64,000 nucleotides of DNA from Bacteroidota bacterium (GTDB taxonomy: Bacteria > Bacteroidota > Bacteroidia > Bacteroidales > NBLH01). How positions within the stretch are numbered: position 1 is the stretch's first letter; every line of letters starts with the position of its first letter. The translations under genes were made by a program, and so were the position numbers. Positions 1 through 64,000 of this stretch are shown here, piece after piece. The notes below the pieces were generated by a model, which had not been told where the DNA came from, did no database searches, and saw only the letters and a program-made list of their open reading frames with translations. The stretch covers positions 1 to 64,000 of the forward strand of contig JANYKN010000134.1 in assembly GCA_025361565.1 (NCBI GenBank). The letters are read 5' to 3'.

Positions 1-77
1 TTGGAGCGGCTTATAAACTGCACTCCGAAGGTGTTGTTTGTTCTCATGACAATTCAGCTTTTGAGATTTTGTTTTAA
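1..77 (+). CDS. C-terminal end of an unidentified protein (partial)
   Basis: Frame 3 is open from the window edge and ends at TAA 75-77; the last residues read SHDNSAFEILF. The composition looks like coding sequence, but 24 codons are too few to name a family. The 5' part lies outside the window. Confidence 0.3.
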   Translation, partial: GAAYKLHSEGVVCSHDNSAFEILF

Positions 78-186
78 ATTGATTTGGTTCACCGGAACTC
101 ATTCCGATAATGCCCTCCAAACTCATTTAAACAAGACTAAAATAAACGATACATTGTGTTGATTTAATGCACTTTGAATCGTTTTA

Positions 187-219
187 GGTGAACTAAATTA
201 AACTTTAATTTGGTTCACC
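187..219. repeat. Near-perfect 15-bp inverted repeat (GGTGAAC...GTTCACC)
   Basis: Two 15-base arms, starting GGTGAAC and ending GTTCACC, pair with a single T/G mismatch around a 3-base loop. The right arm word TTTGGTTCACCG (209-220) also occurs at 83-94, so three copies (two direct, one inverted) lie within 140 bp. It has no T-tract, so it looks more like a binding site or small repeat than a terminator. Confidence 0.5.
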
Positions 220-275
220 GTTTAGTTCTCATTTAGACTGAAACTGTTCAATTCGTATTGATTTACAAAAAATGA

Positions 276-309
276 AAAAGCCTGCAAATCATACAATTTG
301 CAGGCTTTT
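276..309 (-). terminator. Intrinsic terminator downstream of tRNA-Pro
   Basis: AAAAGCCTGCAAAT (276-289) pairs perfectly with ATTTGCAGGCTTTT (296-309) around a 6-base loop; the arms provide A and T tails on either strand. It lies 24 bp beyond the 3' end of the minus-strand tRNA. It could also serve the plus-strand gene ending at 77. Confidence 0.75.
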
Positions 310-332
310 GTTTTGAGTTAAAACTCATTTTG

Positions 333-405
333 TCGGGGTAAGAGGACTCGAACCTCCGGCCTCGTCGTCCCGAACGACGCGCGCTACCAACTGCGCCACA
401 CCCCG
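333..405 (-). tRNA. tRNA-Pro (anticodon CGG)
   Basis: On the minus strand a full cloverleaf can be drawn: acceptor CGGGGTG (405-399) pairs with TACCCCG (340-334), D-arm GGCGC...GCGC, anticodon stem CGTCG/CGACG with 7-base loop TTCGGGA giving anticodon CGG, T-arm GGAGG-TTCGAGT-CCTCT, discriminator A at 333. CCA is not encoded. It decodes CCG proline codons. Confidence 0.93.
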
Positions 406-419
406 ATTTTTGAATCAGA

Positions 420-427
420 CAAAATTA
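420..427 (-). promoter_or_regulatory. Candidate -7 box for tRNA-Pro
   Basis: Reading the minus strand, TAATTTTG fits the Bacteroidota -7 consensus TAnnTTTG and ends 15 bases before the tRNA 5' end. No clear -33 TTTG is present, so this is a partial match. Confidence 0.45.
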
Positions 428-512
428 ATATATTGGATTGAATTGTAACATATCTTAATATAAAAATATACCGATTCTTTCATTTTCCTATTAAAATTGC
501 AAGTTTTGAAAC

Positions 513-520
513 TAATTTTG
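513..520 (+). promoter_or_regulatory. Candidate -7 box upstream of the HTH membrane protein
   Basis: TAATTTTG matches TAnnTTTG and lies about 58 bases before the ATG at 579. A -33 TTTG at the expected spacing is not seen. Confidence 0.4.
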
Positions 521-578
521 CATCGATTACAAGATTTTTGTTAAATTTGGGCTGCAATAGGTCATTTAAACTTTACCA

Positions 579-1208
579 ATGTTTATTTCTGTAAAAGAAG
601 CAATGGAACTAACCGGAATGAGTTCCACCACTATCTACCGTTTATGTAATAAACGTAAAAATACCTTATACGTTAGAAAAGAGGATAATAAATTCTTAAT
701 TGATAAAGAATTTATTTTGGCCACTTATCCTCCTGATGTGGTAAGCTTGATAGAAGAGGTTGAACCAGTATTGAATGTTACATCTATTGCTACTGTTATT
801 GAAAAAAATCAGGTAGAAGAATCCAATAAAAATGCAATTGTAATCGCAAATGTAAATTCTAAAGAATCATCACAAGCACCTGAAGTATTGAAAACACCTG
901 AAGTGTCAGAAAATTTGAATGTTTCTAAAGAATCTGAAACACCTAAAACAAATGAAATAATTGAAAAACCTGAAATTTCAGCCGCAATTGAACAGAAAAT
1001 TGCCTTACAGAAAATTGGAGCTTCACAAAATTTAGAAATCAAAACAAGTACAGTTGAAAAGGAGAAAGTTGTTGATCAAATTGAAATCCAATTATCGCCA
1101 AAAACGATAAAAGTAAAAACTTTTAATTGGGAAGCATTAATTGGTATTTCTGTAAGTTTGCTTGTTGTTGGTCTTTTAATTTATTTGGTATATTTGGATG
1201 CCAAATAA
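579..1208 (+). CDS. Helix-turn-helix protein with C-terminal membrane anchor
   Basis: A 209-residue protein. Residues 1-55 resemble an excisionase/MerR-like winged helix (VKEAMELTGMSSTTIYRL as the HTH, then a basic wing). Residues about 60-180 are Glu/Lys/Ser/Pro-rich, low in complexity and probably disordered. Residues about 186-206 form a single hydrophobic helix (LIGISVSLLVVGLLIYLVYL) followed by a short tail. The expected topology is tail-anchored, with the DNA-binding domain in the cytoplasm. The ATG at 579 is the first in frame and follows a plausible -7 box. No catalytic motif is seen and the role is unknown; it could tether a chromosomal site to the membrane or be a membrane-linked regulator. 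Neighbours give no functional link. Confidence 0.75.
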   Translation: MFISVKEAMELTGMSSTTIYRLCNKRKNTLYVRKEDNKFLIDKEFILATYPPDVVSLIEEVEPVLNVTSIATVIEKNQVEESNKNAIVIANVNSKESSQAPEVLKTPEVSENLNVSKESETPKTNEIIEKPEISAAIEQKIALQKIGASQNLEIKTSTVEKEKVVDQIEIQLSPKTIKVKTFNWEALIGISVSLLVVGLLIYLVYLDAK

Positions 1209-1310
1209 GCTTTTATCATGAATAAATCTGTATTTGATATTCTATTTTGGAATTATGGAAAATCAATTTTATTCTTTGATGTTTTATTAAATTATTTTTA
1301 AGCAAAACAA

Positions 1311-1952
1311 ATGAAAATCATCGATTTAAGCCATCTCCTCAACAGCAATACACCGGTTTATCCTGGAACTGAGCAGCCTATCTTCGATCAAGCAAATACC
1401 ATTATAAATGATGGATTTGCCGAAACTAAAATTACCATGTTTTCGCATACTGGCACGCATATGGATGCACCTTCGCACATGCTTGTTGGTGCAAAATCGC
1501 TAGATGCTCTTAATCCTTCAGCATTTTATGGAAATGCAATTTGTATCGATTGTATTGATGTTATTAATGCCACTATTTCAGTAGAACATTTACTGCCTTT
1601 TAAAGAGAAAATTCAGCAAGTTGATTTTGTTATTTTGCGAACCGGATGGTCAAAAAAATGGACAAAAAAGGAATATTTTGATGGATTTCCAACGTTATCA
1701 ATTACTGCTTGTGATTGGTTGACTGGTTTTAATTTAAAAGGAATTGGAATTGATACTATTTCTATTGATAAAATGGGCTCACTTACCTTGGAAAACCACT
1801 TGATATTGCTTAAAAAGGGCTTTGTGATTATAGAAAATTTGAATAATTTACAATCATTGGAATATGGAATTTTTACATTTTCATGTTTCCCACTTAAATT
1901 TGAAAACTCTGATGGTTCGCCTGTGCGAGCTGTTGCAATTACTCACAATTAA
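1311..1952 (+). CDS. Cyclase-family metal-dependent hydrolase (kynurenine formamidase-like)
   Basis: A 213-residue protein of the cyclase family (PF04199), to which bacterial arylformamidase KynB belongs. The metal-binding signature HxGTHxDxPxH is present as H46-T-G-T-H50-M-D52-A-P-S-H56. The N-terminal stretch IDLSHLLNSNTPVYPG is the usual family start, and the length is typical. Members hydrolyse amide or ester bonds such as N-formylkynurenine; without kynurenine-pathway neighbours the substrate cannot be set. There is no signal peptide, so it is probably cytoplasmic. It stands alone between the HTH gene and a degraded relic. Confidence 0.85.
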   Translation: MKIIDLSHLLNSNTPVYPGTEQPIFDQANTIINDGFAETKITMFSHTGTHMDAPSHMLVGAKSLDALNPSAFYGNAICIDCIDVINATISVEHLLPFKEKIQQVDFVILRTGWSKKWTKKEYFDGFPTLSITACDWLTGFNLKGIGIDTISIDKMGSLTLENHLILLKKGFVIIENLNNLQSLEYGIFTFSCFPLKFENSDGSPVRAVAITHN

Positions 1953-2145
1953 AGTTTGCATATTAACTCCATTTTATATTCAAGATATCCTGCTTATTAA
2001 TTTTTAATTTCACTATTGAAAATTTATTTATTAAGCTAAAATTACTAACCATACATGTATTACTTTTTCGTATATTTACTTTAATTATTTGAATGGATTA
2101 ATCTCAAATTACTAAAAATGAATAGCTTAAATCTATATTTCATGA

Positions 2146-2262
2146 CTCGGTATATCGGTTCAGCCAAATAGTCCTTCCAAAGGAATTATGGTAGCTTTTA
2201 TTGAAGAAAATGGTGCACCCATTGAATTTCTTAAAATGCTGAAAAATGAAATTAAAAAATGA
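2146..2262 (+). pseudogene. Relic of a VOC/glyoxalase-fold gene (C-terminal fragment)
   Basis: An open stretch of 38 codons preceded immediately by an in-frame TGA (2143-2145) and without a start codon at its beginning. It ends SKGIMVAFIEENGAPIEFLK plus a lysine-rich tail. The pattern of a small loop, a strand ending in AFI, then a Gly-x-Pro-Ile-Glu strand is that of the last beta-alpha unit of glyoxalase/methylmalonyl-CoA epimerase (VOC) proteins, where the Glu is a metal ligand. No upstream coding is seen in any frame, so I read it as a gene remnant. Chance similarity is possible. Confidence 0.35.
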
Positions 2263-2263
2263 T

Positions 2264-4426
2264 CTATTGTGGTTTCTTAATCACAATAGTTTCCGTCAAT
2301 TTATCATTCAATTTTGTAAATAGTTCGCCCAGATTCAAATACTCTGATTCAGGAAATTTACTCTTTAAAATTTGCAGGTTAATTTTTATGATAATTTTAT
2401 TTTTACTCTTATTTACCAGATATTGAAAAAATGCATTACTCCCAAATGAGCTATATGATTCATTAGATGGTAATTCCACGATATAATTATCAGGAAAGGC
2501 AAGTTCCATTACATAGTTTTTTTGAAATGGATAAGTGAAATCAACAGGATATTTTCTATCAAATTCACTGAAATCATTAGTTCCATATGTAGGTTCAATA
2601 TGAATTTGAAATTTAATCTCTTTACCATTTTCACTTTTTTTCATTAGGCTTGAATTGATAATGAGAGGCAAGGTATCGTTTTCAATATTTTTGATTTCAA
2701 TCTGCTTGTCAAATGCAAGATCCATCATTTTGATTTTGCATTCATCCATGAATTTTTCTTTTCCTTTTATAATAATTTCTTTTCTGTGGTTAAGGGCATC
2801 ATAGCCGGTTTCGTAGATAACTTTTTTATCTGAAAGATTTAAATTAGAATCTATTGTTATATTTTCTTGTATTTTGGTTTCTGTCATTTTGTTATTTGAT
2901 ATTGGAATCCAGCCAAAATCCTTTCCTTTAACCATAAACCCAATTGAATTCAAATCGTTTTCGTTAAGAATATTATATGGCCTGAGTGAATCGATAGCAT
3001 CTAGCAAAAATTGCCTATCGCCAATTTTTACTAAGGCCAGCACATGGTTAAATTGCTTAGTATCTACAATATTGGTATCTATTTGGCCATGGTTTCGGGT
3101 ACTAATTATAATTGGATATGTTTCAATTCCTGCTTTGTTTAACAAGTAAATTAATAAGAAATTTATTTCACTGCTGGTACCTTTTTTATCCTGAAATGGT
3201 CTGGCCAAACTTTTTTCTTTAATCAATTTTTTTGTCAGTTTTGTGTATATTTTTGATAATCCAGGATTAAATACTGATTTTACTTTTAGGCTGTATTCAC
3301 CTGTCCATTTCATGTTTTTGCGCAGGTAATCATATATTGCAATCATTTGATCCTTTGGAGTAATTTTACCACTAATCATTTGGTTTAGCGGTTCCTGATA
3401 TTCCCAAAAATTAATTAGAGGCAAGCCAAAACGATCACTTTTCATTAAATCTTTATTCAATTTCTCCCAATCAGGAAGTTTATAGATGATATAACCTGAA
3501 GGATATGATAAACTTGTTCTTTGCACTGGCTCATAGGTATCATAGTCATCATCAGTAGTTATCATTAACTGGTAAGTAAGGTATTTCCATGCATAATCAG
3601 AATTTTCTTGTTTTGCATAGGTAAGATGTATATTTAATTTTTGCATAAAATCTTCAGGCCGGGTAATAAATTCATGGGAATTGAAAGCCTCAATATTGTT
3701 TTTTACAAATCGCATTTGTTTTCCGGAAACATCCACATGGATTGTCCTGTATCCTCTTGGTGTAAACATAACTGAGGAATTATAGTCGGTCTCTTCAGAA
3801 ACATCAAAATCAGGTATATTTGGTGATGAAAACATATATTGGAAGGCTCTGGGAACCCTCATCCGTAATTCACTGTGTCTGACTGGAATTTCACTTTGGA
3901 AATACCAGCTTTCAGGTTGCATAAAATCAAGTGATGGTTTTTGATAGCTATACTCAATAATTGAACCTGGTTTTACGTCAGGAAAAGTGATTTCAGCAGT
4001 TCGGAGACAATCTGTTGAATCTTTATAAATAATATCTTTATTTTTTACTTTTGTGGCTACAATTTCCCCTTTTTCAGAAAGATTGTAAACCATTGCCTTT
4101 ATTACAATTGAATTCTCTCCTTGAAGCTGCTCGCAGGCCATATTATGGAATGATAATCTTAATTTTGCATATTTAGAACCTTCCGGTTTTAAAATTTTTA
4201 TTCTGACATGTCTGTCATAGATAACAAATAAGTTCTGGCCATTTGGAGTAGTGCTGAAATAGATTTGACCATAATCGCACAATACCACTGCAGGAGCATT
4301 AGGATCTAATTCATAAGTGGCCATTTGCAAATCTTCCATTGGAATCTCTTTCCATTTAATGGGTTCTTTTTGCGATATTGCTAAGAAAGGAAACAATAAA
4401 ACAAATAGGGCTGCCAATATTTTCAT
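2264..4426 (-). CDS. DUF3857 / degenerate transglutaminase-like secreted protein
   Basis: A 720-residue protein with a Sec signal peptide (hydrophobic residues 3-18, then ISQ). Residues about 40-270 fit the DUF3857 beta domain; residues about 350-490 fit a transglutaminase-like core, followed by a C-terminal DUF2569/3858-like beta region. In the core the catalytic Cys position reads GTSSEIN (about residue 414), so Cys is replaced by Ser/Thr, while a His (FNHVLAL) and an Asp (LDAIDS) remain. Such Cys-less forms are common in Bacteroidota, so a binding role is more likely than catalysis. Location is the periplasm or outer surface. It is transcribed divergently from the TlpA gene. Confidence 0.75.
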   Translation of the reverse strand: MKILAALFVLLFPFLAISQKEPIKWKEIPMEDLQMATYELDPNAPAVVLCDYGQIYFSTTPNGQNLFVIYDRHVRIKILKPEGSKYAKLRLSFHNMACEQLQGENSIVIKAMVYNLSEKGEIVATKVKNKDIIYKDSTDCLRTAEITFPDVKPGSIIEYSYQKPSLDFMQPESWYFQSEIPVRHSELRMRVPRAFQYMFSSPNIPDFDVSEETDYNSSVMFTPRGYRTIHVDVSGKQMRFVKNNIEAFNSHEFITRPEDFMQKLNIHLTYAKQENSDYAWKYLTYQLMITTDDDYDTYEPVQRTSLSYPSGYIIYKLPDWEKLNKDLMKSDRFGLPLINFWEYQEPLNQMISGKITPKDQMIAIYDYLRKNMKWTGEYSLKVKSVFNPGLSKIYTKLTKKLIKEKSLARPFQDKKGTSSEINFLLIYLLNKAGIETYPIIISTRNHGQIDTNIVDTKQFNHVLALVKIGDRQFLLDAIDSLRPYNILNENDLNSIGFMVKGKDFGWIPISNNKMTETKIQENITIDSNLNLSDKKVIYETGYDALNHRKEIIIKGKEKFMDECKIKMMDLAFDKQIEIKNIENDTLPLIINSSLMKKSENGKEIKFQIHIEPTYGTNDFSEFDRKYPVDFTYPFQKNYVMELAFPDNYIVELPSNESYSSFGSNAFFQYLVNKSKNKIIIKINLQILKSKFPESEYLNLGELFTKLNDKLTETIVIKKPQ

Positions 4427-4653
4427 AGATTTCAGTTTTAATTATGTACGAATTTATAACAAAACAACAGTAAAAATGCTAAGTTCGACTAACTTTAATT
4501 ATCATCATTTCTATTGCTTTTGTTATTTTATCACCAATACAGAATTTTAAATATAGAAATTCAATTGTGATTTTAACAAAAGTCAATTTGCCTGATCCCT
4601 GAAAATATTACTTTGATTAGCAATTAATTGATTTAAAAAATGCATCAATAATA

Positions 4654-4684
4654 TTTGTGCAAACATTTCAATTAAATATCTTTG
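4654..4684 (+). promoter_or_regulatory. Bacteroidota-type promoter of the TlpA-like gene
   Basis: TTTG at 4654-4657, 19 bases, then TATCTTTG at 4677-4684: a full match to the -33 TTTG / -7 TAnnTTTG consensus of the primary sigma factor of Bacteroidota. The ATG at 4719 lies 34 bases further on. Confidence 0.75.
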
Positions 4685-4718
4685 TTGTTGATTTTTAAAA
4701 CCTTTAACAATATTGATT

Positions 4719-5831
4719 ATGAAAAAACTTTTATCTGTTCTCGTTATAATTTCTCTTATTTTGGCTTGTAATAAGAAGCCGGCAAATGTAGATGGCTATG
4801 CCTTAAATGGCCAAATTTCAGCCTATGATACAGGTTACGTTTACCTTGAAAAAAAGGTAGATGGTGATCTAATTAAAATTGATTCTGTAATTGCATCTAA
4901 AGGCAAATTTAGTTTTAACGGAAAAATCGATTTTCCCGAATATGTATTCTTGTCCTTTGGTGATAAAAAACATATGAAAGGTTTTTTTCTCGAAAACTCA
5001 GCAATTACATTTAATGCCAACCTTGATAGCCTGGATGCTGCTCTAATTGTAGGATCTAAAGCACAGGATGAGTTGAAATTATATGAAGACGAAACACTTC
5101 CTTTCGACAATAAAATGAAGGATCTTTATGATCAGTATGATGGCGCTGAGAGTGATAATAATGCAGTTTTAATGAAACAGATCGATTCAACCATTGAGGC
5201 ATTGGATAAAGAGCAACAAGCATTTATTAAAAATTATATTGGAACTCATAACAAATCAGTTGTTATTCCTTTTGTCTTGAATAGGGATCTTGCCTACGCA
5301 CTAGATGTAAATGAACTTGATTCAATGGTTAATATTATTGACACAGCACTTAATGCATCAACTTATATGGTAGGATTGAAAAAACAAGTTGATATACTAA
5401 GAAGTGTTGAGATTGGCAAAAATGCACCCGATTTTACATTAAATGACACAACTGGTAAGCCTGTTAGCTTGTCGTCACTCAAAGGAAAGTATCTGCTTAT
5501 CGACTTTTGGGCTTCATGGTGTGGTCCTTGTAGAAAGGAAAATCCGAATAATGTTAAACTCTATGCCGATTACAAAGCAAAAGGTTTAGAAATTCTGGGT
5601 GTATCTTTTGATGAGAAACGCGAAAAATGGGTAGAAGCCATAAAAAAAGACGGTTTGAAATGGACACAAGTTTCTGATTTAAAACGTTGGAAATCTGCAG
5701 CCGGAAAGCTTTATGGAGTGCGTTCAATTCCTCATACAGTTCTGCTGGACAAACAAGGAGTGATAATTGCAAAAAATTTAACCGGAGACAAGCTAAGGGC
5801 TAAGATTTCAGAGTTGCTCGATAAAAAATAA
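4719..5831 (+). CDS. TlpA-family thioredoxin lipoprotein with DUF4369 N-terminal domain
   Basis: I place the start at ATG 4719, not the TTG at 4713, because it gives a standard lipoprotein signal MKKLLSVLVIISLILAC with the lipobox Cys at residue 17. Residues about 25-120 are a DUF4369-like beta domain, residues about 125-225 are helical, and residues about 235-370 form an AhpC/TSA-TlpA thioredoxin domain with the redox motif W267-C-G-P-C271 and a cis-Pro region (RSIPHT). The total is 370 residues, typical of Bacteroidota members. The predicted role is thiol-disulfide exchange in the periplasm, anchored to a membrane by lipid. It has its own strong promoter and a bidirectional terminator after it. 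Confidence 0.88.
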   Translation: MKKLLSVLVIISLILACNKKPANVDGYALNGQISAYDTGYVYLEKKVDGDLIKIDSVIASKGKFSFNGKIDFPEYVFLSFGDKKHMKGFFLENSAITFNANLDSLDAALIVGSKAQDELKLYEDETLPFDNKMKDLYDQYDGAESDNNAVLMKQIDSTIEALDKEQQAFIKNYIGTHNKSVVIPFVLNRDLAYALDVNELDSMVNIIDTALNASTYMVGLKKQVDILRSVEIGKNAPDFTLNDTTGKPVSLSSLKGKYLLIDFWASWCGPCRKENPNNVKLYADYKAKGLEILGVSFDEKREKWVEAIKKDGLKWTQVSDLKRWKSAAGKLYGVRSIPHTVLLDKQGVIIAKNLTGDKLRAKISELLDKK

Positions 5832-5871
5832 AAACTTATAAAGCCAGTTTAATAATATTGGATCAAAAACT

Positions 5872-5910
5872 AAAATCCGATAATCATTTGATTTGATTAT
5901 CGGATTTTTT
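5872..5910. terminator. Bidirectional intrinsic terminator between tlpA-like gene and clpB
   Basis: AAAATCCGATAATCA (5872-5886) pairs perfectly with TGATTATCGGATTTT (5894-5908), and a T-run follows. It lies between the convergent genes ending at 5831 and 5928. Confidence 0.85.
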
Positions 5911-5927
5911 ATTGAAAAAATTGAATT

Positions 5928-8519
5928 TTATTTATTCTTAAAAATCAATTTGTCATCTACGGCATCAATTATTATTGGAGATGATTTCTCTACAAGCCCT
6001 GCAAGCAACTGTTTAGACAATTCATTTAAAACATATTTTTGAAATATCCTTTTTACAGGTCTAGCACCGTATTGAGGATCATAACCTTTTTGTGCTATCC
6101 ATTCTATAGCTTTTTCGGTTAATTCAAGATGAAATTCTTTTTCGGCCAAAAGTTTGTTTAATCCAATTAACTGAAGTTTCACAATTTTAGATATATCTTC
6201 TTCATTTAAAGGGGTAAACATAATTACATCATCAATCCGGTTTAAAAACTCAGGCCTGATGGTTTTTTTTAGTAATTCAAATACCTTGTCTTTGGTTTCT
6301 TCGAGAATTTCTTCTTTGGGTTGATTGTTATGATTGGAAAAGCTTTCCTGGATAATATGTGAACCTAGATTAGAGGTCATAATTACAATCGTATTTTTAA
6401 AATTCACCAATCTGCCTTTATTATCGGTAAGCCTACCATCGTCAAGTACTTGTAACAGAATATTAAATACATCCGGATGCGCTTTTTCTATTTCATCGAG
6501 TAAAACTACCGAATATGGTTTTCGTCTAACTGCTTCGGTAAGTTGGCCGCCTTCATCATAACCTACATATCCCGGAGGAGCGCCTATTAATCTCGAAACC
6601 GAATGTCTTTCCTGATATTCCGACATATCAATCCGTGTCATCATGTTTTCGTCGTTAAAAAGAAACTCAGCCAGAGCTTTAGCAAGTTCGGTTTTTCCAA
6701 CACCAGTAGTTCCAAGGAAAATAAATGAACCAATTGGTCTTTTCGGATCCTGCAATCCTGAGCGGCTTCTTCGCACAGCATCAGCAACCGATTCTATTGC
6801 TTCATCCTGTCCAACCACTCTTTGATGAAGATGTTCTTCTAATTTTAGTAATTTTTCCTTTTCGGTTTGCAGCATTTTCGAAACAGGAATACCTGTCCAT
6901 CGCGAAACAATTTCTGCAATATCTTCACTGTCAACTTCTTCTTTTATTAATTGTGCATTTGCTTGGAGTAGAACAAGTTCAGCCTTGAATTTTTCAATAC
7001 TTGTTTCTGCTTCTTTTATTTTTCCATATCTCAATTCTGCAACTTTTCCAAAATCACCTTCTCGCTCGGCTCGCTGTGCTTCAATTTTATAATTCTCGAC
7101 CAATTGTTTGGCTTTTTGAATATTTTCAATGATTTCTTTTTCTGATTTCCATTTTGCCAACTGGGTATTCAATCCTTCCTGTAAATTGGCTATTTCACCA
7201 TTCAACTCTTCAAGTCTTTTTTTATTTTTCTCACGTTTTATGGCTTCGCGTTCTATCTCCAGATGTTTTATTTTTCGCCTGAATGCATCTATTTCTTCGG
7301 GTACTGAGTTCATTTCCAACCTTAACTTTGCAGCTGCCTCGTCTATTAGATCAATCGCTTTGTCTGGCAAAAACCTATCCGAAATATAGCGTTGCGAAAG
7401 CTCTACTGCTGAAATAATTGCATCATCTTTAATCCTCACTTTATGATGGTTTTCATAACGTTCCTTCAAGCCCCTCAGGATTGCTATTGCGCTTAGCCTG
7501 TCGGGCTCATCAACCATAATAATCTGAAAACGGCGTTCGAGGGCTTTGTCTTTTTCAAAATATTTTTGATATTCATTTAAAGTAGTTGCACCAATTGCTC
7601 TCAAATCGCCTCGGGCCAATGCCGGTTTTAATATGTTTGCAGCATCCATGGCGCCTTCGCTTTTTCCTGCACCTATCAAAGTGTGTATTTCATCAATAAA
7701 CAAAATTACTTCGCCTTCTGAAGCCAGAACATCTTTAACAACACCTTTTAATCTTTCTTCAAATTCGCCTTTATATTTTGCCCCGGCAATCAATGCTCCC
7801 ATATCAAGGGAGTATATTTGTTTAGATTTCAGGTTTTCAGGTACGTCTCCATTAATAATACGCATGGCTAGTCCCTCCGCAATAGCAGTTTTTCCTACTC
7901 CTGGTTCACCTATCAAAATTGGGTTATTTTTAGTCCTACGCGAAAGTATTTGTAATATTCTCCGTATTTCATCATCACGGCCAATTACTGGATCCAATTT
8001 ACCACTTCTTGCCCGCTCATTTAAATTAATAGCAAATTTTTCAAGTGAATTATAGGTTTCTTCCGCAGATTGGCTATCTACTTTTGTGCCTTTCCTTAAT
8101 TCGATAATTACTTGCAGCAATTCCTTTTCTGAAATCCCCAGGTCTTTTAGCATTTGCGAAACCTGATCTCCAGTTTTTAAAATTCCAACCAACAAATGTT
8201 CTATTGAAACAAACTGATCTCCAAATTCTTTCGAAGATTGAATGGCATTCTGTAATGCTTTTTGTCCGTTCTGAGAAAGATAAGCTTCAGCTCCTGATAC
8301 TTTAGGGTAGGAGCGGAGTATACTTTCCAGCACTTGGTGGGTATTTTGAAGATTTATTCCTAATTTATTGAAGATGAAGTTAAAAATATTTTCATCGGTT
8401 GTAAAAACACCTTTTAATAAATGCCCGGTTTCAATAGCTTGATTTCCTGCAGATTCAGCTATTTCTTTGGCTTTTTGGACTGCTTCCTGCGATTTTATAG
8501 TGAAATTGTTTAAGTTCAT
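5928..8519 (-). CDS. clpB: ATP-dependent disaggregase ClpB
   Basis: An 863-residue HSP100 protein with the full ClpB layout: Clp-N repeats (1-145), AAA1 with Walker A GEPGVGKT (204-211) and Walker B FIDEIHT, a long coiled-coil middle domain (about 410-525) that distinguishes ClpB from ClpC/ClpA, AAA2 with Walker A GTTGVGKT (about residue 605) and Walker B LLDEIEKA, and the C-terminal D2-small domain. It resolubilises aggregated proteins together with DnaK in the cytoplasm. Length is normal and all key motifs are intact. It forms a single-gene unit on the minus strand; I see no CIRCE or other heat-shock operator in the 196 bp upstream. Confidence 0.97.
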   Translation of the reverse strand: MNLNNFTIKSQEAVQKAKEIAESAGNQAIETGHLLKGVFTTDENIFNFIFNKLGINLQNTHQVLESILRSYPKVSGAEAYLSQNGQKALQNAIQSSKEFGDQFVSIEHLLVGILKTGDQVSQMLKDLGISEKELLQVIIELRKGTKVDSQSAEETYNSLEKFAINLNERARSGKLDPVIGRDDEIRRILQILSRRTKNNPILIGEPGVGKTAIAEGLAMRIINGDVPENLKSKQIYSLDMGALIAGAKYKGEFEERLKGVVKDVLASEGEVILFIDEIHTLIGAGKSEGAMDAANILKPALARGDLRAIGATTLNEYQKYFEKDKALERRFQIIMVDEPDRLSAIAILRGLKERYENHHKVRIKDDAIISAVELSQRYISDRFLPDKAIDLIDEAAAKLRLEMNSVPEEIDAFRRKIKHLEIEREAIKREKNKKRLEELNGEIANLQEGLNTQLAKWKSEKEIIENIQKAKQLVENYKIEAQRAEREGDFGKVAELRYGKIKEAETSIEKFKAELVLLQANAQLIKEEVDSEDIAEIVSRWTGIPVSKMLQTEKEKLLKLEEHLHQRVVGQDEAIESVADAVRRSRSGLQDPKRPIGSFIFLGTTGVGKTELAKALAEFLFNDENMMTRIDMSEYQERHSVSRLIGAPPGYVGYDEGGQLTEAVRRKPYSVVLLDEIEKAHPDVFNILLQVLDDGRLTDNKGRLVNFKNTIVIMTSNLGSHIIQESFSNHNNQPKEEILEETKDKVFELLKKTIRPEFLNRIDDVIMFTPLNEEDISKIVKLQLIGLNKLLAEKEFHLELTEKAIEWIAQKGYDPQYGARPVKRIFQKYVLNELSKQLLAGLVEKSSPIIIDAVDDKLIFKNK

Positions 8520-8715
8520 TTTTCAGGTTTTATTTTGTTGAAATTCTTTATTAAAGCATCAAGATCATTGCCAATGCACTAAAAATGACATTTCATGTTC
8601 GTTTCATAATAAAAGCCTGTAAATTAAAGACATAATGACACTCACTCTTGCAGTTCAATAGCCAATATGTCAGTATTTGCAAAAAAAAAGATTGGAAAGT
8701 TTTATTCCGTAAAAT

Positions 8716-10146
8716 TTACACTTCCTTCAATTTCCACTTTCCTCGTTTAAAAAATATTATACCTAAAAATGCCATTGATGTTTCGGATATTAAAATAGAA
8801 TAAAAAACGCCGTTATACTCATAACCAGCATATAGAGAAAGGAAAGCAGCTAATGGGATTTCGAGCATCCAGAAAGTAAAAAAATTGATAATTGTTGGTG
8901 TTGTAGTATCGCCGGCACCATTTAAAGCTTGCACCATCACTCCTCCAATCGCGTAAGCGGGAAATCCCATGCCTATAATACGTAATGCTTTGGCTCCTAA
9001 TGCAATAACTTCTTTATCTTCGTTGCCTGCTAAAAGTGTTATAAATGAATAAGGGAAGAATACAAGAAAAATTCCAATAATTCCAAGGAAAATCATATTT
9101 GAAATGCCCGCTATCCATACCGATTTTTCGGCTCTTTGAGGTTTTTTTGCACCAAGATTTTGTCCTACAAGCGTAGCTGCAGCATTGCTTAAACCCCAGC
9201 TAGGCAAAAGTGCAAAAATAATAATTCTGATGGCTATAGTATATCCGGCAACAACATCACTTCCGTATTTGGCAAGTATTCTCATCAAAAAAATCCAACT
9301 TGAAGTAGCAATCAGAGATTGCCCTATACCACCCATTGACAGTTTAATCAGTTGAATAAATTCTTTAAGTTCGAGTTTGATAAATTTGATTTTAATCTGG
9401 ACTCTTTTTTGACCAAAAAACAATAAATAGAACTGCCATAAAACAGCTGTTCCCCTTCCAATAGTAGTTGCAACAGCAGCCCCAGCAATTCCTAATTCAG
9501 GAAATGGTCCCCACCCAAATATTAAACAAGGATCTAGAATAATATTAATGATATTGGCAAGCCAGAGTATGCGCATGGAAATTGCGGCATCGCCTGCACT
9601 GCGAAAAATGGCATTCATTACAAAAAGCAACATGATTACAGCGTTACCACTAAGCATAATCATGGTAAAGTATTTACCTTCCTGAATAGCCTTTTGTGAT
9701 ACTCCCATTAAAGATAGGATTTCTTCACTGTAAAAAAGTCCCGGTATCGAAAATAGGAAAGATGCAGATATAGCAGTTAGTATTGCAATAAAAGCTGAAG
9801 ATGCCGCTCTTTCTGGATTTTTTTCTCCAATCCGGCGTGCCACAATTGCCGTTGTGGCAGTGCTAAGTCCAATTCCAATTGCATACACCAAAGTCATTAT
9901 AGACTCTGTAATACCCACTGTTGCAATAGCATCTGCATTTATTTTTGCGACAAAATAAATGTCAACAACTACAAAAACTGATTCCAAAATCATTTCAAGA
10001 ACCATTGGAATAGCCAGTAACAGTATTGCTTTTGAAATTCTTCCTTCAGTATAATCTTTTTGGGTTCCTTTAATAGACTCTAAAACATCCACCAATAAAG
10101 ATTTGAGTCTTTTTAAAAATTCTTTTATAAATTTTAAATAGGTCAA
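8716..10146 (-). CDS. MATE family multidrug/Na+ antiporter
   Basis: A 476-residue integral membrane protein with two MatE halves and about 12 hydrophobic helices. Recognisable family stretches include IPMVLEMILESVFVVVDIYF in helix 1, ATVGITESIM, and the GLSNAAATLVGQNLGA motif that opens the second half. Members export cationic drugs or metabolites in exchange for Na+ or H+. A cytoplasmic N-terminal stretch of about 38 residues precedes the first helix. Length fits the DinF/NorM-like group; the substrate cannot be told. It lies alone, 195 bp from clpB, with an AT-rich upstream region. Confidence 0.92.
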   Translation of the reverse strand: MTYLKFIKEFLKRLKSLLVDVLESIKGTQKDYTEGRISKAILLLAIPMVLEMILESVFVVVDIYFVAKINADAIATVGITESIMTLVYAIGIGLSTATTAIVARRIGEKNPERAASSAFIAILTAISASFLFSIPGLFYSEEILSLMGVSQKAIQEGKYFTMIMLSGNAVIMLLFVMNAIFRSAGDAAISMRILWLANIINIILDPCLIFGWGPFPELGIAGAAVATTIGRGTAVLWQFYLLFFGQKRVQIKIKFIKLELKEFIQLIKLSMGGIGQSLIATSSWIFLMRILAKYGSDVVAGYTIAIRIIIFALLPSWGLSNAAATLVGQNLGAKKPQRAEKSVWIAGISNMIFLGIIGIFLVFFPYSFITLLAGNEDKEVIALGAKALRIIGMGFPAYAIGGVMVQALNGAGDTTTPTIINFFTFWMLEIPLAAFLSLYAGYEYNGVFYSILISETSMAFLGIIFFKRGKWKLKEV

Positions 10147-10392
10147 TTTAGTTAGTTCTTTATTAATATTGCAAAGTAAATATTATAATAAGGTTAAAAC
10201 AAACCAATTTTCAGGGATGATGTTACTTTTAGTTTGGTGAAGCATGGAAAACAAAAGAAAATTAAATAATAAAAATTAGTTTATTTGATTTATTGGTGGG
10301 ATAATACGATTAAATCATTGGATAATGGTTTATAATAGAACCGCCAATAAAATTTCTCTTGGCAGTTCATTAAAAATAAAATATCAGCAAAA

Positions 10393-10638
10393 CTACAATT
10401 TTGCATGAGAACCATCGCAAAAAGGTGGATTTTTTGTGTTTTTACATCCGCACCAAGCATTTTTACCTTCTTTTAAAATGCTTGTTTTTAAGGGAGCAAA
10501 TGCTGAACCTTTATGTGAGCCATCACAAAATGGTTGTTTGGAACTTTTACCACATGCACACCAATAATAATCTTTTAATTCATTATTAAGTACATAAGGC
10601 GATTTTTGAGCAATTACCGGTTTTTCCATTTTCTTCAT
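10393..10638 (-). CDS. Double CDGSH iron-sulfur domain protein
   Basis: Only 81 residues but two complete CDGSH motifs: C27-A-C29-x8-C38-D-G-S-H42 and C63-G-C65-x8-C74-D-G-S-H78. Each should bind a [2Fe-2S] cluster by three Cys and one His, as in the mitoNEET/Miner2 family. There is no membrane segment, so it should be a soluble cytoplasmic electron-transfer or cluster-transfer protein. ATG at 10638 is used; a second ATG three codons later (10629) is an alternative. An imperfect hairpin lies downstream (10338-10368). It is monocistronic. Confidence 0.92.
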   Translation of the reverse strand: MKKMEKPVIAQKSPYVLNNELKDYYWCACGKSSKQPFCDGSHKGSAFAPLKTSILKEGKNAWCGCKNTKNPPFCDGSHAKL

Positions 10639-10800
10639 TTTTAGTTATGAGTAATTTAATACACTATCTTAAAACATTGTAATTTACCAATAAAAATTGA
10701 ATTGATTGGTTATCAATAGAGTAATAAATTTGAATTGCTAGTTTATTAGTTGTTTATCATGCAATTACATAAATAGTCAGGTTGGGATAGCTTGCTTTAT

Positions 10801-13137
10801 TTATTTAAGCTTTTTAGGAAAATAATACGATATTCTTCTAATAAAAGCATCGGTATATCCTAAATTGTAAATATATTTTAATTCATTCGAAGCTTTATCC
10901 TCTGAATTATACTCGCCATATGTATATTTATAATAATTTCCTGTAAAATACATTTGTATATTTTTCAATTTTTTAAAATAGTCCCCGCTTACAGGCTTGC
11001 TAAAAGCTCCAATTTGGATTGTAAATATGCTATCATATTCCGAAATATTGACTTTTTCTATTTCCCCCTTTTCTATTAAGTATACTTCTGGAATGTTAAT
11101 TTGTTTTATAATCAGCTGATTGGTAGTGTCGGATTGGATTTTGAATTCGACCCTTCTATTGTAAGGAAGTGATTGCCAAACGTATGAACCATCTTTGTAA
11201 TTATTAATGGTAAGTTGATTTTTTTCTCCATCTCCCCGATAAGTTATTTGATCAGGATTAACTCCATGTTTTGTTATAAAATCATATACAGATTGCGCTC
11301 TTTGTTTTGAAAGTTTTAGATTATAGGTTTCGGGGCCTTGTGTATCCGAGTATCCTATAATTTCAATTTTGGTTGTTGGATTTGTTTTAAGATAACTAGT
11401 CAATTTTAATAGGTTCGTTTTAAAATAAGATACTTCAGCATTGTTAATCTTGAATAGGATATTTTCAATTATACTCTTGTTTTTATCTTCATACAAATCA
11501 CTATCCTGAAATGATTTAATTATCGGGTTAACAATCCCAACATATTCATTACATGGCTTTTGGGTTTTCATTTCAATAGGCTTATAGATAACCTGATAAT
11601 CTGCACTATCACTTATGTGAAAGTTTTCAACATGAACTTCTTTGTCATTCATTTGATATACAGCCTTGTAATTTTTACCTCTTGTTAAAATGAACAAGTA
11701 TTTACCTGTTATAGAATTTGGTTTATATATTCCAACCGCCTCATTGTTTGCACTATCGTAAATTAGAATTTGTACATTACCAATTTCTGATTTACATGCG
11801 GTAACTATACCTTTAACTATAGTAACTGGTTTTTCTTCGGCTTCAGGTAAGCCCATCATATAAATATCTGTATTTCCAAAACCTTCGTCACGATAAGAAG
11901 CAAAATAAGCTCGTTTTCCGTCGGGAGTGGTATTAAAGAATGCATCATCTTCAGTTGTATTTACCGGATAACCAAGGTTTTCAGCCTTGCTCCAGGTTCC
12001 AAATTCATTCTTTTTGCTTGTAAAAATATCAAATCCTCCCATCGTTTCATGCCCTTTTGAACTAAAATATAGCGTAATTCCATCAGGATGGATAAAAGGC
12101 CCTTCCTCATCTTTAGCGGTATTGATGGTTGGTCCTAGATTAATCGCTTTTCCCCAACTTCCGTCAGATTGTCTGTCGGATTGATAGATATCAAGGCCAC
12201 CAAAGCCTCCTGGTCTGTCACTTGTAAAATATAAGTGCTTATTGTCTGTCGAAATTGTTGCATGTGTTTCTCTATACCGTGTATTTATATTATTCCCAAG
12301 ACTAACTGGTTTAGACCACTTATCTCCAATCAAATTACTAACCAGTATGCTTCCTTCTTCCAAATCTCGGTAAATAAGTAATTGCTGCCCATCAGGTGAA
12401 AGGCTTATTGAAGCTTCGTGTGCTTCAGTATTAATTAAAGTACTTATTCCTTTTGGCGACGACCAGTTTTTTCCATTAAAATTGGAAATGTAAATATCTT
12501 CGTTATATTGTCCGTCAGGTTTTGCTTTTTCACCTTCAAATTGTTTTCTGCGCGAAGTAAAAATGAGAACAGATTCATCTGCTGTTACTACCGGGCTATG
12601 ATCTGAATATTTTGAGTTAATACTATCGCCTAAATTTGTTATTTGAATGTTAATCGGGTGTAACTTATATTGAATGCCATAGTTGCATTCTTGAATTTCA
12701 TCTTCAATAGCAGTAAGCATTTCTTTATTTTTAACTTCGGCCTTCATTGATTGAAATACCTCAATGGCTTTTTCAAAATCATAACTTTTATGATATGATT
12801 TTCCTAAATAAAATTTGGCTTCAATAGCTAAAACATTTTGTGAATTTGATTGTTCGAAAATATCAACTGATTTTTGAAGATAAGCTATTGCCTGAGATTT
12901 CTTTAAAACTGTATTTAAATAACAATAACCAATTTTAAAATTTAGAATTGGATCATTAGGTTTATCTTCAAGCAAACCTTTACTTAATTGAATTGCACCT
13001 TCAAAATTTCCTTCGTTGATTAATTCATCTAGCTTTGAATTAATTTCTTGAGAAATAGCATTTTGCGAGCTCAAAATGAACACAATACTAAAGAGGACAT
13101 TTTTAAAAGACATGTAGATGAAGTATTTTATTTTCAT
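10801..13137 (-). CDS. PorE-like envelope protein: TPR, PD40 propeller, OmpA, SPOR
   Basis: A 778-residue exported protein. In order: signal peptide (1-29), TPR-like helices (about 30-150), PD40/WD40-like beta-propeller with repeated FTSDRPGGFGGLDIY-type strands (about 170-450), a small carboxypeptidase-regulatory-like beta domain (about 455-520), an OmpA C-terminal peptidoglycan-binding domain with LSKQRAQSVYDFI (about 560-680), and a SPOR-like tail (FTIQIGAFS...YTYGEYNSEDKASNELKYI, about 695-770). The first four match PorE of the type IX secretion system; the SPOR tail is extra. Two paralogues lie at 13972 and 22014. An internal Met (residue 9) is an alternative start. It probably sits in the periplasm, attached to peptidoglycan. 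Confidence 0.82.
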   Translation of the reverse strand: MKIKYFIYMSFKNVLFSIVFILSSQNAISQEINSKLDELINEGNFEGAIQLSKGLLEDKPNDPILNFKIGYCYLNTVLKKSQAIAYLQKSVDIFEQSNSQNVLAIEAKFYLGKSYHKSYDFEKAIEVFQSMKAEVKNKEMLTAIEDEIQECNYGIQYKLHPINIQITNLGDSINSKYSDHSPVVTADESVLIFTSRRKQFEGEKAKPDGQYNEDIYISNFNGKNWSSPKGISTLINTEAHEASISLSPDGQQLLIYRDLEEGSILVSNLIGDKWSKPVSLGNNINTRYRETHATISTDNKHLYFTSDRPGGFGGLDIYQSDRQSDGSWGKAINLGPTINTAKDEEGPFIHPDGITLYFSSKGHETMGGFDIFTSKKNEFGTWSKAENLGYPVNTTEDDAFFNTTPDGKRAYFASYRDEGFGNTDIYMMGLPEAEEKPVTIVKGIVTACKSEIGNVQILIYDSANNEAVGIYKPNSITGKYLFILTRGKNYKAVYQMNDKEVHVENFHISDSADYQVIYKPIEMKTQKPCNEYVGIVNPIIKSFQDSDLYEDKNKSIIENILFKINNAEVSYFKTNLLKLTSYLKTNPTTKIEIIGYSDTQGPETYNLKLSKQRAQSVYDFITKHGVNPDQITYRGDGEKNQLTINNYKDGSYVWQSLPYNRRVEFKIQSDTTNQLIIKQINIPEVYLIEKGEIEKVNISEYDSIFTIQIGAFSKPVSGDYFKKLKNIQMYFTGNYYKYTYGEYNSEDKASNELKYIYNLGYTDAFIRRISYYFPKKLK

Positions 13138-13395
13138 TTCCTGATAACTGATTTTATGATGAAATTGAATATTATACCAGAATTTAAATCGAAATAAATT
13201 TACTTCTATTTTTTAAAATGCACCTAATTATTTTTATCTTTCTTTTAGTCTAAACGGAAAATTTTTCTGAGCAGGATTTCTGATTTATACAATTTCAGGT
13301 TAATCATTATCTTGGCTAAAGAGGGGTATAACATTAATAATCACTGAATGATAATCAAAAGGCTGTTTAAATTACATAGCAATATTATTAATACA

Positions 13396-13938
13396 TCAAA
13401 AGGCAATTGATTTTAATAAATGTTGTAGAATATAAACATCTTTCCAACCATTTGGAGTGAATTTCCATTGTTTAAGTTTACCTGTAATCTCATAGCCCAT
13501 ACGCTGGAATAATTTTAAACTTGGTAAATTATCTTCGTTTATTTTACAATGGATTTGTTGCAAATTAAGGTGACTAAATGAATACTCTTCAATAAGATTT
13601 AATGCTTCACCAGCATAGCCTTTATTTCGATTTTCTTCATTAGCAATAAGGATTCCAATGCCTGCACGTTTGTTATATAAATCAATATCGAATAAATCAA
13701 TTGTTCCTATCGATTGGTCGTATCCTTTTGAACTTAAATCAATTATCAGTCTTAATTGTTTCGATTCAATAATATCACGATGACTGTTTTCGATGTATTG
13801 GTGTAAAATATATTTAGAATATGGAGTAAGAGTATTACTCACTTCCCATATGGACGGATTATTTTCCCATTCATACAATAATTCTAGATCTGTAGGTTCA
13901 AGTGCCCTTAGTTTTAAGATATCATTTTTCAAGAGCAT
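13396..13938 (-). CDS. GNAT acetyltransferase (RimJ/SpeG-like)
   Basis: A 180-residue GNAT protein of the Acetyltransf_3 type. The acetyl-CoA binding signature is R103-N-K-G-Y-A-G110, followed by the helix and the strand LQQIHCKINEDNLPSLKLFQ with the conserved Asn-x-x-S-x-x-x-F pattern and MGYEITGKLKQW. It resembles spermidine or ribosomal-protein N-acetyltransferases; the substrate cannot be set. It is cytoplasmic. Its ATG lies 33 bp after the stop of the PorE-like gene transcribed before it, so the two may be co-transcribed, though a functional link is not evident. Confidence 0.85.
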   Translation of the reverse strand: MLLKNDILKLRALEPTDLELLYEWENNPSIWEVSNTLTPYSKYILHQYIENSHRDIIESKQLRLIIDLSSKGYDQSIGTIDLFDIDLYNKRAGIGILIANEENRNKGYAGEALNLIEEYSFSHLNLQQIHCKINEDNLPSLKLFQRMGYEITGKLKQWKFTPNGWKDVYILQHLLKSIAF

Positions 13939-13971
13939 ATTCCAACGTATTTGAGTTAATTAAAATATGCA

Positions 13972-16182
13972 CTAAATGTCACATTCCAATTCTTTTAAAG
14001 ATGTTTTTTTATAATTGTATTTGTAATCTTTATTTTTTAATTCAGCAGGAATATTGGCGATAGGTTTTACTAAAAGAGTATATGCTCCTTGCTTAATTAC
14101 CCGGAATTCAATTCTTCTGTTGAACCTTTGGCCTTCTTTATTCCAGGTTCCATCTGGATTTTTATTTAAGGCTATCGGGTTTTCTTCTCCATAGGCCACA
14201 ACTACTGCTTGTTCTGGCTTCACTTTATGCTTGATTAAATAGTCTTTGATTGCTTCGCCTCGTTTTAGTGAAAGATCTACATTATATTTTGCTCTTCCAA
14301 GAGCATCAGCATAAGCTCCGATTTCAATAACAGCTTCGGGATTGTTGCTTAGATATTCAGCTAATTTATTTAAGCTTAAATTGTTTTCATTTAATTGCGC
14401 CTGATTCGATGGGAAAAGAATATTTTCAGCCTTTATACTTTCGTCATAGACAATTCCATTCTCATCAATATTGTCGATATTAATATTTCCAGCAAATTCT
14501 TGTTCTACCATCATATTTAACTCCTCGTCTTTGCATGGAGGATCTGCAGGTATTTGTACTGCTTTATACAATTGTTGATAGGCAGCATTATCAGGTACTG
14601 CCAGTTGTTCCTCATTAATTATTTTTCCTCCAGCTTCGAAAATTACATTGTACTTTCCTCCTCTGTTGAGAACGAATAAAAATTTACCTGTTTTGGAGTT
14701 AGGAGTGTAAATACCAACAACGGTATCAGTTTTTGCATCCATTACTGTGATAGATACATCAGGCAAATGGCCTCTGCAAATATACACTTTACCAGTCATA
14801 ACTGTCATATTGGGTGCTTCACTTTTCTCTAAATCAATTCTATAGATGTCTGTTCTTCCATAGTTAGTAATATTGTATGATGATTCTCCTGATGCTTGGT
14901 TTGAAGCATAGTAAGAACTTTTTCTATTAGCGGTAGTTGTATAAAAAATATCATCTGACGAAGTGTTAATCGGAAATCCTATATTTTCAGGTTTAGTCCA
15001 TGTTCCAAATTCATTAAGTTTGGAGCTAAAAATGTCAAAACCACCAAGGCCACCAAGGCCTTTTGAACTGAAATAAAGCGTAACTCCATCAGGATGTATA
15101 AAAGGAGCTCTTTCATCTTCAGAGGTATTGATTCCTGGTCCCAAATTTTTTGCTTCACTCCATTCTCCATTTAATAATTTATAAGCTACATAAATATCCA
15201 AACCTCCATATCCACCTTTTCTATCACTAGTAAAATAAAGTTGGTTACCATCAAATGAAATTGAAGCGTCAGTTTCTCTTGCTTTAGTATTGATAGTTGG
15301 GCCAAGTTTTGTAGGTACTGACCATGTGTCTCCACTTAAATTACTTTCGTAAATACTTCCATCATCGTCAGATTTATAGATAAGCAATTTTTGTCCATCT
15401 ACCGATAAGCCAACAGAGGCTTCATGCTCAGAAGTATTGATGTTGTCGCTGATACTTACTGGTTTTGACCAATTCCCAGAATCATTATAGGATATATAGA
15501 TGTTTTCATCATATTCACCATCCATGTCGGGTTCTTTGCTAAAAGGGCCAGGCCTGCGCGAAGTGAATATAAGAACTTTTTCATCCGCAGATAAAACCGG
15601 ACTATGTTCACTGTATTCCGAATTAATCGTTTCGCCAAGATTTACGCTTGTAAAAAGGACAGGAGCATCGTGTAATGCGGTTCCTTCCTGACACCTGGAT
15701 ATTTCTTTGTCTATAATATCCAACAATTGTTTATTGGTTGTCAGGCTTTTAAGTTCAACATATTGATTAAGTGCGTCATTAAAGCGATAGTTAGCTTGAT
15801 ATGCTTTTGCCAGATAAAAGCTATGCTCAAGAAATTCTGTATTTTTTTTCTTTTTTTTCCCAACATTTTTAACTGACTTTTCAATATATTCAATTGCTTT
15901 ATCTTTCTGGAGAGCTGTATTTAAATAGCAAAATCCAAGTTTGAAATTAATATCTGCATTATTAGGATCTTCTTCAAGCATTCTTTGATAGAGATTGATG
16001 GCTCCGTCAAAATTTTCGTTATCTATATAGCCATCTGCTAGATAGAATTTTTCATCGCCTGTACCTTGCGAAAATGATGGCGTTATAAAAGGAAAAATCG
16101 ATAGTAATATTAAAATGATGGCTTTTGTTTGAACCAATGATTTTAAATATTGTATTGTAATAGACGTGGATATTATATACAT
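13972..16182 (-). CDS. PorE-like envelope protein: TPR, PD40 propeller, OmpA
   Basis: A 736-residue paralogue of the 10801 and 22014 products. It has a signal peptide (hydrophobic 20-38, ending SFSQ), TPR-like repeats (about 45-160), a PD40 propeller (about 185-460, with strands such as FTSDRKGGYGGLDIY), a carboxypeptidase-regulatory-like domain (about 470-540) and an OmpA C-terminal domain (about 585-700, LSLKRGEAIKDYLIKH, FNRRIEFRV). It lacks the SPOR tail of its neighbour. The layout is that of PorE, a peptidoglycan-linked component of type IX secretion, but other PD40-OmpA proteins exist. It heads a likely two-gene unit with the GNAT gene. Confidence 0.82.
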   Translation of the reverse strand: MYIISTSITIQYLKSLVQTKAIILILLSIFPFITPSFSQGTGDEKFYLADGYIDNENFDGAINLYQRMLEEDPNNADINFKLGFCYLNTALQKDKAIEYIEKSVKNVGKKKKKNTEFLEHSFYLAKAYQANYRFNDALNQYVELKSLTTNKQLLDIIDKEISRCQEGTALHDAPVLFTSVNLGETINSEYSEHSPVLSADEKVLIFTSRRPGPFSKEPDMDGEYDENIYISYNDSGNWSKPVSISDNINTSEHEASVGLSVDGQKLLIYKSDDDGSIYESNLSGDTWSVPTKLGPTINTKARETDASISFDGNQLYFTSDRKGGYGGLDIYVAYKLLNGEWSEAKNLGPGINTSEDERAPFIHPDGVTLYFSSKGLGGLGGFDIFSSKLNEFGTWTKPENIGFPINTSSDDIFYTTTANRKSSYYASNQASGESSYNITNYGRTDIYRIDLEKSEAPNMTVMTGKVYICRGHLPDVSITVMDAKTDTVVGIYTPNSKTGKFLFVLNRGGKYNVIFEAGGKIINEEQLAVPDNAAYQQLYKAVQIPADPPCKDEELNMMVEQEFAGNINIDNIDENGIVYDESIKAENILFPSNQAQLNENNLSLNKLAEYLSNNPEAVIEIGAYADALGRAKYNVDLSLKRGEAIKDYLIKHKVKPEQAVVVAYGEENPIALNKNPDGTWNKEGQRFNRRIEFRVIKQGAYTLLVKPIANIPAELKNKDYKYNYKKTSLKELECDI

Positions 16183-16604
16183 TTCCGAAGTGTTTCCTTG
16201 TTTTTTATATTGTTATTTTCAATTGGTCGAAATAAAAAAGCAAATTTAATATAATTACCTCTAATTTTACGTGCTTTTTCAAGTGCATATATTAATTTAT
16301 CTTCAATATACGTTCCATCCTTATTTATTAAGGAATTATTTCTTCCAAATCAAATATTTTTTTGATAAGCCGAAATTATAATTTTACAACCAATATTTTA
16401 TGAAGATAATCTATATTATTGATTGTTATAAATATAATAGCGTGAAAACTATTTTTTCAAATTTTATGGAATTATTGATTTTATTGATATTTGTACCCTT
16501 TTTGAATATTTAACGGAGTATATCGAATTTTATTTTTTATTGAATCATAAATGTAATATCCAACAAATTTTTAAGTTTTATTATAATACAAAATATCAAT
16601 AGGT
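16183..16604. other. Gene-free AT-rich interval, 422 bp
   Basis: No ORF with coding character and no hairpin with a T-tract was seen. A minus-strand TAAATTTG (16241-16248) could be a -7 box for the PorE-like gene starting at 16182, but there is no matching -33 box. Confidence 0.4.
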
Positions 16605-17906
16605 TTAAATCTCTTTGTTTAAATCAAATGATTCTAAAATATCGGCTACTCTTTTTAGGAACATTCCTCCAAGCGCACCATCAACCACTCTGTGGTCATA
16701 TGACATTGACATAATCATCATTTGCCTGATTCCTATTGTATCTCCAAGTGGTGATTCAATTACAACTGGTTTCTTTTTTATTGCTCCAATTGCTATAATT
16801 GCAACTTCAGGCTGGTTAATAATAGGTGTTCCAGTTATATTTCCAAATGTGCCTAAATTGGTAATTGTAAATGTTCCTCCTTGGATTTCATCAGGTTTAA
16901 GCTTGTTTGAACGTGCTCTATCAGCAAGATCATTTACTTTTTTTGTTATGCCCAAAAGACTTAGTTCTGCTGCGTTTTTAATAACAGGCACAATTAAATT
17001 GCCGCTGGGTAAAGCTGTAGCCATTCCAATATTGATTTGTTTTTTTACTATGATATTAGTGTTATCAACAGAAACATTAATCATCGGAAATTCTTTAATT
17101 GCCTGAACAATAGCCTCAATAAAAACAGGAGTGAAGGTAATCTTTTCTTTATACTTACTATAAAATGTTTCTTTTACCATATTACGCCATGTAACCATTG
17201 CAGTGAGATCTACTTCAACAAAAGAGGTTACATGTGCCGATATTTTCTTTGATTCAATCATATATGATGCGATCAGTTTGCGCATTCTATCCATTTCAAC
17301 GATTTCATCAGAATTACTGGTTGGAATATTTACTTTTGCCTTTTCAATTATTAAAGATTCTTCTATTTCAGGCGATTTATTTTTTTTATTGGCTAAGGAT
17401 AATACGTCTTCTTTTGTTATCCGATTGGCAAGTCCTGTGCCTGAAATTTTATCAAGTTCATTAAGGGCAATTCCTTCTATGCTTGCAATATTTCTGACAA
17501 GTGGAGATAAATATTTTTCTGATGCAGTTTTACTTTTATACAGAATATTTTCAACTTGTGTAGTTTGTGATTTTGGTTTTTCTAATGCAATTGTAGTTAT
17601 GTCAAAAATTTCTTTGGTTAAAGGAATGGGTATTTCTTTGCTTTTATCCAAAGAATTTTCTTCTGCTTCAATATTTATAATTACAACCAAATCACCAACT
17701 TGTGCAATCTCTCCTTCCTTAAAAAGAAATTTCTCAATTCGTCCACTTTTAGGAGCAACTATCTCGGTATCAATTTTATCTGTAGCTATTTCAACTAAAA
17801 TATCGTCTTCAATTACTAAATCGCCAACATTTTTGAGATATTTTATGATGCTGGCTTCGGTGATTCCTTCACCCATAGCCGGTATGCGAATTTCCAATTG
17901 TTTCAT
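16605..17906 (-). CDS. 2-oxoacid dehydrogenase complex E2 (lipoyl acyltransferase)
   Basis: A 433-residue E2 protein. Residues 1-78 form a lipoyl domain with the lipoylated lysine in ATDK44I; residues about 130-170 form the E3/E1-binding domain (LSPLVRNIASIEGIALNELD, then GRITKEDVL-like end); residues about 205-433 form the chloramphenicol-acetyltransferase-like catalytic core, with active-site H405 and D409 in DHRVVDG. The single lipoyl domain and the sequence style suggest a branched-chain or 2-oxoglutarate complex E2; the acyl group cannot be fixed. It acts in the cytoplasm. No E1 or E3 genes lie beside it, so those subunits must be encoded elsewhere. Confidence 0.92.
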   Translation of the reverse strand: MKQLEIRIPAMGEGITEASIIKYLKNVGDLVIEDDILVEIATDKIDTEIVAPKSGRIEKFLFKEGEIAQVGDLVVIINIEAEENSLDKSKEIPIPLTKEIFDITTIALEKPKSQTTQVENILYKSKTASEKYLSPLVRNIASIEGIALNELDKISGTGLANRITKEDVLSLANKKNKSPEIEESLIIEKAKVNIPTSNSDEIVEMDRMRKLIASYMIESKKISAHVTSFVEVDLTAMVTWRNMVKETFYSKYKEKITFTPVFIEAIVQAIKEFPMINVSVDNTNIIVKKQINIGMATALPSGNLIVPVIKNAAELSLLGITKKVNDLADRARSNKLKPDEIQGGTFTITNLGTFGNITGTPIINQPEVAIIAIGAIKKKPVVIESPLGDTIGIRQMMIMSMSYDHRVVDGALGGMFLKRVADILESFDLNKEI

Positions 17907-18014
17907 TCAACTATTTTTTAAATTTTATCAATTACCTTATTAAGCAACTTTAAAGAAAACATTAGTGATCTGTTTTATTAATTATACGTTTCAAAAGTAT
18001 TCAAATTATATAAT

Positions 18015-19991
18015 TTATTCATTTTCAATCGGTAACTGAATTTTAAATGTTACTTTTAATGCTTTAAAGATAATAATAATATCGTTTTTTATTTGATAGT
18101 TTTTTGCGTAGTTTAAGTTTAATTCATAAATATCCTTATCTGAAAGCAAGTTTATATCTTTAAATTGAATCGGATTGAATATCCCTTTTTGCAATTTGGG
18201 GAGGTTTTTTGTATGCTCTGGTTGGTTTTGAAAATAAGAAACCCATGTTAGTTTCCCGAATGTAATTTTGTTAAAAGTAGCTAAAATTTGTAAAGGTTTA
18301 TTTTTTATAAAGAATACAGGTAGAATAGGTATAAATGAAAATACAATCAAAATATCCAACATTCTTTTTATAAATTTATTTATCGGATCTGAAATTAAAC
18401 TTATTTTAAAATCTGGAATGGAATTTAAATTAATAACTGATTGTGAACCAATCATAAGTGAGTTCGCAGGCAGTATAATTTTAAATTCAAGTCTTTTGTT
18501 GTTAGCATTTATTATACAATCAATGATTTCTCCAATATCCAGATCTTTTATGAAAAAAATGATACTTTCTATTTTATAAATGTCAATAATATCTGATAAA
18601 TTGTGGAGATCGTTTTGTGATTTATCAATAGAGCTGCCTATTGCAACAGATTGGCAAATTTCAAAATCTTTGTCAATACTTTTTGGATAATGAATAAAAG
18701 AATCATTCTTTTGATTTCCGATAAGAAGTGCTTTTTTGCGATAAAATATTGAAAAGCCTTTTCCTTTGTTTTGTATTAGTCGAATGATTAACCTGTTTAT
18801 TGTAGTGCAGCAAAATGCCAATCCTGCTCCCAGTAAAATTAATGCTCTTGAATATCTATAGTTTTCTGGTAGTAATGCATATATAATTAATATTGATGCG
18901 GTGCCAAGCGTAATGGCTTTTATTAAGTCATTAATTTTTGCACCTGCTCCATAACCTTTAAAATAATAAATAAATATGCTCCAAACTAGAATAAATCCAG
19001 GTACATAGAAATCAAAGAAATACGGTGAATAGGCATTAAATCCCGAGAACTTATAATTTTCCCAAAATTTGATTACTTGATTATACGACAAATAAATGAG
19101 GATAAAATCAAAAAATGGTAAAAAAGTGATCTGGATTATTTGCCGGAATAGTGAAATAGCTGCTCTTAAATAAATGGCACAGTATATTGCGAACCTGAAC
19201 AAGCGTCTTTTTTTGCCTTTATAGTGTTTTGCCGCAAAAATGAGCATTGCATTATAAAAAATCTTTACGTATTTTATACTTGTTTTTTTTGTACTCTCTC
19301 CCTTATAATGAATAATTGTTGTGTTCGGGAAATAATAATTATCGTAATTTGCTTGTGATATCCTGAATGAAAGGTCAATATCTTCGCCATACATGAAAAA
19401 ATCCTCATCAAGAAGACCAATTTTATCCAACACATTTTTTCGTATGAACATGTAAGCCCCAGATAAAACCTCAACTTTGTGAATTTCATTTTCATCGATG
19501 TATTTGAGCTGATATTTTCCAAAAACTTTTGATTTAGGGAAAAGTTTTGAAAAGCCGAACATTTTGTAAAATGCTGATATTGGGGTTGGTAAAGATCTTT
19601 TAGATTCTGGGAGAAATTCTCCTTTCCCGTTTATCATTCTAACTCCTAAGGCTCCAGCAGAGACATTCTCGTCCATGAAATTCTTACATAAAAACAAGCT
19701 GCTTTCCTGTATAACTGTATCTGGATTAAGGAGTAAGATATATTCTCCCTTTGAAAGTTTTATTCCTTGATTACATGCATATGCAAATCCTTTATTTTCA
19801 TTATTACATATAAGTTTTACATCAGGAAATTTGCTTTTCACCATTTCTGCAGAATTGTCAACAGAATTATTGTCAACAACAAATACTTCGATTTCAAAGT
19901 TGATTGCAGATTTGTATACCGAATAGAGGCATTGTTCTAAAAATGCTTCAACATTATAGCTAATAATAATTATGGAGATTTCAACTGACAT
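18015..19991 (-). CDS. Family 2 glycosyltransferase fused to a degenerate sugar-phosphotransferase-like membrane domain
   Basis: A 658-residue protein. Residues 1-290 are a GT2 rhamnosyl-type transferase (DNNSVDNSAEMV, LLLNPDTVI as the metal/nucleotide site, GEDIDLSFRI). Then come about four to five membrane helices (about 285-405), a Rossmann-like segment starting ALLIGNQKNDSF (about 415-520), and a C-terminal segment (about 540-658) that starts FIKRMLDILIVFSFIP and ends NYAKNYQIKNDIIIIFKALK, as polyprenyl glycosylphosphotransferases do. The catalytic KFRSM-type and VGPRP motifs of that family are absent, so this half is probably not a priming transferase. A role in surface glycan assembly at the inner membrane is likely. 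Confidence 0.78.
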   Translation of the reverse strand: MSVEISIIIISYNVEAFLEQCLYSVYKSAINFEIEVFVVDNNSVDNSAEMVKSKFPDVKLICNNENKGFAYACNQGIKLSKGEYILLLNPDTVIQESSLFLCKNFMDENVSAGALGVRMINGKGEFLPESKRSLPTPISAFYKMFGFSKLFPKSKVFGKYQLKYIDENEIHKVEVLSGAYMFIRKNVLDKIGLLDEDFFMYGEDIDLSFRISQANYDNYYFPNTTIIHYKGESTKKTSIKYVKIFYNAMLIFAAKHYKGKKRRLFRFAIYCAIYLRAAISLFRQIIQITFLPFFDFILIYLSYNQVIKFWENYKFSGFNAYSPYFFDFYVPGFILVWSIFIYYFKGYGAGAKINDLIKAITLGTASILIIYALLPENYRYSRALILLGAGLAFCCTTINRLIIRLIQNKGKGFSIFYRKKALLIGNQKNDSFIHYPKSIDKDFEICQSVAIGSSIDKSQNDLHNLSDIIDIYKIESIIFFIKDLDIGEIIDCIINANNKRLEFKIILPANSLMIGSQSVINLNSIPDFKISLISDPINKFIKRMLDILIVFSFIPILPVFFIKNKPLQILATFNKITFGKLTWVSYFQNQPEHTKNLPKLQKGIFNPIQFKDINLLSDKDIYELNLNYAKNYQIKNDIIIIFKALKVTFKIQLPIENE

Positions 19992-20010
19992 TATTATTCA
20001 ATTTTTCAAA

Positions 20011-20036
20011 ACAAAAAAACAGCATTAAGCTGTTTT
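20011..20036 (-). terminator. Intrinsic terminator of the SUMF1 gene pair
   Basis: Reading the minus strand, AAAACAGC - TTAAT - GCTGTTTT continues into a run of T residues. The stem starts at the stop codon of the gene ending at 20035. Confidence 0.7.
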
Positions 20037-20829
20037 ATGGATTTCGTACTACTCTGAAACCGTAATTATAATTAGTATAATGTGGATATGGTCCATCGCG
20101 TGCTGTTAGCCTGGCAAGCTGGCTTACATAATACCAGGAACCGCCACGGATTACTCTAAAAGGGGAACTTTCAGGTCCTGTAGGATTTTTTTGGCTACCG
20201 GAAGGATACTTTCCAAAAAAATCTTTACACCATTCCCAGGCGTTTCCGCTCATATCAAAAATTCCAAGTTCGTTAGACTTTAGTTGACCAACAGGTTGAG
20301 TGCCTTTTTCATAAGTAGTTTCATCGTACCAGGCAACTTTATTAGCGCTATTCGAACCGCTATATTTATAGTTCTTTGATTGGTTACCTCCTCTTGCTGC
20401 ATATTCCCATTGGGCTTCAGTTGGCAGTGAATATTTTTGACCTGTTTTTGCTGAAAGCCATTCACAATAGTCAGAAGCTTCTTTCCATGTAACATTAACT
20501 ATTGGATTATTGTCTTTCCAAACCCATTTACTTGCATTTGGATGTTCTTCATACCAATCTGCATTTGGTTCTACCGGAATTTTTTTTCCTGTTTCTTTGC
20601 AATAGGCTTTGTATTGTGCTACTGTTATTTCGTATTTCCCGATATAAAAATCATTTAAAGTAACAGGATGAACTGGTTTTTCATCAGCATCACCATTGTT
20701 GTCTCCCATTTGAAATGAACCGCCCTTAACAAAAACCATTTCCGGAAAATTCTGGCCTTTAAGGATTTGACCAAGAAAAATAGTATTGGCAACTATGCAA
20801 ACTAAAAATAATTTCCTAAACATAAACAT
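20035..20829 (-). CDS. SUMF1/FGE-fold secreted protein (catalytic Cys absent)
   Basis: A 264-residue protein with a signal peptide (about 1-25, ending LKGQ) and a single formylglycine-generating-enzyme (SUMF1) domain: MVFVKGGSFQMGD at the start, FYIGKYEITVAQYKAYC, LPTEAQWEYAARGG, FDMSGNAWEWCKDFFG, VIRGGSWYY and the closing YNYGFRVVRNP. The C-terminal active-site cysteines of true FGE (in GGS-x-x-C and nearby) are replaced (GGSWYYVSQLARLTARDG), so sulfatase activation is unlikely. Bacteroidota use this fold in GldK/GldJ-type gliding and T9SS proteins. It lies 18 bp after its paralogue and shares a terminator. Confidence 0.85.
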   Translation of the reverse strand: MFMFRKLFLVCIVANTIFLGQILKGQNFPEMVFVKGGSFQMGDNNGDADEKPVHPVTLNDFYIGKYEITVAQYKAYCKETGKKIPVEPNADWYEEHPNASKWVWKDNNPIVNVTWKEASDYCEWLSAKTGQKYSLPTEAQWEYAARGGNQSKNYKYSGSNSANKVAWYDETTYEKGTQPVGQLKSNELGIFDMSGNAWEWCKDFFGKYPSGSQKNPTGPESSPFRVIRGGSWYYVSQLARLTARDGPYPHYTNYNYGFRVVRNP

Positions 20830-20847
20830 CCTGGTATTTAATTCGGT

Positions 20848-21750
20848 TTATTTATTTTTTGCTATTCTAAAACCATATGTATAATTTGTGAAAGCTGCAT
20901 TTGGTCCATCCCTGTCAGCGATTCTTGCATATTCAGATCTGTAGTGCCAAGAACCTCCGCGTAAACTTCTGTATATATTTGCACCTGGGCCGGTTGGATT
21001 TTCTTTAGGACTATTGGCATAATAATTAGATGTAAAATAATCGTTACACCATTCCCAAACATTTCCGCTCATATCAAAAATTCCAAGTTCATTCGGTTTT
21101 AAAGTACCTACCTTAACAGGACCTTTAAAATTTGTAGTCCCATCATACCAAGCTACTTCATCAATATTATTGCTCCCACTATATTTGTATCCCTGCGATA
21201 ATTTACCACCCCGTGCAGCATATTCCCATTCAGCTTCAGTTGGTAACCGGTATCCATTTGCAGATAAAGTCCAGCTTACTTCACTTTTATTTATTTTGTA
21301 CACCTTTTGAAGACCTTGTTTTTCACTTAACCAATTGCAATATTCAACTGCATCAAACCAGGTTACATTATGCATTGGAAAAAAGTCTTTCCAGCCCCAC
21401 CATTGATTTTTTGTTAACGGATAAAAAAATTTAGTATCGGGATGCTCAGCAAACCATGCCGAATCCGGAGGTTCTGGCATTTGTTTTCCTTTTGCTGCTA
21501 TAAATTCTTTATATTCTTTAACTGTAACTTCATATTTACCGAGATAAAAACTATTTAATTTGACCTCATGCCTTGGCAATTCGTTATTAAACTCTGATCC
21601 TTTTATTTTATCTTTAGCGTCATCTCGCCCCATCATAAAGCTTCCACCTTCCACTAATACCATTTCGGGCTGAGCATTCGCCATCGCCGATAAAAAAATA
21701 TAGAAAAGTACAAAAAGAGATGATTGTATGAAACTACCTTGATTTCTCAT
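20848..21750 (-). CDS. SUMF1/FGE-fold secreted protein, paralogue
   Basis: A 300-residue exported SUMF1-domain protein with a signal peptide (about 1-26) and the same ordered motifs as the downstream gene: MVLVEGGSFMMGRD, FYLGKYEVTVKEYKEFI, LPTEAEWEYAARGG, FDMSGNVWEWCNDYF, LRGGSWHYRSEYARIADRDG, YTYGFRIAKNK. It has an insertion of about 35 residues after the first third. Cysteines equivalent to the FGE catalytic pair are missing. The pair may act as binding or scaffold proteins in the periplasm or outer membrane. It is the first gene of a two-gene operon; 263 AT-rich bases separate it from the PorE-like gene upstream. Confidence 0.85.
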   Translation of the reverse strand: MRNQGSFIQSSLFVLFYIFLSAMANAQPEMVLVEGGSFMMGRDDAKDKIKGSEFNNELPRHEVKLNSFYLGKYEVTVKEYKEFIAAKGKQMPEPPDSAWFAEHPDTKFFYPLTKNQWWGWKDFFPMHNVTWFDAVEYCNWLSEKQGLQKVYKINKSEVSWTLSANGYRLPTEAEWEYAARGGKLSQGYKYSGSNNIDEVAWYDGTTNFKGPVKVGTLKPNELGIFDMSGNVWEWCNDYFTSNYYANSPKENPTGPGANIYRSLRGGSWHYRSEYARIADRDGPNAAFTNYTYGFRIAKNK

Positions 21751-22013
21751 TACTCGATAATTTTATTACCTGAAAGTTTTCTTTAAAAGCATAAAAGTAA
21801 CAAAAATTTCTAATTAAATTTATCAAAATTAATGTCATTTTTTATTCCGAAAATATTATTATTTCTGCTATAAACTGAAAAATTATATTATTTATCTGAT
21901 TAAAATCAAAAGAAAATTAAATTTTATTCGATAATTTTTAACTTTTTGAAACATAATAATCATGCCATTTATCAATTGTTTTCGATTGAATTGATGCTCT
22001 TCATGTTCATAAA

Positions 22014-23924
22014 CTAATTTTTTGCAATAATTTTCAAACTTGTTCTTCTATTTAATGCTTGACCTTCTTTTGAATCATTACTAGCAATGGGTTGAGTAAA
22101 TCCATAACCTTTATATGAGAGATACTTTTTTTCAAGACCTCCTTTAATTAAATATTCATATACAGTTTTTGCCCTGTTAGTTGATAATTTTTGGTTATAG
22201 ATTTCAGTACCTAAATTATCAGTATGTCCTTGTATTTCAATAGCTAAATTATTTTGTTTAACAAATTGGACTATTTTGTCCAGTTCGGGAAAGGATTCTT
22301 TTTCGAGCTCATACGAATCGAAATGGAAAAAAATATTTTTCAATATTGCCAATTCTCCAATTTCAATGGGTTGCAACGGAATCTTAATATAAATGTTTGA
22401 ATCTGGTAATGAATAATTTTCGGAATAGAACATGTATCCTTTTTTATTTACATGGAATGCATATCTGTTATTCGGCATTAAACTGACCAGAAACTCTCCT
22501 GTTAGTTCGTCTGATGAAGAGGTCAAAACTAATTTTCCATCATAATTTGAAATATCAATGGCAGACGAAAGTGGTTGATATGTTTTTGCATCATAAACTA
22601 TTCCTTTTATAAAAATTGATTTACCAGGCCTTATAGTGGGCGGAATAGTAAATTGATAGATGTCTTTTTGGCCATAACCTCCATCCATATTTGATGAAAT
22701 AAGCCCAAAGTCTCCGCTGGCATTAATTACCAGGCTTTCTTCATTAAAATAAGTATTTATTGGGTATCCTAAATTTTTCGCCTCTTGCCATTCTCCATTC
22801 TTGTTTTTTCGAGACATGAATAAATCGCTTCCACCCATGCCCAAATGGCCTTCAGATGAAAAATATAAGGTATTGTTATCATAATGAATGAAAGGTGCAA
22901 GTTCATCTTCTGTAGTATTAATGCTATCTCCAAGATTAATGGGCTGTCCCCATCTTTTATTTACATCTAGTTGACTCATCCAAATATCAAATTTTCCTTT
23001 GCCGCCGGGCCGGTTACTTATAAAATAAAGGGTTTTTCCATCTGATGATAAACTAGGTTGGGTCTCTTTGTAGCTTCCGTTTATCGGGGTTCCAATATTA
23101 ATAGGTCTGGACCAGTTTTTGCCTTTTTTTTCGGATATGTATAAGTCACAACTGCCATAACTATCTTTTCTTAAACATGCTGTAAATACCATAGTTTTGC
23201 CATCTGCCGATATGGTTTGGGCTCCTTCACTTAATTCAGAATTAATAGGTTCCGAAAGCCTTTGCGCAACTTGCCATTTTCCATTTTGTTTCAGAGAAAA
23301 GTACAAATCTTCCTGCGAATTAATTTGTCTGTCTGATGATGTATAAACAAGCATACTGTCATCGGCAGTGAGGCATGGCCAATATTCGCTTATTGGCGTA
23401 TTTATATTTGGGCCAAGATTTATCGGCTCAAAATCCACCGGATGCTTGATTAATTCAAGCGCAAAATTGCATTGTTTTATTTTTAAATTTATATTATCGG
23501 TATATTCAATTTTTTTCTTTTCAAAGGCGAAAAAATTCTGATAATCGTTAGTAGCTTCCTTATATTTACCGGTTTCTTTTTCTAAATCGGCTTTTCGCAA
23601 ATACATTAATGCATTATAATCGGCGTTAATTGATATTGCTTTTGAATAATATTCAATAGCCTGGGCTTTTTGGTTTTCGTCACTCGCAATTTCTCCATAT
23701 AAAATGTAAGCATCCAAAAATTGATCGTCTATTGAAAGTACTTCTGCCAGCTCTTTTTTTGCTGATTCAAAATTCTTTAAATTATATTGAGAGATAGCTA
23801 TTTCAAATTTCTTTATCGCTTTTTTTGATTTTGAATAATATATGTTTTGCGAAAATGAAGAAAAGGAATTGATAATGAGTAAAGTTATTGAAAAACAGAA
23901 TATTAATTGTCTTCGGATATTCAT
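22014..23924 (-). CDS. PorE-like envelope protein: TPR, PD40 propeller, OmpA
   Basis: I place the start at 23924: this gives MNIRRQLIFCFSITLLIINS, a proper signal peptide, whereas the upstream ATG at 23975 adds 17 residues that spoil it. The 636-residue product has TPR-like repeats (about 35-150), a PD40 propeller (about 165-430, e.g. FISNRPGGKGKFDIWMS), a carboxypeptidase-regulatory-like domain (IFIKGIVYDAKTYQPLSSAI, about 445-520) and an OmpA C-terminal domain (NQKLSTNRAKTVYEYLIKGG). It is the third protein of this type in 13 kb. PorE in type IX secretion is the best-known relative; a general peptidoglycan-binding sensor role is the alternative. Confidence 0.82.
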   Translation of the reverse strand: MNIRRQLIFCFSITLLIINSFSSFSQNIYYSKSKKAIKKFEIAISQYNLKNFESAKKELAEVLSIDDQFLDAYILYGEIASDENQKAQAIEYYSKAISINADYNALMYLRKADLEKETGKYKEATNDYQNFFAFEKKKIEYTDNINLKIKQCNFALELIKHPVDFEPINLGPNINTPISEYWPCLTADDSMLVYTSSDRQINSQEDLYFSLKQNGKWQVAQRLSEPINSELSEGAQTISADGKTMVFTACLRKDSYGSCDLYISEKKGKNWSRPINIGTPINGSYKETQPSLSSDGKTLYFISNRPGGKGKFDIWMSQLDVNKRWGQPINLGDSINTTEDELAPFIHYDNNTLYFSSEGHLGMGGSDLFMSRKNKNGEWQEAKNLGYPINTYFNEESLVINASGDFGLISSNMDGGYGQKDIYQFTIPPTIRPGKSIFIKGIVYDAKTYQPLSSAIDISNYDGKLVLTSSSDELTGEFLVSLMPNNRYAFHVNKKGYMFYSENYSLPDSNIYIKIPLQPIEIGELAILKNIFFHFDSYELEKESFPELDKIVQFVKQNNLAIEIQGHTDNLGTEIYNQKLSTNRAKTVYEYLIKGGLEKKYLSYKGYGFTQPIASNDSKEGQALNRRTSLKIIAKN

Positions 23925-24097
23925 ATATTTAAATTTGAAATTTGTAAAAATAATTCTAGGAACTACAAGGCACATTCAAAATTACAATATTTAACTCAAA
24001 TTAAAGCATTAGAGTTTCTGGGCTTGAATTTTTGTCCAAACTTAATTTATTTCGTTTTTAATATAAATAAAATGAGATTTCTTAACTCACTTAAAAT

Positions 24098-24730
24098 CTA
24101 TGGGATATGCATAAATTTATGCGATTGGAGAGAAACTTGCCATTTTTGGTTTAGCTTAACATATTCTACAATTTCCGGTATAATCAGCTCATATTTACTC
24201 CATTCCGGTTGAAGATATAATTTACAGGAAGAATCTACTTTTGTAGCATTTTTTTCTGCCCATATTAAATCATCAGAATTTGATATTATTACTTTTAGTT
24301 CGCTTGCTTTGCTATAGATTTCTTTTTTTGGTGGATTTTGTTTTTTAGGGCTTAAACAGATCCAATCCCATTGCCCACGCAAATGATATGCCCCTGAAGT
24401 TTCAACAAAAGTACCTATTGAGTTCTTTTTAAGAAGTTCACACAATGGCCCAAGATTATAAAGTGAAGGTTCTCCGCCAGTAACCACAACAGTTGTGGCA
24501 TTATTTATAAGAACATTTTCTACAATACTTTTAATATCAATAAGTTCGTCAATCATGAAGTTCCACGAAAATTTAGTATCGCACCAACTGCATCCGATAT
24601 CGCAACCTCCAATACGAATAAAATAGGCTGCTTTGCCCATGTGAAATCCTTCGCCTTGAACTGTATAGAATTGATCGATGAGTGGCAATTTGAAGCCATC
24701 GTCAAAAATGGCTTTATCTGGTTTTTTCAA
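24098..24730 (-). CDS. queE: 7-carboxy-7-deazaguanine synthase
   Basis: A 210-residue radical SAM enzyme. It carries the cluster motif C43-x3-C47-x2-C50 (GGCDIGCSWCD), the substrate-loop start IDQFYTVQGEGFHMGKAAYF, and the SAM-binding GGE (VVVTGGEPSLY). It converts 6-carboxy-tetrahydropterin to 7-carboxy-7-deazaguanine in queuosine (preQ0) synthesis in the cytoplasm. The length is typical of short Bacteroidota QueE. Other que genes are not in the window. It lies between a PorE-like gene and a two-component system, transcribed in the same direction, with gaps of 122 bp or more. Confidence 0.94.
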   Translation of the reverse strand: MKKPDKAIFDDGFKLPLIDQFYTVQGEGFHMGKAAYFIRIGGCDIGCSWCDTKFSWNFMIDELIDIKSIVENVLINNATTVVVTGGEPSLYNLGPLCELLKKNSIGTFVETSGAYHLRGQWDWICLSPKKQNPPKKEIYSKASELKVIISNSDDLIWAEKNATKVDSSCKLYLQPEWSKYELIIPEIVEYVKLNQKWQVSLQSHKFMHIP

Positions 24731-24852
24731 AAGAGTTTATATTAATTGAGATTTGTATAAACAGTTAATAGCTAACTGTAATTGGCTGCAAAAATAATAA
24801 AATTAACCTCAATTTTAAAACTTTATGCTGAACGGACAATCGAATTAGATGT

Positions 24853-26214
24853 TTAAAAGGTCAATGTAAAACAGGTTTCTATAAATGGCAAGGAATTTAC
24901 TTTGATGTTGCCATGATGACTGCGCATAATTTGTTTTGATAGACTTAGCCCAATCCCTGAACCACTTGATTTGGTAGTAAAAAAGGGAATAAAAATTTTA
25001 TCTCCAACATCTTTAATAATGCCCTGGCCATTATCAACAACCTGAATTGTCCTTTTCCCGTTGTTATTAATAAAGGCTTTCATTTTAATTTTTTTCTTTT
25101 CTACATTTTCAAGGGCATGAATTGAATTTTTAACCAGGTTTATCAATACTTGTTCAATAAGCTGTTCATCGGCAGTAAGTTCCAATTTATCCGGAACTAT
25201 TGAAATATCGAAATTAATGTTATTTTCTATCAGATCTTTTTCAAGTAATTTGCGTATATTCTCAAATTGATCTTTTACCATATATACAGAGTAATTTGGT
25301 ATTGGAATACGAGTAAGATTTCGATATTTTTCAACAAAATGAATCAAGCCTGTACTGCGTTTGTGAATAGTACCCAAACCATTGATTATATCATTAATGG
25401 TTTCACGATCATGATTCTGGTCAATATAAGGTTCTAAGTGGCCTACAACATCATTAACCAAAATATTTACAGTTGAAGTTAGTGAGGCAATTGGTGCAAT
25501 AGAATTCATAATTTCGTGTGTTAATACACGAATTAGCTTTTGCCAGGCCTCCATTTCTTGTTCCTCAAGTTCTGATTGAATATTTTTGATTGAAACCAGA
25601 ATAATATCCCTTTCATTTATCTTGAATTCAGTGGCTTGAATTGAAAGTTGAAGCAGATCTTCACCAATTTTAACTTTTAGTAATTCATTACTTCCGGGTT
25701 CGATATTGAAAAAGAATAATTCCAGGCCTGGGCTCCATGTCTCCAGTAATTGAATGTTTTTTAAATGAGGGACATTAAAAAGCTTTTTTGCCGCATTGTT
25801 AATCATCTCAACGGTTCCATCTTTTTGATAAGCAATAATTCCGATTTCAATATGTGACATTATTTTTTGGAGATAAAAATAATGTTCCTCTTTTTCGCTT
25901 CTGATTTTTTGAAAATCCTCGATTACCTTATTAAATGCCTTTTTTAAATTATCAAAGGATGAGCCCAGACCTTCGGATTGAAATGTTCGGCTAAAGTCTG
26001 AAAACCTTACTGATTCTAAAAAACTAGTTACAATGCGATTGGTTTTTTCGATATAGTGAATTAGCGAAAAAACCTGAACCAGGATTAGAATAAGAAGTAG
26101 AAAAGGTGTCATGAAATACACACCACTGTTCAACACAGTTACTAGAATAAAGCAGGTAATTACAATCAAAACTACTCTGATTGTAATATTTAATCTAAAG
26201 TTTTTATAAGTCAT
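24853..26214 (-). CDS. Membrane histidine kinase (NtrY/AtoS-like)
   Basis: A 453-residue kinase. Two membrane helices lie in residues 10-52, then a HAMP-like linker and a PAS domain (about 105-215, MSHIEIGIIAYQKDGTVEMI), then the H-box THEIMNSIAPIASL with the phosphorylated His near residue 234, and the HATPase with N-box NLVKNSIHAL, G1 DNGQGI and G2 GSGIGLSLSKQIM. H-box and organisation match kinases that pair with NtrC-type regulators. Its ATG overlaps the 3' end of the response-regulator gene by 11 bp, so the two are translationally coupled partners. The sensed signal is not evident; there is almost no periplasmic loop, so sensing may be in the membrane or by PAS. Confidence 0.93.
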   Translation of the reverse strand: MTYKNFRLNITIRVVLIVITCFILVTVLNSGVYFMTPFLLLILILVQVFSLIHYIEKTNRIVTSFLESVRFSDFSRTFQSEGLGSSFDNLKKAFNKVIEDFQKIRSEKEEHYFYLQKIMSHIEIGIIAYQKDGTVEMINNAAKKLFNVPHLKNIQLLETWSPGLELFFFNIEPGSNELLKVKIGEDLLQLSIQATEFKINERDIILVSIKNIQSELEEQEMEAWQKLIRVLTHEIMNSIAPIASLTSTVNILVNDVVGHLEPYIDQNHDRETINDIINGLGTIHKRSTGLIHFVEKYRNLTRIPIPNYSVYMVKDQFENIRKLLEKDLIENNINFDISIVPDKLELTADEQLIEQVLINLVKNSIHALENVEKKKIKMKAFINNNGKRTIQVVDNGQGIIKDVGDKIFIPFFTTKSSGSGIGLSLSKQIMRSHHGNIKVNSLPFIETCFTLTF

Positions 26215-27589
26215 GTTTTTCCATCCTTCTGTATAATGAAGTCCTGGTAAGGCCCAATTCTTTAGCAGCAGTACTGATATTACCTCGATGTTTTTTCATT
26301 ACTTTTAGAATAATCATTTTTTCAACTTCATCAAGATTGTAATTTTCAAGCTCAACTTCTTCAACTTTAGTACTTTCGTTGGCCAAATGAAAATCTGAAG
26401 GTTGTAAAGTACTTGTATCAGACATGATTACAGCTCTTTCAATAGCATGTTGTAATTCTCTTACATTACCAGGCCAAAGGTATTGTTCTAATTTTTTATA
26501 AGTAGGCGAACTAATTTCTTTAATGTTTTTCTTATATTTTTTGGCATATAATTTTAAAAAATGATTTGCTAAAAGAGGAATGTCTTCTATTCGTTCTCTA
26601 AGTGGTGGAATACTTATTTCAACTGTATTTATTCTATAGAGCAGATCTTCTCTGAATCGATCTTCACTTATCATTTGCTTAATTGGCATATTGGTTGCGC
26701 AGATTAACCTGATATCAATAGGTCTTGGTTTATTTGAACCTAAACGGATAACTTCTCTTCGTTCAAGTACTGTTAAAAGTTTTGATTGTAGCGGAATTGA
26801 AAGGTTTCCAATTTCATCCAGAAACAAAGTACCTCCAGTAGCTATTTCAAAGCGACCTGCTCGTTCTCCTTTGGCATCAGTATATGCACCTTTTACATGG
26901 CCAAATAATTCGCTTTCAAATAAAGTTTCAGTAATTGCCCCCAAATCAACACTGATGAAAACTTCATCCTGGCGTGAAGAATGCTTGTGTAAAGATCTTG
27001 CAACCAATTCCTTACCAGTTCCATTTTCACCTAATATCAAAATGCTGGCATCAGTTTGGGCTACTTTTTTTATAGTCGAAAACACTTTTTGCATTCCCGG
27101 TGAAATTCCTATGAAATCGCCAAAAGGTTTTTCAAGCATGGCCTTATATCCAGATTGTTTCTGACGTAAATCATCAACTTCGAGACGAGATTCCCGTAAT
27201 TTTATTGCAGATGAAATTGTTGCAACTAATTTTTCGTTTTGCCAAGGTTTATTTACAAAATCCAATGCTCCTTGTTTTATAGCTTTTACAGCATTTTCAA
27301 CTTCTCCATATGCTGTTATAAAAATGACAATAGCTGATGGATCTATTTCAAGAATTTTTTCAAGCCAGAAAAACCCTTCATTGCCGCTGATTGCATCTTT
27401 TGTAAAATTCATATCCAGTAAAATCACATCAAAATTACCTTCTTCAATAAGTTTGGGTATTCTTTCCGGATTTTCTTCTGTAACAACTTCTTCAAAATGC
27501 TGTTTAAGTAAAAGTTTTAAAGCAAATAATATATCAGTATTGTCATCAACCGCAAGAATTTTACCTGTTTTTTTTATCATTTTGTTCAT
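26204..27589 (-). CDS. Sigma-54-dependent response regulator (NtrC family)
   Basis: A 461-residue protein with a receiver domain (1-125, phospho-acceptor D59 in VILLDMNF, T/K at ITAYG and KPW), a sigma-54 AAA+ domain (about 165-390) with Walker A GENGTGKE, the sigma-54 contact loop GAYTDA in place of the classical GAFTGA, Walker B GTLFLDEIG and an R-finger region, and a Fis-type HTH (GNISTAAKELGLTRTSLYRR) at the C-terminus. It activates transcription by RNA polymerase with RpoN when phosphorylated. It is the first gene of an operon with the kinase (11-bp overlap). The first ATG is used; Met4 is an alternative. Confidence 0.94.
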   Translation of the reverse strand: MNKMIKKTGKILAVDDNTDILFALKLLLKQHFEEVVTEENPERIPKLIEEGNFDVILLDMNFTKDAISGNEGFFWLEKILEIDPSAIVIFITAYGEVENAVKAIKQGALDFVNKPWQNEKLVATISSAIKLRESRLEVDDLRQKQSGYKAMLEKPFGDFIGISPGMQKVFSTIKKVAQTDASILILGENGTGKELVARSLHKHSSRQDEVFISVDLGAITETLFESELFGHVKGAYTDAKGERAGRFEIATGGTLFLDEIGNLSIPLQSKLLTVLERREVIRLGSNKPRPIDIRLICATNMPIKQMISEDRFREDLLYRINTVEISIPPLRERIEDIPLLANHFLKLYAKKYKKNIKEISSPTYKKLEQYLWPGNVRELQHAIERAVIMSDTSTLQPSDFHLANESTKVEEVELENYNLDEVEKMIILKVMKKHRGNISTAAKELGLTRTSLYRRMEKHDL

Positions 27590-27887
27590 TTAATTGGTTA
27601 ATTCTAAATTTAAACGTTTACTCAAATTGATCTTTTAAAATCAATAATTAGAATAGGTAAATCATTCAATAGGAATATGACAATTGTAAAATCGTGCCAA
27701 AATTATTTATTTAACCTGAAAATGAAAATATCAAAATATGATAATTTAAGTATTTGTATATCAGTATTTTATTGTAAATTAATTTTGAATAAACTGTTTG
27801 TTTTTTCGTGTTTTATTTGTTTTCTATTTTGTACATTTTTCAATAATTGAACGAATTCGTACAGTTGTGTCCGAAGATGAACAATAT

Positions 27888-29243
27888 TCAATTTTTCATA
27901 TACCAATCTGCCAAAGGTTCAAAAGTTGAATTGATTTTATTATTCAATTCTATCATATTTTTTCCTTCAATTCTGCTTTTGATTGATAAAAATTTTATTT
28001 GTGACTTTAGTTTGATAAAAAATCGATGAATTTTAAAAGCAATTATCCCTATTATTGGAAGGCTAGCTAGATAAACGAATTTTATCCACCATGTTTCTGT
28101 AAATATCCATACCATACAAAATTGTAAAAGATAAAAAAGTGGAAACGAAATTAAACCAATTACAAAGTTTATCGAACTTGTAAATTGCCTGTCTTTTAAT
28201 TTTTTTGTAACCAGTTTTGGCAAATAGGAGGGTATCAGATTATTAATAAATCCATAAAGAAAAACCGGTAATGAAAACAATAAGGCGAATACCTTCATTG
28301 AAATAATTCCAAGATGTTCATTTTTTTCAACTACCCAATGTCTTATATTGCTGTTTTTTAACAAATTTTGGTATTTTTTGGCTTGATTGTCTAATTCTGA
28401 TATAATTTCGGGTTTGTTTTGATATATACTATCCAGTATTTCAATTGTTTTCTGGTCTGCTATAAATTTGTTCTCCGGGCACTTTTTAAGTTCAAGCTTT
28501 TGTAACATTTTTGTGTTAAAAAAATCTCTCATAAATTCAAATAGCTGATAATATTCCAGATGTTCGATATGAATAATTAAAGGTATCAGATTTTCTGCAA
28601 TTTTATCGCGCAAAGCAAGCATTGCTTTTTGTGGATTGATTTTATAAATTTCAAGATATTCATCAATTTCCATCGGCTTTCCAAAATTTATATGCACATC
28701 AGATTGGAAATTCCAGTAGTTTGAAAAATAAATACCGATAGGCACAATTTTAACTCCTAATTTGTAGTCATTTTTTTCTTCAGCTTGAAAAACAATTCGT
28801 TGCACACCTTTTTTTAGTTCCTTGAGATGTCTGAGGTCTGTATGCGTTGTTTCAGGAAACAACGCAAGGATATTTTTATTTTCAAGTATTTTTACTGAAA
28901 TGTCAAATATTTCCTCATTTTTTCTCAGGCTTTCTTTTCCATCTCTAATCCTGTATGCTGGGAGTATTTTGAAAAGTATTAATATTCTGGCAATTAGAGA
29001 ATTTTTAAAGATGTCGGCCCGGGCTATGAATACTGCCTGCTGTTTTACATTACATAAAATAGCCAGTGCATCCATTAAGGCATTTTGATGATTAGGTGCA
29101 AAAAAAACAGGAGTATTTTCGGGAATGTTCTCCTTGCCTGTTACACACACGTTTCTATAAAAAATATTATTGTGTATAAAGCTGACAAACGATCTTATCA
29201 GATGATATCTAAATGACCACCTGTCTATTCTTTTAAAATTCAT
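27888..29243 (-). CDS. 1-acyl-sn-glycerol-3-phosphate acyltransferase-like (PlsC family)
   Basis: A 451-residue protein. The N-terminal half carries the PlsC acyltransferase motifs: FFAPNHQNALMDA (the NHx4D catalytic block), a glycerol-phosphate motif region (ALFPETTHTD in place of the usual FPEGTRS) and VKIVPIGIYF. Residues about 315-420 form several hydrophobic helices (LLFSLPVFLYGFINNL, FVIGLISFPLFYLLQF). It probably acylates lysophosphatidate or a related lipid at the inner membrane; the enlarged C-terminus is typical of a Bacteroidota subgroup. It stands alone, followed by about 300 gene-free bases before the regulator operon. Confidence 0.85.
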   Translation of the reverse strand: MNFKRIDRWSFRYHLIRSFVSFIHNNIFYRNVCVTGKENIPENTPVFFAPNHQNALMDALAILCNVKQQAVFIARADIFKNSLIARILILFKILPAYRIRDGKESLRKNEEIFDISVKILENKNILALFPETTHTDLRHLKELKKGVQRIVFQAEEKNDYKLGVKIVPIGIYFSNYWNFQSDVHINFGKPMEIDEYLEIYKINPQKAMLALRDKIAENLIPLIIHIEHLEYYQLFEFMRDFFNTKMLQKLELKKCPENKFIADQKTIEILDSIYQNKPEIISELDNQAKKYQNLLKNSNIRHWVVEKNEHLGIISMKVFALLFSLPVFLYGFINNLIPSYLPKLVTKKLKDRQFTSSINFVIGLISFPLFYLLQFCMVWIFTETWWIKFVYLASLPIIGIIAFKIHRFFIKLKSQIKFLSIKSRIEGKNMIELNNKINSTFEPLADWYMKN

Positions 29244-29825
29244 AATTATAAATAAAAGAGTGAAAAATTATTTTATTCAAAGGTTAATTTAATAACTTTC
29301 TGGGTTTAAGCACTTTTGAATATCGGAAAAACCATAACTTTAGCTTGAAATGATTTTCGGTAATTATTAAAAGTATAAACCTAATTAAAAACTTGTAATA
29401 ATACTTCGACTTGATAGTTTTGGTTTCAAATATAGATAAATTTCTGAAAGATTGTTTTAAAATATTTGTTTGAAAATGAACTATTTGTATTTTTAAATTT
29501 CCTTAAAATATTGATATATAACATGATATAATAAGTTTAATAAGTGTTAGAAATGAAAAATCAACGAATAATTTTTTTGCAATGAAAATCAATATTTGAA
29601 AGTCTAACTAATCATCAGTTTATTGATTTTGTATTATCCCTCAAAAATCTATTTACATATATAGTTGTTTTAAATAGCACATTGTCAGTAAATTAATAAT
29701 TTGAATAAAATAAAGCTATTTTTTTATCAATTTTTGATAGGGTAAATTAAAGTCAAACCATCTTAGGTATAGAAACAAGAAAAAGGTACTTGAAAAATAA
29801 ACGTGTAACTTAATAAATTGAAAAG
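29244..29825. other. Gene-free divergent regulatory interval, 582 bp
   Basis: It separates the minus-strand PlsC gene from the plus-strand surface-protein gene. It is very AT-rich. I see no coding stretch, no strong hairpin and no full TTTG-N19-TAnnTTTG promoter. Confidence 0.4.
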
Positions 29826-31094
29826 ATGAAAACAACATGGATTAACAAAGGAAGACTGGTCATTTTGGGGATGCTGGTTTTATGCATGCAGCTTGCAACA
29901 GCTCAGGAGGATGCATCATATCAAACAATTAAAGGAAAGGTAAAAGATAAGGAAACTAAAAAAAACATTGTTTTTTGTAGTGTGGGTATCGCGGGCACTC
30001 ACATAGGTACAGTTACAAATTTAGATGGTGAATTTGCAATCAAGATTAAAAATACATTGAATGCCACGGAATTGGAATTTTCACATATCGGTTATAAAAG
30101 TTCAAAAGTACTGATTAGTGAATTAAAAAATGAGGAAAATGTTGTTATCCTGGAACCGGCGAGTGTTATTTTAGAAGAAGTTACGGTGAGACCTGAAGAT
30201 GCACGCGAATTAATGCGGATGGCAATAAAGAAAATACCCGAAAATTATAGTAATTCATCACTCAATTCTGTTGGATTTTATAGGGAAACTATCAAGCAGC
30301 GAAGAGATTATTTATCTATTTCCGAAGCTATAGTGGATATATATAAAGCAGCTTATACCAAAGAATTGGATGACGATAAGGTAAAAATATACAAAGGAAG
30401 GAAAAGTTCAAACGTAAAACGTGCCGATACTTTGGCCGTAAAATTGGAAGGTGGACCTTATACTACATTGCTTTTTGATATCGTAAAGAACCCTTATGTA
30501 TTAATTTCGGATGATGTTATTTATATGTATGATTTTACAGTAACAGATATCAAGACCATTGATAATAAGCTTAATTATGAGGTAACTTTTAGCCCAAGGG
30601 TTTCAAATCCGGATAATCCACTTTTTAATGGGAAATATTATGTAGACATCAAATCATTGGCAATTACATCAGCCGAATTCAGCATGGATCTTTCTGATAT
30701 CGAAGCTGCCAGCAGAATGTTTGTCAAGAAAAAACCATTGGGTTTAAAATTAACACCTACAAGCACTAGCTATTTTGTAACTTATCAAGAAAAAGATGGC
30801 CATTATTATTTTAACTATTCCAGAAGTGAAATTAATTTTAAATGCAAGTGGAATAAGAAGTTATTTAACTCCAATTATTCAGTGATGTCCGAAATGGCTA
30901 TTACAGACTGGACTATGGATAAAGCCGAGAGATTTTCATCAAAAGAAGTTTTAAAGAAAAATGCGATATTCGAGGAAGTAGTTACTGCTTTTACCGATAA
31001 AGATTTCTGGGGCGAATACAATACAATAGAACCAGATCAATCTATTCAGGCAGCGATTGAAAAATATAGTAAAAAAATGAAAAAAGAAAAATAG
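29826..31094 (+). CDS. Carboxypeptidase-regulatory-like domain surface protein
   Basis: A 422-residue exported protein: signal peptide (about 1-26, ending QLATAQ), a CarboxypepD_reg-like beta-sandwich (about 33-115, with TNLDGEFAIKI and FSHIGYKSSKVLI), then a domain of about 300 residues that I cannot name (starts DARELMRMAIKKIPENY, includes GFYRETIKQRRDYLSISEA and ends DFWGEYNTIEPDQSIQ). The same unnamed domain forms the C-terminal half of the 32923 product. It is likely on the outer membrane or in the periplasm. It lies just upstream of an ECF sigma operon but is separated from it by a terminator, so it could be a target of that sigma factor. Confidence 0.78.
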   Translation: MKTTWINKGRLVILGMLVLCMQLATAQEDASYQTIKGKVKDKETKKNIVFCSVGIAGTHIGTVTNLDGEFAIKIKNTLNATELEFSHIGYKSSKVLISELKNEENVVILEPASVILEEVTVRPEDARELMRMAIKKIPENYSNSSLNSVGFYRETIKQRRDYLSISEAIVDIYKAAYTKELDDDKVKIYKGRKSSNVKRADTLAVKLEGGPYTTLLFDIVKNPYVLISDDVIYMYDFTVTDIKTIDNKLNYEVTFSPRVSNPDNPLFNGKYYVDIKSLAITSAEFSMDLSDIEAASRMFVKKKPLGLKLTPTSTSYFVTYQEKDGHYYFNYSRSEINFKCKWNKKLFNSNYSVMSEMAITDWTMDKAERFSSKEVLKKNAIFEEVVTAFTDKDFWGEYNTIEPDQSIQAAIEKYSKKMKKEK

Positions 31095-31136
31095 TGGTTA
31101 GTAGGTAAGTTGTAATAATTAATTGATTTTCTTCAG

Positions 31137-31191
31137 ATTGCTATCTCAAAATATCAGGTTCTAAGTGAATATTTTTGAGATAGCAATTTTA
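31137..31191 (+). terminator. Intrinsic terminator after the 29826 gene
   Basis: ATTGCTATCTCAAAA (from 31137) pairs with TTTTGAGATAGCAAT (ending 31187) with one bulged base near the loop, and TTTT follows. It separates the surface-protein gene from the sigma-factor gene. Confidence 0.75.
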
Positions 31192-31250
31192 AAATTAACT
31201 TCGCTTTGATTTTTTACTTAAGGAAGTACTAATCATCCAATAATACACAA

Positions 31251-31793
31251 ATGGACCAAAGCTTAAAAAGAATACAAACTGGTGATTTAAAAGAATTTGA
31301 AAGATTATTTAAAGAATTATATGCTCCACTTTGTTCTTATGCAAGCAAGATTTTGGGTGATAACGATAAAGCCGAAGAAATTGTTCAGGATATTTTTTAT
31401 GGAATTTGGAAAAATAAGGAAAAACTGGAGATTAAAGTTTCTTTTAAATCCTATTTATACAAATCTGTTCAAAATAATTGTATGCAAGTGATTCAACATC
31501 ATTATGTTGAAGATAAATATAAGCAGCATGTAGTCAATAATGTGGTTGAATTTCAGATGGATCCAATACAAGAAATGGAATTGGCCGAAATGAACCATGT
31601 AATTGAACAAACACTTGAATCATTACCAGAAAAGTGCAAAGAAATATTTAGTATGAGCAGGTTTGATGGCTTGAAATACAAAGAAATTGCTCTAAAACTC
31701 AATATATCCATAAAAACAGTTGAAGCAAACATGGGAAAGGCTCTGAATGCTTTCAGACAGAATTTAAAACAATATGTTGGTGCAAATGTTTAA
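31251..31793 (+). CDS. ECF sigma factor, FecI-like
   Basis: A 180-residue sigma-70 family ECF protein with region 2 (about 10-75: YASKILGDNDKAEEIVQDIF and KSYLYKSVQNN) and region 4 (about 120-172: SLPEKCKEIFSMSRFDGLKY then the HTH EIALKLNISIKTVEANMGKA). Length and motifs match the FecI-like Bacteroidota group that pairs with FecR. The anti-sigma gene begins 19 bp downstream, so the pair is co-transcribed. It would direct RNA polymerase to a small set of surface-protein genes on an outside signal. Candidate targets are the two carboxypeptidase-regulatory proteins flanking it. Confidence 0.93.
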   Translation: MDQSLKRIQTGDLKEFERLFKELYAPLCSYASKILGDNDKAEEIVQDIFYGIWKNKEKLEIKVSFKSYLYKSVQNNCMQVIQHHYVEDKYKQHVVNNVVEFQMDPIQEMELAEMNHVIEQTLESLPEKCKEIFSMSRFDGLKYKEIALKLNISIKTVEANMGKALNAFRQNLKQYVGANV

Positions 31794-31812
31794 CAAATAA
31801 AATATCGTACAA

Positions 31813-32832
31813 ATGGTATTTAATGAACTAAATAAAGCCGATTGGGAGCAAATAGCCAAATATTTATCTGGTGAAATGGATCTAAACGAAATTGAATTTT
31901 TTGAAAAAAGAATCAATTTTTCTGAAGAAAATAAGGCTTTTGTTAATCAGGTGAAAAAAGAATGGGAAAACATGAAGAATTTTAAGAAAAAGGAGGATAC
32001 ATTTGATACAAATAAGGCTTGGGGAAACCTTTATACCAAATTTGAACAAGATGGTCTTATTGAAACAAAGGAATCTGCGCATGTTATAAATCTAAAGCAA
32101 ATTATTAAAATTGCTGCCATCTTTATTCTTGGTGTGGCATTCAGTTCTTTAGTCTATTATATGGTTTCAGATACTAAACAAGCAAACATATTGATTGCAG
32201 ATACCTACAATACTAAAGGAATCAAAGAAGTAAAGCTTTCTGACGGATCAGTTGTTTATTTAAACGCCGATTCAAAATTATATTATCCCAAAAAATTTAG
32301 TACAGATACACGGACTGTTGAATTTGAAGGCGATGCTTTTTTTGATATTGCTAAAAATCCATCTAAACCTTTTATAATAAAAGCTAATAAGGCTGAAATC
32401 AAAGTATTGGGTACATCTTTCAATATTAAAACAAATATTGATAAAGATGAGGTAGAAGTACTGGTTGCCACAGGTAAAGTTATGCTCAGTAAAAGCAATA
32501 TAGAAAGTAAAGCTATATTTATTGAGCCCGGATATATGGGAAAGTTACAAAAGGATAAACTTTCGAAACAAATTAATTCTGATGTAAATTATATGGCTTG
32601 GAAAACAAAATTTTTTGACTTTGAAAATGGAATTAAATTAGGTAAAGCAATTGAAGTGTTAAACAGAGCATATCACGTAAATATTCAGTTTACGGATGTT
32701 TCAATTTCTGAAAAAGAGCTACACACTACTTTTAATAATGTTCCATTTGACACAATTCTTCAAATAATTTGCGATGCAACTAATCTTAAATATAAAAGGG
32801 AAGAAAGTGGAATTAACCTAACTAGGCAATAG
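31813..32832 (+). CDS. FecR-family anti-sigma factor
   Basis: A 339-residue protein with a cytoplasmic N-terminal sigma-binding part (1-90), one membrane helix (about 97-116, IAAIFILGVAFSSLVYYMV), a periplasmic FecR domain (about 130-230, KEVKLSDGSVVYLNADSKL, FEGDAFFDIAKN, FIIKANKAEIKVLGTSFNIK) and a C-terminal DUF4974/STN-contacting domain (about 265-335). It holds or activates the preceding sigma factor depending on the signal from its outer-membrane partner. The partner expected next is a TonB receptor with an STN domain; here the next gene (90 bp on) has the STN domain but no receptor barrel. Confidence 0.92.
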   Translation: MVFNELNKADWEQIAKYLSGEMDLNEIEFFEKRINFSEENKAFVNQVKKEWENMKNFKKKEDTFDTNKAWGNLYTKFEQDGLIETKESAHVINLKQIIKIAAIFILGVAFSSLVYYMVSDTKQANILIADTYNTKGIKEVKLSDGSVVYLNADSKLYYPKKFSTDTRTVEFEGDAFFDIAKNPSKPFIIKANKAEIKVLGTSFNIKTNIDKDEVEVLVATGKVMLSKSNIESKAIFIEPGYMGKLQKDKLSKQINSDVNYMAWKTKFFDFENGIKLGKAIEVLNRAYHVNIQFTDVSISEKELHTTFNNVPFDTILQIICDATNLKYKREESGINLTRQ

Positions 32833-32922
32833 AGAGATAATCTTTTTTGTCATTTAATTTTTATCACATCAAAAGCCGGATTTTAAAAGAAATGATTTTG
32901 AATATTTGAAAAAACATAAAAT

Positions 32923-34452
32923 ATGTCTTTGAAGAGTAATATTATATGGAGTAGTATTTTTATCATTAATTTTATTCTTCAACCAGCAATTGATGCACAG
33001 GATAGTCTTTTAAGTAAACCTGTTACTGCCCGATTTAAGAATACTTCTGTTAAACAAGCCTTTAAAAAAATTGAAGAGCAATTAAATTGTTACTTTACAT
33101 TTGAAGGTTCAACTATAAACCCGGATAAGATAATAAATCAGTCCTTCAGATCAATACCCCTAAAGAACTGTTTAGATAATATGCTTGAAGATTCAAGCCT
33201 GGTATATAAAATTATTGGTAATCATATTATTATAAAAAAAAGTAGGGTCGAAAGCCAAAAAGTTATTGTTGCCGATTCAATTCCCCAACTGATTATTCTT
33301 AAAGGTAAAATTATTGATAATCAGGGAGATGGCCCATTGCCATTTGCTACCGTGGGTCTATTAGGTTTTTCTTTAGGAGCAATAAGTAATGCCCAGGGGG
33401 AATTCATACTAAAAGTACCCGTGCAAATGATTGATGAACACATTGTTATTTCGCAACTTGGCTATAAAAATTTGGTTATACCTATTAATCAACTAGTTGA
33501 TACTTTCAGGATTTTTCAACTTGAAAGAAGTTATATTTCGATACAGGAAGTTATTATTAGAAAAGTTGATGCCAAATCGCTAATTAGAAATGCTTTAAGC
33601 AAAATAGAAAAAAATTACCCTACAAAACCAGCTTTTCTCACTGGTTTTTATCGCGAGTATGTTAAACGAAGGGATAATTATATGTTTTATTCCGAGGCGG
33701 TAGTTAAAATATATAAGCCATCCTATTCCAAGCGGTTGGAATGCGATTTGATAAAAGTGCTAAAATCAAGGAAAATACAGGATGTAAGGCAGGAAGATAC
33801 AGTTATATTGAAATTGAAATCGGGTCTAAGTAATTGCTTGGATTTAGATTTAGTCAAAAACCCGATTAATTTCCTCAGCGAAGAAAACTTTGACTTGTAC
33901 AATTACGTGATGTCGGATATTGTAACTTTCAATGACAGGAATGCTTATTTAATTGAATTTGAGCAAAAAAGTTCTGTTGATGAAGGTCTATATCAGGGGA
34001 AAATATATATTGATGTTGAGAAAATGGCCATTATTGGAGTCGATTTTCGGATTAATCCAAAAAAAATCAATAATGCACAGTCAAACTATGTTGTTAAAAA
34101 AAATAGAGGGATTAAAGTTCACATGTCCAATATTGATTACATGGTAACTTATCGATTGGTAAATGACAAGTATTATTTAAATTACGTAAAAGGATATTTG
34201 AAAATGAAAGTTAGGAAGAGTGGTAAAATTTTCCCAATAGATTTTGAAACATCTTTAGAAATGGCCGTTAATGACATCGATACTGTTAATGTTGAGCGAT
34301 TTAAACGCAATGAAATCGGAAATCCACACAACATTTTCTTTGATGAAATTCATGAATATGATGAAGATTTTTGGGAAAATTATAATTTTATGAAACCTGA
34401 TGAACCATTGCAAGAATCTATTAGAAAGCTCTCCTTTAAAACTAAAAAATAA
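32923..34452 (+). CDS. STN plus carboxypeptidase-regulatory domain protein without TonB barrel
   Basis: A 509-residue exported protein. Signal peptide (about 1-26, ending IDAQ), an STN (secretin/TonB short N-terminal) domain (about 35-105, VTARFKNTSVKQAFKKIEEQ), a CarboxypepD_reg-like domain (about 125-205, ISNAQGEFILKV, ISQLGYKNLVI) and a C-terminal domain of about 300 residues (DAKSLIRNALSKIEKNYP...FWENYNFMKPDEPLQES) homologous to that of the 29826 product. There is no plug or beta-barrel, so it is about half the size of a SusC-type receptor. It is the third gene of the sigma/FecR operon and the likely signal partner of FecR in the periplasm. Confidence 0.8.
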   Translation: MSLKSNIIWSSIFIINFILQPAIDAQDSLLSKPVTARFKNTSVKQAFKKIEEQLNCYFTFEGSTINPDKIINQSFRSIPLKNCLDNMLEDSSLVYKIIGNHIIIKKSRVESQKVIVADSIPQLIILKGKIIDNQGDGPLPFATVGLLGFSLGAISNAQGEFILKVPVQMIDEHIVISQLGYKNLVIPINQLVDTFRIFQLERSYISIQEVIIRKVDAKSLIRNALSKIEKNYPTKPAFLTGFYREYVKRRDNYMFYSEAVVKIYKPSYSKRLECDLIKVLKSRKIQDVRQEDTVILKLKSGLSNCLDLDLVKNPINFLSEENFDLYNYVMSDIVTFNDRNAYLIEFEQKSSVDEGLYQGKIYIDVEKMAIIGVDFRINPKKINNAQSNYVVKKNRGIKVHMSNIDYMVTYRLVNDKYYLNYVKGYLKMKVRKSGKIFPIDFETSLEMAVNDIDTVNVERFKRNEIGNPHNIFFDEIHEYDEDFWENYNFMKPDEPLQESIRKLSFKTKK

Positions 34453-34570
34453 TAATTAACGAATATTTGATCAGCAAATATTCAATTAATAACTTTTAAT
34501 TACCGCTGTTTTTCTTAAAACAAAGTTTAGGAATATTGAAATAACAAAGCAAATGCTTTTATTTGTACTT

Positions 34571-34578
34571 TAATTTTG
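34571..34578 (+). promoter_or_regulatory. Candidate -7 box of the aminopeptidase gene
   Basis: TAATTTTG fits TAnnTTTG and lies 15 bases before the ATG at 34594. No -33 TTTG is found at 19-21 bases. Confidence 0.4.
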
Positions 34579-34593
34579 CAATTGACTATCAAT

Positions 34594-35664
34594 ATGATTC
34601 AAAAACTAATTAAAAAGTGGAAAGCTATGAACCTGTTTAAAAAAATTGCTTCATTCGTCATTTTTTCTATTCTGGTTTTATTAATTAGTAATTGCAAAAT
34701 GATTTCATATGGTGTAAAACAAGGAATTGGCCAAATAAGAATAGTCAGGAATGCAAGGCCAATACCTGAAATGATGAACGATACACTTGTTTCGGATAGT
34801 TTGAAACAAAAATTAAAACTTGTTGAGGAAATTAAAAAATTTGCAATTGATTCACTTGGATTAAATCCTTCAAAAAACTACAATACCTTTTACAATCAAA
34901 ATGGTAAGCCAATTCTTTGGATAGCTGTTGGTTGCGCTCCATATAAGATGGAGTCCTATACCTGGAAATTCCCTGTAGTGGGCCGTGTGCCATATAAAGG
35001 CTTTTTCAATAAAGAAGATGCCCTTAAAGAAGCTGAAAAACTTAAAGAAAATGGTTATGACTCAAGAGTTGGAACAGTTAGCGCATGGTCTACACTTGGT
35101 TTTTTTAAAGATCCAATACTTTCAAGTATGCTTGATCAATCCGAGGGACAAATAGCTAGATTGATAATTCATGAACTTACCCACTCTACACTCTATGTGA
35201 AAGGAAATGCCCAATTTAGTGAAAATTTGGCCACTTTTATTGGTGATGAAGGTGCCAAATTCTATTTGCAACAAAAATATGGTATTAACTCTAAAGAATA
35301 TAAGGAATATGTAGGTGAAATAGCTGATAATGAGAAATTTTCATCGCATATATTAAAAGGTGCAAAAATTTTGGATAGCTTATATACTTCTTTCCCTCCC
35401 AATTTGGCCGAAAATTTAAAAAAAGAACAAAAATTTAAACTTATTCAGCAGATAATGAATGACCTGGATACTATTTCTTTTTGTACACCCACAAAATTTT
35501 CAAAACTTCAAAATCCAAATTCCTTGCCCAATAATGCTTTCTTTGTCGGATATGTAACTTATCATAAAGATCAGAATTTTTTCAAGGAAGAATTCAATGC
35601 TAAATTCAATTCTGATTTTGTATTGTATCTCCAATATTTAAAAACTCATTACAATTCGGTTTAG
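34594..35664 (+). CDS. Predicted aminopeptidase, zinc metallopeptidase lipoprotein
   Basis: I start at ATG 34594 (the TTG at 34576 overlaps the -7 box); ATG 34627 is also possible and gives a more usual lipoprotein signal. A hydrophobic stretch ends LLISNC, a likely lipobox. The 356-residue protein has the HExxH zinc site H193-E-L-T-H197 and a third ligand candidate E210 (FSENLATFIGDEGAKFY), which is the layout of the predicted aminopeptidase family PF10023. It is probably anchored in the membrane facing the periplasm. Substrate is unknown. It follows the STN gene but has its own candidate promoter. Confidence 0.85.
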   Translation: MIQKLIKKWKAMNLFKKIASFVIFSILVLLISNCKMISYGVKQGIGQIRIVRNARPIPEMMNDTLVSDSLKQKLKLVEEIKKFAIDSLGLNPSKNYNTFYNQNGKPILWIAVGCAPYKMESYTWKFPVVGRVPYKGFFNKEDALKEAEKLKENGYDSRVGTVSAWSTLGFFKDPILSSMLDQSEGQIARLIIHELTHSTLYVKGNAQFSENLATFIGDEGAKFYLQQKYGINSKEYKEYVGEIADNEKFSSHILKGAKILDSLYTSFPPNLAENLKKEQKFKLIQQIMNDLDTISFCTPTKFSKLQNPNSLPNNAFFVGYVTYHKDQNFFKEEFNAKFNSDFVLYLQYLKTHYNSV

Positions 35665-36094
35665 TTTCACACCAGAAAAACATTTCTTTTCTAAATAATG
35701 AATTAGAATAAAAGTAAATCCTCTTATATTTGCAAATATTTATGAATCAATATATTAAATAATTCGAATTGAATATAGTTTGCAATTAAACTTTATTTTA
35801 TGATTGATTCAATAAATTAGATTATTTTAACTTTTTTGGATTTAAACTTCACAATATTTAACATAAGGTTGAATTTAAATTAGTACTCAATGATCTTATA
35901 GTTGCTTTATTAATCTAAATAAGACCTCCACCTCTTTTATTAAAAATCCTTAATTTTAATTGTACATTATATCTATATCGTAATTGCAAATAAGTAATAT
36001 AATTCCGTAAAATGTATTACGGAATTTGAATCACTTTTAAACTATATTTTATTATCCATTTTTCAATATAATTAAATAACAAAAACTTCAGACC
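35665..36094. other. Gene-free leader of the fibre cluster, 430 bp
   Basis: It contains TATATTTG at 35725-35732, a -7-like box followed by GCAAATATT, and a perfect hairpin at 36001-36026. No coding stretch is seen. Confidence 0.45.
36001..36026 (+). promoter_or_regulatory. Perfect 10-bp hairpin 69 bp before the first fibre gene
   Basis: AATTCCGTAA (36001-36010) pairs exactly with TTACGGAATT (36017-36026) around the loop AATGTA. It has no long T-run. It may be an operator or an RNA leader structure of the fibre cluster. Confidence 0.45.
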
Positions 36095-37891
36095 ATGAAA
36101 CAGTTATTTGTAAAATTCCTTTATTCAGCTATGCTGATGTTGTTTACCCTTGGACTTTTTAGTCAGACAGTTGATCCTAACGAGCCATTATTTGAAGTAA
36201 AAAATGAACTTGGTCAAACGGTATTTGCAGTTTATCCTAGTGGTGTGAAAATTTTTATTGATGATCAATTTAAAGCCACGGGAGGTGGTTTTACTGTTGG
36301 TCGGTTAGGAACCGGTAAAGCCACTGCTGAGGATTATTTTTTGGTTAATCCCGGAGATGTAAGAGTTAATATCTCACAAAGTACAGATAAAGCAACTGGA
36401 GGTGGGTTTACAGTTGGTCGATTAGGAACTGGAAAATCAACTGCCGAAGATTTTTTACAGGTTGGTCCGGGAAATGTTCGGGTAAATATTTCCGACACTC
36501 CATTAAAAGGCACTGGAGGAGGTTTTACTGTTGGCAGACTTGGAACCGGTAAAGCAGCTGGTGACGATGTTGAATTTTTAAGTGTTACCCCCGATAGTAC
36601 TAGGATTTCAATGAGTGAACTAGGAGCAACAAGCAACAACGGCGGTTTTGCAATTAATAAATTGGGAGCTTCCAGGGCCGAAGATGAAAAGTTTTTTAAA
36701 TTGAACGACAACAACATCTCACTTGGACACAATAGTGGAAATGCTATTACAACGGGTTTGTACAATGCATTTCTTGGATATGAAAGTGGCGAATACAATA
36801 CAACCGGCGAAAGCAATACATTTGTTGGCTATAACAGCGGTAATTTAAATTTGAGTGGAAGTAAAAATGTTTTTGTAGGTGAAAAGGCAGGTTATTCAAA
36901 TATAAGCGGGCAACTGAATACTTTTTTAGGTACACTTTCAGGATATGCTAACACAGAATCGGACTATAGTACATATGTTGGGTATGAAGCCGGTAAAAAT
37001 TCTATCACTGGATTTAATACATGTGTTGGATATGCAAGTGGTACTTTGGGGGCTAGTGGTACACATCGCGCTTTCCTTGGATATGGAGCAGGTAATAACA
37101 GTTCAGGTGACGACAATACTTATGTTGGTGCCGAAGCTGGATTTTTTAGCGATTTGGGTACTCAGAACCTTTATCTTGGAAGCGGAGCTGGTAAATCGGC
37201 AAGCGGTTCAGGAAATGTTTTAATAGGTTTTAATGCAGGTTTGAACCTTGAAGGTTCAAATCGACTATACATTGAGAATACTTCCAGCGACAAACCATTA
37301 ATTTATGGTGAATTCGACAATGATATTTTGGAATTCAACGGTAAAGTTGGTGTAGGAAGAATTCCATCGACCAATCACTTTGAAGTTGAAGGTTTTGCAT
37401 CAAAAACTGTTGCAGGTAGTTGGGTGGCTAATTCTGACAGAAGAATCAAAACAGATATTACCGACATTACCAATGCATCTGATATAATTATGAGTTTGCG
37501 ACCTGTAAAATTCAAATATACAGAAGAATGGAAAAAAAGACATCCTTCCATCAAAGATCAGTTTTATTATAACTATATAGCCCAGGAATATCAAAAAGTT
37601 TTTCCGGAATCTGTAAAAGGCAGTGGTGAATATTTAGAGAATGATAAAAATGAAATTCTGCAAATTGACACTTATAATGCTCAGATAGTTTCAATTAAAG
37701 CCATCCAGGAACTTATTTCGCAAAATAATAAGCAACAAATGGAAATTGAAAGCCTGAAAGCGCAGGTTAATCAATTAACCGGAGTAAATCAAGCTTTAAA
37801 TGATAAACAACAAACGATTGAAGCTAAAATTGATGGAATGAATGATCAAATAGATCAACTTAAATCCATGATGCATCAATCTGGAAAGTAA
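36095..37891 (+). CDS. Repeat-rich surface fibre protein with peptidase S74 chaperone domain (copy A)
   Basis: A 598-residue exported protein. After the signal peptide (about 1-24) comes a conserved head FEVKNELGQTVFAVYPSGVK, then three copies of a module of about 35 residues starting TGGGFTVGRLGTGKA, then about ten 17-residue repeats of the pattern G-Y-x-[ST]-G-x-x-N-x-[ST]-G-x-x-N-x-F-[VL] (DNA 36725-37225), and a C-terminal peptidase S74 (intramolecular chaperone of endosialidase) domain with SDRRIKTDI and YIAQEYQKVFPE. It ends in a coiled coil rich in Gln and Leu. Such proteins probably trimerise into beta-roll fibres. It lacks a T9SS sorting signal. Two paralogues follow. Confidence 0.8.
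   Translation: MKQLFVKFLYSAMLMLFTLGLFSQTVDPNEPLFEVKNELGQTVFAVYPSGVKIFIDDQFKATGGGFTVGRLGTGKATAEDYFLVNPGDVRVNISQSTDKATGGGFTVGRLGTGKSTAEDFLQVGPGNVRVNISDTPLKGTGGGFTVGRLGTGKAAGDDVEFLSVTPDSTRISMSELGATSNNGGFAINKLGASRAEDEKFFKLNDNNISLGHNSGNAITTGLYNAFLGYESGEYNTTGESNTFVGYNSGNLNLSGSKNVFVGEKAGYSNISGQLNTFLGTLSGYANTESDYSTYVGYEAGKNSITGFNTCVGYASGTLGASGTHRAFLGYGAGNNSSGDDNTYVGAEAGFFSDLGTQNLYLGSGAGKSASGSGNVLIGFNAGLNLEGSNRLYIENTSSDKPLIYGEFDNDILEFNGKVGVGRIPSTNHFEVEGFASKTVAGSWVANSDRRIKTDITDITNASDIIMSLRPVKFKYTEEWKKRHPSIKDQFYYNYIAQEYQKVFPESVKGSGEYLENDKNEILQIDTYNAQIVSIKAIQELISQNNKQQMEIESLKAQVNQLTGVNQALNDKQQTIEAKIDGMNDQIDQLKSMMHQSGK
36279..36625 (+). repeat. Three tandem TGGGFTVGRLGTGK modules
   Basis: Three units of roughly 110 bp each encode TGGGFTVGRLGTGK followed by a variable Asp-rich turn and a PGDVRVNIS-type strand. 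The second and third fibre genes hold two such units each. Confidence 0.7.
36725..37225 (+). repeat. 17-residue (51-bp) repeat array, copy A
   Basis: Ten consecutive units; seven have exactly 17 residues and three have 16. Each starts with Gly and ends with a hydrophobic pair before the next Gly. Confidence 0.75.
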
Positions 37892-38056
37892 AATTACTGC
37901 TATTCCAAAATTAGCGAATCTTTTAATTTGAGAATATCAAGATAGAATTATATGGATAAAAATTCCTTATCTATTCAGCTAAATGGAATAAAACTTTATA
38001 TAGTTTGCCAATAGATGGGTTTATACCATCATTGAAAACAACTTTAAAATTTATGT

Positions 38057-39145
38057 ATGAAAAGTCAGATATTAAAAATAAATAGAATAGGTTTTCTGAT
38101 AGTTAACCTATTAATATGCTATAATCTTGCTATATCTCAGGTTGTTAATATTAAAAATGGGGTTGTAGTGAAATTATCAAAAGCTGGAGCTCTGAGTTTT
38201 TCAAATGGCACAAGCTTTTCGATCAATTCAGCAAAATGTGTATTTGACGGGACTATTGTTTTTACTGGAACACAGGACCAAAATATTGGTGGTACCCAGA
38301 ATATTAAATTTGCTAATCTTTCAATCAACAATTCAAGCTTGGTAACTTTGTTACATGATGTTGAAATACGTAATAAACTGAGTTTAAACAGTGGAGTTCT
38401 TAATTTATTGGACAACAATCTTTTGATTAAAGGAAATGCGGTAATCGATGGTACTTTTTCTCAAACCTCAATGATTGCTGCCGATTCAAAAGGGAGATTA
38501 TACAAAGAGCTTATTGGGGTTGGATCTTACTACTTTCCAGTTGGTGATTTAACTGATTTGCCGGATTTTTCTCCAGTTACACTTGAATTTAAAACAGGGA
38601 AATTTTCAAGAGCAATTGTATCTGTTAATTTAAAAAATTCTAAACACCCATTAAACACAAGTACTTCAAATTATCTTAAGAGATACTGGTCGATAAGGCA
38701 AAGTGGGATTTTAGGGTTTACTTGTGATGCAAAACTTACGTATGTTAATTCGGATATTTTCGGAAATGAATCCAATATCAATGGAGCCATTTGGAATGGT
38801 AGCCAATGGGTTCAACTTAATCCGGCTTCGGGTAATCAAATAACCGGAAAATTGAGCCTTTTATCCGATGTAACCGGAATTCAGAAATATTCAACCACTG
38901 CAAGTACTTTAAAATCAGCTCAACTTGACATTGTGGTTACTGAAAATGGTATTTCATTAATTACCCAAGATTATGTACAGTTGCAGAAAATTGAAATATA
39001 TAATAAAGCTGGGCAGTTGGTATATTCTAAAAGATTGGAATCGGAAGAAAATCCTGAATTGGGATTGGATTTGGTTGCAGATCTTTATCTGATAAAAATC
39101 ATGACAAATCAAAGTATCATTACTAAAAAAGTCTTTTTGCCATAA
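38057..39145 (+). CDS. T9SS-sorted surface protein, partner of fibre cluster (copy 1)
   Basis: A 362-residue exported protein (signal peptide about 1-27). Residues about 30-285 are beta-rich with repeated Asn/Ser turns and a conserved YYFPVGDL...FSPVTLEF stretch. The last 75 residues form a type IX secretion C-terminal sorting domain: VQLQKIEIYNKAGQLVYSK, a Leu/Asp strand, DLYLIKIMTNQ and the closing basic KKVFLP. It should cross the outer membrane by T9SS and be attached to the surface or released. A clear paralogue lies at 43636; each follows one or two fibre genes, suggesting they work together. Confidence 0.8.
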   Translation: MKSQILKINRIGFLIVNLLICYNLAISQVVNIKNGVVVKLSKAGALSFSNGTSFSINSAKCVFDGTIVFTGTQDQNIGGTQNIKFANLSINNSSLVTLLHDVEIRNKLSLNSGVLNLLDNNLLIKGNAVIDGTFSQTSMIAADSKGRLYKELIGVGSYYFPVGDLTDLPDFSPVTLEFKTGKFSRAIVSVNLKNSKHPLNTSTSNYLKRYWSIRQSGILGFTCDAKLTYVNSDIFGNESNINGAIWNGSQWVQLNPASGNQITGKLSLLSDVTGIQKYSTTASTLKSAQLDIVVTENGISLITQDYVQLQKIEIYNKAGQLVYSKRLESEENPELGLDLVADLYLIKIMTNQSIITKKVFLP

Positions 39146-39554
39146 TTTGTCAGTTTAATTTGTTTGCTTATAAACAACAATAAATAGTATATGACATAAG
39201 GGAATTTTATATACGAAATATAAATTACCTGATATACAATTAATCCAATGGGAAACTCATGTTCGTATGATTTTCCCAATTGGATTTTAAATTAGTATAA
39301 GGTTGATTGACACATTTATTTAATATATTAAATCATCATTTGAACAATCCTGATGTTTACTTAAAATAGGATTTTGAATCAATATTATTTTACAGTAATT
39401 CACTGATTTATTGATATTTGTTGTTTTTTAAATAAACATTTGTTTACATTTAATTTTTAAGATGTGCTAATTAGGTTTAAAACCAGTGAACATAGAAATA
39501 ATTAAATTAATCGTTTTTATTTAATGCTTATTCGTTATTCAAAAACTTAGACCC
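39146..39554. other. Gene-free interval before fibre gene B, 409 bp
   Basis: It contains the hairpin at 39242-39288 and is otherwise AT-rich without a visible gene or full promoter match. Confidence 0.4.
39242..39288 (+). terminator. Likely intrinsic terminator after the first fibre unit
   Basis: AATCCAATGGGAAA pairs with TTTCCCAATTGGATT with one bulged base, followed by TT. The loop is about 16 bases, so it is weaker than a classic terminator. Confidence 0.5.
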
Positions 39555-41567
39555 ATGAAAAAAATCTCTATTTTATTCATTTCCTTCTTCTCTTTTTGTA
39601 TGATAAGTTTACCCTTAATTGGACAATCGGAGAAAACCAAAGTAAAAGCATCAGATCCCAATATTCCAATTTTTGAAATAAAAAATGATGCTGGGCAAAC
39701 TGTTTTTGCAGTTTACCCAACTGGAGTAAAAATATTCATTGATACCCAATTAAAATCAACTGGTGGCGGATTTACTGTAGGCAGATTAGGTACGGGAAAA
39801 GCAACCGCTGATGATTTTTTTATTGTAAACCCTGGAGATGTCCGTATCAATATTTCAAGTCCTTTGAAAGCAACCGGAGGTGGTTTTACAGTAGGTCGTT
39901 TAGGAACGGGTAAAGCACCTGGAGATGTGAATTTTCTATCAGTTACCCCTGATAGTACCCGTGTAAATATAAGTGAAACCAGCACAGGAGGCTTTGCTGT
40001 TGGAAAATTAGGAGTTTCAGGAGTTGATAATTTTTTAAACCTTACACCAGACAATTACTTTATTGGTCATCAGAGTGGAGAAAGTGTTAAGGGTGGTTTT
40101 CATAACTGCACATTAGGATATCAAAGTGGGTATGACTTAAATGATGGAAGTTTTAATTTGTTTATTGGCTATCAGAGTGGTTATCTCACCCATTCCGGGA
40201 ATGGAAATTTATTTTTAGGTTATCAGACAGGATACAATAATACTTCGGGTGATTATAATTCTTTTGTTGGTTATAGAGCAGGTTTAAGCAATTCTTCCGG
40301 CTTATTTAATACATTTATTGGCAGCAATAGTGGATATTCAAATTCCATAGGCAATAATAATTCTTTCTTTGGTTATAATTCGGGTTATTCAAACCAAAGT
40401 GGTGTAAATAATACTTTTATTGGCACTGAAACCGGTTATAAAAACCTGAATGGCACTTCAAATGTTTTTATTGGAAATAAAGCTGCCTATAATAACACAT
40501 CCGGAAATAAAAATATTTTTATCGGCGATAGTACAGGTATGCTCAACAATTCTGGTGATTACAATATTTTGTTGGGTTATAAAAGTGGCTATTCTATCAG
40601 TGGAGGAAAATCTAATGTATTATTAGGCAGTTCTGCAGGGATGAAACTTACAAATGCAATGGAGAATGTATTTATTGGTACTGATGCTGGGTATTCAAAT
40701 CAGGGTTATAATTTTAATGTTTATATTGGAAATGCTACAGGCTATAACAACAATGGCGGAAATAATGTATTCATAGGCCGACGGACAGGATTTGCATCTG
40801 CATCTTCAAACAATAATGTATTTGTTGGAATAGGGGCTGGAGGTTCAACAGTTAGCGGAAGTAATAATGTTTGTATTGGTGCTGTTGCTGCCGGAAATGG
40901 GTTGTTAGGCAATCAAAATGTCATTATAGGAGATTTTGCAGGTTCATATGCTATAGGTGATTCGTCAGTTTTGATTGGGCACATGGCTGGATACAGTCTT
41001 GCAAAATCACAGAGACTCGTTATTGAGAATTCTGAGGACCTAACAAATCCTTTAATTTATGGAGAATTCGACAACCACAGAGTAGTAATAAATGGGAATG
41101 GTTCCAACGGATCTACCACTTTTTTCGTAAATGGGACTGCTGGAGGCACAAATTCGTGGACAGTGGTTAGTGATATGAGACTTAAAACCAATATCCTTAC
41201 CATTCCTGGTGCATTAGATAAAGTATTAAGTTTAAGAGGCGTCAATTTTAATTGGATAGATTCAAAAGCAATTGATAACAAGTTGCATATGGGATTTATA
41301 GCTCAGGAAGTTGAGAAAATTATTCCTGAAGTTGTTGATAAAACCAACGATAAATATTCTATGGAATATGCACCAATCACTGCCTTATTAGTTGAAGCAA
41401 TGAAAGAACAGCAAAAACAAATTGAAGATTTAAAGAAAACAAATGAAATTCTAAGCATTCAGGTTAATAAAATTAGTCAATTGGAATCTGAGATTAATGA
41501 ATTAAAAATACTTGTTACAAAAATGGCAAAAGATACTAAAGCTGAAGATTCAAAAACAATTGAATAG
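39555..41567 (+). CDS. Repeat-rich surface fibre protein with peptidase S74 chaperone domain (copy B)
   Basis: A 670-residue paralogue of the 36095 product: signal peptide (about 1-24), the head FEIKNDAGQTVFAVYPTGVK, two TGGGFTVGRLGTGKA modules, a linker SVTPDSTRVNIS, then 18 full repeats (DNA 40065-40976), sixteen of exactly 17 residues and two of 16, such as GYQSGYLTHSGNGNLFL. The S74 domain follows (SDMRLKTNI, FIAQEVEKIIPE) and then a coiled coil (MKEQQKQIEDLKKTNEIL). The S74 domain may cleave itself off after trimer folding. Length variation relative to copy A comes from the repeat number. Confidence 0.82.
   Translation: MKKISILFISFFSFCMISLPLIGQSEKTKVKASDPNIPIFEIKNDAGQTVFAVYPTGVKIFIDTQLKSTGGGFTVGRLGTGKATADDFFIVNPGDVRINISSPLKATGGGFTVGRLGTGKAPGDVNFLSVTPDSTRVNISETSTGGFAVGKLGVSGVDNFLNLTPDNYFIGHQSGESVKGGFHNCTLGYQSGYDLNDGSFNLFIGYQSGYLTHSGNGNLFLGYQTGYNNTSGDYNSFVGYRAGLSNSSGLFNTFIGSNSGYSNSIGNNNSFFGYNSGYSNQSGVNNTFIGTETGYKNLNGTSNVFIGNKAAYNNTSGNKNIFIGDSTGMLNNSGDYNILLGYKSGYSISGGKSNVLLGSSAGMKLTNAMENVFIGTDAGYSNQGYNFNVYIGNATGYNNNGGNNVFIGRRTGFASASSNNNVFVGIGAGGSTVSGSNNVCIGAVAAGNGLLGNQNVIIGDFAGSYAIGDSSVLIGHMAGYSLAKSQRLVIENSEDLTNPLIYGEFDNHRVVINGNGSNGSTTFFVNGTAGGTNSWTVVSDMRLKTNILTIPGALDKVLSLRGVNFNWIDSKAIDNKLHMGFIAQEVEKIIPEVVDKTNDKYSMEYAPITALLVEAMKEQQKQIEDLKKTNEILSIQVNKISQLESEINELKILVTKMAKDTKAEDSKTIE
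40065..40976 (+). repeat. 17-residue (51-bp) repeat array, copy B
   Basis: Eighteen units; the first thirteen are all exactly 17 residues. The consensus is G-[YNST]-x-[STA]-G-Y-x-N-x-S-G-x-x-N-x-F-[IL]. DNA identity between units is low, so they are old. Confidence 0.8.
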
Positions 41568-41733
41568 ATTCATTTCACTGGATTCTATCACTGTTTTAAG
41601 TTAATGTTTAAAGCAGGATTTTCATCTTTAAAATAGAAAATGAAAATAGTATCAATTCATTGGTGACTGATTATCGATTGATTTTATAGGATAAGATTTT
41701 TTTAAAATTATTTCTAATACTAATATCATTATT

Positions 41734-42705
41734 ATGAAAAATTTGATTTTTAGAATGGCATTCTTAATTTTTCTTATTCAGAGTGTTACGGTTTTTGCAC
41801 AAGAAAATGTCATTAAAGCGACAAAGTCTGACCCCAATGTTCCAATTTTTGAAATAAAGAATGATCTTGGACAAACTGTTTTTGCTGTATATCCAACTGG
41901 TGTAAAAATATTCATTGATCAACAATTAAAAACCACCGGAGGTGGATTTACTGTTGGTAGACTCGGAACTGGTAAAGCTGTGGGTGATGATTTTTTAGTT
42001 GTAAACCCGGGTGACGTAAGGATTAATATTTCAAGCCCATTGAAGACTACAGGAGGAGGATTTACTGTTGGCCGTTTAGGAACTGGAAAATCGACAGGTG
42101 TCGATAATTTTTTGAGTATTACTCCCGATAGTTCCAGAATATACGTAAATGAAACAAGTTCTGATGGTTTTGCTGTTGGTAAACTAGGTGCACCGGGAGT
42201 TTCAGGTGATAACTTTCTTGACTTAACACCTAACAATTATTTCATTGGACATCAATCCGGAGCAAAAACAGTAAATGGATTATATAACAATTTTATTGGA
42301 TATCAATCAGGTATGGAGAATACAGATGGTGCTAATAATACTTTTTTGGGATACAAAGCCGGGCAGCAAAACACAACCGGCCATGAGAACTTTTTTGGAG
42401 GTTATGAAGCCGGATTAAATAACACAACTGGTTTTTATAATGTTTTAATAGGTTACCGGGCAGGTTACAATAACAACAGTGCAGCCAATATTTTCATTGG
42501 TAAAGAATCAGGTTTTAATACAGTTGATGGTTGGTCAAATGTATTTATAGGAGATCAAAGTGGTTATAATAATATTGGTGGTGGTGGAATCTACGGCGCA
42601 TTAAATGTTTTTGTTGGCCGTTCAGCGGGATATGCAAATACTACTGGAGGTAATAATATATATTGGAGGATTCGCTGGAAGTGCACTGACTACCGGAATG
42701 AATAA
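41734..42705 (+). CDS. Fibre protein copy C, 5' part of a frameshifted gene
   Basis: The first 310 codons match copy B closely: signal peptide ending TVFAQ, head FEIKNDLGQTVFAVYPTGVK, two TGGGFTVGRLGTGK modules and eight repeats from 42247. At an (AT)4 run (42656-42663) the frame is lost: the reading changes from GRSAGYANTTGGNNIY to WRIRWKCTDYRNE and stops at 42705. In the +1 frame the next residue is Ile, which completes an exact 17-residue repeat, and the protein continues to 43603. So this is one gene with a 1-base gain or 2-base loss. As it stands it would give a truncated protein without the S74 domain. Confidence 0.8.
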   Translation: MKNLIFRMAFLIFLIQSVTVFAQENVIKATKSDPNVPIFEIKNDLGQTVFAVYPTGVKIFIDQQLKTTGGGFTVGRLGTGKAVGDDFLVVNPGDVRINISSPLKTTGGGFTVGRLGTGKSTGVDNFLSITPDSSRIYVNETSSDGFAVGKLGAPGVSGDNFLDLTPNNYFIGHQSGAKTVNGLYNNFIGYQSGMENTDGANNTFLGYKAGQQNTTGHENFFGGYEAGLNNTTGFYNVLIGYRAGYNNNSAANIFIGKESGFNTVDGWSNVFIGDQSGYNNIGGGGIYGALNVFVGRSAGYANTTGGNNIYWRIRWKCTDYRNE

Positions 42706-42933
42706 TGTAGCTTTGGGAAATACTACCGCAAGTAACTCAACATCAGGTGATAATAATGTATATATTGGAAATAGATCAGCCTATTCTAATAATGGTAGTT
42801 CAAATGTGGTAATTGGTAATATATCTGGAGCTAATGGTGAAATGTATGATACTCATTCAACTTATACAAACAGTGTCCTGATTGGTGATGGTGCCGGTTA
42901 TAATAATGTTTCAGGAATAGGAAATGTTTTTCT
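42247..42933 (+). repeat. 17-residue (51-bp) repeat array, copy C, with frameshift inside
   Basis: About thirteen units; most have 16-17 residues, two are longer by 5-6 residues. The frameshift lies in the last codon of unit eight. Confidence 0.7.
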
Positions 42934-43603
42934 GGGTTACAGGGCAGGATATAATGAAACCGGTTCGAATAAACTTTATATTGCCAATTCAAATACATCA
43001 ACACCTCTTATTTACGGAGATTTTAATTCTAAATATTTAAAATTTAATGCCAATGTTGGAATAAATTACCCAGTAAGTGATTTTTTTGGGCTAACAATTG
43101 GCCTTGATGCAAATGATACTTATGGACTAGTTGTTTATGGTCCAACATATTGTTCTTCTGGTGCATGGGCAGCATCTGATTTTCGATTTAAAAAAAATAT
43201 TGTTACGCTAAAAAGTGCATTAGATAAAATTCTCCAATTACGAGGTGTTTCTTTTGAATGGAAAACAGAAGAATTTCCTAATAAAGGTTTTACACATGGC
43301 GAAAATATTGGTTTAATTGCCCAGGAAGTTGAGAAAATAATACCTGAATTAGTTAAGGATGGGCCAGAAGGTTACAAATCAATCGCTTATGATAAACTTA
43401 CTGCTTTTTTAATTGAAGGAATGAAAGAACAGCAATCTCAAATAGAGTCCGGTAAATCTGAAAATGCCAAATTGACTTATAGAGTTCAGGAATTGGAATC
43501 AAAAAATACTGAATTGTCCACCGAAATTTCAAAACTAAATGAAATGAAAAGTGAAATTGAAGAGCTTAAGACTTTAGTCAATGAACTTAAGAGTAAGAAT
43601 TAG
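42605..43603 (+). CDS. Fibre protein copy C, 3' part of a frameshifted gene (repeats and S74 domain)
   Basis: Meaningful coding starts near 42662 (IGGFAGSALTTGMNNVAL) in the +1 frame relative to the 5' part; the ATG at 42605 lies in the overlap and gives non-homologous residues first. It holds about five more repeats, the S74 chaperone domain (SDFRFKKNI, LIAQEVEKIIPELV) and a coiled coil (MKEQQSQIESGKSENAKL). Without the 5' part it lacks a signal peptide, so it would not be exported. Joined, the gene would make about 623 residues, similar to copies A (598) and B (670). Confidence 0.75.
   Translation: MFLLAVQRDMQILLEVIIYIGGFAGSALTTGMNNVALGNTTASNSTSGDNNVYIGNRSAYSNNGSSNVVIGNISGANGEMYDTHSTYTNSVLIGDGAGYNNVSGIGNVFLGYRAGYNETGSNKLYIANSNTSTPLIYGDFNSKYLKFNANVGINYPVSDFFGLTIGLDANDTYGLVVYGPTYCSSGAWAASDFRFKKNIVTLKSALDKILQLRGVSFEWKTEEFPNKGFTHGENIGLIAQEVEKIIPELVKDGPEGYKSIAYDKLTAFLIEGMKEQQSQIESGKSENAKLTYRVQELESKNTELSTEISKLNEMKSEIEELKTLVNELKSKN
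42656..42663 (+). repeat. (AT)4 run at the frameshift point of fibre gene C
   Basis: ATATATAT lies exactly where the frame changes. Adding one AT unit would restore N-N-I-Y-I-G-G and the full frame. Short dinucleotide runs are prone to slippage, but four units is a short tract. Confidence 0.7.
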
Positions 43604-43635
43604 TTTCTTTTGAATATACTAATAATCTGAACGAT

Positions 43636-44709
43636 ATGAATATACTCAATAAAATATTAATTGCATGTTGCTTTTTAATAGCTTCTCTATCATTAAAAAG
43701 CCAGGAGGTAATTATTAGCAACAATGCTACTATAAATGCACTTCCCGGAACCTCTATCATACTTGCCAATGGAATGAATTTGGTGAATCATTCTGTATCT
43801 GGAATTTTGAGCGGAACATTTATTTTCCAGGGTACCTTACCTCAAAATATTTCAGGTGATTACCCTGTTGAATTTACAAATTTAACAGTAGAGCAAGGTG
43901 GTTTGGTCAGTTTATTGAACGATGTTAAAGTAAATACTGCCTTAAACTTAACCAATGGATTTGTTGATCTTTTAAATAATAATTTAACGCTTCTTTCGAG
44001 TGCTACATTGAATGGCTCATTTTCAGAAACTGACATGATTGTTGCAGAAGGTAGCGGAAAATTGGGTTATGAAATAACCGGAAATGGTAGTTATCTTTTT
44101 CCAATTGGTGATACTTCAGCTGTTGATGAATATTCTCCAGTCTCACTTGTCTTTAATTCAGGTACTTATACCAACGCGGTTATATCAGCAAATCTAAAAA
44201 ATCAAAAACATCCACAGAATTCAAGTACAACAGATTATCTTAAAAGGTATTGGACTATTTCACAAACGGGTATCACTGGATTTGCTTGCGATGTTAATTT
44301 TACATATACAAATGCTGATATTCAAGGAAGTGAATCAAATATTTATGGAGCAAAATGGAATGGATCATTTTGGACTCCTTTAAATAAAGCTTCAATGAAC
44401 AGCATTTCCGGAAATGTCATTGATTTTTCAGACTTCACTGGTGGTGAGCTGTCTGTTGTAGGAAGTAAGGAATTAATTCAAGATAATGTTGAAATAATAA
44501 GCAATGGTAATCTGATAATTATAAAATCTAAAGATAGTTTTAAATTGAAAAGTGCAGAAGTCTATAATAAATTAGGTCAAAAAGTATATGTTAAAGATCT
44601 AAGTAAATCAAATTATAATGAAATTGATTTAGGCAAGGTCCGTGATATTTATTTAGTTAGGATTTTGTCAGATAATCAGTCCTTTACAAAGAAAGTTCTA
44701 GTTGATTAA
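43636..44709 (+). CDS. T9SS-sorted surface protein, partner of fibre cluster (copy 2)
   Basis: A 357-residue paralogue of the 38057 product over its whole length (FDGTIVFTGTQDQNI there, LSGTFIFQGTLPQNI here; YFPVGD/LFPIGD; STTDYLKRYWTISQTGITGF). It has a signal peptide (about 1-22) and a T9SS C-terminal sorting domain (KLKSAEVYNKLGQKVYVKDL...IYLVRILSDNQSFTKKVLVD). It starts 33 bp after the fibre C gene, so both should be on one transcript, ended by the terminator at 44735. A surface partner, cap or anchor of the fibres is a reasonable guess but not shown. Confidence 0.8.
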   Translation: MNILNKILIACCFLIASLSLKSQEVIISNNATINALPGTSIILANGMNLVNHSVSGILSGTFIFQGTLPQNISGDYPVEFTNLTVEQGGLVSLLNDVKVNTALNLTNGFVDLLNNNLTLLSSATLNGSFSETDMIVAEGSGKLGYEITGNGSYLFPIGDTSAVDEYSPVSLVFNSGTYTNAVISANLKNQKHPQNSSTTDYLKRYWTISQTGITGFACDVNFTYTNADIQGSESNIYGAKWNGSFWTPLNKASMNSISGNVIDFSDFTGGELSVVGSKELIQDNVEIISNGNLIIIKSKDSFKLKSAEVYNKLGQKVYVKDLSKSNYNEIDLGKVRDIYLVRILSDNQSFTKKVLVD

Positions 44710-44734
44710 ACGTCATTTATTCAAATTTTTTTTT

Positions 44735-44764
44735 AAAGCCAGCAAAAATATTTGTTGGCTTTTT
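44735..44764 (+). terminator. Intrinsic terminator ending the fibre cluster
   Basis: AAAGCCAGCAAA - AATA - TTTGTTGGCTTTTT: a 12-bp stem with one G-T pair and a T-run, 26 bp after the stop at 44709. Confidence 0.85.
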
Positions 44765-44850
44765 ACATTGTGGCATTATATTTTAGCATTAATTAATTAA
44801 ATTTAAAAGTTTATCGTTAAATTAGCATTTTAGAACTAATCGCAATTCAA

Positions 44851-47800
44851 ATGTTACTGAAAATTAACTTGTTGAGAAAATCTGAACAGCAATTGAAAGG
44901 AATTAAAATATTATGTTTTCTTTTATTTTCGCTTTTCTCGTTGCATATTCATAGTCAGGTTAATCAAAATGGTGTTCCATTAATTAAAAACTATTCTCCC
45001 GAAGATTATAAAGCAAGTAGTCAAAATTGGTCTATTGTAAAAGATCGAAGAGGCCTAATGTATTTTGCCAATAATTTTGGCTTGTTACAATACGATGGGT
45101 CAAAATGGAAACTATATGAAAATAAGCGAAGTTCTGAATTGCGTTCATTGGCAGTGGACGATTATGGTACAATTTATTATGGATCGGCCCAGGATTTCGG
45201 TTTTATGGTGCCAAATTCCAAAGGCAATTTGGAATATAAATCTATCTACAAAATTTATAATTCGGGAGATCCTGATTTCAATTTAATTTGGAATATTAAA
45301 ACTATTGGGGATTTTGCTTTTTTTCAAAGTAATGAAAAAATATTCAGGGTAAAAATACCTCTTAATATTTTAAAATCTGATGATATAAAAAAGGCAATAA
45401 CTGTCTTTCAACCAGAGAAAGCTTTTCACTGGTCTTTTAGTGTTTACAACAAGTTTTACGTTCGTGAATATGAAAAAGGTTTATTGGTACTCGACAGTGA
45501 TAAATTAAAGTTGGTCCCTGGAGGCGAAATTTTTGCAAATGAAAAGGTTTATGTGATGTTGCCTTACGAAAATAACAAAATCCTGATTTGTTCAAGGGAA
45601 GGTGGATTATATATTTTTGATCCACAGGCAACTACAAAAGCTATAAAAAAACTTGACTGCAATGCAAATAGTTTGTTGATTGAAAGTATGATTTATGGAG
45701 GAGAGGCATTGCCAAATTATAGATATGCAATTTCGACCCTTACCAATGGTGTTGTTATTATTGATAAAAGTGGGAATATAGTTGAGCATCTTAATGTTAA
45801 AAGTGGATTACCCGATCAACAAATTACCTCTATTTATGCTGATAATAATTTGGGTAATCTTTGGTTCGCCTCAAATGAAAATGGAATTTTTAATGTAAAT
45901 ATAGGTAGCCCGTTTAGGGAATGGAACAGAACAAGTGGCCTTTTAGGAGTTGTTTCGGATATTATCAGGTTTAAGAACAAAATTTATGTGACAACAAATA
46001 GTGGTGTTTATTATTTGGACGAATTAAAACCGGATTTTCCCGAATTTAAACAAATTGCTGAAATTCCTTATGAATCATGGGATTTGCAATGCTTTAAAGC
46101 AACACATGCTAAAGATGATAAGCTTCTTGTAGGTACTGCAGGTGGAATTTTTGAAATTAAAGATAACAAGGCTAAAAGTGTCATTAATAATGGCATTGTT
46201 CATCAACTTTCCCAATCAACTATTAATCCTGACAGGGTATTTGTAGGCTACGAGAATGGCTTAGGCTGTCTTGAATTCAAAAATAAATCTAGAAAATGGG
46301 ATTTTCTTGGAAAAAATGACTCAATTAAACGTAATATACTTAGTATTTACGAAAAGCCTGATGGAAATTTATATCTTGGAACTGGCGGTTCAGGTGTTAT
46401 ACTTTTAAAAGAATTTTTCGACAAAAAACCTTTTATTATTGATAGCGCCAGAGGATTGCCCTTGTATGGACCGGAATTCAAAGTTTATCAAATTAAAAAT
46501 GACATTGTTTTTGCATCTCAAAAGGGATTATTTTTATTTAAAGAAAAAGAACGAAGAGCAGTACCTTATTTAAAATTTGGAAACGAATTTTCAGGCAGAG
46601 ACATTGGTGTATCCGGAATTTTGGAAGTGGGAAATGAATACTGGCTTAGTACATATACAAATAGTCTCAAAAAAGGCAATATTAAGTACGATTTAGTCAA
46701 ATTGAAAGAAGATGGGAATAAATATGATAAAGAGGAAGGATTTGCTAAAATAATCCCTCAAAAACTGCCACTGGCTTTATACAACGACAACAATTTTATA
46801 TGGGTTGCAAACGAAAAGGGTTTGTATAAATTTGATAAAACAACCACTAAGGATTACAGAAAATCATTCAATGTCAATATTTTAAAGGTTTCAACTGACG
46901 AGGATTCTGTAATTTTTGAAGGCACATTTTACGAATATAAAGATAGTGTTGCCTATATTTCTTTGAATCAATCGGAACAGTTAAAACCAATATTGAGTTA
47001 TGAGCACAACCAAATTGTTTTTGAATGTTCAGCAATGTTCTACGAACAGGAAAATAATACAGAATACAGTTATCGATTAATAGGACAAAATAATAAATGG
47101 TCAAATTGGACGAATGAATCGAAATTTACATATACCAATTTATCTCCAACAAGTTATCGTTTTGAAATTAAAGCAAAAAATATTTATGGAACTATAAGTA
47201 ATATAAATAGTTATGAATTTACGGTTTTACCACCGTGGTATAGAACGCTATTGGCATATATTATTTTCTTTTGTGTTGCAGTGGCTTTGGTGTGGTTAAT
47301 CGTAAAATTGAATATACGCAGATTGGAGCTTGATAAAATTAAACTGGAGGGAATAATTGACGAAAGAACTGCTGAAATAAGGTTAAAAAATGTGGTTCTA
47401 GAGCAACAGAAGGAAGAAATTACCACCCAAAGGGATGAGATTGAAATTCAGAAAGATAAAGTAACACTTCAAAAAGACCAGATAGAAGAACAGAAAAAGA
47501 ATATCACAGACAGTATATTGTATGCCAGTAAGATACAAGTGGCATTACTGCCACCTGAGCCTATTCTGGACGAATTATTGCCTGAACATTTTATTTTCTG
47601 GAAGCCAAGGGATATTGTTAGTGGCGATTTTTACTGGACAACCAAAAAAAATAATAAAACCATACTTGTGGCAGCAGATTGCACAGGGCATGGAGTTCCG
47701 GGGGCTTTTATGAGTATGCTTGGTATTTCATATTTAAATGAAATCATGAATAAATTTGAAGATATCCGTGCAGGCCAGATTTTGGATGAATTAAAAGCAA

Positions 47801-48273
47801 GTGTAAAAACCGCCTTAAGGCAAACCGGCAAAGACCATGAGACCAAAGATGGTATGGATATGGCATTGTGCATCCTTGATTTTGAAAATATGCAAATGGA
47901 ATATGCCGGTGCTTATAATTCTTTATTGCTAATCAGGGGAAATGAGGTTATCAAATATGATGCAGATAGAATGCCAATAGGTATTTACGTAAAAGAGCGC
48001 GATAACTTTAAAAATCATGTGATTGAAATGAAAAAGGGCGATAATTTTTATATCCATTCTGATGGTTATGTTGATCAGTTTGGAGGTGAAAATGGGAATA
48101 AGCTAATGACAAGAAGATTTAAGGAACTTCTGCTCGAAAATCATACAAAGCCCTCAAAAGAACAAAAAATTGCTCTTGAAGAATTCCTGATGGAGTGGAC
48201 CTCTTACAAAAATGAAAATGGTGAAACCTACAAGCAGCTTGATGATATATTGGTAATTGGAATCAAAATTTAG
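44851..48273 (+). CDS. Reg_prop/Y_Y_Y sensor with SpoIIE-type phosphatase output
   Basis: A 1140-residue membrane protein. After a signal/anchor (about 12-35) come two seven-bladed-type Reg_prop propellers (about 40-690), a Y_Y_Y beta domain (about 710-795, YSYRLIGQNNKWSNW, FTYTNLSPTSYRFEIKAKN), one membrane helix (about 798-820), a coiled coil rich in Gln/Glu/Lys (about 828-890) and a SpoIIE/RsbU PP2C phosphatase (about 900-1140) with the metal site GDFYWTT near residue 925, AADCTGHGVPGAFMSMLG and DGYVDQFGG. The sensor half is that of Bacteroidota hybrid two-component systems; the output is a Ser/Thr phosphatase, which normally acts on an anti-sigma-antagonist. No such partner is in the window. 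Confidence 0.88.
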   Translation: MLLKINLLRKSEQQLKGIKILCFLLFSLFSLHIHSQVNQNGVPLIKNYSPEDYKASSQNWSIVKDRRGLMYFANNFGLLQYDGSKWKLYENKRSSELRSLAVDDYGTIYYGSAQDFGFMVPNSKGNLEYKSIYKIYNSGDPDFNLIWNIKTIGDFAFFQSNEKIFRVKIPLNILKSDDIKKAITVFQPEKAFHWSFSVYNKFYVREYEKGLLVLDSDKLKLVPGGEIFANEKVYVMLPYENNKILICSREGGLYIFDPQATTKAIKKLDCNANSLLIESMIYGGEALPNYRYAISTLTNGVVIIDKSGNIVEHLNVKSGLPDQQITSIYADNNLGNLWFASNENGIFNVNIGSPFREWNRTSGLLGVVSDIIRFKNKIYVTTNSGVYYLDELKPDFPEFKQIAEIPYESWDLQCFKATHAKDDKLLVGTAGGIFEIKDNKAKSVINNGIVHQLSQSTINPDRVFVGYENGLGCLEFKNKSRKWDFLGKNDSIKRNILSIYEKPDGNLYLGTGGSGVILLKEFFDKKPFIIDSARGLPLYGPEFKVYQIKNDIVFASQKGLFLFKEKERRAVPYLKFGNEFSGRDIGVSGILEVGNEYWLSTYTNSLKKGNIKYDLVKLKEDGNKYDKEEGFAKIIPQKLPLALYNDNNFIWVANEKGLYKFDKTTTKDYRKSFNVNILKVSTDEDSVIFEGTFYEYKDSVAYISLNQSEQLKPILSYEHNQIVFECSAMFYEQENNTEYSYRLIGQNNKWSNWTNESKFTYTNLSPTSYRFEIKAKNIYGTISNINSYEFTVLPPWYRTLLAYIIFFCVAVALVWLIVKLNIRRLELDKIKLEGIIDERTAEIRLKNVVLEQQKEEITTQRDEIEIQKDKVTLQKDQIEEQKKNITDSILYASKIQVALLPPEPILDELLPEHFIFWKPRDIVSGDFYWTTKKNNKTILVAADCTGHGVPGAFMSMLGISYLNEIMNKFEDIRAGQILDELKASVKTALRQTGKDHETKDGMDMALCILDFENMQMEYAGAYNSLLLIRGNEVIKYDADRMPIGIYVKERDNFKNHVIEMKKGDNFYIHSDGYVDQFGGENGNKLMTRRFKELLLENHTKPSKEQKIALEEFLMEWTSYKNENGETYKQLDDILVIGIKI

Positions 48274-48283
48274 ATTATAATAA

Positions 48284-48324
48284 ATGCCACTAATGCACGA
48301 ATTATGTTTTCGGAATAGTGGCAT
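48284..48324. terminator. Weak hairpin between convergent genes
   Basis: ATGCCACTA (48284-48292) pairs with TAGTGGCAT (48316-48324) over a 23-base loop. It lies between the convergent genes ending at 48273 and 48343 but lacks a T-run. Confidence 0.35.
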
Positions 48325-48342
48325 ATAGTCAAAATCGATATT

Positions 48343-51285
48343 CTATTCTACTACAATTTCATCAGCGAATATCCACGATTTATTTCCTGCACCCACATGC
48401 CATGGTGGGCAAGGGCCACTATTTTTTGCAGTTACCCTGATATATTTTGTATTGATTTCCTTAAAACTTAAAATAAAATCTTTCGTTTTAACTGCAGGTT
48501 CTTCTTTTGGCAAATCATTATTAACAGTTCCAATTACATTGTAATCAATTCCATCATTAGATACTGCGTATTCTACAGAAGAAGGCATAAAAATCCATGA
48601 ACCCTGATCCTGAATAAAACCGGCTTCAAGTTTACTTATACTTAATTCTTGACCAAGATCAATAAATGCAACCAAATCTGTTCCTTCATATCCTTGCCAC
48701 GAACCGGTTCTAAAGTTTTCTCCTCCTCTTATATGGTCTATCAAAGCCAAATCGCCACCAGCTGAATATTGAGGTGAATATGGATTTTTTATTTTGATGG
48801 TTCTTGCTGCACTCACCAATGTATGCGATGAGGTTACTACAAAACTTGGCTCAAATCCATTTTTATAAGATATTGCTTTTATAGTAGTGGTTTGGTTGAT
48901 TGTAAAAGGTGCTGAATACTTTTTTGAATTTTTTGTTGGTTCAGATCCATCGGTTGTATAAAATATTTCAGCATCTTTTAAATTGTTTCCAAGTTCTATC
49001 GTTGTTGAGTTGTTGAATGTTCTTTCTCCTTTAAAAACGAATGGGGCTGGAGTAATTAGATGGTCAGTAATTTCAGAAACTTGATAATCCCCGGCTTTTG
49101 AACCCCATGATTTATTTGGTGCGTTTCCCATTTCAAAATCAAGTTCACCTCCATTTTCAATTTCTGACTGTTTCAAATATGATTTTTCTGAAATTTTTCC
49201 ATTGATTTTGGCCGATTGAATGTAATAATTCTGTTCAGAAACCTTGTCGGCCTTGATAACAAAGGTTTTTCCATTTTCAAGATGAATGTGTACGGTATTG
49301 AAAATCGGTGTTCCGATTGCATATGTATTTTGCCCCGGAGTAACATCGTAAATTCCCATAGCGCTCATTACAAACCATGCCGACATTTGTCCACAATCTT
49401 CATTTCCCGATAAGCCATCCGGTTTGTTTGAATACATTTCATCCAGAATTTGTTTTATTATCTTTTGGGTTTTCCATGCTTCACCTAAATAATTGTACAA
49501 ATAGGCCATATGGTGACTGGGCTCATTGCCATGTGCATATTGACCAATTAAACCTGTTATATCAGCTTGTTCACGTCCTGAAGTTTTGGATCCGGTTGAA
49601 AACAATTCGTCCAGTTTTGCCGAAAGTTTTTCCTTTCCTCCAAGTTGCAGCGCCAATCCACTGATATCCTGAGGAACCATAAAACTATATTGCCAGGAAT
49701 TGGCTTCGGTATAATTAAAATTGACCTCGGTAGGATCGAAGGGTGAAAACCATGTATTATTAATTCTGGCTCGCATAAAACCAGTGGTTCCATCAAAAAC
49801 ATTTTTATAGTATTGTGCCCGTTGAATAAACTTTTTATAGTAATCTGGTTTACCTAAAGCTTTGGCCATTTGGGCTATACACCAATCGTCAAAAGCATAT
49901 TCTAGTGTTTTTGAAACCGATTCAGCCTCATCGCCAGCAGAAATAAATCCGGTTGATTTATAGAATTTCAGTCCATTATTATCTTGTTCTGCACTTTTTA
50001 CCATGGCTTTAAAAGCTTCTTCTGCATTAAAGGATTTAATGCCTTTCATATAAGCGTCAACAATAACAGGAATGGAGTGATAACCTATCATACAATTAGT
50101 TTCGTTACCCGAAAGTTCCCAAACCGGCAATAATCCGCTTTGTTCATATTGTGCAATAAAGGTTTGAATAAAATCTGAAGTACGTTTTTTGTTAATTATG
50201 GTGTATAATGGATGCAGTGCCCTGTAGGTATCCCACAACGAAAAGACAGAATAGTTATTGAATCCTTTTGCCTGGTGGATTTTTAAATCCCGACCGCGGT
50301 AATTTCCATCAACATCATTATATAAATTGGGGTTTAACATGGCATGATACAAAGCGGTGTAAAAAATAACCTGTTTTTCTTTTGTTCCGCCTTCCACTTC
50401 TATCTTTCCAAGTTCTTTGTTCCATTCCTTTTTTGCCAGATCTTTGATCTTTTTAAAATTCCAATCAGTTATTTCGGCATCAAGGTTTTTTCGGGCTCCT
50501 TCGATGCTTACACCTGAGATTCCTACTTTTGCAAGTAAAACGCCATTGTTATTGCTTTTAAAACTGCAATATGCTTTGATGTTTTTTGCATTTATTTCAG
50601 TTATGCCGTTTTGCATTTCATCATCTACTGTTATTTCAAATCCTGAAATGGCTTTGTTGAAACGGATTACAAAATAAACATATTGATCTTTGGCCCACTC
50701 CGTGGAACGGCGCATTCCAACAATTTCAAAGTTATTTACTTTTTTTATGCTTGATTCGATAACCTTGTCGCGGTGTTTAAGATCTATAGCCAGGTTTTGG
50801 ACCGGAATTTCAGGATACGTATATTGATGAAAACCACATCTTTTTGTTACAGTCAATTCAACGCTGATTTTATTATCAAGCAATACCTTGTAATAGCCAG
50901 GTGAAGCGGTTTCGTTTTGGTGGTTAAATTTTGAGGCGTAGCCATAGTTTTTTAAAATCGGTTTATCTGTTTTTGGCATCAATAGGATATCGCCATAATC
51001 CGAAATACCTGTTCCGCTTAAATGTGTGTGACTAAATCCATAAATAATGCTGTCGGAATAATGATATCCTGAGCAGCCGTCCCATCCTTCGAGTCGGGTG
51101 TCGGGGCTTAACTGAACCATTCCAAAGGGCATGCTAGCCCCAGGATAAGTATGCCCATGACCACCTGTGCCAATAAATGGATTAACCAGGGCGGCATAAT
51201 CTATTTTGTTTTGGGCATATCCGATACTTTGGAAAATGATTCCCGAAGCATAGATAATTATGATTAGGCTAAAAATTTTCTTCAT
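48343..51285 (-). CDS. GH92 alpha-mannosidase with chitobiase-C and discoidin-like domains
   Basis: A 980-residue exported enzyme (signal about 1-25). It starts VNPFIGTGGHGHTYPGASMP and carries GFSHTHLSGTGISDYGDI, FSLWDTYRALHPLY and the active-site region GNEDCGQMSAWFVMSAMG (about residue 632), all GH92 hallmarks. GH92 enzymes are Ca2+-dependent exo-alpha-mannosidases that remove mannose from N-glycans or fungal mannan. Residues about 750-825 form a chitobiase/hexosaminidase C-terminal-like module (FYTTDGSEPTKNSKKY), and about 840-980 an F5/8 discoidin-like sugar-binding module. It belongs to the locus with SusD, SusC and the ROK regulator. It is in the periplasm or at the surface. Confidence 0.93.
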   Translation of the reverse strand: MKKIFSLIIIIYASGIIFQSIGYAQNKIDYAALVNPFIGTGGHGHTYPGASMPFGMVQLSPDTRLEGWDGCSGYHYSDSIIYGFSHTHLSGTGISDYGDILLMPKTDKPILKNYGYASKFNHQNETASPGYYKVLLDNKISVELTVTKRCGFHQYTYPEIPVQNLAIDLKHRDKVIESSIKKVNNFEIVGMRRSTEWAKDQYVYFVIRFNKAISGFEITVDDEMQNGITEINAKNIKAYCSFKSNNNGVLLAKVGISGVSIEGARKNLDAEITDWNFKKIKDLAKKEWNKELGKIEVEGGTKEKQVIFYTALYHAMLNPNLYNDVDGNYRGRDLKIHQAKGFNNYSVFSLWDTYRALHPLYTIINKKRTSDFIQTFIAQYEQSGLLPVWELSGNETNCMIGYHSIPVIVDAYMKGIKSFNAEEAFKAMVKSAEQDNNGLKFYKSTGFISAGDEAESVSKTLEYAFDDWCIAQMAKALGKPDYYKKFIQRAQYYKNVFDGTTGFMRARINNTWFSPFDPTEVNFNYTEANSWQYSFMVPQDISGLALQLGGKEKLSAKLDELFSTGSKTSGREQADITGLIGQYAHGNEPSHHMAYLYNYLGEAWKTQKIIKQILDEMYSNKPDGLSGNEDCGQMSAWFVMSAMGIYDVTPGQNTYAIGTPIFNTVHIHLENGKTFVIKADKVSEQNYYIQSAKINGKISEKSYLKQSEIENGGELDFEMGNAPNKSWGSKAGDYQVSEITDHLITPAPFVFKGERTFNNSTTIELGNNLKDAEIFYTTDGSEPTKNSKKYSAPFTINQTTTIKAISYKNGFEPSFVVTSSHTLVSAARTIKIKNPYSPQYSAGGDLALIDHIRGGENFRTGSWQGYEGTDLVAFIDLGQELSISKLEAGFIQDQGSWIFMPSSVEYAVSNDGIDYNVIGTVNNDLPKEEPAVKTKDFILSFKEINTKYIRVTAKNSGPCPPWHVGAGNKSWIFADEIVVE

Positions 51286-51491
51286 TTATTTCATTTTTAA
51301 GGATTGTTGCATTGAAATAGAAAAATGAATAGTTTGGTTTATGGGTTGTTTGAAAGAGCAATTACCGATTATAACGGGTAATATTTATTTGATAAACTTT
51401 TCCAATAAATTAGCAAGATTGAATTTAATAATCAGGATGGAAGAATTCAATCTTAATATCAATAATTCAAGTGAGATAAAAATATTGTTTT

Positions 51492-51696
51492 TCACTACTG
51501 ACCGACAAAAAATAGTATTTTGGGCTAAAGCCCAATGCCATCGTGATTTTAATAGCCCCTGGCTTAAGCCAGGGGTAATTTATAAAATAGTACGAATTGG
51601 GCTTTAGCCCAAATATTAATTGATTGATAACTAATGTTCTAAAAGATGTTTTTTGATATTTTAATTCTGACTTTATAATTTATCGGTCAGTAGTGA
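51492..51696. mobile_element. MITE/REP-like nested palindromic element
   Basis: Outer 14-bp inverted repeats TCACTACTGACCGA (51492-51505) and TCGGTCAGTAGTGA (51683-51696) enclose a second 18-bp pair, TTTGGGCTAAAGCCCAAT (from 51519) and its exact complement (51596-51613), which in turn encloses a perfect 20-bp palindrome around CCCCTGGCTTAAGCCAGGGG (51556-51575). GGGCTAAAGCCC words are typical of REP-like repeats in this phylum. No transposase lies within the 205 bp. Confidence 0.65.
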
Positions 51697-51762
51697 TTGT
51701 TTTTAATAAATGTAGTTATTAATTGAAATATTTAATTGATTCAATTTTGTATTTATTAAAAG

Positions 51763-51788
51763 GCTCACAGGCACAATTGCCTGTGAGC
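51763..51788 (-). terminator. Intrinsic terminator after the SusD gene
   Basis: GCTCACAGGCA and TGCCTGTGAGC form a perfect 11-bp stem with loop CAAT; on the minus strand CCTTTTAATA follows. It lies about 75 bp beyond the SusD stop codon. Confidence 0.75.
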
Positions 51789-51862
51789 ATTAGTAATTAA
51801 AATATTAATAGATAACTCAATTTTCTATTTGAAATTTAGCGAAGCTAATAGTACTCTAAAAA

Positions 51863-53488
51863 TTAATTAGCTGATGTACAGAAATTTGAATTTTTATCCC
51901 ACCATAAATTGGTACTTGTTTTATCACCACCAGCACCCATTAAAAGCAATCCTTTACCATATTCCTCAGCATTGTTTATTGTCTCAATACTTGGAATTTT
52001 TACTCTTTTAATAAAAGAAGTTGGATCCAAAATATCTGAAGGTAATCCTCCATAAGTTGCTGGATCACGATAAGCAAGTACATCAAAACGTGGCAAGTTC
52101 AATCTTCTTTTATCACTCCAGGCTTCAATTGAAACATCTGGAAAAAGTGATAAGTATTTTTGAGTTATGATTTTTTCCAAAGCAGTATTTCCGGCTCCGG
52201 ATACATCATCAAAATTGGCACTGGTACCAGCAATGTTTTTCTCAGTTGAAAGTAGATAATCTGTTGCTCCGCTTGCTCCCCAGCGTGTGAAAGAAGATTG
52301 GACTCCTTTTTCATATTCAGTTTTAGCATCGCCAGTTGCGATAGATCTGCTGAACGCTTCAGCTTTTAGAAAACAAACTTCGTCGAAAAGCAGAACATCA
52401 TATTTTCTTGTTATATTCCTGGCAGTTGATGGGCCTACAATATATTCACCAAGGATTGATATCTCAGTACTTTTATTTGGAGTAATGTTAACATCATTAG
52501 GATGCAAACCCGGAGGAACACCTCTCCACTTAGCATCTGAAGATGGGTTGAACATAACAACGGCTCTTGGGTCAATATTTACAGGATTGCCTGTTGCGGT
52601 AATTGCTGCTGGCCAAGCAATGCCACCAATATTTGCAACAAGCTTTTCAAATGTTGAAGTCATGTGCTGAGTTTCACCCCAGGCAAAAAGTAATGTATAA
52701 TTATAATCATTACCCCATCCTTCGTTTGATGGTGGACATTTTGCATCATCTGCTGCTGATTCCATAAGCCCTCCATCAATAGCTGCTTGGGCTTGGGTTT
52801 TTGAAAGATTGAGATCTACTTCAGAAACTCTCAATGCCAGACGTAATCGAAGTGAATTAGCAAATTTTTTCCATTTTGCAATACCGTCGACACCCCCTCC
52901 AAATATCATGTCCTCACTTGAATTTAGAAAACCATATTGTGTATCAAACATTTTCACAGCTTCATCGAGTTCAGAAAAGAATTCAGTGTACTGATCTTGT
53001 ACTGATACATATGGCGGATTATCTACAGGTGTAGAATAGCTTGGAAATGGCATTACACCAAATAAGTCACAAGCCTGACTTTGAATATAAACACGCCATA
53101 TTTTAGACAAAGCAACTGAATTGCAACGCGAGGGAACATCTTTTCCCTGATTAATAATTATATTAAGTGATGTAACCCAAGCTGGAACTGAATTCCAGTA
53201 ACTAATTGTCCAACCATCATTCGTTTCATAATTACGGGTATTCGTCCAACTTGATGGAACTTCGTCAAGCATTTGAGAATAAAAATCGATATGCAAACTC
53301 TTTACCCTCTGCCACATATCCGCACCATTGTATGTAGAACCAGCTCTTAATAGTGTAGAAATTTGTGAGGTGCTAAAATCATACATGTCGGCCGTAGGTC
53401 TGTTTGGATCCCTGTTCATTTCATCCAGATCGGAGCAGGAAAAAAGTCCGAAAGTAATTAGAAAAAGTATATATATTTTTGTTTTCAT
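51863..53488 (-). CDS. SusD-like outer-membrane glycan-binding lipoprotein
   Basis: A 541-residue lipoprotein: signal MKTKIYILFLITFGLFSC with the lipobox Cys at residue 18, then SDLDEMNRDPNRPT as usual for the SusD-like_2/RagB group. TPR-like helical regions alternate with long loops (IWRVYIQSQACDLFGVMPF, WKKFANSLRLRLALRVSEVD, YLSLFPDVSIEAWSDKRR). It sits on the outer face of the outer membrane as the lid of the SusC transporter and binds the glycan. It lies 18 bp after the SusC gene and precedes GH92 across a terminator and a repeat element. The ligand is likely a mannose-containing glycan, by context. Confidence 0.9.
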   Translation of the reverse strand: MKTKIYILFLITFGLFSCSDLDEMNRDPNRPTADMYDFSTSQISTLLRAGSTYNGADMWQRVKSLHIDFYSQMLDEVPSSWTNTRNYETNDGWTISYWNSVPAWVTSLNIIINQGKDVPSRCNSVALSKIWRVYIQSQACDLFGVMPFPSYSTPVDNPPYVSVQDQYTEFFSELDEAVKMFDTQYGFLNSSEDMIFGGGVDGIAKWKKFANSLRLRLALRVSEVDLNLSKTQAQAAIDGGLMESAADDAKCPPSNEGWGNDYNYTLLFAWGETQHMTSTFEKLVANIGGIAWPAAITATGNPVNIDPRAVVMFNPSSDAKWRGVPPGLHPNDVNITPNKSTEISILGEYIVGPSTARNITRKYDVLLFDEVCFLKAEAFSRSIATGDAKTEYEKGVQSSFTRWGASGATDYLLSTEKNIAGTSANFDDVSGAGNTALEKIITQKYLSLFPDVSIEAWSDKRRLNLPRFDVLAYRDPATYGGLPSDILDPTSFIKRVKIPSIETINNAEEYGKGLLLMGAGGDKTSTNLWWDKNSNFCTSAN

Positions 53489-53506
53489 ATGTGTAACATA
53501 TTAAGG

Positions 53507-56500
53507 TTAAAAAGTTAAATTTAAGTTGAATCCATAACTACGGAACTGAGGCATAGTTCCAAATTCAAGACCCTGAGCATTTCCTGTAGAATAGGTGCCT
53601 TCTGGATTAAAACCTTTGGTAGCGCTATAAAGCATAAAAAGGTTACGACCTACAAGGCTGATTTTAATTCCGGATAGTTTCACTTTATTTACCAAAGTTG
53701 AAGGTAGTGCGTATCCGATGCTTAATTCCCTGAAACAAACATTAGTTGCATCATACATCCATGCTTCGGTTATATCAGAAATTCCACCCCAATAATCTTG
53801 AGCAGTAGTATTTATAGTATTTGCTACTCCTGTTGATTCAACTATTGAGTTAGGAACAACTAAACCAGATTCACGGCCATCAAGAGTCATCGCAAGATTA
53901 CCTGCCGAAGCGCCAGTTCGCATGGAGCCCATGTAAACTTTTCCACCAACCCTCATATCGATTAGGAAGTTTACGTCAATTCCATAAATATTGAAATTAT
54001 TAGAAATACCCATCATCCAGTCTGGCTGAGAGTTACCTAATTTAGACATTTTTTCAGATTTTAATGGAACGCCATTGTCATCTACAAGTATCTTTCCACT
54101 ATTGTCTCTTTGATAGGTATAACCAAGAATATCACCATAGCTTCCTCCAACTTCTGCAACAATTTTCAGAAATGAAACCGATGGGTCACTCAAAACTTGA
54201 ATATTTGTTTTATCGTTCAATTCGATAATTTTATTCTGGTTCATCGCATAATTTACAGAGATGTCCCAATTCAGTTTTTTCTTTTGCAGGATTGTTCCAT
54301 TTATTGATAATTCAATACCTTTGTTTTCAACGTTACCTGCGTTCATAATTTCGTATTGATAACCAGTTGCAGGCGGTACAGCAATCTTTAGAATCTGATC
54401 ATAGGCATTCTTTTTGTAATATGCAAAGTCGATTCCAAGCCTATTCTTAAACATTTTCATATCCAATCCCAATTCTATTGATTTGATATTTTCAGGTTTT
54501 AGCTCAGGATTAGTTTTATAATTGTCTGGATTAGCTGTAAGAACTCCTCCAACATACCTAATGTTGTAATAGTCATTAAGTTTATAAGGATCAAGATCAT
54601 TTCCTACTTCTGCCCAGGAAGCTCTTACTTTTGCAAAGCTAATCGGACCCATTTTAATTCCTCTGTTTTCAAGCAATTGACTTACAATAATGCTACCTCC
54701 AAAGGAAGGATAAAAATAGGAGCGGTTAGATGAGGGCAAAGTAGATGATACGTCATTACGTGCTGTAATGTCCAAATAAGCCCAATCATCATAAGAAAGA
54801 GAAATTGTACCATAAAAAGATCTGATTTCTTTCTCACTTTTTGTAAAAGCAGCTTCACGAACTACCCCATTGTTTACAGTATATAAATCAGGAATAACAA
54901 GACCTTGAGCTTGTGACAACTGATAAGTTGATTTAAAATTCATAAGGTTTCCACCTAAAGTGGCTACTCCTTTAATTTTATCCCCTAGATTTCCCTGAGC
55001 TGTTAAAAGAAAGTCTGCATTTTGCTCATGGAATATGTCCTGAATAGCCCTATAATCTCCTGTTACACCTTGTGTAAACCAATATGGAGTTCCAGTGGCC
55101 AGCCTGTCCTGAAACATTGTGCTTGAATAATCAAGCCCGTAACGCACCTTTAAGTTTAGCCATTTGGTAAAATCATATTGCATGGAAAGAAAGGTAATAA
55201 GTCGTTCTTTGTTATCTTCATTTGTATTTCGATAAGCAGACCAGTACGGACTTCTTGACATCCCACCATAATTTCTGGTAAATGCTGCAGGTGAACCATT
55301 TTTGCCAAACGCATAGCCAAATTGTTGATAATTTTCATAATCGCTCATTGCCACACTGCGAGGCATTTCAAGATAATTTAGAAAAATATTATCTGGATCA
55401 CTAGCAAGTTTTATCCTGTTTTCAGTCATTTGCTTTATATAATTAATCTTGGCATCAACCGAAAACTTTTTCCATTTCCCAGTAGATCTTAAATTAACTG
55501 ATGTTTTTGAAAAATCACTGTTTGGCACAACCCCTTTATTGTCTAAACGGGTTAGTCCCAATCTAATAGTTGCATTTTCATTTCCAGTAGAAAGTTCAAG
55601 GCTATTGGTACTTGTTACTCCGGTGCGTATAAAATCTTTGTAAAGATCGTTTCCATCAGGAGAATATGCTTTAGTACCCATAACTGCCTTAACTTGAGAT
55701 CCGTCCATTACTCCACCCCAACTTCCTGTAGCTGTTGTATCAAAAACACCATTTGTTCCCTGACCATATACATTCTGGAATTCAGGAGTTTCCATTGGTT
55801 TTTCAAAAGTAATATTTGAGTTAAATGTAATTCCCAATCCTTTTTTAGAAGTACCTGATTTAGTAGTAATCATAACTACTCCATTACCAGCACGGCTTCC
55901 ATAGAGAGCCGAAGCTGCAGGGCCTTTTAACACAGAAATTGATTCTATATCATCAGGGGAAATATCAGAAATCCCTGATCCCCGGTCAACATTTCTATTG
56001 CCCCAGTAGTCATCTGTACCACCAGTAGAACCATTAATTGGAACTCCATCCACAACAAATAGGGGTTGGTTATTTGAACCTATGGAATTATTTCCACGTA
56101 TTACAATTCTTGAAGATCCTGATGGACCAGTAGAAGCTTGTCTGATTTGCAAACCAGCTATTTTTCCCGAAAGAGAATTCATAACATTAGGATCTCTGGC
56201 TTCTATCAACCCTTCTCCTTTTAATTCTTGCATTGAGTAGCCAAGAGCCTTTTTTTCTCTTTTTATACCTAATGCGGTAACTACTACTTCTTCCATTTGC
56301 TCAGCAGATGGTTGCAAAGCAACACTAATTGCTGTTTGATTACCAACAGTAATTTCCTGCATGGTATATCCAACATAGCTGAAAAGCAGAATTTGCTCCG
56401 CACTAGCTTGGATGGTATAATTGCCTTCTATATCGGTCATAGTTCCAACATTAGATCCTTTTACCGAGACGCTAACACCTGGAAGTCCAGAGCCATCTAT

Positions 56501-56602
56501 AGCATCTGTGACCTTACCGGTGATTGCATTCTGCGCAAATATTATCTGCCAGGAGCAGAAAAGCATTAGCGCCAATAACATTGTCATTTTTTTCATACGC
56601 AT
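53507..56602 (-). CDS. SusC-like TonB-dependent outer-membrane transporter
   Basis: A 1031-residue receptor. Signal peptide (about 1-23, ending IIFAQ), CarboxypepD_reg-like domain (about 24-105, AITGKVTDAIDGSGLPGVSV), TonB-box region MEEVVVTALGIKRE, plug (about 115-235, IVIRGNNSIGSNNQPLFVVD, with the SusC signature GSRAGNGVVMITTKSG) and a 22-strand-type barrel to the end (closing RSYGFNLNLTF). It imports oligosaccharides with energy from TonB/ExbBD. It is the first gene of the SusC-SusD pair. No STN domain is present, so it should not signal to an anti-sigma factor. Met3 or Met6 could also be the start. Confidence 0.94.
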   Translation of the reverse strand: MRMKKMTMLLALMLFCSWQIIFAQNAITGKVTDAIDGSGLPGVSVSVKGSNVGTMTDIEGNYTIQASAEQILLFSYVGYTMQEITVGNQTAISVALQPSAEQMEEVVVTALGIKREKKALGYSMQELKGEGLIEARDPNVMNSLSGKIAGLQIRQASTGPSGSSRIVIRGNNSIGSNNQPLFVVDGVPINGSTGGTDDYWGNRNVDRGSGISDISPDDIESISVLKGPAASALYGSRAGNGVVMITTKSGTSKKGLGITFNSNITFEKPMETPEFQNVYGQGTNGVFDTTATGSWGGVMDGSQVKAVMGTKAYSPDGNDLYKDFIRTGVTSTNSLELSTGNENATIRLGLTRLDNKGVVPNSDFSKTSVNLRSTGKWKKFSVDAKINYIKQMTENRIKLASDPDNIFLNYLEMPRSVAMSDYENYQQFGYAFGKNGSPAAFTRNYGGMSRSPYWSAYRNTNEDNKERLITFLSMQYDFTKWLNLKVRYGLDYSSTMFQDRLATGTPYWFTQGVTGDYRAIQDIFHEQNADFLLTAQGNLGDKIKGVATLGGNLMNFKSTYQLSQAQGLVIPDLYTVNNGVVREAAFTKSEKEIRSFYGTISLSYDDWAYLDITARNDVSSTLPSSNRSYFYPSFGGSIIVSQLLENRGIKMGPISFAKVRASWAEVGNDLDPYKLNDYYNIRYVGGVLTANPDNYKTNPELKPENIKSIELGLDMKMFKNRLGIDFAYYKKNAYDQILKIAVPPATGYQYEIMNAGNVENKGIELSINGTILQKKKLNWDISVNYAMNQNKIIELNDKTNIQVLSDPSVSFLKIVAEVGGSYGDILGYTYQRDNSGKILVDDNGVPLKSEKMSKLGNSQPDWMMGISNNFNIYGIDVNFLIDMRVGGKVYMGSMRTGASAGNLAMTLDGRESGLVVPNSIVESTGVANTINTTAQDYWGGISDITEAWMYDATNVCFRELSIGYALPSTLVNKVKLSGIKISLVGRNLFMLYSATKGFNPEGTYSTGNAQGLEFGTMPQFRSYGFNLNLTF

Positions 56603-56907
56603 TAAATAATTTAGGTTGATGAATTAAAACTGTTTATAACATTTTTTGATTAAGATGTTTAAGTGAGGCTTTAAATTTATTATTTCTTTAAATTAAATGC
56701 TAAAAAGCTTAATTTCAAAAGATTAAAACATAAAAGTTAGGTTAAAATCTTTTTGGCATCTTCAAAATGATTATTAATTAAAGCCATAATCCTAAGTGCT
56801 TAATTAATAATTTAACTTTTTATAGGATTTCGTTTTGATATTGAATTCTCTAAAAAGTTTTACAGTGCATCCAAAAGTTAAAGTTTAAATAGCTTGAAAT
56901 TTTCAAA
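56603..56907. other. Gene-free interval upstream of the SusC gene, 305 bp
   Basis: AT-rich. I see no full promoter match and no strong hairpin. It should hold the SusC promoter and any ROK operator. Confidence 0.35.
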
Positions 56908-58134
56908 TTATTTTTCAAAAATATTTTCAACAACCATTGCTACAGCTCCCAGGATATTGGTGTTTGAGCCAAATTCAGAAATCACAATTTCTGCCTGTTC
57001 CCGGAGTTGTTTAATGCAATAATGATTCAACGATTGCTGAATAGGAGTACGTAAATATTGATTGGCTTCTGCAACTCTGCCGCCCAAAATGATCAGTTCC
57101 GGGTTAAAGAGTTGTATTAATATAGCAATTCCTTTTCCCAGTTCAAGCCCAAGCTTAGAAATGATGGATATGGCAAATTGATCGCCCTTGTCGGCTGCCT
57201 CGATAATCATTTTTAACTCTATATCTTTGGAATGCTTATTCATTAAATTTGAAAGAATTGACTTTTGTCCGCTGGCAAGGCCTTCTGTTGCCATTTCGAC
57301 CAATGCGTAGCCTGAAGCTATTGTTTCCAGGCATCCTTGTTTACCGCAACCACATAATTTGCCGTTTTCAACAATGGGTATATGGCTAAATTCTCCGGCA
57401 AATCCTGAATTTCCGCGGCATAATTTTCCATTCACGATTATTCCAAGCCCAACGCCCCAATCTACAAGAATGACCAGTACATTTTTTTTGCCTTTGGCCA
57501 GCCCAAAACGAAATTCAGCCAAAGCCCTTGTTTTTGCATCATTTTCTATGAAAACCGGAATTTCAAATTTTTTGCTTAACAATTCGGCCAGCGAACCTTC
57601 TTTTTGATGGAAATAGGTAAAATTCCGTCCATGCTCCGAATCTACCAAACCGGGCATGCCAATTCCAATCCCTATTATTTTGTTGCGATTTATTTTTGAT
57701 TCTTCAATCAGGTTCTGGGCTAATTCTACAATCTTTTCCAGAACAATCTCGTCATTGATTAGTCCCAAAGGATAGGTCTTCATTTCAGTAACTTCCTCGA
57801 AATTACTGTTGTATATTGCCATTCGGGTATCGTACCTTCCACAATCAATTCCGAGTATAAAAAGGGAATCGTTTTTTAAACCATACAAATTTGGCCTTCT
57901 GCCTCCGCTTGAACTGCCTTGTCCTTGTTCGGTTATCATTCCCGATTCATTCAATTCAAGCAAAATTGAGGTAATGGTAGGAATACTGGATTTGAGCTTT
58001 TTGCTGATTTCGACAGCAGATTTGGGGCCATGGAAATAAAGAAAATTAACAATTTTTTTGATCAGAAGGTTTTTCTTCTTTTCAACCACACCAAGGGATT
58101 TGTCGAATTGCTTAAGTTTGGAGTAAAAGGTCAT
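56908..58134 (-). CDS. ROK-family transcriptional regulator (NagC/Mlc-like)
   Basis: A 408-residue protein. Residues about 15-85 are a MarR-like winged helix (FHGPKSAVEISKKLKSSIPTI as the HTH). Residues about 90-400 are the ROK sugar-kinase-like fold with LFILGIDCGRYDTRMAIY, the glycine motif VDWGVGLGIIVNGKL and the zinc motif CGCGKQGCLE. The HTH marks it as a regulator rather than a kinase. It probably binds a free sugar or sugar phosphate (mannose or N-acetyl sugar by context) and controls the SusC/SusD/GH92 genes downstream, which are read in the same direction after a 305-bp gap. Confidence 0.92.
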   Translation of the reverse strand: MTFYSKLKQFDKSLGVVEKKKNLLIKKIVNFLYFHGPKSAVEISKKLKSSIPTITSILLELNESGMITEQGQGSSSGGRRPNLYGLKNDSLFILGIDCGRYDTRMAIYNSNFEEVTEMKTYPLGLINDEIVLEKIVELAQNLIEESKINRNKIIGIGIGMPGLVDSEHGRNFTYFHQKEGSLAELLSKKFEIPVFIENDAKTRALAEFRFGLAKGKKNVLVILVDWGVGLGIIVNGKLCRGNSGFAGEFSHIPIVENGKLCGCGKQGCLETIASGYALVEMATEGLASGQKSILSNLMNKHSKDIELKMIIEAADKGDQFAISIISKLGLELGKGIAILIQLFNPELIILGGRVAEANQYLRTPIQQSLNHYCIKQLREQAEIVISEFGSNTNILGAVAMVVENIFEK

Positions 58135-58184
58135 ACTTCTATTTCTTATGATGTCGGTGTTAAAATCTGTTAAAAAATCTAAAA

Positions 58185-58192
58185 CAAAGTTA
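58185..58192 (-). promoter_or_regulatory. Candidate -7 box of the ROK gene, part of an inverted repeat
   Basis: On the minus strand TAACTTTG fits TAnnTTTG and lies about 50 bases before the ATG. The same word occurs on the plus strand at 58217-58224, forming an 8-bp inverted repeat that could be an operator. Confidence 0.4.
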
Positions 58193-58400
58193 AGCTAAAA
58201 AATTATTAAATCATACTAACTTTGATAAATTATTTATTAAGTATATGTAATTTCATAAAAAATTATTCACAATTGTAGTTTGAATGTTTCTGAAATAGAA
58301 GCAATAATGAAGGATTGCGGTTTGATTATTATTGATAATTAATTTAGAAATTGGATATCCAATTGTTTAGTTTGATTGGTTTATCTATATTGCAAACGGT

Positions 58401-58433
58401 AAAGATACTATCTTTCAAAAAGATAGTATCTTT
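58401..58433 (+). repeat. Perfect 15-bp hairpin with CAA loop
   Basis: AAAGATACTATCTTT and AAAGATAGTATCTTT pair fully around CAA; TTTTG surrounds the end. It is terminator-like, yet no plus-strand gene ends nearby. Confidence 0.6.
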
Positions 58434-58577
58434 TGATTTACAATGAGATAGAAGATAATCGAAGTAATCTATAAAACTGTTTTTAGTATAAAGGATTGTT
58501 TTGCAGGCTTTGCTTAATTTTATATATTCCCAGTTGGTGCGAACTTGTAGCTCGTGCTTAAATCGTAGCAGTAAAGA

Positions 58578-58606
58578 CGAACCCTTTCAAAAAGGGTTCG
58601 CCTTTT
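58578..58606 (+). repeat. Perfect 10-bp hairpin with CAA loop and T-tail
   Basis: CGAACCCTTT - CAA - AAAGGGTTCG, followed by CCTTTT. It shares the core CTTTCAAAAAG with the hairpin at 58401. Possibly the terminator of a gene now lost. Confidence 0.6.
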
Positions 58607-58673
58607 AAAAGATTGTACAACTCCAACAAGCGTGAACCAAAATACAATCAGTCATCAGTTTCGGTGTCAGTCA

Positions 58674-58697
58674 CCCTTCTCTAAAGCTAGAGAAGGG
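58674..58697. repeat. REP-like hairpin CCCTTCTCTA/TAGAGAAGGG
   Basis: A perfect 10-bp stem with loop AAGC. Sequences of the type CCCTTCTC...GAGAAGGG are common dispersed palindromes in Bacteroidota. It lies 54 bp before the RHS fragment. Confidence 0.55.
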
Positions 58698-58750
58698 CAG
58701 GTGGATGAGTTTGGAATTTGAAATAAATCACTACATTTACAATCAGTTCT

Positions 58751-59953
58751 TTGAAATTTATATTAACCGACAACGGCCGCCTGGTTGCTGATCCGGCCGC
58801 TGAGCCTGTCGAAGCGCCAGGCACCTTCATTTACGAATACTTTATCAAAGACCACCTCGGCAATACCCGTGTAACCCTAAAAGACTCCCTTGGCAATGCA
58901 GTGGTGCAACAAGAAAACCATTATGATCCGTTCAGCTATACTTTAACCGGGCAAACCTACAATAATCCATTACAGCTAACTGTAAACAAATACCTTTACA
59001 ATGGCAAAGAATTACAGGATGATTTGGGTTTGGATTGGTACGATTACGGGGCGAGGTTCTATGATGTACAGATCGGCAGATGGATAAGTCCCGATCCAAT
59101 GGATCAGTTTTATAGCCCTTATGTTTATGTTGATAATAATCCTATCAACATTATAGATCCATCAGGGATGTATTCTTTCCCTGTATATTATAATGGTGTC
59201 TTGCATCATTTTGCAACTGATGGAAAAAATGATGAAAATAATGAAGAACCACAACCAAATTTGTTTTTAGCAATTTTTAATGACGATGATATGCCAGAGA
59301 TAAAAGATGGAAGGTTAGGAGATTATACAATTATAAGGGCATCAAATATTCAAAAAGCATTGACAAAAGTCAAGGCAAAATATGGTAAAGGATTTCCTTC
59401 TACAATTGTTCTAACTCTTCATGGTAGCAGAATTTGGGATGCAAATAATAATGATACTGGTAAGAGAAAGATGTTGATTAATCCTGATAGTGATAATGGT
59501 TTTATGTATTCGAAACATCTATTAAATTTTTTAGGACATCAGGATAAAAATTCTGATGATATGAATAATGATATTACGGCTTTGTTTGACCTGATTACTG
59601 GAACGGGAGATAATGGTACTTTCGTTTTCAATGCATGTAATTTAGGTGGTGATGAGGATATGGTAGATGCTATCTATTCGTTATCTGTTTTATATGGTTA
59701 TAGAAAGGTCTATTTAAACGCTGATTTTGGACTAGCTGCAATGGAAGGGGAACCGCTATCAATTTGGATGGGAAAATCACCAATGTCAGTCATAGAAACT
59801 AATAATTCCGAGAGACCACATGTGATAGGAATAAATAATGGATGGATAAGATTGAATGCATATGGGATAACTAGATTAAAAGATGTACAAGGACTGCGAG
59901 GTTCCATATATATGGATCCACATGTTGGTGCTAAAGCTGTTAATGAACTATAG
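58751..59953 (+). CDS. Truncated RHS core with C-terminal polymorphic-toxin-like domain
   Basis: The frame opens after a stop at 58724-58726 and has no ATG before the RHS core; TTG 58751 is the only near start, so the gene is 5'-truncated. Residues about 26-140 are the RHS-associated core (YFIKDHLGNTRVTLKD, YNGKELQDDLGLDWYDYGAR, FYDVQIGRWISPDP, ending IIDPSGM). Residues 141-400 are a variable tail. In it IVLTLHGSR (His224) and FVFNACNLGG (Cys296) are spaced and set in strands like the His/Cys dyad of caspase-fold (CHAT-type) peptidases. This suggests a protease toxin tip. The small gene after it may encode immunity. The core is GC-richer than its surroundings. Confidence 0.75.
   Translation: MKFILTDNGRLVADPAAEPVEAPGTFIYEYFIKDHLGNTRVTLKDSLGNAVVQQENHYDPFSYTLTGQTYNNPLQLTVNKYLYNGKELQDDLGLDWYDYGARFYDVQIGRWISPDPMDQFYSPYVYVDNNPINIIDPSGMYSFPVYYNGVLHHFATDGKNDENNEEPQPNLFLAIFNDDDMPEIKDGRLGDYTIIRASNIQKALTKVKAKYGKGFPSTIVLTLHGSRIWDANNNDTGKRKMLINPDSDNGFMYSKHLLNFLGHQDKNSDDMNNDITALFDLITGTGDNGTFVFNACNLGGDEDMVDAIYSLSVLYGYRKVYLNADFGLAAMEGEPLSIWMGKSPMSVIETNNSERPHVIGINNGWIRLNAYGITRLKDVQGLRGSIYMDPHVGAKAVNEL
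58795..58818. repeat. REP-type word within the RHS reading frame
   Basis: The stretch includes GCTGAGCCTGTCGAAGC, whose complement GCTTCGACAGGCTCAGC is a widespread dispersed repeat in many bacteria. Here it is read as PAAEPVEAP near the start of the RHS fragment. Confidence 0.5.
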
Positions 59954-59969
59954 ATTAATTTTAAAAGTG

Positions 59970-60437
59970 ATGAATATGAAAAAGATAATTTTCGTTTTAA
60001 TGCTAGTGTTTTTTCATAATACTTTTATTAAAGCTCAAATTGAGGTGTTCTGTAATGATTCAATTACATACGCACCTATAACACAACAAAAAGATAATTT
60101 TTTATTTAGCGTTGAATATGATACTTTAATATATAAGATTCACGAAATAATTAAAAAATACAAGTTTGAACAAGGTCAATTATATAATAAGCGGATATTA
60201 TTTTCAATAGAGATAGACTCTGCGGGCAATATAAAAAAAATTGGGATTGATGAAAACTGGACTAATAATAAAGAGGTTGCTGTTGAAATACAAAATTTAA
60301 TTATTGGGCTGCAGCCTTTAAATCCACTTTATATTATTAATAATGAAAAAAATACAAGAGAAATGATTGATTTTTTTTATATTAATTTTCATTTTTATGA
60401 CAAAGAGAATCTAAAAATACTTTTTGATTATTACTAA
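59970..60437 (+). CDS. Small secreted protein, putative immunity partner of the RHS toxin
   Basis: The start is ATG 59970 or, better, 59976, because MKKIIFVLMLVFFHNTFIKAQ is then a clean signal peptide; the longer frame from 59883 overlaps the RHS gene. The mature part is about 130 residues. The segment RILFSIEIDSAGNIKKIGID followed by an alpha segment and LIIGLQPLNPLY resembles the TonB C-terminal-like fold of small Bacteroidota proteins, but I do not recognise a family. It begins 16 bp after the RHS stop codon, the usual place for an immunity gene, and the signal peptide would put it in the periplasm. Function is inferred from position only. Confidence 0.6.
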   Translation: MNMKKIIFVLMLVFFHNTFIKAQIEVFCNDSITYAPITQQKDNFLFSVEYDTLIYKIHEIIKKYKFEQGQLYNKRILFSIEIDSAGNIKKIGIDENWTNNKEVAVEIQNLIIGLQPLNPLYIINNEKNTREMIDFFYINFHFYDKENLKILFDYY

Positions 60438-60474
60438 GATCCCCCCGCTGAGCAAAAGGCAAAAATTAGCTAAT

Positions 60475-60689
60475 CCGCGCTCGGCATAGCGTCCCGCTAT
60501 GTCGTTATAAACAAGGCCTCTGGCTAGTATAAATGAAACAAAGTACAAAGTGATTTTAAATTAGAAACGCATAGAACAAAACATGACAACCGGAAAGAAA
60601 TAATGATAACAAAATGGAAAACGGTATAGTCGTAGTTGGCCAGAGGCCGGATATTAAAAGACGAAGCGGGACGCTTCGCCTAGCGTGGG
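60475..60689. repeat. Element of about 215 bp with imperfect terminal inverted repeats
   Basis: The left end CCGCGCTCGGCATAGCGTCC (running to 60498) and the right end (60665-60689) are imperfect complements of about 24 bases sharing the exact word GCGTCCCGCT/AGCGGGACGC. A second nested pair GGCCTCTGGC (60515-60524) and GCCAGAGGCC (60639-60648) lies inside. The arms are GC-rich in an AT-rich setting. No ORF is inside, so it is like a MITE or a large cruciform. Confidence 0.55.
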
Positions 60690-60776
60690 TGTAGTCACAA
60701 GTTACGGCTAAGGCCTAAACTTGCGCCATTTGGGTATGAGCTTAACTTAACGACATTGAACTCGCGCCAGCCGGAT

Positions 60777-63700
60777 TTATTTTTTTAATTGATACTTACT
60801 AATCAGTAACATCAAATCGTCGCGTTTTATGGGTTTGCTTATATAATCATCACAACCTGCCTGTATCGCTTTTTTTCTGTCATCGGCAGCAGCAAATGCG
60901 GTTTGTGCAATAATGATGATGTCGGGGTTTAATTGCTTGATTTGGCGTGTAGCTTCAAAACCATCCATTATCGGCATTTTTATATCCATTAATACAATAT
61001 GGATATCCCTCCTTTTTTTAATAGTTTCTACAGCTTGGTGTCCATCGGTTGCAAAAAACAAGTTATTTTTATTGTTTTCTAAAATTTCTTTCAAATAAAT
61101 CATACTGTTTTCGTCGTCTTCGACTACTAAAATGTTGATATTTTGCAAATCCTTATTTACAGCTAATTCCGGTTGTATTTCTATCTGGTTTATATATTGT
61201 AAATTGTATGGCATATTAAAGAAAAAGCTGGTACCTTTTCCTACTTCTGACTCAAACCAAATCTTTCCACCAAATTTTTCGACATAGGATTTCGAAATGG
61301 AAAGGCCCAATCCTGCCCCTTCGTAATTGCGTGTAAGCGACATGCTGCCTTGTATAAACCGCTCAAAAATTACTTCCTTTTGTTCGGGATAGATACCAAT
61401 ACCTGTGTCGTTTACAAAAAATTCAAGCATATTTCCCGTAAGGTGATAACCAAAATGAATGGAACCCGAACCGGTGAATTTCAATGCATTTTTTAACAGG
61501 TTTGTTAAAATTTGGTTCAATTTGGTTTGGTCAGTTTCAATGATGCTTAAATTGTTTGGTAGCCCCATTTCAAAGCTTAGGCTGATACCTTTTTTTTCAG
61601 CTTCGGGCCTGAAAAAAGCATGTAGTTGCTTAATAATATCGTTAACCTGGGTTTGTTGATATTGAAATTGTATTTGTCCAGATTCAATTTTAGCAATATC
61701 AACTATGTCGTTTATGATATTGAGCATTCGCAGTCCGCTTTGTTCTATTAAATTGACAAACTCTTCGTTTTTTTGTTCCGAAAGATCGGGCAATTTCAAT
61801 AATTCGGCAAAACCAAGGATGCCATTCATAGGTGTGCGTATTTCGTGGCTTATGTTGGTCAGGAACGCTGTTTTGAGGCGATCGCTTTCTTCGGCTCGTT
61901 TTTTAGCCTGAATCAGAAATTCATTGGTCTGGATTAATTCTTCATTTAATTGCTGATATTCCTCGTTTTGGATTTCAATTTCATTGCTTTTTAACTTAAG
62001 TGCAAATTCAGCTTTTTTCCTGTCCGAGATGTCTTTCATTGAACCCAACATTCTAAGCGCTTTTCCATTTTCGTCGGGTAGCACTATTCCATTATCTTCA
62101 ACAAATATATATTCTCCATTTTTAATTTTAAACCTGTATTCAACATTGTAATGGCCTAAATGAGCAATTGCTTCATTTAAAAGTGTCAACAAATTTTCCT
62201 GATCGTTGGGGTGGAGCATGTTTATCCATCCGTTTAAATTGACAGATTGGAATTCTTGATGACTGTAACCTGTCAATTGTTCAACTGCCCCCGACCATAT
62301 AATTTGTGAACTTGGAATATCCAGGTCATAAACCAATTGTCCGGTTTGTTCAATGGTAATCCTATATCTTTCTTCGCTGTATTTAAGCAGTTTTTCAGAA
62401 GTAATCCGTTCGGTTATATCTTTACTTACAAGTACAATTCCATTAATGGCTTTATTCGCAAGCATGTTGATGCCAATAGCCTCAATAAATACATATTGGC
62501 CTTGTTTATGCTTGATTCTAAACATGGATGGAATTCCATCATTGGCAGACTGGAACACATTTGTAAGTTCTTCCTGGGCAGAATTTATATCATCCGGATG
62601 AAAAAAATCCAACAAAGGTTTTCCTATAATTTCATCCTGTGCATAGCCAAATGTTTTTTTCCCTGAAAGACTTTGGTAAGTAATTATACCTTGGCCATTT
62701 ACAATAGTAATTGAATCGTTCAATGCCTGAACTATGGAACGGAATTTTTCTTCACTTTCTATAAGTGCCTGTTCAATTTTTTTGCGTTCCGAAATATCGG
62801 TCATGGTTCCAATTGAACCAACAATATTTCCATGATTGTCAAAAAGCGGAGCCCCACTGATCAGGAATTCTATTTTGCTCCCATCTTTTCTTCTAAATTC
62901 AAGTTCGTACTGGCTACTTATTCCTTTTGTTCTATCGGAATTTACTTTTTTAAGGACATCATAATCATTCGGTTCCAATAATTTTTGGTGAGCAATTTCC
63001 CCGATAATTTCTTCAGTATCATATCCCAATAATTCTGTAAACCGCTTATTAACGAATTGTACCCTATCCTCATTATCAACAAACATAACAGCTTCGTTCA
63101 GGCTTTCCATCAAACTGCGATATTTTTTTTCGCTTTCCCTTATTTCGTTTTCTGCTTTTTTCCTTTCGGAGATATCCCTAACAATTGCATGTAACAAATA
63201 TTCACCTTTAATGATGATTCTATTCAAACTAACTTCAGCATAAAATACAGTTCCATCCTGCTTTTTATGGAGCCACTCAAAAAACTGAGGTTCACCTTTC
63301 AAAGCCATCGTTGTTTTTTCCAGGGCTTTATCTGCTGATTTTTTGCCATCTGGCTGAAATTCAGGTGAAAACTGGGCTGGAGAGTGCCCAACAATCTGAT
63401 CCTTTTCACATCCAAATATTTCAACAGTTTTTGAATTGCAATCCAGAAATATGGATTCATTCATAATAAAGATGGCATCGCTCGAAGTCTCAAATAATGA
63501 TTTGAATTTAAATTCGCTTTCCTTTAAAGTTCTTTCCGCATTTTTTTGTTCGGTAATATCAGTTGCAATTCCAAGATAGCCTGTTATTTCTTGTTTCTCA
63601 TTTTTTACAGCAGTAATTCCAAGATTAACCTTTATTTGTGAACCATTTTTGCGAACATAGGTCCATTCGCGTATTTCACTTTTGTTGTTATTGGCCAGGG

Positions 63701-64000
63701 CTACAAAAACATCAAACCCATTTATCTTTTGATTTAGCTGAACCGATAATTCTTCTCCACGTTCGTTAATCTCAGATTTTAAATGAAAAAATTCGGGTGT
63801 CATTTTACCAACTACTTCTTCCTGCTTGTAGCCGAGCATTTTTTCCGCACCTTTATTAAATACTGCAATAATTCCGGAGGGTTCTGTTGCAATAATGGAT
63901 ACCTCAGTTGCAGCATCTAGAACTCCTTGCAGTTGGTTGCGTGCTTTGGAAATAGATTCATCGGCTTTTTTATTTTCACTGATGTCAACTAAAATACCTC
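60777..64000 (-). CDS. Multi-PAS hybrid histidine kinase with receiver domain (5' end beyond window)
   Basis: The frame is open to the window edge (first residues GILVDISENKKADESISK), so the ATG at 63839 is internal; at least 1073 residues are present. Five full PAS/PAC units can be seen, each ending in a GIATDITEQK-like motif, plus the end of another at the edge. Then comes a HisKA domain with LTNISHEIRTPMNGILGF, a HATPase (NQILTNLLKNALKFT, FFVNDTGIGI, GAGLGLSISKSYVE) and a C-terminal receiver with the phospho-Asp in VLMDIKMPIMDGFEA and a Lys in YISKPIKRDDL. It lacks an own DNA-binding output. No membrane helix is seen in this part; PAS domains suggest intracellular sensing. Confidence 0.93.
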   Translation of the reverse strand, partial: GILVDISENKKADESISKARNQLQGVLDAATEVSIIATEPSGIIAVFNKGAEKMLGYKQEEVVGKMTPEFFHLKSEINERGEELSVQLNQKINGFDVFVALANNNKSEIREWTYVRKNGSQIKVNLGITAVKNEKQEITGYLGIATDITEQKNAERTLKESEFKFKSLFETSSDAIFIMNESIFLDCNSKTVEIFGCEKDQIVGHSPAQFSPEFQPDGKKSADKALEKTTMALKGEPQFFEWLHKKQDGTVFYAEVSLNRIIIKGEYLLHAIVRDISERKKAENEIRESEKKYRSLMESLNEAVMFVDNEDRVQFVNKRFTELLGYDTEEIIGEIAHQKLLEPNDYDVLKKVNSDRTKGISSQYELEFRRKDGSKIEFLISGAPLFDNHGNIVGSIGTMTDISERKKIEQALIESEEKFRSIVQALNDSITIVNGQGIITYQSLSGKKTFGYAQDEIIGKPLLDFFHPDDINSAQEELTNVFQSANDGIPSMFRIKHKQGQYVFIEAIGINMLANKAINGIVLVSKDITERITSEKLLKYSEERYRITIEQTGQLVYDLDIPSSQIIWSGAVEQLTGYSHQEFQSVNLNGWINMLHPNDQENLLTLLNEAIAHLGHYNVEYRFKIKNGEYIFVEDNGIVLPDENGKALRMLGSMKDISDRKKAEFALKLKSNEIEIQNEEYQQLNEELIQTNEFLIQAKKRAEESDRLKTAFLTNISHEIRTPMNGILGFAELLKLPDLSEQKNEEFVNLIEQSGLRMLNIINDIVDIAKIESGQIQFQYQQTQVNDIIKQLHAFFRPEAEKKGISLSFEMGLPNNLSIIETDQTKLNQILTNLLKNALKFTGSGSIHFGYHLTGNMLEFFVNDTGIGIYPEQKEVIFERFIQGSMSLTRNYEGAGLGLSISKSYVEKFGGKIWFESEVGKGTSFFFNMPYNLQYINQIEIQPELAVNKDLQNINILVVEDDENSMIYLKEILENNKNNLFFATDGHQAVETIKKRRDIHIVLMDIKMPIMDGFEATRQIKQLNPDIIIIAQTAFAAADDRKKAIQAGCDDYISKPIKRDDLMLLISKYQLKK

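Follow-up and report, generated by a model that had tools for sequence, protein, structure and literature searches.

A recurring cluster of S74 fibre, T9SS-sorted protein and predicted sensor genes suggests a surface-attachment device in Bacteroidota

Introduction

In a Bacteroidota genome, genes for three fibre proteins that end in an S74 domain stand interleaved with genes for two proteins that carry a type IX secretion system (T9SS) sorting tail. This locus raises the question of whether the fibres and the sorted proteins belong to one structure at the cell surface. It lies in a stretch of 64,000 nucleotides (contig JANYKN010000134.1, positions 1 to 64,000), which was analysed at its full length and is called the window here. 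An initial annotation of the window had proposed a two-part surface appendage. Its observations mostly held and its interpretation was supported in part, but it had missed a sensor gene, a frameshift in the third fibre and a second class of fibres. The gene set recurred in related bacteria, which suggested that it encodes one surface-attachment device.

Results

Organization of the cluster

Reading of the open reading frames (ORFs) bore out the order and the coordinates first assigned, namely fibre A, sorted protein S1, fibre B, fibre C and sorted protein S2. Fibres A and B were single frames, but fibre C was broken near 42,660 into two frames. The cluster had been placed at 36095-44709. These genes lie within that interval, but it leaves out REG at 44851-48273. 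Because REG follows S2 here and REG-type genes follow SORT genes elsewhere, the cluster should extend to 48273. The features were as follows.

36095..37891, + strand: fibre A, 598 aa; signal peptide (by eye), head modules, 16/17-residue repeats, S74 domain, coiled coil
38057..39145, + strand: sorted protein S1, 362 aa; SORT domain, T9SS type A tail
39555..41567, + strand: fibre B, 670 aa; head, about 19 repeats, S74 domain (S539/D540/K544 = SDxxxK), coiled coil
39645..40049, + strand: fibre B head, residues 31-165; its counterparts co-vary with the sorted partner
40050..41030, + strand: fibre B 17-residue repeat shaft; one strand per 16-17 residues in the AlphaFold2 monomer
41130..41474, + strand: fibre B S74 intramolecular chaperone/protease region; S74 match
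41734..42705, + strand: fibre C first part; head, repeats; ends at the frameshift
42605..43603, + strand: fibre C second part, in the next frame; repeats, S74, coiled coil
43636..44709, + strand: sorted protein S2, 357 aa; SORT domain, T9SS type A tail
44851..48273, + strand: REG, 1140 aa; Reg_prop propeller, Y_Y_Y, SpoIIE-type phosphatase domain

All six matches to fibre B in the window's genome (E <= 0.001) fell inside this cluster. Promoter-like sites numbered 48 against a shuffled expectation of 48.7. Terminator-like sites numbered 10 against a mean of 4.5, and this carried no weight in our reading.

Fibre proteins

The fibres had a common head and TGGGFTVGRLGTGK modules, as initially described, with three modules in A and two each in B and C. 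An S74 end had been assigned to all of them. The Pfam S74 model gave 54.9 bits for A, 67.6 bits for B and 64.4 bits for the second part of C (cut-off 22), but the first part of C was without S74. The SDxxxK motif was found in all three fibres. The signal peptide at the fibre start was judged by eye to be of the Sec type. A T9SS tail was absent from the fibres, and no route is known that would carry them past the outer membrane, which weighs against our best reading.

The period of the repeat had been called a strict 17 residues. This did not hold, as the spacings in fibre A were 17 and 16. In the collected fibre ORFs, with duplicate loci included, spacings of up to 20 residues were 17 in 1389 cases, 16 in 242 and 18 in 13, with a tail of others. 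The 17-residue period is thus dominant, not strict. In line with the regular roll that had been expected, the repeat region in the AlphaFold2 model of fibre B formed one regular strand per 16-17 residues with pLDDT mostly 70-87. The same model was poor in the head (pLDDT <50, residues 62-163), which was counted against our best reading. A PDB sequence search with fibre B gave three matches at E <= 1; two were the S74 proteins 6f45_A (3e-4) and 7dc3_A (0.44), and the third was chance-like. The repeat is not peculiar to this system, since phage proteins have a similar shaft and tip. In a homologous cluster (L073), head type and partner are the same, but the repeats between them, in place of the 17-residue ones, are YadA-like.

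Sorted proteins and REG

That the two partners carry a T9SS type A tail was confirmed with TIGR04183, which gave 24.2 and 24.5 bits for S1 and S2 (cut-off 23) and, when the whole genome was searched, 26.6 and 26.1 bits. These scores were marginal, barely above the cut-off, and weighed against the best reading. With the Pfam T9SS models, including PF18962, both proteins stayed below the cut-offs. The C-terminal part of the S2 model resembled T9SS CTD structures, for example 8gl6_D with a target TM-score of 0.77, with no match at E <= 0.001. The PDB sequence search with S2 gave a single match, at E 0.4 (threshold E <= 1). SprA, the T9SS component searched for, was encoded in the window's genome (2676 bits). 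S1 and S2 had 42% identity over 335 residues, and on this alignment they are paralogues. They probably reach the cell surface via the T9SS.

REG carried Reg_prop, Y_Y_Y and SpoIIE in one chain (Pfam) and is a predicted sensor, whose propeller would lie in the periplasm and whose SpoIIE-type phosphatase would lie in the cytoplasm. Its domain content was the same as that of Reg_prop/Y_Y_Y sensors, from which it differs by the adjoining fibre and SORT genes. The phosphatase part matched SiaA at 191 bits, against a curated cut-off of 700. Three of the four REG homologues scanned had SpoIIE; the L073 homologue ended in HATPase_c. As a profile label, REG matched 18 genes, of which 11 had the SpoIIE motif, 1 was kinase-like and 6 were unclear, several of these 6 being cut by the end of the stretch. 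Among genes of at least 250 aa, REG-type genes made up 15/59 immediate same-strand neighbours of fibre or SORT genes, 5 of the 15 having been included in the model seed. In the controls, the counts were 0/38 for opposite-strand immediate neighbours and 0/200 for genes at least 4 genes away.

Comparison with known systems

The nearest known system was that of Bdellovibrio bacteriovorus, whose mosaic adhesive trimer (MAT) fibres are exported and have a long shaft and, in 13/21 MATs, an S74 domain with SDxxxK (PMC10769870). Shaft, S74 tip and motif are shared by the window fibres, which are predicted to be exported as well. The MAT paper proposes that the N-terminal domain lies at the cell surface, binding a surface element that awaits identification (PMC10769870). 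MAT fibres have the MAT N-terminal domain after the signal peptide, whereas the window fibres have a different head and a T9SS-sorted neighbour. At E <= 1, none of A, B and the two parts of C matched NF053851, the model of that domain. The model matched 40/40 MAT-type Bacteroidota fibres sampled from 82 (E <= 1e-3; the one known score, 44.8 bits, is below the curated 60). In PRM-type fibres it matched 0/28, a 29th (L146) being excluded for a PRM match that was internal to the protein.

YadA-type trimeric autotransporters are head-stalk adhesins with a C-terminal barrel. The adhesin logic was alike, but the window fibres had no C-terminal barrel, and no YadA head or anchor model of Pfam matched A, B or C at E <= 1.

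S1 and S2 have the tail of T9SS type A cargo. For type B cargo, cognate and genetically linked PorP/SprF shuttles are described (PMC9143113, PMC12618676). There the partner is a barrel shuttle, whereas the gene linked to S1 and S2 encodes a fibre that lacks a T9SS tail. Neither 'peptidase S74' together with Bacteroidetes and type IX secretion nor 'tail fiber domain-containing protein' together with T9SS was found in the open-access library searched. Among the open-access matches listed, there was no description of the fibre-sorted protein pairing and no report of hitch-hiking export through the T9SS.

Co-occurrence in other genomes

The initial annotation had made the joint appendage depend on whether the two gene types co-occur elsewhere, a test that was set beforehand. 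Fibre and sorted genes co-occurred far beyond chance in other genomes of the order, so the lack of pairing on which the idea was to be given up was not what we found. ORFs were called mechanically (at least 80 aa, overlaps removed). Loci L089, L090 and L142 duplicate L069, L070 and L073 and were removed, as was L163, which overlaps L108. L093 was a copy of L088, and a recount without it changed small totals only.

SORT places were ranked over 393 genomes of the order, with only the four best first-look candidates per genome scored. Of the 27 best-ranking places, 2 in the window and 25 elsewhere, 4 had the contig end upstream and 1 lay within a large protein. In the 22 that could be judged, a fibre lay directly upstream on the same strand in 17, with small ORFs between in 3, and was absent in 2. 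The strong SORT places without an adjoining fibre, L200 and L211, were counted against the best reading. Among 22 selected lower-ranking SORT regions (L214-L217, L219-L236), a fibre lay beside only one (L228, downstream). In four of them (L217, L220, L223, L230), a PRM-domain protein without head or S74 lay directly upstream. Triples of fibre, SORT and REG were found in 8 genomes from 6 families.

T9SS genes were enriched beside the fibres. Our own T9 model matched 13/71 immediate same-strand fibre neighbours vs 3/468 farther genes (13/70 vs 3/465 without L163). Because this model was partly seeded from partner genes, a recount was made with TIGR04183, which matched 13/68 immediate same-strand fibre neighbours. 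In a control set of 140 genes, drawn at random from positions 3 or more genes away, it matched at most 2, not being among the 25 families listed.

In the window's genus, fibre and sorted protein were found together in 2/6 other genomes and neither was found in the other 4, a further point against the best reading. Obligatory pairing was rejected, as most fibres lacked a T9SS gene at a distance of up to two genes, which also counts against the best reading. These fibres were 84 MAT-type, 12 PRM-type, 6 bare-head and 19 untyped ones, contig edges included. For many fibres, therefore, a partner elsewhere in the genome, or none, must serve.

N-terminal type, partner family and covariation

Where a T9SS gene adjoins a fibre, the N-terminal type predicts the partner family, MAT-type fibres going with other T9SS proteins and the remaining types with SORT. 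SORT adjoined 23 typed non-MAT fibres and 0 MAT-type fibres; another T9SS-tailed protein adjoined 17 MAT-type and 0 non-MAT fibres. These counts leave out L108|1 and L228|4; the SORT label is based on a truncated tail in L108|0 and is weak in L228, and both fibres are outside the 23. Three bare-head fibres (L092, L139, L144) were MAT-type genes split by frameshifts. They were relabelled for the S74 tree and still stand as bare head in the partner counts, where they had no partner.

Covariation was measured in 16 pairs, 14 of them with rpoB (G162 and G282 had no rpoB match). After correction for rpoB distance, the first 55 residues of the fibre head co-varied with SORT (partial r 0.66, p 0.0002, n=14). 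No covariation with SORT was seen for S74 (partial r 0.01, p 0.46, n=11), and that for PRM was not significant (partial r 0.28, p 0.09). The head thus co-varies with SORT beyond species relatedness, and the S74 tip does not. On the chromosome S74 is closer to SORT than the head is, so linkage alone would predict the opposite.

These results bear on a rival reading, in which fibre and T9SS-sorted protein act as independent surface adhesins that share one operon-like cassette and one sensor and make no contact with each other. Same-strand clusters with REG need only co-regulation. This genome also has SORT-like domains in very large frames, the longest of 9211 aa. No fibre was present in the stretches examined there, so SORT is able to act on its own. 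However, co-regulation alone predicts neither the match between N-terminal type and partner family nor a covariation with SORT, in excess of species distance, that is seen for the head and missing for the S74 tip. We regard independent adhesins as somewhat unlikely.

The type-partner match could also descend from a single ancestor for each of two vertically inherited cassette lineages, the covariation being residual ancestry. The genes are physically linked and most SORT loci came from one order. SORT distance correlated with rpoB distance, with r between 0.38 and 0.52 for HEAD and PRM and between 0.23 and 0.45 for the S74 sets, which were smaller. On the S74 tree the MAT label, after relabelling, was weakly clustered, as 8/300 shuffles were as low. 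Yet the tips were mixed between the classes, with 17 changes of the MAT label vs a shuffled mean of 20.9. The S74 tip does not follow the partner, whose label changed 9 times vs a shuffled mean of 10.3. Together with the persistence of head-SORT covariation when rpoB distance is partialled out and the position of S74 nearer to SORT, this made separate lineages improbable.

Phage tail fibres with an S74 chaperone (PHROGs 6002, 4636, 1980 and others) have the repeat shaft and S74 tip in common with the window fibres. The window fibres are set apart by their head, their signal peptide and the T9SS partner and sensor beside them, and no phage context was found. Decayed or domesticated phage tail genes, or fibres of a phage, tailocin or extracellular contractile injection system particle, are a very improbable source, rejected on the head, phage-coverage and gene-neighbourhood results: 909/50,697 phage records matched the fibre and a catalogue of injection-system fibres names the S74 chaperone (PMC12923769), but no match among those records covered 80% of fibre B, the head was confirmed in 0/58 candidate stretches of viral contigs, no phage structural family was above cut-off among the 18 window proteins scanned with Pfam, and the fibres start with the Sec-type signal peptide seen by eye.

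Discussion

We give a probability of about 0.5 to the reading that these genes specify a trimeric, phage-tail-like fibre on the cell surface, together with a T9SS-sorted base protein and a sensor that are both dedicated to it. Such a device might be built as follows. The fibre chains would leave the cytoplasm via Sec. The C-terminal S74 chaperone would help three chains zip up and may then cut itself off at the conserved serine, so that the tip is bared for a putative role in adhesion. The T9SS would move the sorted protein across the outer membrane, and the type A tail would fix it at the surface. The N-terminal head of the fibre may dock on the sorted protein encoded beside it, at its SORT domain, and the surface-fixed sorted protein would hold the fibre base. 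REG may read the state of the appendage or a ligand and adjust expression or behaviour.

A broader proposal, which we consider rather doubtful, is that the T9SS might be a display route for phage-like trimeric fibres without a T9SS signal, each N-terminal class having its own sorted carrier, which would bring the fibre through the outer membrane and then serve as its anchor. The locus offers candidate anchors for two fibre classes, plus a candidate sensor. If the carrier proposal is true, shafts and tips would be freely exchangeable while base and carrier match. The carrier would then be a surface element of the sort that the MAT paper proposes and leaves to be identified (PMC10769870), and the type IX secretion system would have cargo by association.

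Organization of the cluster in the window

The window came from a genome of 6.76 Mb in 199 contigs. The gene order claimed in the initial annotation, fibre A, sorted protein 1, fibre B, fibre C and sorted protein 2, was confirmed at 36095-44709, with all five genes on the forward strand. A sensor gene followed directly.

36095-37891 (+): fibre A
38057-39145 (+): S1, sorted protein with a SORT domain and a T9SS type A tail
39555-41567 (+): fibre B
41734-43603 (+): fibre C, in two frames
43636-44709 (+): S2, sorted protein built like S1
44851-48273: REG, a Reg_prop/Y_Y_Y/SpoIIE gene, next after S2

From the gene coordinates, the gaps through REG were 165, 409, 166, 32 and 141 bases. Fibre C was broken near 42,660, where frame 1 stopped at 42705 and frame 2 started at 42605, and this frameshift lay in an AT-rich run. 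Split fibre genes were also seen at three other loci (L092, L139, L144); the break in fibre C and these splits may reflect real switching, decay or assembly error. Upstream of the cluster, at 31251-34452, were an ECF sigma factor, a FecR-like anti-sigma and a STN/CarboxypepD_reg gene. A GH92 glycoside hydrolase with an F5/8 type C domain and a SusD-like protein adjoined REG on the opposite strand (48343-53488, -).

Anatomy of the fibres and sorted proteins

Each fibre carried a signal-peptide-like start, judged by eye, and a head composed of 'QTVFAVY' and two or three 'GGFTVGRL' modules. The head was followed by a repeat shaft, then by an S74 domain that opened with SDxxxK, and finally by a coiled coil; in fibre C these parts were distributed over the two frames. 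The period had been described as strictly 17 residues. Among the collected fibre ORFs, 17 was the dominant spacing (1389), and strictness did not hold, since 16 came second (242). A regular repeat was recovered in the predicted structure of copy B, for which the initial annotation had proposed a trimer prediction: a single-chain AlphaFold2 model (18 sequences, mean pLDDT 67) showed a short strand per 16-17 residues over the shaft, residues 168-474. Shaft pLDDT was mostly in the range 70-87, being lower where the shaft begins and falling to 55 at residues 411-420; for head residues 62-163 it was under 50. A fibre at L073:8025-10754 (-) had a head of this kind and was paired with SORT, but YadA-like repeats took the place of the 17-residue ones, so that the shafts appear interchangeable.

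S1 and S2 shared 42% identity. The predicted structure of S2 (6 sequences, mean pLDDT 83) consisted of beta-rich stretches and a tail. The tail resembled the solved T9SS sorting domains of RemA (8gl6_D, target TM 0.77) and RgpB (7pq4, 0.60), and the S2 model gave no fold match at E <= 0.001. The genome encoded SprA and carried the type A tail at 71 places, including S1 and S2. SORT also opened large T9SS proteins adjoining fibres (1279-2648 aa in the stretches read); therefore the SORT domain, not the whole protein, was the constant part. SORT-like domains were also noticed in the window's genome within open frames of 9211 aa (L235, G000:C71 near 79054) and 4228 aa (L236, G000:C90 near 44217), with no fibre in the stretch read.

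Fibre genes lie upstream of most best-ranking SORT genes

Among the 99 relatives screened first (E <= 1e-10), fibre B matched 39 genomes and S2 matched 19. Of the six other genomes of the window's genus, two had both fibre and sorted protein and four had neither. Of the order's 393 genomes, 139 were matched at E <= 1e-15 by a SORT profile built from eight proteins; no more than four candidates per genome were scored. All 27 best-ranking places, two in the window and 25 fetched, were inspected; four with a contig edge upstream and one inside a large protein (G022) were set aside. Co-occurrence of fibre and sorted genes elsewhere, which the initial annotation had called for surveying, was borne out, with a fibre upstream in 20 of the 22 judged places. 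It lay directly upstream on the same strand in 17 and was separated by small ORFs alone in three (L202, L203, L204); L200 and L211 had none. Restricted to genes outside the profile seed within the same 27 places, 14/16 followed a fibre. The downstream neighbour was visible for 17 of the 27: REG in ten, a fibre in three (L069, L070 and window S1), another T9SS-tailed gene in two and an opposite-strand gene in two. Fibre-SORT-REG triples occurred in eight genomes with six family codes (G000, G041, G049, G218, G252, G282, G286, G348). At L071, L208, L210 and L213 the REG gene was seen in part and ran past the stretch end.

The association was also visible from the fibre side. The fibre head was frequent in Bacteroidota metagenome genomes, one of which bore the label Chlorobiota; 120 places were confirmed and 78 loci retained. 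At these 78 loci TIGR04183, the T9SS tail model, matched 13 of 68 immediate same-strand neighbours; for 140 random genes at a distance of at least three genes it was absent from the families listed, which puts its matches there at 2 or fewer. The tail is thus rare near fibres but strongly placed. Our own tail model likewise gave 13: three SORT proteins, seven others of 119-216 aa, two larger (460 and 875 aa) and one truncated. With the count limited to genes of at least 250 aa, REG-type genes made up 15/59 immediate same-strand and 0/38 immediate opposite-strand neighbours of fibre or SORT genes. At distance 2-3 they made up 3/85 and 0/64, respectively, and farther away 0/200.

N-terminal type and partner

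Fibres had three N-terminal types: a MAT-like domain, a domain that we labelled PRM from its sequence, and the bare head of the window's genus. Bdello_MAT_N (NCBIfam, E <= 1e-3) matched 40/40 sampled MAT-type and 0/28 PRM-type fibres. Partner and type followed a matching rule. Fibres adjoining SORT were 20 PRM, 5 bare head, 0 MAT and 8 untyped; two PRM cases were unsafe (L108, L228), leaving 23 non-MAT versus 0 MAT. Of those adjoining another T9SS-tailed protein, 17 were MAT and 2 untyped, with no PRM or bare-head fibre among them. Sampling may bear on both counts, since SORT loci were mostly found via SORT and MAT loci via the head. No T9SS gene lay within two genes of 84 MAT, 12 PRM, 6 bare-head and 19 untyped fibres, contig edges included.

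A small T9SS-tailed protein of a second kind adjoined MAT-type Bacteroidota fibres at L077:7347-7832 (-), where PF18962 scored 47.2 bits, at L079:3412-3912 (+), and at L130, L108 and L094; several members had 'QGFQQ'-like stretches. PRM-domain proteins without head or S74 were seen directly upstream of lower-scoring SORT proteins (L217, L220, L223, L230), and the PRM-SORT association may extend beyond fibres.

Ancestry and covariation

In a phylogeny of 84 S74 domains, poorly resolved with 118 columns, the MAT/non-MAT label changed 20 times (shuffled mean 22.8, 44/500 as low), and starred branches forced at least 7 changes. After three split genes were relabelled, the label was weakly clustered, with 17 changes (shuffled mean 20.9, 8/300 as low). 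The partner label of 32 fibres changed 9 times (shuffled mean 10.3, 133/500 as low). These results suggest that the classes have swapped S74 tips, with the match of base to partner preserved.

Across 16 pairs of fibre and SORT, SORT distance correlated with distance over the head (r 0.63) and over the first 55 head residues (0.67; p 0.0004 in each case), and not with PRM (0.08) or S74 (0.11). With rpoB distance partialled out, the values were 0.66 for the 55 residues (p 0.0002, n=14) and 0.52 for the whole head (p 0.001), versus 0.28 for PRM (p 0.09, n=12) and 0.01 for S74 (p 0.46, n=11). Leaving out the two pairs from the window's genus gave 0.65 (p 0.0008) for the 55 residues and 0.44 (p 0.013) for the whole head. 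On the chromosome, S74 is located between the head and SORT; linkage by itself would therefore be expected to give S74 rather than the head the stronger correlation.

Comparison with known systems and proposed function

The window fibres are proposed to work like the mosaic adhesive trimer (MAT) fibres of Bdellovibrio bacteriovorus, yet they were kept apart from that family, since a search of A, B and C for the MAT N-terminal domain did not find it. Shaft and tip matched phage families (e.g. phrog_6002, 4.6e-33; phrog_4636, 4.8e-33), and 909 of 50,697 phage records matched fibre B. None of the 909 covered >80% of its length, the head was confirmed in 0 of 58 candidate stretches from viral contigs, and nothing found here favoured a phage particle. 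A YadA autotransporter identity was rejected for the window fibres.

The gene neighbourhoods, the type-partner rule and the head-SORT covariation were observed directly. We infer that the fibre head would be the base, docking on SORT, and that the T9SS tail would bring SORT, and the fibre with it, to the cell surface. Type A cargo is anchored via anionic LPS (PMC9143113), and this may also hold for the sorted proteins here. S74 autocleavage is expected from the SDxxxK motif, as for Bd3182, for which the MAT paper (PMC10769870) demonstrated it. The phosphatase part of REG resembled SiaA, a biofilm regulation phosphatase by NCBIfam naming (191 bits versus a curated cut-off of 700), so REG probably reports on the appendage. 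No earlier description of the fibre, sorted protein and sensor set was found in the open-access literature searched; one elsewhere is possible. We read the whole set as a phage-like, putatively adhesive fibre of bacterial origin, accompanied by a secreted partner and a sensor.
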